A stretch of 36,997 nucleotides of DNA. Origin: Planctomycetaceae bacterium (GTDB taxonomy: Bacteria > Planctomycetota > Planctomycetia > Planctomycetales > Planctomycetaceae). A program made the translations under genes and the position numbers. The notes below the pieces were generated by a model that was not told the DNA's origin, did no database searches, and saw nothing but the letters and a program-made list of their open reading frames with translations. The stretch lies in contig JAKFWA010000002.1 of assembly GCA_021732995.1 (NCBI GenBank), positions 1 through 36,997 of the forward strand, in the 5' to 3' direction. This document shows, in pieces, positions 1 to 36,997 of the stretch (position 1 is its first letter; each line of letters opens with the position of its first letter).

Positions 1-14
1 CCCCTCACCCCCGG

Positions 15-44
15 CCCCTCTCCCCGGTGTACCGGGGCGAGGGG
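15..44. repeat. Short GC-rich palindrome (REP-like hairpin)
   Basis: CCCCTC (15-20) and CCCCGGT (22-28) pair with ACCGGGG (31-37) and GAGGGG (39-44), with one T/C mismatch (21/38) and a 2-nt tip. It lies 62 bp past the stop of the minus-strand membrane-protein gene and has no T-run after it on either strand. A dispersed intergenic palindrome is therefore as likely as a terminator. Similar CCCCTC/GAGGGG palindromes are, from general experience, common intergenic repeats in GC-rich bacteria; copy number in this genome cannot be seen here. Confidence 0.5.
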
Positions 45-105
45 AGATTGTTGTGTTGATTAGTTGAATTACTCTGAACCGAAGAGCAGATTTATTCGCA
101 GGTTG

Positions 106-3100
106 CTACTGCCAGGAATCCAGTTCGGCGGCGACCAGCCGCATGCGTTGCAGCAAGTGTTCGCGATGTCGCTCGCAGTACGCTGCCAGGGTGATCACGA
201 GCATTCCAAGACCGATGCCCGAGACCCACAACAGGCTGGGATGATCAACGCTGCCGCGAATCACCATCGCCAGCAGATCGGCAACCAGAAAGCCGGTGCC
301 GAGATACATCAAGGCCCGGATTCGCATGCCCATGCCAAGTAGAGCCATCGCTACCGAGGCCGCCATCAGCGAGAACAGGTGCAGCCAACTGCCGTCGACG
401 ATGTGGAACGTGGGCGAGACCAGAATCATCAACGCCCCAGCGTACCGCAGAGGATTGACCGCTTGTTCGGGCAGTTCACGACGGATGAGTTCCACCAATC
501 CCAGCACGGACAGACCCAGCGGAATCAGAAAGAACTGGGGATCAGACCAACGGAGTTCATTCCACAGCATCGTGAGTGCCACATTCAGCACCACCGCCGA
601 AATGACGACCCAGCGTTTGCTCTGGTCTTCAATCCCGCGCCAGAAGTAGAAGCCGGCGGACAGCATCAGGGCCAGACTGTTCAGGCCCAACCACGTCGGT
701 GTCGGGAGCCAGAGGTGTCTCCCCATGCCGATCAGAACCGTGATTGCCGGCATCCAAAAGCCGGTCAGTTTCAGAGGATGCTCAAGTACGGCGAACCGTT
801 GTGAACTTGACGCCTGACTGCCAACGCCCCATGCCAGCAGGCCCGTGGCCAGCACCGCAAACATTCCGAAGCCGTGCCCGAACGAGATCACTCCGTTCCA
901 CGTGAGATAGCCCACACACGCGGCAATGATTGCCTCAGCCGTCCAGACGTGCTCAACGGAGTTTCTGCGGATCGCCAGCCGCAAACTGTCATTCGCCATG
1001 AACGCGAAGATTGCCGTCGCCAGCAGATGATGGAACCAGGTCAGGAAGCCTGGTCCACTCAACGAGATGATCAGCGCCCCGATGGCCAACAGTTTCAAGA
1101 CGATGCGTTGACCGTAGACCCAATCATGCAGCCCGGAGTCTGAGTCCTTCGACGTAGGCTGCTCAGCGGCCTTGAACCACAACGTTGCCTGAATGATCGC
1201 CAGCAATCCGCACGGCAGTGCGGCGTGCAGGCAGTCCGCATGAGTGGCTTTCAGGATCGAGGTTGCCTGCGGTGCGACACACTGAAATCCGACACAAAGC
1301 ACCTGCCAGTTAGCGATCAGACACGCCATGCGACGCATCTCGAGACTGCGGCGTCTGGCTGCAAGCAGTATCAGCCCGAAGAAGGCGATGCCCGCCGCCA
1401 CGCGCATCGGCAAGGTGAAGACAAACAGAGAGGAATAGGCAAATAGTGCCAGCGTCAGAAACACGCAGCCTTGCCACGGTGAGATAGCTTCGACTTGCTC
1501 GACAGCGGCGGTTTCTTCGTCGCCTTCAGTGGAGACCGACGTCGGTTCAGTGACAGGTCGAACCAGGAACACTCCCAGGACTGCTTGAGTCGTCCACAGT
1601 GCGGGTAACCAGACCTGAGCTTCCACGCCGAACACACTGATCGCGGCAGCGCCCACTGCGAGCATCAGACTGAGCCATGCGACGAAACAACTCCACGGTC
1701 GATGACTGCGAGCCGCACAGTGCAGACTCCAGAATAACGTGATACCGGTCAGGCCAACTGCCGAGAACGGCAGGTCGAACACCAGAGTGCCAATCGACAC
1801 CGGCCACACGACGAAGAGCGTCGCTGCCATCAGTCCGCATTCAGACAGCCAGGCTGCGGGAGCTTGAAAGATCTTCAACGATGGTGAGATGCGAGCGATG
1901 TTGAAGCGTGAAGCGACAATCCATAACACTGCACACAACGCTGCCACCAGCGTGGTCGTCGCCACCGGACTCCAGCCCAGCCCCAGCACGAGCGCGGCGG
2001 GGCAAGCCACTGCGAAGAGCAGAGCAACGGCCGCCCAGAGTTCTTGTTTTCGCAGCAGGGCATGAGCTGTCAGTACAGACAGCAAGATCACCCCTGAAGC
2101 TGCCGATAGTGGCCAAGCTCCGGTGTGCGGAGTGCTGATCGCCCAGATCGCTGCAGTGATTGATGTGACAGTCAGCGAAGCCACTTCGCACCACGAGACC
2201 GCGTACGTCCGCATATCTGCAGGACGCCATTCAAGAGCACGGCGGTCAATCAATCGACCCGGCCACAACAGTGCGGTTGCCGCCAGTCCCCACAACGTCA
2301 GTGCTGCTTCTGTCGAGGCGGTAACTCCACAAACCGTTTGCAGGAATGTCATGGCACCGGTGCAGGCCAGCAACGAAGCACCGACAGCCAGCACGAGCAA
2401 GAACACCTGCCGGAACAAGAACGCCTGCGTGAGGAACAGCGCCGACAGCGCGATACTCACCGGGAACACCGCTTTGGGATGCGACAGCGAGGCGGTCAAC
2501 AGGAGCGTTCCCATCCCGGTCACAAACTGACGGACGACTGGTGTGAACAATTCATCGTCCACGTTTCTGCGTCGAGCAGCCCAAACCGACAACCCGATCA
2601 ACAACGGGAAGTAGGTGAGTCCATAGAACGCGATCGGCAAACGAGGTTCATGAACCGCCACTGCGCCTTGTTGAATTACTTGCTGAGTGAGCTCGCGAAA
2701 GAAGCTGGGAGTTGACTGATAGGCCAGCGTCATGCCCGCCAACATCGCCCACACGAAGCCGCGTCGTTCGGTGCGATAAGCCACCACTCCCATCGTTAAA
2801 GCAGACAGCGCTGCGGCGGGGACCAGTGCCTGAGCCTCAGGGAACGTCGTCGCGGCCAGACACACTCCGGTCGCACTCAGCACCAGCCCAATGAACATGG
2901 GCAGCACAATGCTCCACGGCAATGGCCGCGTCAGACGACCTTCAACTTCAAGGAACACGCGAGCCAAAGCATCTGCCGTCAGCAGTACGGGAATCGCCGT
3001 GAGCACCACGCCCACACCGATCAACGGCAACGACACGTGCGGTACAAGGCTGATGCCAAACAGCGTTAAGAACTGCAGTCCCAGTAAGGCGATGGGAAAG

Positions 3101-3729
3101 AAGCCGAAAATGCGTGGCAGACGATGTTCGACGGTCAGCCAGAAAACGTGCCGATTGACCTTCGTCGCACCCACAGCGAAGACGGCCCACAACACCAGCG
3201 CGGTCACCGGCGCCCAACTCACCGGCAATGCAGGCACGATGCAACCGGCGATGCATAGCACCACGTAAGCCGCAATGAACGTCGGCTGAGTCCCGCGTAA
3301 GAAGTGATCGAACAACCGCTTCGCGGCAAGACTCGCGAAGACAGTATTCGCAATCAACGCCACCCACACGAAGCCATGTTCCAGCAGTGTGCTCGTCGAA
3401 AGCACTTCTTGTGGATGCATCCAGCGCAGAGCATGAAACGACAAAGGGATCAGCATCACGGTCAGAGCCATCAGGCCCGTGCCGGTCTTCCTAAGTCCGA
3501 GCGAGCGATAAACCACCTGCCCCGCGAAATGAACTCCAGCGGTGTAGCCCAGTAGAATGCCCAGTCGCCAATGTGAGTCGTACGACTCCCAATGAGACGT
3601 TACGAGCATGAGCGACGAGCCCAGCAGGATCAGCATGCCTAGCGCGAGAATCCAGCGGATGTTCTGTTCCTGCAGGAACGTGTCGAACCAGCGCAGAACT
3701 CTGGATTGCGGTTCAATTTCAGCACTCAT
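106..3729 (-). CDS. Large polytopic membrane protein, function unknown (1207 aa)
   Basis: I do not recognise a characterised family with certainty. After about 25 hydrophilic residues (MSAEIEPQSRVLRWFDTFLQ), almost the whole chain is hydrophobic segments separated by short charged loops: well over twenty potential transmembrane helices. It is therefore an inner-membrane protein. The first membrane segment, ILALGMLILLGSSLMLVTSH, and the following W..Y/R..ILLGY pattern are reminiscent of DUF2157/DUF2339-type proteins, but this is only a weak resemblance. No catalytic motif was seen. The start is supported by a GGAGG ribosome binding site 6 nt upstream of the ATG (minus strand). The stop is TAG. 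The gene is transcribed divergently from the ECF sigma factor across a roughly 200-bp gap. A hydrophilic, acidic stretch near the middle (TEPTSVSTEGDEETAAVEQV) may be a cytoplasmic loop separating two membrane halves. Reality of the gene is very likely; its function is unknown. Confidence 0.88.
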   Translation of the reverse strand: MSAEIEPQSRVLRWFDTFLQEQNIRWILALGMLILLGSSLMLVTSHWESYDSHWRLGILLGYTAGVHFAGQVVYRSLGLRKTGTGLMALTVMLIPLSFHALRWMHPQEVLSTSTLLEHGFVWVALIANTVFASLAAKRLFDHFLRGTQPTFIAAYVVLCIAGCIVPALPVSWAPVTALVLWAVFAVGATKVNRHVFWLTVEHRLPRIFGFFPIALLGLQFLTLFGISLVPHVSLPLIGVGVVLTAIPVLLTADALARVFLEVEGRLTRPLPWSIVLPMFIGLVLSATGVCLAATTFPEAQALVPAAALSALTMGVVAYRTERRGFVWAMLAGMTLAYQSTPSFFRELTQQVIQQGAVAVHEPRLPIAFYGLTYFPLLIGLSVWAARRRNVDDELFTPVVRQFVTGMGTLLLTASLSHPKAVFPVSIALSALFLTQAFLFRQVFLLVLAVGASLLACTGAMTFLQTVCGVTASTEAALTLWGLAATALLWPGRLIDRRALEWRPADMRTYAVSWCEVASLTVTSITAAIWAISTPHTGAWPLSAASGVILLSVLTAHALLRKQELWAAVALLFAVACPAALVLGLGWSPVATTTLVAALCAVLWIVASRFNIARISPSLKIFQAPAAWLSECGLMAATLFVVWPVSIGTLVFDLPFSAVGLTGITLFWSLHCAARSHRPWSCFVAWLSLMLAVGAAAISVFGVEAQVWLPALWTTQAVLGVFLVRPVTEPTSVSTEGDEETAAVEQVEAISPWQGCVFLTLALFAYSSLFVFTLPMRVAAGIAFFGLILLAARRRSLEMRRMACLIANWQVLCVGFQCVAPQATSILKATHADCLHAALPCGLLAIIQATLWFKAAEQPTSKDSDSGLHDWVYGQRIVLKLLAIGALIISLSGPGFLTWFHHLLATAIFAFMANDSLRLAIRRNSVEHVWTAEAIIAACVGYLTWNGVISFGHGFGMFAVLATGLLAWGVGSQASSSQRFAVLEHPLKLTGFWMPAITVLIGMGRHLWLPTPTWLGLNSLALMLSAGFYFWRGIEDQSKRWVVISAVVLNVALTMLWNELRWSDPQFFLIPLGLSVLGLVELIRRELPEQAVNPLRYAGALMILVSPTFHIVDGSWLHLFSLMAASVAMALLGMGMRIRALMYLGTGFLVADLLAMVIRGSVDHPSLLWVSGIGLGMLVITLAAYCERHREHLLQRMRLVAAELDSWQ

Positions 3730-3813
3730 GGCGTGCCTCCGACAGCGCGAGCAGGCTCAATCTGCGGCGACGAGATGCCGCAGTCTGCTGTAGAGGCGCA
3801 ATCGCAACGCCGA

Positions 3814-3922
3814 TATCACGCGAGATTTCTCAAAAGGTGATGAACCGCATGTTTCGGCTGACCGCAGACCTCTTCGTCATCTCTCGAAGCTCGCAGGCTG
3901 ACCGAAATCTCACGCGGCGATA
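3814..3922. promoter_or_regulatory. Divergent intergenic region with partial inverted repeat
   Basis: The gap between the divergent membrane-protein gene and the sigma-factor gene contains GAGATTTC (3822-3829) and its exact inverse GAAATCTC (3904-3911). Both are embedded in similar flanks (TATCACGCG before the first; ACGCGGCGATA after the second). The right arm ends just before the sigma-factor start. This could be an operator or a leader hairpin for the sigma gene; no -35/-10 pair was convincing. A second small perfect palindrome, TGCGGC/GCCGCA, lies at 3763-3782. Function is inferred only from position. Confidence 0.25.
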
Positions 3923-3933
3923 AAGTGAGCCGC

Positions 3934-4671
3934 ATGAGCCTCGACACGCCCCATCCCCAGTCGGCCCGACGGTTTGAAACCACGCATTGGAGTCTCGTTG
4001 TCCAAGCGGCCGACCGCGACGACTCGCAAGCCCGGCAGGCGTTGTCGACCTTGTGCGAGCGTTACTGGCTGCCGCTGTATGCGTGCGTCCGCTGTCGAGT
4101 TCCGGACATTCACGAAGCTCAGGATCTCACTCAGGCGTTCTTCGCCCGGCTGCTTGAAAAGAACACCTTCGCTCAAGCGTCACCAGAGCGAGGCCGGTTT
4201 CGAGCGTTCCTGCTGACGTCGCTGAAGAACTTCCTCGCCAACGAATGGGACCGGCAGCAAGCCCAGAAGCGCGGCGGCGGCCAGCAGGTGCTGTCGCTGG
4301 ATTGGGATAGCGGCGAGTCGCGACTCAACCTCGAACCCGCACATGACCAAACTCCCGATCGGGTCTTTGAGCGGCAATGGACACTGACGCTGCTGGAGCA
4401 CACGGTCACCCGATTGCAGGCGGAGTTGGCAGCCAGCGGCAAGGAGCGACAGTTTGAGTTGCTGAAGGGCACTCTGACCGGAGACCGTGGCGAGTCCTCG
4501 TACGCGGACGCCGCGCAGGAACTCAACATGACCCCGGACGCCATCCGGCAGGCTGCGCAACGAATGCGACGGCGCTATCGCGAATTGCTCCGAGAAGAGG
4601 TCGGTCAGACCGTGCAGAACCCGGACGAGATCGATCAAGAGATTCAACGCCTGCTGCAGACTCTCCGCTGA
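3934..4671 (+). CDS. ECF-type RNA polymerase sigma factor, planctomycete kinase-linked type
   Basis: Predicted extracytoplasmic-function sigma factor of 245 aa that would redirect RNA polymerase to a specific promoter set. The N-terminal FETTHWSLVVQA (residues 14-25) is the signature seen in many planctomycete and verrucomicrobial ECF factors. The region-2 helix set runs from about 36 to 110 (ARQALSTLCERYWLPLY, EAQDLTQAFFARLLE, RFRAFLLTSLKNFLANEWD). Region 4, a helix-turn-helix, is at about 178-230 (SYADAAQELNMTPDAIRQAA then QRMRRRYRELLREEV). ATG 3934 was preferred over an in-frame GTG at 3925 because only the ATG has a purine-rich GTGAG stretch at suitable distance; both are weak. No anti-sigma gene is adjacent. 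The next plus-strand gene is a Ser/Thr kinase, matching the described association of some planctomycete ECF groups with kinases. Family assignment is firm; target genes are unknown. Confidence 0.93.
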   Translation: MSLDTPHPQSARRFETTHWSLVVQAADRDDSQARQALSTLCERYWLPLYACVRCRVPDIHEAQDLTQAFFARLLEKNTFAQASPERGRFRAFLLTSLKNFLANEWDRQQAQKRGGGQQVLSLDWDSGESRLNLEPAHDQTPDRVFERQWTLTLLEHTVTRLQAELAASGKERQFELLKGTLTGDRGESSYADAAQELNMTPDAIRQAAQRMRRRYRELLREEVGQTVQNPDEIDQEIQRLLQTLR

Positions 4672-4756
4672 GAATCCGCTTGTAAGACACTGTCCCGTTC
4701 CTCACGCATTTCAGCTTCCAACCGGCAGTCGAGGCGGTGGCGCTCAAACTCAGTCA

Positions 4757-4889
4757 CTTCTTCGCGACTTGGCGCCTTCGCGTGAAGGCCAATGAGCGAC
4801 TCATCGCATCGCAGCATTTCAGACCGACATGACGCTCAGAATAAGTACGAGCAAAGGTTCTCACGCGAAGGCGCCAAGCCGCGAAGAAG
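4757..4889. repeat. Long inverted repeat, 29-bp arms (palindromic intergenic element)
   Basis: Left arm 4757-4785 and right arm 4861-4889 are reverse complements over 29 bp with one mismatch (A4767 opposite C4879, a G-U pair if transcribed from the minus strand). The 75-nt interior is unrelated. The core word is CTTGGCGCCTTCGCGTGA. The element fills most of the 377-bp gap between the sigma-factor and kinase genes, where I see no other gene. Arms of this type (CTTCGCG...CTTCGCGTGA) are, from general experience, widely dispersed intergenic palindromes in planctomycetes. It is not a classic terminator, since no T-run follows the right arm and the loop is long. Confidence 0.7.
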
Positions 4890-5048
4890 ACAGGCCGAGA
4901 CGCAGCATCCCTTGCCAGCAAGAGCCACGGAAGACTTTGAGAGCAGCCGTCGAGAACCTCGATCAGAAAAACTTTCTGATTTTGTGTCACATCGCGAGTG
5001 GCTTGCTTTACGGGAAGGTAGATTCCTTCTTATCCCCGGAGCTGCCTC

Positions 5049-7541
5049 ATGTCGGAACTATCTCGTTGTGCCCAGTGCGGAGCCGAATATCCAACGAATG
5101 TCCCGGCTGGGCTCTGTCCGTCGTGCCTGTTGCAGGCGGGATTAGCCAGTCAAGTTTCCGAGAGTCCGGCCGGCGCGGCAACAAATGTCAGTCCGCGTTC
5201 GTCGGGGTTCGTGCCACCCACCGTCCCCGAACTGGCGGCTTGGTTTCCGCAACTGGAAGTGCTGGAACTGCTCGGCAAAGGCGGCATGGGTGCCGTCTAC
5301 AAAGCGCGGCAACCAAAGCTGGATCGGCTGGTCGCCATCAAAATCCTGCCGCACGAGATCAGCGACGATCCGTCGTTCGTCGAGCGGTTTGAACGCGAAG
5401 CGCGCACACTGGCGCGGCTGAATCACCCGAATATCGTTTCTGTGTACGACTTCGGCGAGACCGCCGAACTCTGCTACATCGTCATGGAATTCATCGACGG
5501 AGCCAACCTGCGGCAGGCGCTGCGGGACCAACCACTGGCGCCTGCTCAGGCACTGGCGATCGTGCCCCAGATCTGTGAGGCCCTGCAGTTCGCTCATGAC
5601 GAAGGCATCGTGCATCGGGACATCAAGCCCGAGAACATCCTCATCGACAAACGGGGTCGGGTGAAGATCGCAGACTTCGGTCTGGCGAAGCTGCTGGGCA
5701 CCGAAGCTGCCGATCACTCCCTGACGGCAACTCATCAGGTGATGGGCACGCTGCGCTACATGGCACCTGAGCAGATGCAGGGCTCACGTGAGGTCGATCA
5801 TCGTGCTGACATCTACTCGCTGGGCGTTGTCTTCTATGAGCTACTCACCGGCGAACTGCCGTTGGGGAAATTTCCTCCACCATCGGAAAAAGTTCGAGTC
5901 GATGTGCGGCTCGACGAGATCGTGCTGCATGCGTTGGAGCGCGATGCCGATCGGCGCTACCAGCACGTCAGTCAGGTGCGTGCTGATGTAGAGAAGGTGA
6001 CCAGTACAGCCGGTGTAAAGTCGCCCGCAGTCCCAATCCCGGAGACGACTCCGCCCGCAGCACAGCCTGAGGAAGATGAGGACGAAGAGAGCGACAACAA
6101 CGCACATTCCTGGGCCGCGTTGGTCGGGTCGCTCATTCCCGTAGTGGCTGTGTTGCTCTTCTTTTTCAACCCGTGGGGTATGAACGGGTGGTATGGCTTC
6201 GCGGCCTTCTGCGTGCTGTGCGGTTGGCTGGCGCAGTTCGCTGACGATCATTGGCGGCCTCTGCAGTCTCGCTTGAAATCCGCCGTCTCTGAGGCCCGCG
6301 CGCCTCGCGAGAGCGCCAGTTCTGGGTCTGGCCTCGCAGGGACAGCCGTTGAGGAAGCTCGCCGCCAATTACGAGCCCCGGCTATCGCCTTGATGGTGTA
6401 TGGCCTCGCCCTGTTGTTTCCTGCGTTGTTGTGCTTCACCAACGGCTTCGACGTCATTGATGGCAACGACGGACTACCGGCTCCTGTGGGCGGCGTCATG
6501 ATGATTGCGGCAGTCCTGATTGTCGGACTGGCTGGGCTGTTGATGCGCGGCGGATGGCACATGCTCGCCTTCGAGAATTACCGCACGGCCCTGCGGGCCT
6601 GCTTGCTGGGACCACCGATCGGTCTGTGGGGCTTGATTGTCTTGAGCCGCCCCGAGGTCAAAGCCGCGTTCACCACAGCCCCTCAAGCGAAATCAGAACC
6701 GCGGCTCAGCCGCTGTGCCTTGATTGGAGCGTTGTGGGCGCCGCTGTTCTTCATCGCAGCTGGCGGCATGTTGATTACCGTCGACGTGATACGGAACGAA
6801 CAAGTCAATCCGATGCGCCGGCAGGAGATCCTGGCCGTTGTGGTGGTATCGCTCGGAGCGTTGGCGCCATTCGTCACGACCACTCTCGGCGCTGTTGCGA
6901 TCGGCCAGATCAAACGCTCGGAAGGACAACTCTTCGGGCTGCGATTGGCAGTCGTGGATGTGCTGTTCTTCCCTCTGCTGACGCTCTTTGCGGCGATTTC
7001 TATTCCGCTCACGCTCGCACTGCATTCATTGATGTCCGTCGAATTGATTGCCGTCGCATTACCGAGTGTCATGCTGGCGCTGATCGTTTGCCTGGCGATT
7101 GCAGTCGTCGTCTGGTGCCGGGTGATTCCGGATTCGTCACTGAACTCCATCAACGTGCGAGACAAACTCCGCATCGCCGGAGTCGGGTTGTTGATTGCAG
7201 GTATCATGGATGCTTTTGCCGGGCTTATCTGGTGCGGCCATAACGTCGTCACAGTGGTGAGCCTGTATCAGCAAGCCGCGCCAATTCACTGGCAGCTCGC
7301 AGAAACAGGCCTCAGCGTCTGCATGTTCATGGTGGTTTACTACGTCGTCGGCGCGGGTCTGCATTTCATGAAGCTGGAAGATGACGGTGATTACACATTC
7401 AGTCTGTTGATCGCCGCTCTCACGCCTCCCGGCTTTCTCTTCGGGTTTCCTGCCGCGCTGTACGCCTTCATGCAAATCACCAGCCCGGAAGCGAAGGCGT
7501 TGTTTCCCGGCAAGCTCCCGGATTCGCAGCAGTCTGCTTAG
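5049..7541 (+). CDS. Membrane-bound serine/threonine protein kinase with N-terminal zinc ribbon
   Basis: An 830-aa Hanks-type kinase. Residues 7-26 form a CxxC...CxxC zinc ribbon (C7, C10, C23, C26). The kinase domain spans about 70-320: glycine loop GKGGMGAVYKA (76-86), ATP lysine K98 in VAIK, C-helix glutamate about E117, catalytic loop HRDIKPEN (189-196, D191), DFG 209-211, and the APE element (APEQ, 239-242). All catalytic residues are present, so it should be active. An acidic linker (EEDEDEES, 341-348) leads to a C-terminal half with about ten hydrophobic membrane segments. The kinase domain is thus probably cytoplasmic and tethered to the membrane. The tail includes GLWGLIVLSRPEVKAAF, a pattern familiar from planctomycete kinases. 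The start is supported by GGAG 7 nt upstream of the ATG. It follows the ECF sigma gene with a 377-bp gap containing a palindrome, so co-transcription is uncertain. Substrates are unknown; the sigma factor is an obvious candidate (inference). Confidence 0.94.
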   Translation: MSELSRCAQCGAEYPTNVPAGLCPSCLLQAGLASQVSESPAGAATNVSPRSSGFVPPTVPELAAWFPQLEVLELLGKGGMGAVYKARQPKLDRLVAIKILPHEISDDPSFVERFEREARTLARLNHPNIVSVYDFGETAELCYIVMEFIDGANLRQALRDQPLAPAQALAIVPQICEALQFAHDEGIVHRDIKPENILIDKRGRVKIADFGLAKLLGTEAADHSLTATHQVMGTLRYMAPEQMQGSREVDHRADIYSLGVVFYELLTGELPLGKFPPPSEKVRVDVRLDEIVLHALERDADRRYQHVSQVRADVEKVTSTAGVKSPAVPIPETTPPAAQPEEDEDEESDNNAHSWAALVGSLIPVVAVLLFFFNPWGMNGWYGFAAFCVLCGWLAQFADDHWRPLQSRLKSAVSEARAPRESASSGSGLAGTAVEEARRQLRAPAIALMVYGLALLFPALLCFTNGFDVIDGNDGLPAPVGGVMMIAAVLIVGLAGLLMRGGWHMLAFENYRTALRACLLGPPIGLWGLIVLSRPEVKAAFTTAPQAKSEPRLSRCALIGALWAPLFFIAAGGMLITVDVIRNEQVNPMRRQEILAVVVVSLGALAPFVTTTLGAVAIGQIKRSEGQLFGLRLAVVDVLFFPLLTLFAAISIPLTLALHSLMSVELIAVALPSVMLALIVCLAIAVVVWCRVIPDSSLNSINVRDKLRIAGVGLLIAGIMDAFAGLIWCGHNVVTVVSLYQQAAPIHWQLAETGLSVCMFMVVYYVVGAGLHFMKLEDDGDYTFSLLIAALTPPGFLFGFPAALYAFMQITSPEAKALFPGKLPDSQQSA

Positions 7542-7634
7542 CGGAGATCGTTAAACTGCGTGTACTCTGACCGCCACACGAACGCACGTGCTGCCCGGCG
7601 AACGAGCTCGCCAGAGGTAATTCATCCGACAAGC

Positions 7635-7649
7635 ACGGAAGATTTCCGT
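7635..7649. other. Small perfect hairpin between kinase and caspase genes
   Basis: ACGGAA (7635-7640) and TTCCGT (7644-7649) pair around GAT, about 95 bp after the kinase stop. There is no T-run, so intrinsic termination is doubtful. Further right, TATAAA at 7703-7708 could be a -10 element for the caspase gene, but no matching -35 was found. Confidence 0.25.
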
Positions 7650-7746
7650 ACGAAGTCCGTTTACTCTCAGGAATACGACGCGGCGAGCCGCGTACTTCGG
7701 ATTATAAATCGCTGACCAATATCCTCGGCTCGCCTCAGTGGACATC

Positions 7747-9501
7747 ATGCAGCCGCAAAGAATCATTCGTGGCATCGTCGCCATCGCTCTTGTGCTGGCG
7801 ATTCAGGGTTTCGTCCCGCCGTTGGCGACTGCCGGCGACAACTACGCCTTTCTCGTTGCAGTGGGCGACTATGACGTCAAGCAGTTGAAGCCACTGGCAT
7901 ATACTCGAAACGACGTGTTGGAGTTTGCTAAGGCGCTTAATGACAGTGGCTTCAAGGCCGACAACATCGTTGTCATGCACGACGACCTGAAGACGCAGAA
8001 ATCGCAACGATATCTGCCGCAAGGCGATAAGATCCGCAAGGAGTTTGATCTCCTGCTGTTGGGTGTGGAAGAGGGCGACTCGGTGATCGTCGCCTTCGCG
8101 GGGCATGGCGTGCAATTTGAGGGTGATGACCAGAACTTCTTCTGTCCGGCTGACGCCGACCTCGAAGAACGAAAGAGTTTAATCTCTTTGAAAGAGATCT
8201 ACGCGAAGCTCGAACAGTGCCCTGCTGACCGTAAGTTGCTACTCGTAGACGCCTGTCGGAATGATCCGCTCAGCAGACTGGCGCGCAGTCGTGATAAGGT
8301 GAAGCTGAACAGTGTGACTCGTCCGCAGATGGAAGCAGTTCCAAAGGGGATCGTGGCACTCTTCAGTTGCAGTGCCGGACAGGAAAGCTACGAGTGGCCC
8401 GACGTGCAACACGGCGTCTTCTTTCATCATATTCTGATGGGTTGGAAAGGCGCCGCAGACAACGGAGATCGGCAACTGTCGCTCGATGAACTGGTGGCCT
8501 ACACCCGAAAGAACACGCAGAGCTTTGCGCGAGTCAAGCTTGGCGCCGTTCAGACCCCGCAGTCGAAGGGAGAATTTAACGGGACGTGGGTGCTGCGGAA
8601 CGTGAGCAAACCGAACGATTTCAAAAACACCATCGGTATGACACTGAAGCTCGTTCCGGAGGGCACATTTCTGATGGGTAGCAATCAGGCGGATGTGCAA
8701 CTCGCGGTCCTGTCAGACAGCAATTTCAAAGCTGATTTCGCCAAGAGCGAGCAACCGCAGCATCGGGTGCAGATCACTCAGGCGCTTTATATGTCCGCGC
8801 ACGAGACCACTCAGGCACAGTATAAGCAACTCATGGAAACTAACCCCAGCTACTTCTCCAGGTCAGGAGGGGGTGTTACCAAGGTCGCCAACGAGGATAC
8901 CAGCCGGTTTCCCGTCGAGATGGTTTCCTGGTTCGACGCGATCGAATTCTGTATCAAGCTGAGCGAAAAGGAGAACCGCACGCCGTGCTATCGCCTGACG
9001 AATGTTGAACGATCAAGCGGGTCGATCTCGTCCGCGAGTGTCGCGATCCTCAACGGTGATGGTTATCGCCTGCCGACCGAAGCAGAGTGGGAATATGCGT
9101 GCCGTGCCAGAACAACAACACCCTTCCATTTCGGATCGAAGTTGAACGGCGAGGAAGCTAACGTCGAAGGCACCGTTCCGTTCGGTACGACTGCTAAGGG
9201 GCTGTATAAAGCCCGCACGACAACCGTGGGTTTATACAGTGCCAACGCGTTCGGGCTCTATGACATGCACGGCAATGTCGCAGAGTGGTGTCAGGACTGG
9301 TACGACGAGAATTACTACCTTCGACGCGTTGAACTCGATCCGCAGGGGGAAACCAGCGGCAGGTTTCGTGCGATGCGGGGCGGCTCCTGGTTCAGCAATC
9401 CCTGGTACACTCGTTCGGCGAATCGAGGTTGGAATATGCCGCAATTTCGCCTCGAATTCGGGGGCTTTCGAGTTGTGTGTGCTTCTGCCCCCGGAGCATA
9501 A
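7747..9501 (+). CDS. Secreted caspase-like (C14) peptidase fused to SUMF1/FGE-like domain
   Basis: A 584-aa predicted exported protein. A hydrophobic signal peptide lies at about residues 5-29 (IIRGIVAIALVLAIQG...ATAG). The caspase-like domain (about 34-275) begins with YAFLVAVGDY. It has the catalytic histidine in VAFAGHGVQ (H120) and the catalytic cysteine in LLLVDACRND (C170), so the dyad is intact. From about 290 to the end is a formylglycine-generating-enzyme-like (SUMF1, C-type-lectin fold) domain: GMTLKLVPEGTFLMGS, YRLPTEAEWEYACRA, FGLYDMHGNVAEWCQDWY, MRGGSW, GGFRVV. The two cysteines that true FGEs carry after RGGS are replaced by Ser and Thr (RGGSWFSNPWYT), so sulfatase-activating chemistry is unlikely and the domain is probably for binding. 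ATG 7747 was chosen over GTG 7738, three codons upstream; neither has a strong ribosome binding site. It lies in the same orientation as the kinase upstream and the LRR gene downstream. Caspase-SUMF1 fusions occur in bacteria; the substrate is unknown. Confidence 0.9.
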   Translation: MQPQRIIRGIVAIALVLAIQGFVPPLATAGDNYAFLVAVGDYDVKQLKPLAYTRNDVLEFAKALNDSGFKADNIVVMHDDLKTQKSQRYLPQGDKIRKEFDLLLLGVEEGDSVIVAFAGHGVQFEGDDQNFFCPADADLEERKSLISLKEIYAKLEQCPADRKLLLVDACRNDPLSRLARSRDKVKLNSVTRPQMEAVPKGIVALFSCSAGQESYEWPDVQHGVFFHHILMGWKGAADNGDRQLSLDELVAYTRKNTQSFARVKLGAVQTPQSKGEFNGTWVLRNVSKPNDFKNTIGMTLKLVPEGTFLMGSNQADVQLAVLSDSNFKADFAKSEQPQHRVQITQALYMSAHETTQAQYKQLMETNPSYFSRSGGGVTKVANEDTSRFPVEMVSWFDAIEFCIKLSEKENRTPCYRLTNVERSSGSISSASVAILNGDGYRLPTEAEWEYACRARTTTPFHFGSKLNGEEANVEGTVPFGTTAKGLYKARTTTVGLYSANAFGLYDMHGNVAEWCQDWYDENYYLRRVELDPQGETSGRFRAMRGGSWFSNPWYTRSANRGWNMPQFRLEFGGFRVVCASAPGA

Positions 9502-9564
9502 CCGCTTTTCGTTGAAAGACCTCTGCGTCGGTTGCGTGGCAACTCCCGCGATTAACAGTCGGAG

Positions 9565-9579
9565 AGTCGCAACGCGACT
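9565..9579. terminator. Weak stem-loop after the caspase gene
   Basis: AGTCGC (9565-9570) and GCGACT (9574-9579) pair around AAC, 64 bp after the stop codon. The stem is only 6 bp and is followed by a mixed sequence rather than a T-run. It is at best a weak terminator. Confidence 0.25.
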
Positions 9580-9616
9580 AGTCTGTAATTGATCGTCCTG
9601 TTCGTTCTGCTCGGGA

Positions 9617-10372
9617 ATGTTGTCGTGGACAACTCGAGAAGAACTTTCATGCGCACCAGTAACTTCGCCTGCCATGCTCACTGCCCACGTGGTTGAATCA
9701 GTGATTGTTCTGATCGTGTTGGGAGTGCTGCTCTCAATCGCCTTGCAGCGTTTTGTCCGATCGCGGTCGGTGGCGCGGTTGAGTGTCCTCGTTTCGCAAG
9801 AGGCTGGATGTCGATGCCGGTGGGATGTCGGGATTCCGATACTGGAAATTGATGCGAGTACCGCGACGCCGTCTCATGTGATCAAGATTCTTCGCCAGGC
9901 GGCGAAGTGCAGGCTCCGATACTTTGAATTGTTACTCCACCATGCGACCGATGAACTGGCGGTGGAGGTTGGTAGAATATCCACGCTGGAAACGCTGCGG
10001 ATCGAGGATGGTATTCTCACTGATGTTGGCGTTTCGCGGCTTGTCGGTTTGCGGAAACTGGAGATGCTGATGATTCGCAACTGCCCTGTCAGCAACGCCA
10101 GCTTGAGTATTATTGCGCAGTTCGAGCAACTCGAAGGTCTGTCACTGGAGGGAACTCGATTGAGCGGTGGTGACTTCGGACCGCTGTTGAAGTTACCTCA
10201 GTTGCAGTGTCTCAATCTCAGCCGGACGGACATCAAGGACGAAGCGCTGGACCGGCTCTTGAAGCATCCGACAATCGGGGACGTTGATGTCACTTCGACT
10301 GGCTGCACAGCCGCGTTTGTGGAGATGTGGAGAGCATCTCACCCCGATAGTCGCATTCAAATCGAGATCTGA
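9617..10372 (+). CDS. Membrane-anchored leucine-rich-repeat-like protein
   Basis: A 251-aa protein with one hydrophobic segment near the N-terminus (VIVLIVLGVLLSIAL, about residues 28-42) followed by RFVRSR, as in a signal anchor. The remainder contains irregular leucine-rich repeats in the second half (about 120-225): LETLRIEDGILTDVGVSRL, LEMLMIRNCPVSNASL, LEGLSLEGTRLSGGDF, LQCLNLSRTDIKDEALDRL. These match the LxxLxLxxTxIxDxxLxxL pattern abundant in planctomycete LRR proteins. The role is probably protein or ligand binding; the partner is unknown. The start is uncertain: an in-frame ATG at 9674 (M20) would put the membrane segment right at the N-terminus, and neither start has a clear ribosome binding site. 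Located 115 bp after the caspase-SUMF1 gene on the same strand, so a shared function is possible but not demonstrated. Confidence 0.8.
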   Translation: MLSWTTREELSCAPVTSPAMLTAHVVESVIVLIVLGVLLSIALQRFVRSRSVARLSVLVSQEAGCRCRWDVGIPILEIDASTATPSHVIKILRQAAKCRLRYFELLLHHATDELAVEVGRISTLETLRIEDGILTDVGVSRLVGLRKLEMLMIRNCPVSNASLSIIAQFEQLEGLSLEGTRLSGGDFGPLLKLPQLQCLNLSRTDIKDEALDRLLKHPTIGDVDVTSTGCTAAFVEMWRASHPDSRIQIEI

Positions 10373-10481
10373 CGCGGGTTTGTTCTCAGCCTCGACGCAT
10401 CGCCGGAATCGCAGGGCCGAGGATGCTCAGCGAGTGCGACCGTTGATACACTGCCGCCGCGATTCGTTCTCTCTTCCAACC

Positions 10482-10502
10482 ATGAATGAGGCTCGTCAAT
10501 GA
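10482..10502 (+). other. Six-codon leader ORF overlapping the isomerase start (ATGA)
   Basis: ATG 10482 opens a reading frame MNEARQ whose TGA stop (10500-10502) overlaps the ATG (10499) of the isomerase gene as ATGA. The GAGG inside this mini-ORF (10488-10491) is also the likely ribosome binding site of the isomerase. It could couple translation or be coincidental; no direct evidence of expression. Confidence 0.2.
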
Positions 10503-11260
10503 AGCTGGGGCTGGTCACCTACATGTGGGGCGCCGAGTGGGATTTGCCGACGCTCATCAAGAACTGCGAAGCCACCGGCTTTGAAGGCGTCGAACTGCGG
10601 TCGACTCACAAGCACGGAGTGGAACCGACGCTCAACGAAGCCGAACGCCGCGAGGTCAAGCAGCGGTTTGCAGACTCGAAAGTAGTCTGTGTCGGTTTGG
10701 GTTCAGCCTGCGAGTATCACAACCCGGACCACGGGATCGTGCAGCAGAATATCGAACTCACCAACAAGTTCGTGCTGCTGTCTCAAGACATCGGGGCCAG
10801 CGGGGTGAAGGTGCGACCCAACGCACTGGTGAAGGGTGAGGAGCGCGGCCGCACGGTGGAACGTATCGCCGAGGCCCTACGCGAATGCGGCAAGTTCGCC
10901 GCCGATCACGGTCAGGAGATCCGCGTCGAAGTGCACGGCAACGGGACTGCTCAACCGCAGGTGATGCGCGAGATCATGGCGGCCACCCAGCATCCGGCTG
11001 TCAAAGTCTGCTGGAACTCCAACCCCGGCGAGACGATCGACCAGTCCATCAAGACGAATTTTGAGCTACTGAAACCCTACTGGGGCCAGACCGTTCACAT
11101 TCACGATCTCTATGATGATTACCCGTATCGCGAGTTATTCAGCCTGCTGCGGGCGATGAAGTATCAGGGCTACTGTCTGTCCGAAAGCCCGGCGACGACC
11201 GACCCTGTGAAGGTCATGCGTTACTACCGCATGCTATTCGACGAGCTGAACCGCGATTGA
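10499..11260 (+). CDS. Sugar phosphate isomerase/epimerase-like TIM-barrel protein
   Basis: A 253-aa protein of the xylose-isomerase-like TIM-barrel (AP endonuclease family 2) superfamily. Evidence is MKLGLVTYMWG at strand 1, FEGVELRSTH (E32), a VEVHG strand with E144 and H146, HIHD (200-203) and CLSES with E229, at the spacing usual for the metal-binding glutamate/histidine set. Family members isomerise or epimerise sugars or inositol derivatives in the cytoplasm; the substrate cannot be told here. An oddity: the segment that in many relatives reads C-W-D-x-x-H is CWNSNP (171-176), so the usual Asp and His metal ligands there are replaced, which may mean altered metal binding. Start supported by GAGG 7 nt upstream. 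No signal peptide. It converges on the minus-strand gene at 11277 with only 16 bp between stops, and no other sugar-metabolism gene is nearby. Confidence 0.88.
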   Translation: MKLGLVTYMWGAEWDLPTLIKNCEATGFEGVELRSTHKHGVEPTLNEAERREVKQRFADSKVVCVGLGSACEYHNPDHGIVQQNIELTNKFVLLSQDIGASGVKVRPNALVKGEERGRTVERIAEALRECGKFAADHGQEIRVEVHGNGTAQPQVMREIMAATQHPAVKVCWNSNPGETIDQSIKTNFELLKPYWGQTVHIHDLYDDYPYRELFSLLRAMKYQGYCLSESPATTDPVKVMRYYRMLFDELNRD

Positions 11261-11276
11261 TTGCCGCTCAACTCAT

Positions 11277-12230
11277 TCAAGCTGCTCGCGCGGCTCTCAG
11301 AGGAGTGCTGGCGAAGTACCCAATCGATACGGTTGCGTGATCCTCAAGCTGGTCGTGGCGAGTGATCTCAAGCCGGACTCCGTAGCCGTGCGTTGATGTG
11401 ACGGCGATCTGCACGTCTGCGGCATCAAGAGGTTCGGCTTCGAAGGTGGGCATGCCACCAAACGGGGGCACGAACGGCAGGTGAATCGCAACCTGCTTCG
11501 CACGGGGCGCGAAACGCACTCTGATCGCGCCTTCGCACATATCCAGGCCATCGCGTTCGGCGCGACTCATCCATTGCGTGACGTTCGGGTCCGAACTGGG
11601 ATGCGAAGCGGTCTGCTCGATTTCACTTTCGCCGAGTTGCAGCGAGTCTTCTTCTTGCAGGTCGTCCTCGTTCAACTCGACCGCAGAGACTTCGGAGTCT
11701 TGTAGTGTCGCATGCCGGTCGATTGTCAGCTCGTTGTTTGAGGGAGTGATCGCTGATTCCGATGCCACCGCGCTGCTGAGCGGCAGACTCACTGTGTTCT
11801 GGCTGACTTCCGGTGGTTCTGTGCGTTCCTCAAGCTGCTCAGACGCTGATGTTGCGGTGACGGCGCCTTGGGCCCATGTGCTGCCGATCGTCACGAGCAG
11901 GAAGAGAGTCAGCAACGCGCTCAGGCCGGCGGCACCTTGCGACGGGATCAACGCCAGCCCCGTCAACAGCCCCGGTATCGCCGCCAGGGAATTCAGAGCC
12001 AATCGTGATGCCTGATCGCGCCGCGATCTTTGCATCAGCGTCATCACAGCCAGCACGCCCAGCGACATCAAGATGGCCGCGAGCACGCAGCCCGCGCTCG
12101 CGGACGAAAAACCACGAGCGGCTCCGACGGCTCTCCGGCCAAAAACGACTGCTGACAAAACACAAACGCCGGACAACAGCCCTGCGGCGATTGTCCGGCG
12201 CGAGATGGCGATGGCGGGTTCAGGCGTCAT
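11277..12230 (-). CDS. Hypothetical membrane protein with C-terminal soluble domain
   Basis: A 317-aa protein that I do not recognise. From M1 (MTPEPAIAISRRT) it has about four hydrophobic segments in the first 125 residues (TIAAGLLSGVCVLSAVVFG; AGCVLAAILMSLGVLAVMTL; LALNSLAAIPGLLTGLAL; GLSALLTLFLLVTIGSTWA). An acidic, low-complexity linker follows (ELNEDDLQEEDSLQLGESEI). The C-terminal domain of about 95 residues (SRAERDGLDMCEGAIRVRFA ... VSIGYFASTPL) looks beta-rich and is probably cytoplasmic or periplasmic. The start at 12230 is favoured by AAGGA 9 nt upstream; an in-frame ATG at 12317 would read through the palindromic element and is unlikely. It lies downstream of metK on the same strand with a 110-bp gap that contains a strong hairpin, so it may be read through from metK or be separately controlled. 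Function unknown. Confidence 0.75.
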   Translation of the reverse strand: MTPEPAIAISRRTIAAGLLSGVCVLSAVVFGRRAVGAARGFSSASAGCVLAAILMSLGVLAVMTLMQRSRRDQASRLALNSLAAIPGLLTGLALIPSQGAAGLSALLTLFLLVTIGSTWAQGAVTATSASEQLEERTEPPEVSQNTVSLPLSSAVASESAITPSNNELTIDRHATLQDSEVSAVELNEDDLQEEDSLQLGESEIEQTASHPSSDPNVTQWMSRAERDGLDMCEGAIRVRFAPRAKQVAIHLPFVPPFGGMPTFEAEPLDAADVQIAVTSTHGYGVRLEITRHDQLEDHATVSIGYFASTPLRAARAA

Positions 12231-12258
12231 GGGCTCAGTCCTTTGAGCGACGTCGCGC

Positions 12259-12315
12259 GGGTGCCACTGGCTCCGCCAGTGCTGGAACTCGGCACTAGCA
12301 GAGCCAGTGGCACCC
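12259..12315 (-). repeat. Palindromic element with 24-bp arms between metK and the membrane gene
   Basis: The outer 15 bp are a perfect inverted repeat: GGGTGCCACTGGCTC (12259-12273) with GAGCCAGTGGCACCC (12301-12315). Inner bases continue the pairing to 12282/12292, around a 9-nt loop. The two internal exceptions, C12274/A12300 and C12277/A12297, become G-U pairs in RNA copied from the minus strand, so that transcript would form an unbroken 24-bp stem. It starts 25 bp after the metK stop and ends 28 bp before the next start. It could act as terminator, attenuator or mRNA-stability element. No T-run. The GTGCCACTGGC word is, from general experience, a dispersed repeat in planctomycete genomes. 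Confidence 0.7.
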
Positions 12316-12340
12316 ATTCATAAAGTTAACGCGGCATTCG

Positions 12341-13525
12341 TTACGAGACGACGAAGGTCTGCTTCGGAACGTCGCCGGAAACTCCAGCGGCCTTGCGAAG
12401 CGCTGCGGCGCGGTCGGTCTTTTCCCAAGAGAAATCGGCTTCGCTGCGGCCAAAGTGGCCACCGCTGGCGGTCTTGCGGAAGATCGGGCGGCGAAGCTGC
12501 AGCGTCTCGATGATGCCGCGCGGCGTCAACGGGAAGATTTCGCGGACTGCAGCTTCCAGCTTCTCTTCCGGCACAACAGCGGTGCCGTTGGTGGAAACTC
12601 GAATGCTGACCGGATCAGCAACGCCGATTGCGTAAGCGAGCTGCACTTCGCATTCGGCAGCCAGGCCAGCAGCCACGACGTTCTTGGCGACGTAGCGGGC
12701 AACATAAGCCGCCGAGCGGTCGACCTTCGTTGGATCTTTGCCGCTGAAAGCTCCGCCGCCGTGACGGCCCCATCCGCCGTAGGTGTCGACGATGATCTTG
12801 CGACCGGTCAAACCGCAGTCGCCGTGAGGCCCACCGACCACGAAGCGGCCGGTCGGATTGATGTGGTACTTGGTTTCTGCGGTCAGGAACTGAGCGGGAA
12901 TGCTCGGACGGATGACTTCGTTCTTCACAAACGAGTCGATTTCCTGCTGAGAAACGCTTTCGGCATGCTGAGTCGAGACAACGACGGCGGTCACTCCGAC
13001 CGGCTTGCCGTTCTCGAAGGCGACGCTGACCTGACTCTTGCTGTCCGGACGCAGCCAGTTCACAACGCCCTTCTGACGAACTTCGGTCAGCTTGTTGATG
13101 ATGCGGTGGGCCAGAGCGATTGGCACCGGCATGTATTCAGGGGTTTGGTTGCAGGCGTAGCCGAACATCAGGCCCTGGTCGCCAGCACCGTCGCGGTCCA
13201 CACCCATGGCGATGTCGCCGCTCTGAGCGTGCAGACCCAGGAAAATCCGGCAGGTTTCAGCGTCGAAACCGATGTCCTGGTCGTACTTTACGTAGCCAAT
13301 GTCACGTACGACGTTACGCACGACCTTCTCGTAGTCGATCACGGCACGAGTGGTGATTTCGCCGGCCAGAACCACCAGATCGGTGGTCACCAGTGTCTCA
13401 CAGGCGACGCGAGAAACGGGGTCTTGAGCCAGGATGGCGTCCAGAATGCCGTCGGAAATCTGATCCGCGACCTTGTCCGGATGCCCCATGCTGACTGATT
13501 CACTCGTGAAAACGTACTTCGACAT
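12341..13525 (-). CDS. metK: S-adenosylmethionine synthase (methionine adenosyltransferase)
   Basis: Cytoplasmic enzyme making S-adenosylmethionine from methionine and ATP, the main methyl donor. The 394-aa length fits bacterial MetK. N-terminal domain: [19 protein letters not shown] with GHPDK at 14-18. Central signature: [12 protein letters not shown] (113-124). C-terminal part: [18 protein letters not shown] (glycine-rich MetK signature region) and [19 protein letters not shown] near the end. All expected motifs are present and the gene looks intact. ATG 13525 was chosen because [10 protein letters not shown] is the family-typical N-terminus and AAGGAA lies 7 nt upstream; an in-frame ATG at 13618 would add 31 residues not seen in the family. 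On the minus strand it is followed by the palindrome at 12259-12315 and a membrane protein. No SAM riboswitch was recognised in the leader. Confidence 0.98.
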
Positions 13526-13559
13526 ACTTTCATTCCTTGCGTCGCGCGCGGTCCTCGGC

Positions 13560-13585
13560 GCGGCAGTCATTTGGCAGTCTGCCGC
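13560..13585 (-). promoter_or_regulatory. Inverted repeat in metK leader
   Basis: GCGGCAG (13560-13566) and CTGCCGC (13579-13585) are perfect 7-bp inverse copies around 12 nt, ending 35 nt before the metK start codon on the transcribed strand. It could be a leader hairpin or a repressor site. It does not resemble a SAM riboswitch I can identify. Confidence 0.25.
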
Positions 13586-13930
13586 ACTCGCTCCATTTAG
13601 GCTGCCTGCAGGGATCATAGGGATTCAGGTAGGCCCTGCCAGATTTAACGATTTTGACTTTTAAGATTCCTCATGAGGCCATCGGTTCCGTTGAAACCAC
13701 GATTTGGCGGATCTCCCTGCCTTGCCGGGCTTTCCTGCTTTATCATTCGAGGCCGGATAATCGGTTCGCGGCGAACCGTGCGCGCGCTCGGACCCGCACC
13801 GCGATCAATTTGAGAATGCCTTGTCAGTAACGCCGGGAGAATGCCCAAACTTTGCCGATCTGGCAGATGTCTCCACGCATGAGGGATTTCGCGGGTGTAA
13901 ATCAGTCAGCGTGAGCGTCGAAAGCGGTAT

Positions 13931-13960
13931 TTGACTTTGGTTCTGCGCCATCCGAATAAT
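13931..13960 (+). promoter_or_regulatory. Candidate sigma70-like promoter for the giant gene
   Basis: TTGACT (13931-13936), an 18-bp spacer and AATAAT (13955-13960) each match the -35 and -10 consensus at five of six positions. Transcription from here would give a leader of about 470 nt including both stem-loops before ATG 14439. A promoter closer to the gene cannot be excluded. Confidence 0.3.
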
Positions 13961-14205
13961 CGGCCCGCCGCAGAACTCATTCGTCAAAAGCTCTTGACGC
14001 TCTAAGAGTTGACTGGAGTTTTGAGGCTCAAATCTGTGCAGGCGTGCCCGGCTTTGAGCAGGTTGCCGGTTCGCTGTGTGTCGGGGTTGTTGGTTTCGCA
14101 TGCCAATTGACTGCCCGAATACTCAGTGCAACTGACCAGCCGCAACGGCGTTCTCCACCGGTGGGGAAGGTTGTTGCACACGAAGGCGTCGGAGTTTCGC
14201 ACTGA

Positions 14206-14252
14206 GGCGGAACTCAGAGTTAGAGAACACTCGCAGTCGGATGAGTTCCGCC
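14206..14252 (+). promoter_or_regulatory. Leader stem-loop 1 upstream of the giant gene
   Basis: GGCGGAACTCA (14206-14216) and TGAGTTCCGCC (14242-14252) are a perfect 11-bp inverted repeat with a 25-nt loop, about 190 nt before the giant gene start. Could be an operator-type palindrome or leader RNA hairpin. Confidence 0.4.
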
Positions 14253-14279
14253 GGACGCGGCTCAAACGACTTTGAAATG

Positions 14280-14340
14280 CCAAAACCTGGAAGGGTCGGG
14301 GATCTTGTGCGCAAGGACTCCGACCTTCGAGGCGTTTTGG
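14280..14340 (+). promoter_or_regulatory. Leader stem-loop 2 (61-nt hairpin) upstream of the giant gene
   Basis: CCAAAAC (14280-14286) pairs with GTTTTGG (14334-14340). An inner stem, 14292-14307 with 14312-14327, has one A/A mismatch (14302/14317), a few G-U pairs and a TGCG tetraloop. The middle is interrupted by a small asymmetric internal loop. It ends 98 nt before the ATG. No T-run follows, so a structured 5' leader is more plausible than a terminator. Confidence 0.45.
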
Positions 14341-14438
14341 GACAGGACGTCTTCACGAGAGCAGTGAACCATGCGGCTGGCCATCGCGAGGGTCGACACT
14401 CGCAGCCTTAGCCGACGGTTCGAAAGGAAATCGTCACT

Positions 14439-17400
14439 ATGTTGTTGACCTCGTGGTTACAGCGGTTGCTGCATAAGCATCGATCTCGATCGAAGCAACC
14501 GACCAAGCCCCAAGCAGCCAAGTATGCACGGCTCGGCCTGACCAGGCTCGAGGACCGTATCGTCATGACTGTGACTGTGACGACGCCTAACGCCGGGGAA
14601 TTGCAGATCGATGTGACCGGCGCAAACGAAACCGCGACCATTGAGTTCGACGGCTCGGATTTCAAATTCACTTCAGCTAATGATACGACGACGCAGACCG
14701 TTTCGGGGGCCGCAATCAACAAGCTGACGATTCTTGGTGATGCTGGAGCCTCCCAAACCGTAGACCTCCTGGATGATGTGGCCCTGTCTGCAGGCTTCAG
14801 TATTGATGCGGCTGTCGAAACAAGTTTGATCAACGGAAGCATCACCGGTGGGCCGATCACGATTTCCTCAGCCAGCATCGGACTCAACAGCAACCTGACG
14901 ACCAGCGGCTCGACCGTTCAGTTGAACGGTGACGTATCCATCGGGGCGGCAACAGTATCACTTGATACGACCAACGCAGGGGGCAGCGCGGCCGGTGCGG
15001 ATGTGACCTTTGGCGGCAAGGTGGATTCCGATGCGGCGGCCCGCAGCTTGTCCATTACCGCCGGTACAGCAGGCGACGTTAGCTTCACAGGAGCGATTGG
15101 CTCCTCAAACGTCCTGGACGATCTGACGATCGCCAAAGCAGACGACATTACGTTGACGTCAGCCTCACTTAGCGGCGACTTCAGCACCACCGGTCGAACT
15201 TTCGCCAACAGCGGAGCCATCTCGGCCACCACCGCGCTGGTTGAAACGGACACAATCGCACTTTCGGGTACGGTCACCGCCGATGGTGGAATTACGCTCC
15301 GCCCGGACACCGATTCAGACACGATCGGTCTGGGCACGGGCGCCGCAGGCACTTTCAACCTGACCGAAGCTGAGCTGCAGAACCTGGACTCGACGGGTAC
15401 GGTCACGATCGGTCGCGCCAACGGTTCTGCTCAGGTCTCCATCAAGGCGGCCAATCTGTCCGGCGAGAGCTACGATCTGTCCGTCACGGGTGGAACGAGC
15501 GACGTGACGGGGCTCAACATGGGCTCCAATGACTTCTCATTGACTACAACGACTGGCGGTATCACCGACGGTGACGGCGGAGCTGCGACGAATGTCACGG
15601 GCGCGACCGTATCACTGCAATCAGCCGCTGCCGTAGGCACTTCCGCCGAACCAATTGAAATTGATGCAACGACTCTAGTCGCTACGTCAAACAGCGGAGC
15701 GGGAGTCTTCCTGACGAGCGTCGGCACTGGCGGCGTGGCGATTACGGCCTCAACTGCCGCAGCGAGCTCTCCAATTCAGATCACTGGCTCCACGGAGGAC
15801 ATTACACTCGTTGATGTGACAACAACCAACGGGCTGGTGAACGTCACCGTGACGGATCATGACATCATCGCAACCAAGGTCTCGGCTGGCGGCGCAACCA
15901 ACAATGTCACACTGACCACCAGCGGGTCGACCAACAATCGCAATATCACGCTGGGCGAAGTCACTGCCGCAGACGACACGATTACGGTGCTGGCCGCCGG
16001 AGCGATTCAGGACGCGGCAGGCAAAGTCTCCGCGACAAGCTTGCGGATGGTCGCGAGCAATGGAGGCATCGGCGCAGGCGGGGCGATCACGACCGCCGTC
16101 ACGAACGTGGCGACATCAGCCACGAATACCACGGCGATTTCCGATGACGACGACCTCGTCGTGAACGTGGTTGGCGGCACCTCGGGGGTACGCACGACGG
16201 CCAATAACGGCAGCATCTCGCTGAGCGTCGCTTCCGGAACCCTGTCAATCACGCAGTCGATAACGGCTCATGGCTCCGGCTCGGTGACTCTGGATACGGG
16301 AACCGGAGCACTCTCCACCGCTGAGACGATCAACAGTACCAGCGGTAATATCACACTGATTTCGGACTCGATCGCCCTCGGAGCGAACATTACGAGCACC
16401 GGTGCGCTGTTGATTCAACCTACGTCCGACACCGTCAGCATCGGCCTCGGCGGCGGTGCAGGCTCCTTGAACCTGATTGATACGGAAATTGCGCGTTTCA
16501 ACGACGGCTTCAGCTCAATCACGATTGGTCGTGCAACCGGTAAGCATGCCGTCTCGATTGACTCCGTCACCGTGAACGACCCATTCACCCTGCGCTCCCC
16601 GGTTGCGGGGGGATCCATCTCGATCGTTGATACGACCGCGGCGGGTTTTGGCCTCAAAGGAAGCGGTAACGCCTCGCTGACCATCGACGGACCCAGTTCC
16701 ACAACCACGGTCAGCGGCAACCTGATTACCACCGGCACGAAGATCACCATCAGCGATAGCCTGGTGATCGCCGGCAATGTCTCGGTTGATACCACGAACG
16801 GTGGTATCGCACCAGCCGGCGGCGACTTCCAGGTAACCGGGACAGTTAATGCGGATACCGGCGTGAGCACTCGTCAGTTGACGATCAACACCGGCACGTC
16901 CGACGTGCTGTTCGACGGCGCGATTGGCGGAACACAGGCGCTGCAGACGTTGAGTATCACGAAGGCCAATGACGCCAAGTTCGGGTCCACAGTGGTCATC
17001 GGCTCGGGCACGGGAGCTAACGCCTCTACCTTGACGGTGGATACCGTCACGTTCAGCGGTGGAGCCAACTCGGTAACTTCCAACGCATCTGGCGATCTGG
17101 TGCTGCGTCCGCAGACCGCCGCCGCTGCCATTGATATCAACATCACCGGCGGAAGCGGCACGTTCAAACTGGACAGCACGGCGGTTGATGCCATCGGTTC
17201 CGGTTTCAATCTGGTCACCATCGGTCGAGCTGCTGACGGCACCGGTATTACGACCGTCGGGACCGCGAACTTCGAAACCAACGTGATGGTTGTCGGCGGC
17301 CAGGTCGCGGTGAGTGGTCTCAATACGGACGGTGCGAACGCCACGGTGACAGCGCGTACTGCGAATATTACAGACCGGAACTCGGACGCAACGGTTGACG

Positions 17401-20400
17401 TCACCGGCGCCAGCGTCACGCTGAACGCACTCACGGGCATCGGGGCGACGAGCGTCAGTGGCAACCTCGAAATTGATGCGACTACGGTTGTCGCGACCAA
17501 CACGACCAATAACGGCATCTTTCTGAATTCCGTCGGCTCCGGGGGCGTGTCAATCACCGCCAACGCTCAATCGTCCGGCGCGATTGAGATCATCGGCTCG
17601 ACCGAAACAGTGACTCTGGCAGATCTTGATACTGGCAACGGCGCCGTTACCGTCACGCTTACTGGTCAGGATTTGATTGCCTCTGACATCGTTGCGCTCG
17701 GCACCAACCAGGATATCACCCTCACGACAACCACCAGTGGTAATATCAGCATCGGGGCGCTGTCCGCTGTCGGCGATTTAGTATCGATCAACTCTGCAGG
17801 AGCAGTCACAGACGCAAACGCCGCCGCGAATAACGTGACTAGCAACAACCTCCGTATCACCGGGAGCAGCGGTGTCGGAACGGCCGCCAACCCCATTGAG
17901 TCGACGGTTTCCGCGTTTGAAGCGTCTGACGGTTCAGTGGGAGTGTTCCTGTCGAACACGGGCGCCCTGACAATCGGTATCACCAGCGGCCTTACGGGCG
18001 TTTCGGCAACATCAGGTGATATCTCCATTAGCGCCGCATCGCTCACCGATACCGAGACAATCAGTACAGGCGGTGCCGGGACGATTTCGCTCACGAGCAC
18101 TTCCGGTTCCATCGCCATTCAGGCTGGAGTCTCCTCCGGATCCGGGAATATCACAATCGCGTCGGCCACATCGTTAACGCAGGCTGATAGCATCGTGATT
18201 TCTTCGACCGGTGGCTCCATCAATCTGTCGACCGGTTCATCAAGCTCGCTGACCATCAATGGCAGTGTAACGACCACTGGCTCAGGCACGTTAACGCTGA
18301 ACAGCGCCAATGCGATCCAACAGGATGCGAATTCCCTGCTACAGACGGTTGACGGCACGATTACGTTGACGTCGGCGGCCGGTGGTGTTCGCGTACATAC
18401 GGTCGAATCCACCAATAACGCGACGATCAGTATCACGGCCACAAATTCGACGATCACTGAAGTGGATAACACGGCACGCGTCGGTGCGGCCGGAAGCACG
18501 AGCCTGCTGGTACTGTCCGCCACCAGCACCATTGGCGGCGGCGGCACGGCGGCGCTGAATACGGACGTCGGAACGTTGCGAGTTACCGGCGGCGCGGATG
18601 TGCTGATCACGGAAGCAACCGACGTGCAGTTGGGCAACGGAACATCCGGAGTCACAACCAGCGGCGGATCGATCACGATCTCGACGGTTGGCGGAGCAAT
18701 CACAACCGGCAATACGGTCACGACGACCGGCGCCAATGGTTCGATCACGCTGACATCCAGCTCCACCAAGAGTCTGACGCTCAGCCACAACGTCACCGCC
18801 AACGGTTCCGGACTGATCGATATCAATTCGGGAGCCGCGTTTACTCAAGCTGACGGGACTACACTGTCAAGCACCAGCGGCAACATCACGATTGACACGA
18901 CGGGCGTGAACACGCTGACGGTAAACGGCGATGTCACGACTGGCGGCGCCGGGGCGATGACTCTGACCGCATCGAACGCGATTGTGATGGACGGCGATTC
19001 GCTGTTGAGAACTTCTACCGGCAATCTGACACTGACCTCGGCTGCGGGCAACGTTACTACTGACGTCGTCGAATCAACCGGCGGTGCAACAATCAGTATC
19101 AATGTCGCGTCCGGTTCGATTTCCGAGTTCGATGATAATTCTCGCATTGGAGTGGGTGGCGCGGGAAAAGCATTATTGAAAGGCACGAGCGTCGGTGGCA
19201 CCGGAAGTGCAGCACTTAATCTGGCTGTAGCAAACGTGGAAGGAGTTTCGGCGGCGGATGGGTTTTACGTGTCGAACACTGGTGCTTTGACGGTCGGCAA
19301 TGTGGATTCTGGCACGGTCGGCGTTTCCGCAACCGGAGCCATCGAGATCACCGCCAGCACGTCGCTCAGCATCACCGAAACCATCAGCAATTCCGCCAGC
19401 GGCGCGATCAAGCTGACCGCGACGACGGGAGACCTCACGTCGAGCGGGAAGATTCAATCGACCGGCGGTGCCGACATCATGCTGCAAGGCAAGAATGTCA
19501 CACTGAACGACAGCACGTCGAATCCGGATATCACAACGAACTTTTCCGGAAAGATCAGTATCAACGCGACTACCGACATTTCGGTAGGCCCCAGCTTCCA
19601 GTTGTCGGTTGCTAATGGTCAGATTGATCTGGTGGCTGGACAAGACATTCTCGCAGGCACGAACGCCTCGCTGACCGCGGCGAGCAACAGCCCGTTGAAT
19701 CTGACCGCGGGGCGGGATCTGACACTCAGTCCGAATGCCGCGATCAGTACATCCAACGGCGCGATGGTCGTTGATGTCGGCCGTGATGTCTTGATTGGAA
19801 TTGGTGCCAGTATCACCTCATCCGCGGGGACAATTTCGCTGACCGCTGACAACAATCTGACGCTCAGCAGTTCCAGCAGCCTGACGACTTCGGGAATGTC
19901 GTTATCAGCGGATGTCGCTGGCGCCACCACGATTGGCACATCCGCGACGATCAGCTCTAACGGCGGCACGCTCACGTTGCAGACCAATGAGTTCTCGCTC
20001 GACGCGACAGGTGCCTTCACCGCAACCACCGCAGGTCGAGCCATTCTGCGACCTCTGGCCGCGAATACCGGAATCGTCATCGGTACGAATCCTGGCACGG
20101 CTAACACCATTGAGATCTCAGCGACTGAGATGGGCCGCATCACGGCGAATGTGTTTGAATTGGGCTCGACCTCCACAGGCGCCATCGAGATCACGGCTTC
20201 TTCCAGCGCCAGCGTCGGCACAAGCTGGCATCTCATCACTGGCAGCTCGGTGACAACCACCGCTGGCGGCCTGACTGTGACGAATCTCGCGGTCTCGGCG
20301 GGGGCGGGTGTGAGCCTGACCGGCAGCAACAACGTCACTAATCTGGCTATCACCACGTCGGGGGCTGGCAGTATCAACTACAATGACAGTAGTGATATCA

Positions 20401-23400
20401 CCATTGCCACGTTCGACGGTGTGTCAGGATTGTCGACGACCAACGGCAATATCACGGTGACTGCCGCCGGCACGACAACGGTCAATCAGGAGATTGTGGC
20501 CCGAACAAATGGCACAGTGTCTTTGACCGCAAGCGCCAACAACATGGCGATCAACGCGGCTGTGTTGAGCACTTCAGCCAGCTCAGGAAACACGGCGGAC
20601 GGCACTGGCAGTCTGTCGTTCACGGTCTCAACAGGTTCGCTGACAACGACCGCCGCCATCGCCGGTGCGGCGGCGTCCAGCAACATCACGATGAATGCCC
20701 GCGATGGGATCACCCTGAGCGGCGCGAACGCGGATATCGCTACCAGTGGAACTTATACCGTTAACGCCGATACTAACGGCGATGACTCGGGAACTTACAC
20801 TCAGAACAATGCCGGGACGTCAGTGACGTTGGGTAATAACGCAGCCAGCATCACTGCGGCCGACTTCGACCTTACAGGCACGCTGGATGTCGGGTCGGGA
20901 ACAGTGAGTCTGGCAACCAGTGCCGTACAGGGTGTCGGAATTGGAGCTGGAGTTGCCGGTGGCTTTAACGTCTCGGACGCGGAACTTGGTCGAATCACTG
21001 CCGGCACATCGGTGACTATCGGCGGGGCCAACGCGAACGCGATTACGGTCGACGGGCTGACGACGGGGAACACAGATTCGTTCCCACTACTGATTCTCAA
21101 CAGCACTCGTACGGGCGCTGGAGTTTCCTTCTCCGGCTCCGCCAGCACCCTTGCGGATAATACGAACCTCGACATCGACGTGACGAATGGCAACGTCACG
21201 TTCGCAGCCGCGCTCACGTTGGGCGCCGGTGGCGGCACACCCCAGGGAACCGGCAAGCTGGATATTGATTCGACCAGTGGTAACGTGAATGTCAACGCGG
21301 CACTGACAATCGGTTCAGGCGGTATTGATATCGACTCGCCGGGCAGTTTCACAAACTCGGCGGCACTGACCACCAGCGGCAACGTTTTGATCGTCGCAGA
21401 CACGCTGATTGACCTGGCTGCCAACATCAACGCAGTCACGGTTTCGGGGCAGACGATTACGTTGTCGTCGACGAATATCAATCTGGCGACCAATTTGAAT
21501 ACGCAAGCTGGCGTGATCAGTGTCAGCGGCTCCACGAAGCTGATTTCAAATACGTCGATTAACACCACGAACGGCAGTGCGACAGGTGCCAATATCACCC
21601 TGGGAGCAGTGACCGCTGAGCTGGCCTCGTCGTTTGAGACATTGACGATTAACGCGGGTACTGCCGGCGATATTACGATCAGCGGGCAGATCGGCGCGAA
21701 TCGCCTCGGATTGCTCACAGTCACGGAGGCTGATGATGTCAGCTTCACGAGCGCGAGTGCCGCGAACGTGCGCGGCTTGACGGTGGCTAACACAACAACG
21801 TTTACGTCGAACGGGCAACTCAATACTCAAACGGCAAGTATCGACATCACTGCCGATGGTGGCACTACCAGTATCAACCTGGCGGGCGGAGCTGACCTCA
21901 ATGGTCAGAACATGACATTGACAGCCGCTGCAGATATCTCCATTGGGGCGACAGTGCAGTCGACCGGCGCGACGACCGGGGAGACTGTCACGATCCGCGG
22001 TCTGACGAACGCTGCGACGATTGGTCTCGGCGTGCATGCTCCGAGCGATGTGGAGATCTCTGAAACCTCACTGGCGCGAGTCAATAATACTGTTTCTGCA
22101 GTCGTCGTCGGCCGTAGCGGAACTCAGACGGGTGCGATCACGATTGATGACAGTGCGGCCAATGACATTCTGACGCTCAACACCGGCCTGACTCTCAACA
22201 CGAACGGTGCTGGCGGTGAGCTGAATGTTCAAAGTTCGGTAACGACCAATGGGGCGTTCACGGCGAACGGCAGTCGCTCATCCTTCAATGTGGATGGTGG
22301 AGGCGGTGGAACGGTCACTATCACGTCCGGCGGTGGGGCGATCGCAATCAACGACACGATTGAATTCGTGAATGAAGGCGACGATCTGGCGCTGGTGTCC
22401 GGCGGTGGTTCGGTCGACATCAATGGGTCGGCCAACGCGAACACCACAGCGGCACGTGGCGAGGACATCATTATCACGGCAGGTGCGGGTAATGTGGCTC
22501 TGGGTCGGAGCGGGATGAGTGACACGCTGGGGGCCACGGGGACGGGTCGGTTGGGGGATGTGCGGATCGTGAGTGCGGCGAATGTCGACATTTACGCGAC
22601 GGTGACGGCGGGGCGGTTGCAGCAGACGGCCGGAACGGGAACGACGACGTTGCACGGGGCGCTGGATCTGGATAACGGTGCGGCGGGCGATGTGCTCGAT
22701 ATTGATAATACCAAAAATGTCACCTTCGCAGACGGGGCCAGTACGACGACGGCCAACGGCGGCAACGTCAACATCGACGGCACCGGCACGGGGAACCTGA
22801 CCATCGGCAGTGTGACCTTCACGCTGGCGGGCAGCTTCAGCGAGAGTGACTTCGTGCAGGTCAAGCTGGCGGGGGCGATCACGGCCACGGCCACCAGCTT
22901 TACGTTCAGCGATCCGACGGTGCTGGCAGCGGACGTGTCGCTGACGGCGGGGACGGTGACCTTCAACGGCACGGTGGACGCCACCAACGCCGGCCAGGAA
23001 TCGCTCACCATCAACGGCAACGCGGTGTTCGCCAACACGGTCAGCGGCACCAAGGCGCTCGAGTTCCTGACGGTGACCGGCACGACCTCGCTGAATACGG
23101 CGACGTTGTCAGCGGCGGGTGATGTGACGCTGCAGGGCGCGGTGACCTTGCTGCAGAACACGACGATCAACGCTCAGGACATTACGTTCGGTTCGACGCT
23201 GGATTCCTCCAGCGGCAATACGTTCTCGCTGACGGCGAATTCATCGGGTGCGGGCGTGACGACCTTCGGCGGGATCGTGGGCGGCACGGACAAGTTGAGC
23301 TTCATCACCACGAACGCGGACGGTCGTACGGACATCGCGGCCAATGTGAACGTGTCGTCGGCCACAGCCACGACGTTCAACGATGCGGTACTGCTGACGG

Positions 23401-26400
23401 GCGATGTGGTCATCGCTCAAGCGGGCACCGGCAACGTCGTGTTCGCCAGCACGGTGGATGGGAACGTCGGCACGGGCCGGGCACTCACGATCAACACGAC
23501 AACCGGTGAAACGGTCTTCAACGGCAACGTCGGTAACGATGCGCTGGGTGCGGTCTCGAACGACAACGGTCTGGCGTCGATCACGACCAACAGCACGGGC
23601 CTGACGCGCATCAACGCGGCTGTGATCCGCACGAGTGGCGATCAGACCTACAACGATCAGGTGCTGATCGACACCAGCACGACGCTGTCGGCCAACGATA
23701 CGACGTTCGCCAGCACGGTGAACTCGGCGACGGGTGAAACGAACGCGCTGACGATCAATTCGTCGGGCAGTGGTGTGACGACGTTCAATGACACCATCGG
23801 TGCGACGAACCGCTTGAGCTCACTGACGACGAACGCCGACGGCTCGACGGTGATCAACACGCCGACGCTGAACGTGAACGGCTCGGCCGAAACCTTCCTG
23901 GCCGACAACGTGACGTTCTCTTCCCCAACGCTGACGATCAGCCAGACGGGTTCGGGCAACGTCCACTTCGGCGGCACGCTCAACAGCGACGCCAGCCAGA
24001 CCCGGAATTTAGTGCTCACGCTGACGACGGGCACGGCGGACTTCGACGGCGCGGTCGGCGGCACGGACAAGCTGGCGAATCTCACCGTCACCAATGCCGG
24101 CACGGCCAACTTCGACAGTTCTTTAGCCGTGACGACGAACATCTCGCTGACCGCCGATGAAGTGAATTTCAATGGCGGCGCGAACACGGTCTCGACGAGT
24201 GGTGCCGGCACGCTGTTGATCGCTCCGACCACGGCCGGTCGCAATATCAACATCGGCAACGCGGCGGATGCGGGGGCCTCGACGCTGGACCTGATCGACG
24301 CGGACGTGGACGCGCTGGCCAACGGCTTCAGCGAGATCACGATCGGCCGCACGGCGGATGGCACGGGCACCATCACGGTGAATTCGTCGGTCTTTAAAGA
24401 CGACCTGCGACTGGTGGATGGCGCGTTGAGCTTCAACGGTCTGGACAACACCGGCAGTCGCGTGGTGGCCATCGCCCGCACGGGCGCGATCACCGACGGC
24501 GGCGCAGGTACGGACATCACGGCGACGAGCCTGCGACTGGATGCCATCACGGGCATCGGCTCAACGGACGGCCTCGATACGGCAGTCTCGACAGTCACGG
24601 CTCGCAACACGACGAGCGGCCTGCTGGACATCGACAACACGCTGGCTTCCGGCCTGACAATCGGCACGGTGGATGGCCAGAGCGGCGTCACGCTGACGGG
24701 TGGCGCGGCGGCGAATCTGCGGGTCACCAACAACGGTGCGCTGACGGTCAACCAGACGGTCAGCAACAGCACGGGCGGCAGCCTGACGCTGGCGGCCAGC
24801 GGCACGACGGCGACGGACGATCTGCTGGTGACGGTGGACGTGACCAACAGTGGCGGTAACGGTGCCGTGACGCTGGTGGCCGGTCACAACCTGACGCTCG
24901 GTGCGGGTGTCGACATCACCGCGACAGGCACCGGCTCAGTGACGCTGGGTGCGGGTGCGGCCTATGACCGCACGACGAGCCTGCCGATCAACGGCCACGC
25001 TCAAGGTTCGCTGACGATGAACGCCACGGCGACGGCGACGTCAGCGGACGGCAACCTGACGCTGACAGCCACCGAGCATGTGCAGCTCGCTCTGGTCAAC
25101 GCCAACAGCAACAGCGACGGCACGCTCGGCAGCATCGTGGTGCGAGCGGACTTCGCTGGCGCGGGTGGCGGCCTCAGCGACGGTACGGGTGCGATCACCG
25201 AAGTGCTGGCGGGTGAAGGTGCGAACCTGATCGGTAATCTGGCGACAGTGTCGGCAGCCAGCGGCATCGGTGCCGCGGATGACATCGACACGAACCTGAC
25301 GACACTGAACGTGGCGAACTCGACCAGCGGCGATGTGGTGCTGACCGAGATCGCCGGCGCGGGCGACAATGCTCTGATCGTCAGCGGCGCGGCCAACGTC
25401 ACCGGCAACATCGACATCCGCACGACGGACGGCAACCTGACTCTGACCGGTGCAGCGTCGACCACGACGACCGGCACGCTCACGCTGGTCGCCGGTGACA
25501 GCGACAACGACGGTAACGGCGATCTGGCCATCAATGCCTCGATCACCACCGCGGCTGGTCAGGTGACTCTGACCTCAGCGGGCAACGATGTGACGTTCAA
25601 TGCCGCAGGCGATGTGAACTCGACCAGCGGCACGGTGCAGGTCAACGCGGGCACGACCGGCGTGGGTCTGATCACTCAAGCCGATGGCGCGGTGATCAAC
25701 GCGGGCAGCGGCACCATCGACATCAACGGTATCGGCAACGTGACGCTGGGCAGCGTGCAGACGACGAACGCCACGGGCGCGGCGGTGGACATCGTCTCGA
25801 CGCAGGGCGCGATCCTGGACGGCGGCGACACCGACCGCGACATCATCGCCAACAGCGGCACCGTGACGCTGAATGCCGCGACCTCGATCGGCACCAGCTC
25901 CGGCACTGGTCAACTGGAAACACAGATCCTGACCCTCGACGCCACTGCCAACGCGGGCAGCATCTTCATCGCCGAGTTCGATGGCCTGACGCTCAACAGC
26001 GTGACGGCGACGGGCGCGACGAACGACGTGATCGTCAGCAGCACGACCGGCGACATCGCGGTCAACAGCGTGACGGCTCCGGACCTGATCCATCTGACGG
26101 CCAGTGCCGGCGGCATCGAGGAATCAGGAACCGACGCCGGTGCGGACCTGGTCGCCACCACGCTGGACCTGGACGCGACCGTGGGCATCGGCGACGACGC
26201 GCAGATCGAGTTCACTGCGACAACGATCACTGCGGACAGCACGGGCACGGGTGCGGTGAATCTGGCGAGCCTGGCCACGGGCGCCGTGACCGCCACCAGT
26301 CTGACGGCCGGCACGGGCAACATCACCTTCGATCAAACCGGCACACAGACGCTGCTGGTCACGAACGCCAGCGTGACGACGGGCGCCGGCGCGATCACGA

Positions 26401-29400
26401 TCACCAACAACGCCGCGACGACGATCACCGCCGCCAGCACCACCAACGGCAACATCGACGTCACCACCACCAGCGGCAACCTGACGCTGACGACACTGAC
26501 GGCCGGCGGCTCAGGCAACATCACGGCCAGCACGGTGACCAGCGGCAACATCACCGTGGATGTCCTCACCGCCGATGCCAGCACCGTCACCATCACCAGC
26601 GCCGGCACCATCAACGAAGCCGCCGCCGGTGACCCCGCCGCCGACATCAACGTCGGCTCCGGCACCATCGACCTCAACGCCGCCTCAGGCATCGGTAACA
26701 CACTCGCCATCGAACTCACCGGCAAGTCAATCTCCGCAGACACCACAACCGGCGCCATCGACCTCAATTCCCTCGCTACCGCTGGTACCGGCGCGGTAAC
26801 GGTCAGCAGCCTGAGCACGGACAACGGCGCGATCACCTTCGATCAAACCGGTTCGCAGACTCTGACAGTCACCAGCGCCACGATCACCGGCACCGGCAAC
26901 CTGCTGGTCACCAACGACGCCGCCACAACGATCACCAGCGCCTCAACCAATGTAGGTGACGCGACCTTCACGGTGACGGGCGGCGCTCTCACTCTGACGA
27001 ACGTCAGCACGACGGATGGTGACATCAGCGGAAGTGCCAGCGGTGGCTTGCTGACGGCCACGACACTCGTCGCAGGCGGAAACGGCCAGAACGTGACGCT
27101 GACTACGACCACCAGCGGCAACGTGCTGGTGGGTTCAATCACCGCAGACAGTGATTTAGTGACGATCAACAGCGTTGGAGCCATCAACGAAGATGCCACA
27201 GATGATGCGGCTGCGGACATCAGCGTCGGCACGGGCACTATTGACCTCAACGCGGGTACCGGCATTGGTAACTCTGCCGCGCTCGAACTGACAGGCCGCA
27301 GCATCAGTGCCGATACCACTACCGGCGTGATCGACCTCAACAGTCTGGCCACCGCGGAGACGGCGACGGTAACAGTCAGCAGCCTGAGCACCGCCGCCGG
27401 CAACGTGACTTTCGATCAAACGGGCGGCCAGGGGCTGAATGTCACCAGCGCCACCATCACCGGCGGCGCGGGCGATCTGGTGATTACCAATGATGCCACG
27501 ACGACGATCACGACAGCCAGCACCAACAACGGTTCGATCAACGTCACGGCCACCGGCGGTGATCTCACGGCGACGACACTGACGGCGGGTGGCACGAGCA
27601 AGAACATCACGTTGACGACGCTCACCAGCGGCAACGTACTGGTGGGGTCGGTCACCGCCGACGCGGATCTGGTGACAATCAACAGCGTCGGTGCGATCAA
27701 TGAATCGGGTGCCGACGCCGGCGCGGACATCAGCGTGGGCACCGGCACGATCGACCTCAACGCGGCCTCAGGCATCGGCAACACCTCGGCTCTGGAACTG
27801 ACCGGCAAGAGCATCTCCGCCGACACCACCACCGGCGCTGTCGATCTCAACTCGCTGGCCACGGCAGGCACAGGTGCGGTGACGGTCAGCAGCCTGAGCA
27901 CTAGCGACGGCGCGATCACCTTCGATCAGACCGGTTCGCAGACCCTGACGGTAACCAGCGCCACCATCACGGGCACCGGCAACCTGATCGTCACTAACGA
28001 CGCTGCCACAATCATCACCAGCGCCTCGACCAACGTGGGTGACGCCACCTTCACGGTGACCGGCGGCGCGTTGACGCTGACCAATGTCAGCACGACGGAT
28101 GGCGACATCAATGGAAGTGCCAGCGGTGGCTTGCTGACGGCCACGACGCTCGTCGCGGGCGGCACTGGCCAGAACGTGACGCTGACGACAACCACCAGCG
28201 GCAACGTGCTGGTGGGTTCGATCACTGCCGACAGCGACCTGGTGACCATCACCAGCGTCGGAGCCATCAACGAAGATGCCAGCGCGGACGCGGCTGCGGA
28301 CATTGACGTCGGCACAGGCACCATCGACCTCAATGCGGCCAGCGGCATCGGTAACACGGCGGCACTGGAACTAACCGGCAAGAGCATCAGCGCGGACACC
28401 ACAACCGGCGCGATTGACCTCAACAGCCTTGCGACGGCAGGCACGGGAGCAGTGACGGTCTCGTCGCTGAGCACCAACAACGGCGCTGTCACCTTCGATC
28501 AGACCGGTTCACAAACTCTGACGGTCACGACCGCGACGATCAGTGGCACTGGCAACTTGATCGTCACGAACGACGCGGCCACGACGATCACCAACGCCAC
28601 GACCAACGTGGGCGATGCCTCGTTCATTGTAACGGGCGGTGCGTTGACACTGACTAACGTCGCCACGACGGACGGCGACATCACCGCCAACGTCACCAGC
28701 AGCGATCTCACCGCAACCACTCTGGTGGCAGGCGGTACCGGCCAGAACGTGACGCTGACAACAACCACCAGCGGCAACGTACTGGTCGGTTCGATCACCG
28801 CTGCGAGCGATCTGGTGACGATCACCAGCGTTGGATCGATCAACGAAGATGCCAGTGCGGACGCGGGTGCGGATATCAATGTTGGTTCTGGTACCATCGA
28901 CCTCAACGCCGCTTCAGGCATCGGTAACACTTCGGCTCTCGAGCTGACCGGCAAGTCGATCAGCGCTGACACTACCACCGGCGCGGTCGATCTCAACTCC
29001 CTCGCCACCGCAGGCACCGGCGCGGTGACGGTCTCGTCCCTGAGCACCAGCAACGGCAACGTGACCTTCGATCAGACTGGCTCGCAGGCACTGGGCGTGA
29101 CCAGCGCCACCATCAGCGGCACCGGCAACCTGCTGGTCACCAACGATGCCGCCACGACCATCACCAGCGCCTCGACCAACGTGGGCGATGCCACTTTCAC
29201 GGTGACCGGCGGCGCACTCACCTTGACCAACGTCAGCACAACCGACGGCGACATCAGCGGTAGCACCAGCGGTGGCTTGCTGACAGCCACGACACTGGTC
29301 GCAGGTGGTACCGGCCAGAACGTGACGCTGACGACAACCACCAGCGGCAACGTGCTGGTGGGTTCGATCACCGCCGACAGCGACCTGGTGACGATTACCA

Positions 29401-32400
29401 GTGTCGGCGCGATCAACGAAGATGCCAGTGCGGATGCGGCTGCAGATATCAATGTTGGTTCCGGCACCATCGACCTCAACGCGGCCACTGGCATCGGTAA
29501 CACGGCGGCCTTGGAACTGACCGGCAAGTCCTTGAGCGCGGATACCACGACGGGCGCCATCGACCTTAATAGCCTCGCGACGACAGGCACGGGTGCGGTG
29601 ACGGTCTCGTCGTTGAGCACCAACAACGGCGCAGTCACGTTCGATCAAACCGGTTCCCAAACTCTGACGGTCACCAGTGCCACGATCAGCGGCACCGGCA
29701 ACCTGATCGTCACGAACGATGCCGCGACGACCATCACCAGCGCCTCGACCAACGTGGGCGACGCAACCTTCACCGTGACGGGCGGCGCGTTGACACTGAC
29801 TAACGTCGCCACGACGGACGGTGACATCGCCGCCAACGTCACCAATGGCGACCTGACCGCGACCGCGCTGGTGGCAGGCGGCACGGGCCAGAACGTGACA
29901 CTTACCACAACCACTAGCGGCAACGTGCTAGTCGGTTCAATCACCGCCGCCAGCGACCTGGTGACGATCACTAGTGTCGGCTCGATCAACGAAGATGCCA
30001 GTGCGGACGCTGGTGCGGACATCAATGTTGGTTCCGGCACCATCGACCTCAACGCGGCATCAGGAATCGGCAACTCTGCAGCGCTCGAACTGACCGGCAA
30101 GAGCATCTCCGCCGATACCACAACCGGCGCGATCGACCTGAACTCTCTCGCTACAGCCGGTACCGGTGCGGTGACGGTTAGCAGCCTGAGCACTGCCACC
30201 GGCAACGTCACCTTCGATCAAACCGGTTCGCAAACGCTGACGGTGACCAGCGCCACCATCACTTCAGGCGCCGGCAATCTTGTCGTGACCAATGACGCTG
30301 CGACGACCATCACCACCGCCACCACCAACGACGGCAACATCGACGTGACCACGACGGGTGGTAACCTGACGCTGACCACGCTGACAGCGGGTGGCACTGG
30401 CAACATCACGGCCAGCACTGTGACCAGCGGTGACATCACCGTTGCGATCCTGACGGCCGACGCCAGCACGGTGACGATTACCAGCGTCGGAGCCATTAAC
30501 GAGTCTGCCAGTGCCGATGCCGGCGCGGATATTAACGTGGGTTCCGGCACCATCGACCTCAACGCCGCTGCTGGCATCGGTAACACGAGTGCCCTCGAAC
30601 TGACGGGCAAGTCGATCAGCGCCGACACAACTACGGGCGCTGTCGATCTCAACTCACTCGCCACGGCGGGCACGGGCGCAGTGACGGTCAGCAGCCTCAG
30701 CACGGCGACTGGCAGCATCACTTTCGACCAGACCGGATCCCAAACCCTGACGGTTGTCAGTGCAACGATCAGTGGCGCCGGCAATCTGGTTGTCACGAAT
30801 GACGCCGCGACGACGATTACATCGGCCAGTACCAACGACGGTTCGGTTAACGTCACCTCGACCGGCGGCAATCTGACGGCAACTTCGCTGACGGCGGGCG
30901 GCACCAGCAGGAACCTGACGCTGACCACGGTGACCAGCGGCAACGTGCTGGTGGACTCGATTATCGCCGACGGCGATCTGATCACGATTACCAGTGCCGG
31001 TGCCGTCAACGAAGTGGGCGCTGGCGATGCCAGCACGGATATCAACGCGGGCAGCGGGACCATTGATCTGAACGCTGCGACCGGGATTGGAACGGTCAGC
31101 TCGATTGAACTCGTGGCGACCAGCATCAGTGCGGACAATTCAGGCTCGGGTAAAGTTGATATCAATAATAACTCGGCAGCCGCGACGACCATCACGACGC
31201 TCAGCACCGTCGGGTCCGATATCTCGTTCACTCAGGATGGCGGCGGCGATCTTTCGATCACTGGCGCGGTGACCAGCGGCAACGGCGGCACCAATGGCGG
31301 CAACATCACGATTGTGTCCACTGCTAACCTGACAGTCGCCGCGACGGGCAGCGTCAATTCGACGGCGGGAACGGGCGGCAGCGTCACGTTCACGAACATG
31401 ACTTTGCTGGGAACGATCACCGTTGGCACTGGCAACATCGTGCTGCAGGGTAACGGTCAAGACGTGATCATCGGCACGACTCTGTCATCGACGACCACCT
31501 CCATCATCCAGGCTCGTCGTGATGTCATCATCAGCGCTCTCGTCACGACGACGACCGGCACAGCGGACATCATGTTGAATGCCGACATCGACAACGATGG
31601 CGTCGGTGGCGTGTGGATTCAGGCGGCTGGCCAGGTTGTGGCTGGTCGAGATACCACCGCCACTGGCTCCGATGTGTTTAACACCGCCGGAGTAGTTGAA
31701 AGCATCAACTTGGTTGCGGATGGCACCAATCAGCAGATCATGGCCAACCGCAATATATCGCTGACCAGCCGGGCTGCCGCGCCAGCCGATGCGGACATCG
31801 TACTGGATGGTCGAATCACGGCGACTACGGGCAGTATCGCTGCTGATGCCGCCAACCGGATCCTGCTGGGTGCCAACGAAAATGCTGGCACGAGCATCAC
31901 CTATTCCGACGCCGTCGTGCTGACCAACAGCGTGACGCTGACGGCCGGAACCAACGTGACGTTCCAGTCCACACTAAATGATGATGGAGCAGTCACAACG
32001 TCTGACCTGACTGTGAACGCCTCTGGAGTCACACGCTTCAACGGGACTGTGGGAACATCGCAAGCCATCGACAGCCTGACGACCAACGCGGCGGGTTCGA
32101 CCGAACTGGAAGGCAACGTCACCACCAAGAATGCGGTGACGTTCAACGATTCGGTGCTGCTGACAAACGATGTGATTGTCACCAGCAATACTTCGTCGGT
32201 GACCTTCAATGCCGCCATTGATAGCTCGACCGGTGAAACCAACTCGCTGACCGTGACAGCGACCAACGGTCAGGTGGTCTTTGACGGCAACATCGGCGCG
32301 GGCTCGTCGGGAGATCAGTCACTCGGAGGTCTGGTGGTAACTGGCGCTGTGGGAGTCACCTTCGGCAACAACGATGGCGTGGCTCAGATCCGTTCCAGCG

Positions 32401-35400
32401 GCAGCATCAATATCGGTAGCACGACTACGATTGGAGCCAGCGGCATCATACTCGACGGTAAGGCGTCGACACTCAGCATCACCACGACTGGCAACAGTGT
32501 GCGTTTCAATGGTGCGGTAACACTCAACACCGACACATCGATTGATACCGACTCAACTGACAATAATACGCAGGGTGGCAGTATCACCTTCACGAACGAC
32601 GCCCCGATCAATAGCCAAACGGCTGAAAATAACGATCTCACGCTGGATGCGGGCACGGGCAGCGTCTTCTTCAATGAGGACCTGGGCGGCATGCGTGCCT
32701 TGGGTGCGCTGACGATTTCAGAAGCCGATGGTGGAGTCACCTTCGGTGGCGCGAACTCGGAAACACCAGGCACAGGTGGTAGCGGTCCGGTCAATGTCAT
32801 TAATACCAACGAAGCGATTGATATCGGCGTTGGCGTGAATGGCATCAACGGCACGGGCATCATTCTGAACGGCAACAGCGGTGGTTTAACCATCACCACA
32901 ACTGGTGATTCGGTACGCCTCAACGGCGCGACGGTGCTCAGCAGCAATGTGACTATTAACTCAACCGGCGGCTTCGTGCAGTTAAATGGTTCGACCACCT
33001 TCAACGGCGAAGGCAACGACCTCACGATCAACTCGGCCAACGGCAATGTGGAACTCAACGGCACCATCAATGCCAACGCCACGACTGCCCGTGGCGAGGA
33101 CATCATTATCACGGCTGGTGCGGGTAATGTGGCGTTGGGTCGGAGTGGGATGAGTGACACGCTGGGAGCGAGTGGGACGGGTCGGTTGGGGGATGTGCGG
33201 GTGGTGAGTGCGGGGAACATGGACATCTACGCGGCGGTGACTGCGGGGCGGTTGCAGCAGAGTGCAGGGTCGGGGACGACGACGTTGCACGGGGCGCTGG
33301 ATCTGGACAATGGCGCGGCGGGAGACGTGCTGGATATTGATAACACGAAGAATGTCACGTTCGCAGACGGGGCCAGCACGACGACGGCCAACGGCGGCAA
33401 CGTCAACATCGACGGCACCGGCACGGGGAACCTGACCATCGGCAGTGTGACCTTCACGCTGGCGGGCAGCTTCAGCGAGAGTGACTTCGTGCAGGTCAAG
33501 CTGGCGGGGGCGATCACGGCCACGGCCACCAGCTTTACGTTCAGCGATCCGACGGTGCTGGCAGCGGACGTGTCGCTGACGGCGGGGACGGTGACCTTCA
33601 ACGGCACGGTGGACGCCACCAACGCCGGCCAGGAATCGCTCACCATCAACGGCAACGCGGTGTTCGCCAACACGGTCAGCGGCACCAAGGCGCTCGAGTT
33701 CCTGACGGTGACCGGCACGACCTCGCTGAATACGGCGACGTTGTCAGCGGCGGGTGATGTGACGCTGCAGGGCGCGGTGACCTTGCTGCAGAACACGACG
33801 ATCAACGCTCAGGACATTACGTTCGGTTCGACGCTGGATTCCTCCAGCGGCAATACGTTCTCGCTGACGGCGAATTCATCGGGTGCGGGCGTGACGACCT
33901 TCGGCGGGATCGTGGGCGGCACGGACAAGTTGAGCTTCATCACCACGAACGCGGACGGTCGTACGGACATCGCGGCCAATGTGAACGTGTCGTCGGCCAC
34001 AGCCACGACGTTCAACGATGCGGTACTGCTGACGGGCGATGTGGTCATCGCTCAAGCGGGCACCGGCAACGTCGTGTTCGCCAGCACGGTGGATGGGAAC
34101 GTCGGCACGGGCCGGGCACTCACGATCAACACGACAACCGGTGAAACGGTCTTCAACGGCAACGTCGGTAACGATGCGCTGGGTGCGGTCTCGAACGACA
34201 ACGGTCTGGCGTCGATCACGACCAACAGCACGGGCCTGACGCGCATCAACGCGGCTGTGATCCGCACGAGTGGCGATCAGACCTACAACGATCAGGTGCT
34301 GATCGACACCAGCACGACGCTGTCGGCCAACGATACGACGTTCGCCAGCACGGTGAACTCGGCGACGGGTGAAACGAACGCGCTGACGATCAATTCGTCG
34401 GGCAGTGGTGTGACGACGTTCAATGACACCATCGGTGCGACGAACCGCTTGAGCTCACTGACGACGAACGCCGACGGCTCGACGGTGATCAACACGCCGA
34501 CGCTGAACGTGAACGGCTCGGCCGAAACCTTCCTGGCCGACAACGTGACGTTCTCTTCCCCAACGCTGACGATCAGCCAGACGGGTTCGGGCAACGTCCA
34601 CTTCGGCGGCACGCTCAACAGCGACGCCAGCCAGACCCGGAATTTAGTGCTCACGCTGACGACGGGCACGGCGGACTTCGACGGCGCGGTCGGCGGCACG
34701 GACAAGCTGGCGAATCTCACCGTCACCAATGCCGGCACGGCCAACTTCGACAGTTCTTTAGCCGTGACGACGAACATCTCGCTGACCGCCGATGAAGTGA
34801 ATTTCAATGGCGGCGCGAACACGGTCTCGACGAGTGGTGCCGGCACGCTGTTGATCGCTCCGACCACGGCCGGTCGCAATATCAACATCGGCAACGCGGC
34901 GGATGCGGGGGCCTCGACGCTGGACCTGATCGACGCGGACGTGGACGCGCTGGCCAACGGCTTCAGCGAGATCACGATCGGCCGCACGGCGGATGGCACG
35001 GGCACCATCACGGTGAATTCGTCGGTCTTTAAAGACGACCTGCGACTGGTGGATGGCGCGTTGAGCTTCAACGGTCTGGACAACACCGGCAGTCGCGTGG
35101 TGGCCATCGCCCGCACGGGCGCGATCACCGACGGCGGCGCAGGTACGGACATCACGGCGACGAGCCTGCGACTGGATGCCATCACGGGCATCGGCTCAAC
35201 GGACGGCCTCGATACGGCAGTCTCGACAGTCACGGCTCGCAACACGACGAGCGGCCTGCTGGACATCGACAACACGCTGGCTTCCGGCCTGACAATCGGC
35301 ACGGTGGATGGCCAGAGCGGCGTCACGCTGACGGGTGGCGCGGCGGCGAATCTGCGGGTCACCAACAACGGTGCGCTGACGGTCAACCAGACGGTCAGCA

Positions 35401-36997
35401 ACAGCACGGGCGGCAGCCTGACGCTGGCGGCCAGCGGCACGACGGCGACGGACGATCTGCTGGTGACGGTGGACGTGACCAACAGTGGCGGTAACGGTGC
35501 CGTGACGCTGGTGGCCGGTCACAACCTGACGCTCGGTGCGGGTGTCGACATCACCGCGACAGGCACCGGCTCAGTGACGCTGGGTGCGGGTGCGGCCTAT
35601 GACCGCACGACGAGCCTGCCGATCAACGGCCACGCTCAAGGTTCGCTGACGATGAACGCCACGGCGACGGCGACGTCAGCGGACGGCAACCTGACGCTGA
35701 CAGCCACCGAGCATGTGCAGCTCGCTCTGGTCAACGCCAACAGCAACAGCGACGGCACGCTCGGCAGCATCGTGGTGCGAGCGGACTTCGCTGGCGCGGG
35801 TGGCGGCCTCAGCGACGGTACGGGTGCGATCACCGAAGTGCTGGCGGGTGAAGGTGCGAACCTGATCGGTAATCTGGCGACAGTGTCGGCAGCCAGCGGC
35901 ATCGGTGCCGCGGATGACATCGACACGAACCTGACGACACTGAACGTGGCGAACTCGACCAGCGGCGATGTGGTGCTGACCGAGATCGCCGGCGCGGGCG
36001 ACAATGCTCTGATCGTCAGCGGCGCGGCCAACGTCACCGGCAACATCGACATCCGCACGACGGACGGCAACCTGACTCTGACCGGTGCAGCGTCGACCAC
36101 GACGACCGGCACGCTCACGCTGGTCGCCGGTGACAGCGACAACGACGGTAACGGCGATCTGGCCATCAATGCCTCGATCACCACCGCGGCTGGTCAGGTG
36201 ACTCTGACCTCAGCGGGCAACGATGTGACGTTCAATGCCGCAGGCGATGTGAACTCGACCAGCGGCACGGTGCAGGTCAACGCGGGCACGACCGGCGTGG
36301 GTCTGATCACTCAAGCCGATGGCGCGGTGATCAACGCGGGCAGCGGCACCATCGACATCAACGGTATCGGCAACGTGACGCTGGGCAGCGTGCAGACGAC
36401 GAACGCCACGGGCGCGGCGGTGGACATCGTCTCGACGCAGGGCGCGATCCTGGACGGCGGCGACACCGACCGCGACATCATCGCCAACAGCGGCACCGTG
36501 ACGCTGAATGCCGCGACCTCGATCGGCACCAGCTCCGGCACTGGTCAACTGGAAACACAGATCCTGACCCTCGACGCCACTGCCAACGCGGGCAGCATCT
36601 TCATCGCCGAGTTCGATGGCCTGACGCTCAACAGCGTGACGGCGACGGGCGCGACGAACGACGTGATCGTCAGCAGCACGACCGGCGACATCGCGGTCAA
36701 CAGCGTGACGGCTCCGGACCTGATCCATCTGACGGCCAGTGCCGGCGGCATCGAGGAATCAGGAACCGACGCCGGTGCGGACCTGGTCGCCACCACGCTG
36801 GACCTGGACGCGACCGTGGGCATCGGCGACGACGCGCAGATCGAGTTCACTGCGACAACGATCACTGCGGACAGCACGGGCACGGGTGCGGTGAATCTGG
36901 CGAGCCTGGCCACGGGCGCCGTGACCGCCACCAGTCTGACGGCCGGCACGGGCAACATCACCTTCGATCAAACCGGCACACAGACGCTGCTGGTCAC
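14439..36997 (+). CDS. Giant repetitive beta-helical surface/secreted protein, 3' truncated by window
   Basis: A single open frame of at least 7,519 codons with no stop before the window edge. The start ATG 14439 has AAGGAAA about 8 nt upstream and an in-frame TAG at 14409. The N-terminus is basic and not a classical signal peptide (MLLTSWLQRLLHKHRSRSKQ). Residues 34-43, LTRLEDRIVM, resemble the LEPR-XLL/LEDR motif that opens many planctomycete giant exoproteins. The rest is Thr/Gly/Ala/Asn/Ser-rich, with short alternating strands such as GNITLT, GAVTVSSLST and TSGNITI. These read like filamentous-haemagglutinin-type right-handed beta-helix repeats, so adhesion or a cell-surface/matrix role is likely (inference). 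Recurrent motif: hydrophobic-acidic helix turn then (V/I)TIGRAxDG, at 15402, 16518, 17214, 24336 and 34971. Asp-rich DxDxDG-like loops at 25497, 31584 and 36132 may bind calcium. No catalytic, sorting or autotransporter domain is visible; the C-terminus is outside. Long antisense open frames are by-products of codon bias. Confidence 0.93.
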   Translation, partial: MLLTSWLQRLLHKHRSRSKQPTKPQAAKYARLGLTRLEDRIVMTVTVTTPNAGELQIDVTGANETATIEFDGSDFKFTSANDTTTQTVSGAAINKLTILGDAGASQTVDLLDDVALSAGFSIDAAVETSLINGSITGGPITISSASIGLNSNLTTSGSTVQLNGDVSIGAATVSLDTTNAGGSAAGADVTFGGKVDSDAAARSLSITAGTAGDVSFTGAIGSSNVLDDLTIAKADDITLTSASLSGDFSTTGRTFANSGAISATTALVETDTIALSGTVTADGGITLRPDTDSDTIGLGTGAAGTFNLTEAELQNLDSTGTVTIGRANGSAQVSIKAANLSGESYDLSVTGGTSDVTGLNMGSNDFSLTTTTGGITDGDGGAATNVTGATVSLQSAAAVGTSAEPIEIDATTLVATSNSGAGVFLTSVGTGGVAITASTAAASSPIQITGSTEDITLVDVTTTNGLVNVTVTDHDIIATKVSAGGATNNVTLTTSGSTNNRNITLGEVTAADDTITVLAAGAIQDAAGKVSATSLRMVASNGGIGAGGAITTAVTNVATSATNTTAISDDDDLVVNVVGGTSGVRTTANNGSISLSVASGTLSITQSITAHGSGSVTLDTGTGALSTAETINSTSGNITLISDSIALGANITSTGALLIQPTSDTVSIGLGGGAGSLNLIDTEIARFNDGFSSITIGRATGKHAVSIDSVTVNDPFTLRSPVAGGSISIVDTTAAGFGLKGSGNASLTIDGPSSTTTVSGNLITTGTKITISDSLVIAGNVSVDTTNGGIAPAGGDFQVTGTVNADTGVSTRQLTINTGTSDVLFDGAIGGTQALQTLSITKANDAKFGSTVVIGSGTGANASTLTVDTVTFSGGANSVTSNASGDLVLRPQTAAAAIDINITGGSGTFKLDSTAVDAIGSGFNLVTIGRAADGTGITTVGTANFETNVMVVGGQVAVSGLNTDGANATVTARTANITDRNSDATVDVTGASVTLNALTGIGATSVSGNLEIDATTVVATNTTNNGIFLNSVGSGGVSITANAQSSGAIEIIGSTETVTLADLDTGNGAVTVTLTGQDLIASDIVALGTNQDITLTTTTSGNISIGALSAVGDLVSINSAGAVTDANAAANNVTSNNLRITGSSGVGTAANPIESTVSAFEASDGSVGVFLSNTGALTIGITSGLTGVSATSGDISISAASLTDTETISTGGAGTISLTSTSGSIAIQAGVSSGSGNITIASATSLTQADSIVISSTGGSINLSTGSSSSLTINGSVTTTGSGTLTLNSANAIQQDANSLLQTVDGTITLTSAAGGVRVHTVESTNNATISITATNSTITEVDNTARVGAAGSTSLLVLSATSTIGGGGTAALNTDVGTLRVTGGADVLITEATDVQLGNGTSGVTTSGGSITISTVGGAITTGNTVTTTGANGSITLTSSSTKSLTLSHNVTANGSGLIDINSGAAFTQADGTTLSSTSGNITIDTTGVNTLTVNGDVTTGGAGAMTLTASNAIVMDGDSLLRTSTGNLTLTSAAGNVTTDVVESTGGATISINVASGSISEFDDNSRIGVGGAGKALLKGTSVGGTGSAALNLAVANVEGVSAADGFYVSNTGALTVGNVDSGTVGVSATGAIEITASTSLSITETISNSASGAIKLTATTGDLTSSGKIQSTGGADIMLQGKNVTLNDSTSNPDITTNFSGKISINATTDISVGPSFQLSVANGQIDLVAGQDILAGTNASLTAASNSPLNLTAGRDLTLSPNAAISTSNGAMVVDVGRDVLIGIGASITSSAGTISLTADNNLTLSSSSSLTTSGMSLSADVAGATTIGTSATISSNGGTLTLQTNEFSLDATGAFTATTAGRAILRPLAANTGIVIGTNPGTANTIEISATEMGRITANVFELGSTSTGAIEITASSSASVGTSWHLITGSSVTTTAGGLTVTNLAVSAGAGVSLTGSNNVTNLAITTSGAGSINYNDSSDITIATFDGVSGLSTTNGNITVTAAGTTTVNQEIVARTNGTVSLTASANNMAINAAVLSTSASSGNTADGTGSLSFTVSTGSLTTTAAIAGAAASSNITMNARDGITLSGANADIATSGTYTVNADTNGDDSGTYTQNNAGTSVTLGNNAASITAADFDLTGTLDVGSGTVSLATSAVQGVGIGAGVAGGFNVSDAELGRITAGTSVTIGGANANAITVDGLTTGNTDSFPLLILNSTRTGAGVSFSGSASTLADNTNLDIDVTNGNVTFAAALTLGAGGGTPQGTGKLDIDSTSGNVNVNAALTIGSGGIDIDSPGSFTNSAALTTSGNVLIVADTLIDLAANINAVTVSGQTITLSSTNINLATNLNTQAGVISVSGSTKLISNTSINTTNGSATGANITLGAVTAELASSFETLTINAGTAGDITISGQIGANRLGLLTVTEADDVSFTSASAANVRGLTVANTTTFTSNGQLNTQTASIDITADGGTTSINLAGGADLNGQNMTLTAAADISIGATVQSTGATTGETVTIRGLTNAATIGLGVHAPSDVEISETSLARVNNTVSAVVVGRSGTQTGAITIDDSAANDILTLNTGLTLNTNGAGGELNVQSSVTTNGAFTANGSRSSFNVDGGGGGTVTITSGGGAIAINDTIEFVNEGDDLALVSGGGSVDINGSANANTTAARGEDIIITAGAGNVALGRSGMSDTLGATGTGRLGDVRIVSAANVDIYATVTAGRLQQTAGTGTTTLHGALDLDNGAAGDVLDIDNTKNVTFADGASTTTANGGNVNIDGTGTGNLTIGSVTFTLAGSFSESDFVQVKLAGAITATATSFTFSDPTVLAADVSLTAGTVTFNGTVDATNAGQESLTINGNAVFANTVSGTKALEFLTVTGTTSLNTATLSAAGDVTLQGAVTLLQNTTINAQDITFGSTLDSSSGNTFSLTANSSGAGVTTFGGIVGGTDKLSFITTNADGRTDIAANVNVSSATATTFNDAVLLTGDVVIAQAGTGNVVFASTVDGNVGTGRALTINTTTGETVFNGNVGNDALGAVSNDNGLASITTNSTGLTRINAAVIRTSGDQTYNDQVLIDTSTTLSANDTTFASTVNSATGETNALTINSSGSGVTTFNDTIGATNRLSSLTTNADGSTVINTPTLNVNGSAETFLADNVTFSSPTLTISQTGSGNVHFGGTLNSDASQTRNLVLTLTTGTADFDGAVGGTDKLANLTVTNAGTANFDSSLAVTTNISLTADEVNFNGGANTVSTSGAGTLLIAPTTAGRNINIGNAADAGASTLDLIDADVDALANGFSEITIGRTADGTGTITVNSSVFKDDLRLVDGALSFNGLDNTGSRVVAIARTGAITDGGAGTDITATSLRLDAITGIGSTDGLDTAVSTVTARNTTSGLLDIDNTLASGLTIGTVDGQSGVTLTGGAAANLRVTNNGALTVNQTVSNSTGGSLTLAASGTTATDDLLVTVDVTNSGGNGAVTLVAGHNLTLGAGVDITATGTGSVTLGAGAAYDRTTSLPINGHAQGSLTMNATATATSADGNLTLTATEHVQLALVNANSNSDGTLGSIVVRADFAGAGGGLSDGTGAITEVLAGEGANLIGNLATVSAASGIGAADDIDTNLTTLNVANSTSGDVVLTEIAGAGDNALIVSGAANVTGNIDIRTTDGNLTLTGAASTTTTGTLTLVAGDSDNDGNGDLAINASITTAAGQVTLTSAGNDVTFNAAGDVNSTSGTVQVNAGTTGVGLITQADGAVINAGSGTIDINGIGNVTLGSVQTTNATGAAVDIVSTQGAILDGGDTDRDIIANSGTVTLNAATSIGTSSGTGQLETQILTLDATANAGSIFIAEFDGLTLNSVTATGATNDVIVSSTTGDIAVNSVTAPDLIHLTASAGGIEESGTDAGADLVATTLDLDATVGIGDDAQIEFTATTITADSTGTGAVNLASLATGAVTATSLTAGTGNITFDQTGTQTLLVTNASVTTGAGAITITNNAATTITAASTTNGNIDVTTTSGNLTLTTLTAGGSGNITASTVTSGNITVDVLTADASTVTITSAGTINEAAAGDPAADINVGSGTIDLNAASGIGNTLAIELTGKSISADTTTGAIDLNSLATAGTGAVTVSSLSTDNGAITFDQTGSQTLTVTSATITGTGNLLVTNDAATTITSASTNVGDATFTVTGGALTLTNVSTTDGDISGSASGGLLTATTLVAGGNGQNVTLTTTTSGNVLVGSITADSDLVTINSVGAINEDATDDAAADISVGTGTIDLNAGTGIGNSAALELTGRSISADTTTGVIDLNSLATAETATVTVSSLSTAAGNVTFDQTGGQGLNVTSATITGGAGDLVITNDATTTITTASTNNGSINVTATGGDLTATTLTAGGTSKNITLTTLTSGNVLVGSVTADADLVTINSVGAINESGADAGADISVGTGTIDLNAASGIGNTSALELTGKSISADTTTGAVDLNSLATAGTGAVTVSSLSTSDGAITFDQTGSQTLTVTSATITGTGNLIVTNDAATIITSASTNVGDATFTVTGGALTLTNVSTTDGDINGSASGGLLTATTLVAGGTGQNVTLTTTTSGNVLVGSITADSDLVTITSVGAINEDASADAAADIDVGTGTIDLNAASGIGNTAALELTGKSISADTTTGAIDLNSLATAGTGAVTVSSLSTNNGAVTFDQTGSQTLTVTTATISGTGNLIVTNDAATTITNATTNVGDASFIVTGGALTLTNVATTDGDITANVTSSDLTATTLVAGGTGQNVTLTTTTSGNVLVGSITAASDLVTITSVGSINEDASADAGADINVGSGTIDLNAASGIGNTSALELTGKSISADTTTGAVDLNSLATAGTGAVTVSSLSTSNGNVTFDQTGSQALGVTSATISGTGNLLVTNDAATTITSASTNVGDATFTVTGGALTLTNVSTTDGDISGSTSGGLLTATTLVAGGTGQNVTLTTTTSGNVLVGSITADSDLVTITSVGAINEDASADAAADINVGSGTIDLNAATGIGNTAALELTGKSLSADTTTGAIDLNSLATTGTGAVTVSSLSTNNGAVTFDQTGSQTLTVTSATISGTGNLIVTNDAATTITSASTNVGDATFTVTGGALTLTNVATTDGDIAANVTNGDLTATALVAGGTGQNVTLTTTTSGNVLVGSITAASDLVTITSVGSINEDASADAGADINVGSGTIDLNAASGIGNSAALELTGKSISADTTTGAIDLNSLATAGTGAVTVSSLSTATGNVTFDQTGSQTLTVTSATITSGAGNLVVTNDAATTITTATTNDGNIDVTTTGGNLTLTTLTAGGTGNITASTVTSGDITVAILTADASTVTITSVGAINESASADAGADINVGSGTIDLNAAAGIGNTSALELTGKSISADTTTGAVDLNSLATAGTGAVTVSSLSTATGSITFDQTGSQTLTVVSATISGAGNLVVTNDAATTITSASTNDGSVNVTSTGGNLTATSLTAGGTSRNLTLTTVTSGNVLVDSIIADGDLITITSAGAVNEVGAGDASTDINAGSGTIDLNAATGIGTVSSIELVATSISADNSGSGKVDINNNSAAATTITTLSTVGSDISFTQDGGGDLSITGAVTSGNGGTNGGNITIVSTANLTVAATGSVNSTAGTGGSVTFTNMTLLGTITVGTGNIVLQGNGQDVIIGTTLSSTTTSIIQARRDVIISALVTTTTGTADIMLNADIDNDGVGGVWIQAAGQVVAGRDTTATGSDVFNTAGVVESINLVADGTNQQIMANRNISLTSRAAAPADADIVLDGRITATTGSIAADAANRILLGANENAGTSITYSDAVVLTNSVTLTAGTNVTFQSTLNDDGAVTTSDLTVNASGVTRFNGTVGTSQAIDSLTTNAAGSTELEGNVTTKNAVTFNDSVLLTNDVIVTSNTSSVTFNAAIDSSTGETNSLTVTATNGQVVFDGNIGAGSSGDQSLGGLVVTGAVGVTFGNNDGVAQIRSSGSINIGSTTTIGASGIILDGKASTLSITTTGNSVRFNGAVTLNTDTSIDTDSTDNNTQGGSITFTNDAPINSQTAENNDLTLDAGTGSVFFNEDLGGMRALGALTISEADGGVTFGGANSETPGTGGSGPVNVINTNEAIDIGVGVNGINGTGIILNGNSGGLTITTTGDSVRLNGATVLSSNVTINSTGGFVQLNGSTTFNGEGNDLTINSANGNVELNGTINANATTARGEDIIITAGAGNVALGRSGMSDTLGASGTGRLGDVRVVSAGNMDIYAAVTAGRLQQSAGSGTTTLHGALDLDNGAAGDVLDIDNTKNVTFADGASTTTANGGNVNIDGTGTGNLTIGSVTFTLAGSFSESDFVQVKLAGAITATATSFTFSDPTVLAADVSLTAGTVTFNGTVDATNAGQESLTINGNAVFANTVSGTKALEFLTVTGTTSLNTATLSAAGDVTLQGAVTLLQNTTINAQDITFGSTLDSSSGNTFSLTANSSGAGVTTFGGIVGGTDKLSFITTNADGRTDIAANVNVSSATATTFNDAVLLTGDVVIAQAGTGNVVFASTVDGNVGTGRALTINTTTGETVFNGNVGNDALGAVSNDNGLASITTNSTGLTRINAAVIRTSGDQTYNDQVLIDTSTTLSANDTTFASTVNSATGETNALTINSSGSGVTTFNDTIGATNRLSSLTTNADGSTVINTPTLNVNGSAETFLADNVTFSSPTLTISQTGSGNVHFGGTLNSDASQTRNLVLTLTTGTADFDGAVGGTDKLANLTVTNAGTANFDSSLAVTTNISLTADEVNFNGGANTVSTSGAGTLLIAPTTAGRNINIGNAADAGASTLDLIDADVDALANGFSEITIGRTADGTGTITVNSSVFKDDLRLVDGALSFNGLDNTGSRVVAIARTGAITDGGAGTDITATSLRLDAITGIGSTDGLDTAVSTVTARNTTSGLLDIDNTLASGLTIGTVDGQSGVTLTGGAAANLRVTNNGALTVNQTVSNSTGGSLTLAASGTTATDDLLVTVDVTNSGGNGAVTLVAGHNLTLGAGVDITATGTGSVTLGAGAAYDRTTSLPINGHAQGSLTMNATATATSADGNLTLTATEHVQLALVNANSNSDGTLGSIVVRADFAGAGGGLSDGTGAITEVLAGEGANLIGNLATVSAASGIGAADDIDTNLTTLNVANSTSGDVVLTEIAGAGDNALIVSGAANVTGNIDIRTTDGNLTLTGAASTTTTGTLTLVAGDSDNDGNGDLAINASITTAAGQVTLTSAGNDVTFNAAGDVNSTSGTVQVNAGTTGVGLITQADGAVINAGSGTIDINGIGNVTLGSVQTTNATGAAVDIVSTQGAILDGGDTDRDIIANSGTVTLNAATSIGTSSGTGQLETQILTLDATANAGSIFIAEFDGLTLNSVTATGATNDVIVSSTTGDIAVNSVTAPDLIHLTASAGGIEESGTDAGADLVATTLDLDATVGIGDDAQIEFTATTITADSTGTGAVNLASLATGAVTATSLTAGTGNITFDQTGTQTLLV
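18138..19469 (+). repeat. Degenerate tandem duplication inside giant gene, ~222-aa period
   Basis: Unit a (about 18138-18803) and unit b (about 18804-19469) align at the protein level with a 666-bp offset. For example SLTQADSIVISSTGGSINLS matches AFTQADGTTLSSTSGNITID; NAIQQDANSLLQT matches NAIVMDGDSLLRT; ITLTSAAGGVRVHTVEST matches LTLTSAAGNVTTDVVEST. Divergence is substantial and small indels occur towards the end, so the outer limits are approximate. It is older than the other repeats in the gene. Confidence 0.6.
22455..26362 (+). repeat. Long direct repeat, copy 1 (22743-26362 identical, 22455-22742 diverged)
   Basis: Bases 22743-26362 (3,620 bp) match 33378-36997 with no difference that I could find by reading both copies. 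The preceding 22455-22742 aligns without gaps to 33090-33377 but with about 34 differences (roughly 88% identity). The offset is 10,635 bp, a multiple of three, so both copies encode the same peptide in the same frame. Copy 1 runs into the first unit of the tandem array. Confidence 0.9.
26325..31223 (+). repeat. Nine-unit tandem array with 510-bp and 573-bp units
   Basis: Each unit begins at the sequence encoding TFDQTG. Boundaries: 26325-26834 (510), 26835-27407 (573), 27408-27917 (510), 27918-28490 (573), 28491-29063 (573), 29064-29636 (573), 29637-30209 (573), 30210-30719 (510), 30720-31223 (about 504, most divergent). Shared core: INVGSGTIDLNAASGIGNT, IELTGKSISADTTTGAIDL, NSLATAGTGAVTVSSLST. 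The long form has 21 extra residues in the first half, where NVGDATFTVTGGALTLTNVS and the following TTDGDISGSASGGLLTAT replace the shorter GNIDVTTTSGNLTLTT. A half unit lacking the first part precedes the array at about 26100-26324. All units keep frame. Confidence 0.88.
33090..36997 (+). repeat. Long direct repeat, copy 2 (cut by the window edge)
   Basis: Second copy of the 22455-26362 segment: 33090-33377 is about 88% identical and 33378-36997 appears identical to copy 1. The window ends 38 bases into the sequence corresponding to tandem-array unit 1 (36960 equals 26325). The match therefore had not ended at the edge, and the true repeat is longer than 3.6 kb. Confidence 0.9.

Follow-up and report, generated by a model that had tools for sequence, protein, structure and literature searches.

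Giant genes occur in all 29 of the planctomycete genomes analysed in PMC5177795, whose account of gene sizes gives 36,239 bp for the largest gene of its strain NH11T. A second relevant system comes from Apilactobacillus kunkeei, in which giant surface-protein genes recombine: according to the recombination results of PMC12863079, tracts longer than 1 kb have a median length of 3.7 kb, and very low dS is read as recent homogenisation. A third concerns assembly rather than biology. In the simulation of tandem repeats in PMC6052550, as tabulated there, SPAdes scaffolds settle on two copies irrespective of how many there really are (of 20 rows, 14 give 2/2/2 and six give 0/2/2).

The locus of interest lies in a window (the whole stretch of DNA that was analysed, 36,997 bp) that forms the start of scaffold C15 (165,158 bp), in a 9.39 Mb genome of 135 contigs. 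The host is a planctomycete by its MetK, encoded in the window and used for this purpose after a search of genome_contigs had given no named relative of R: among the best 80 of 441 relatives, 79 carry planctomycete names (best identity 89%), on genus names that we take to belong to planctomycetes, and the remaining one is labelled just as a bacterium. The window contains a two-copy repeat, R, inside a giant gene. We consider it likely that parts of this planctomycete gene were recently homogenised with each other, and that the exactness and the copy number of the printed repeat were set by the assembler.

The locus resembles each of the above systems in part. At ~31.5 kb (>5 kb), in a planctomycete host with a large, planctomycete-like genome, the gene falls among the giant genes of PMC5177795; it differs in its near-identical internal segments, on which the relevant passages of that paper are silent. 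With the A. kunkeei genes it would share the combination of a giant extracellular repeat protein and recombination tracts. This is an analogy rather than a homology comparison, and the tracts described in that part of PMC12863079 run between strains, while here the exchange would have taken place between two parts of one gene. Finally, R exceeds the read span, as do the simulated repeats longer than the insert in PMC6052550; the motifs tabulated there are 100–500 bp with reads of 100 bp, whereas R is 3620 bp and sits on a 10.6-kb loop, and the assembler of this genome is deduced.

An exact repeat within one reading frame

The features of the gene that lie within the window are as follows.

14439..36997, + strand: 5' part of the giant ORF; 7519 codons in the window, continuing in the same frame past the gap to a stop at C15:46208-46210
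22743..26362, + strand: R copy 1; exact match
26363..31000, + strand: U1 array, units of ~573 bp (191 aa); diagonals at 573, 1146 and 1719 bp
31050..33254, + strand: D1; partner of D2 at C15:39440-41632
33378..36997, + strand: R copy 2; exact match, ending at the contig edge
36871..36997, + strand: last 127 bp of R; reprinted after a 100-N gap (C15:37098-37224) and also present at 26236-26362

The sequence-only reading had reported a mismatch-free direct repeat of 3.6 kb, 10,635 bp apart, within one coding frame. Base-by-base alignment of the two copies bears this out: 3620 of 3620 bases are identical with no scattered mismatches, the offset is a multiple of three (3 × 3545) and so keeps the frame, and a single ORF spans both copies, running from 14439 to the open window end. 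The second-longest exact direct repeat within the window is 59 bp. The abrupt switch in identity that had been placed at 22743/33378 is equally sharp on alignment, with the first left-side mismatch at 22742/33377, directly at the border of R. Silent sites are as uniform as the rest (0 differences over 989 synonymous sites); hence the identity is not a product of protein-level selection, a point on which the earlier reading was right, and selection was discarded as its source.

The order R-U-D occurs twice in the gene. The second set consists of R2, U2 (C15:37225-39440) and D2 (from C15:39440), and the segment between the two R copies, B (26363-33377), is made up of U1 and D1. Seven two-unit windows of U1 are 77–89% identical to the first. 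D1 and D2 are much further apart: 745 aligned columns show 51.7% amino acid identity, and the longest alignment of their DNA shows 65%. U and D having diverged, we rejected the idea that the 10.6-kb unit as a whole had simply been duplicated in tandem in recent times. Since D1 and D2 share only ~52% of their residues, the identity of R would be younger than the R-U-D super-units: the latter appear to be old, in contrast to the likeness seen in R and next to it.

The product is probably a giant, exported repeat protein. Pfam and NCBIfam gave no family at E 0.01 for three pieces covering 14439-33437, nor did these pieces have a curated-family match for a protein with the planctomycete export motif of the LEPR-XLL type. 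The N-terminus does contain LGLTRLEDRIV (an LEDR string, seen by eye and by pattern), which we take to resemble that motif; similar strings were found by pattern in the giant ORFs of seven of nine loci, while the remaining two have LEER close to their start. Two U units, modelled from seven window sequences, are all-beta (pLDDT 77.6, pTM 0.79); a PDB fold search with this model, which bears on a candidate beta-solenoid adhesin fold, returned 0 matches at E 0.001 (best E 0.21). The protein could form a long, beta-rich surface fibre.

The scaffold gap beside the second copy

The right end of R copy 2, where the window also ends, is the edge of a 100-N scaffold gap (C15:36998-37097) that lay out of sight of the sequence-only reading, and the 127 bp after the gap repeat the end of R exactly, the match stopping one base further. 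The sampled parts of the genome—C15 in full, 50 kb from C23 and, from other contigs, nineteen stretches of 20 kb, together ~0.6 of 9.39 Mb—contain three N gaps, at C15:36998, C23:17593 and C14:67710. All three have the same layout: (i) 100 N plus an exact 127-bp overlap, and (ii) a third occurrence of the overlap 127-mer at a direct repeat beside the gap. These direct repeats measure 3620 and 269 bp at the first two gaps and, within the sampled stretch, at least 301 bp at the third. In 499,158 bases of gap-free stretches, each searched within itself, every exact direct repeat was shorter than 127 bp, the longest being 117 bp.

We read this layout as an unresolved loop as it would be written out by a short-read assembler with k=127, copy 2 not being an independent assembly. 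Our assumption is that SPAdes, on leaving a loop, writes 100 N and keeps the k-mer overlap; a literature search found no specific description of that way of writing gaps. A single assembled R would then appear twice in the printed sequence, by way of the walk A-R-B-R. Because copy 2 ends in the unresolved loop, its freedom from mismatches is not independent evidence of identity. The sequence-only reading had offered duplication, gene conversion or artefact while treating the two copies as independent sequences; the possibilities it named stand best in combination, as homogenisation plus an assembly loop, but the independence of the copies very likely does not stand. More generally, identical repeats beside gaps in giant genes should be treated as assembler output, not as measurements.

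The gap also bears on whether the second copy exists. A pure artefact, in which the genome has one R and the second copy reflects misassembly or a mixture of strains, is highly improbable. The contig does end inside the repeat, and contamination is given as 4.23%, as such an artefact might predict; yet B joins R at both of its ends without any N at the junctions, all pieces lie in one frame, and on each side of R the two copies have homologous flanks, which is not expected of a chance misjoin. Indeed, the graph path enters and leaves B through R and thus needs R at least twice, so that the true number of R copies would be two or more. The repeat is probably real and recent, while its exactness and its copy number are probably assembler output.

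With the N and the overlap removed, the whole gene as printed is 31,545 nt long, or ~10,500 residues; the shared 127 bp are read as the same peptide on both sides of the gap. The other two gaps also fall in giant, repetitive ORFs (C23:17425-38583 and C14:57565-69998), which likewise carry 100-N loop gaps with 127-bp overlaps. The ORF on C23 has near its end a HELGHELG string, as in a metalloprotease.

Divergence around the repeat

Both sides of R have a homologous counterpart beside the other copy.

22455..22742, + strand: left flank, copy 1; differs from 33090-33377 at 34 of 288 bp (88% identity), with 26 of the differences on third codon positions
33090..33377, + strand: left flank, copy 2; partner of 22455-22742
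26363..26814, + strand: right flank, copy 1; differs from C15:37225-37676, past the gap, at 19 of 452 bp (96% identity), with 17 of the differences on third codon positions

The count of 34 on the left matches the approximate figure given in the earlier reading. Beyond the gap, homology to the right flank ends after 452 bp. From a dS of 0.43 in the 288 bp on the left, the value drops to 0 in R and stands at 0.15 in the 453 bp on the right (0.06 in the first 294 bp), with dN at 0.04, 0 and 0.01, respectively. In the printed sequence, then, a homologous but diverged block is abruptly interrupted by identity (88%, 100% and 96%), the pattern by which gene conversion is recognised. The longest identical runs in the flanks of R are 32 and 75 bp, both below 127 bp, and hence the borders of R fall where an assembly graph at k=127 would place them.

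How many differences could such a graph conceal? At the rates of the flanks, R is predicted to contain ~427 differences (from the left 288 bp) or 152 (from the right 452 bp); the nearest 294 bp on the right, with six mismatches, would predict 74. We set these figures against a toy model in which bulges are popped at k=127, with 4000 trials per setting and with assumed bulge limits of 381 and 600 bp that do not come from this assembler. At the 381-bp limit, 25, 40 and 60 differences were hidden in 43%, 3% and 0% of trials; at the 600-bp limit, the same numbers were hidden in 93%, 52% and 5%. By this model, 427 or 152 differences are far more than bulge popping could hide, and 74 only narrowly more. 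The R copies would accordingly be more alike than their flanks, with some room for hidden differences.

The same numbers bear on whether the printed sequence is simply right, with exactly two copies, identical in all 3620 bases through one very recent conversion or duplication. This is a reading to be taken seriously, though we lean against it. It accounts directly for the lack of differences in R, silent or otherwise, and the near-failure of the model to hide 60 differences requires the copies to be very alike. However, ~25 differences could pass unseen at either limit, the letters of copy 2 are not independent given the loop in which it ends, and the simulated scaffolds tabulated in PMC6052550 held two motif copies at true numbers of 2 to 5.

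Under the favoured reading of homogenisation seen through an assembly loop, the gene would have two old super-units, each R-U-D. A segment of ~4.4 kb (R and its near flanks) would have been made alike in both by homologous recombination inside the gene, either by gene conversion or by unequal crossover with later turnover. Two events are envisaged: an older, wider one (~4.4 kb) and a recent one (~3.6 kb), the last being too recent for silent changes to have appeared in R. A k=127 short-read assembler, unable to span R, would have assembled it once, walked A-R-B-R and, after writing 100 N, gone on from the loop to C with the k-mer overlap of 127 bp retained. It is the homologous but diverged flanks, together with the old divergence of U and D, that point to a real and recent homogenisation; that recombination caused the likeness of R is suggested by these sequence comparisons. 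If two near-identical copies of R are true, a single frame clearly contains a multi-kilobase segment much more recent than the sequence around it, and the giant genes of planctomycetes would be well suited to measuring conversion within a gene. A further idea, which we regard as improbable, is that R is an active exchange cassette: frequent R-R recombination would keep R uniform and shift the protein by steps of 3545 residues, such that the length of surface fibres might vary among the cells of one strain.

Homologous giant genes and their neighbours

Searches with the R protein gave hits in 23 of 150 family genomes (E 1e-20) and in 24 of 297 class genomes (E 1e-15), the own genome being included in both. 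Eight loci outside the own genome, chosen by their match to R, were opened, seven of them in single-contig genomes. In G108, a relative from the same family but another genus (~50 contigs), the giant protein has one series only, in which the C-terminal half of R is followed by roughly a single U unit, by D and then by the C-terminal part; the first half of R has no clear partner there. This comparison was made by 120-residue pieces, as whole-protein BLASTP without composition correction gave meaningless alignments of >8000 columns. The giant gene of G108 is split into two overlapping frames of 10498 and 3569 codons (G108:C7:36488-36825), through either a sequencing error or a real frameshift. 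In a further genome, G015, each half of R finds a match, at 57% and 48%, the matches being spread over two contigs. No R homolog was found at E 1e-20 in the same-genus genome G001, and for this reason the event cannot be dated.

The single R-U-D set of G108 bears on a layout of the form A(R-B)nR-C in which n is >1, R thus occurring three or more times, and of which the assembler printed the loop only once round. We think this unlikely. The loop layout at the gap is what it would produce, one pass of 10,635 bp stays in frame, and SPAdes scaffolds under-count the simulated tandem repeats tabulated in PMC6052550; against this, G108 has R, U and D about once.

None of the eight opened loci has an exact internal repeat near 3.6 kb, the maximum being 423 bp in G111. 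The longest repeats in the others are 224 bp (G055), 200 bp (G269), 98 bp (G053), 67 bp (G005) and 79 bp (the draft G108), while the giant genes of G164 and G149 have no exact internal repeat of at least 60 bp. G269, G111, G053 and G164 belong to one genus. Because repeat spacings differ across genera (examples are G055 with 3975 bp, G108 with 4737 bp and G269 with 1872 bp), the internal duplications look lineage-specific on present comparisons.

Patchy identity at silent sites is also seen in homologous giant genes at two gap-free, single-contig loci. The longest run without a silent change is 74 codons in G055 (matched in 0 of 5000 shuffles) and 66 codons in G269 (2 of 5000). In G108, such runs are not clearly longer than in shuffled sequences (529 and 164 of 5000), and the run in the own right flank is not longer either (1847 of 5000). 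The longest run of all, 142 codons in G111 (0 of 5000), was dropped as clean support for homogenisation: two 10-N runs border the 423-bp repeat and the ORF is split beside it, so this repeat may itself be an assembly fault.

Downstream of the giant ORF, on the same strand, lies a very large gene with the kinase string HRDLKPEN (C15:46313-53320). A same-strand HRDLKPEN gene follows the giant ORF in all nine loci (own, G108, G055, G005, G269, G111, G053, G164 and G149), which were chosen by R match. Six of these genes were scanned with Pfam: WD40 is present in 6/6, and Pkinase in at least five (for G164, 25 of 30 families were listed). The two products may act together at the cell surface. Elsewhere in the window, an ORF of 1207 aa at positions 106-3729 (− strand) matched nothing in Pfam at E 1e-5. 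Positions 7738-9501 (+ strand) encode a protein with a caspase-like (Peptidase_C14) and an FGE-sulfatase domain, adjoining a protein-kinase gene at 5049-7541.
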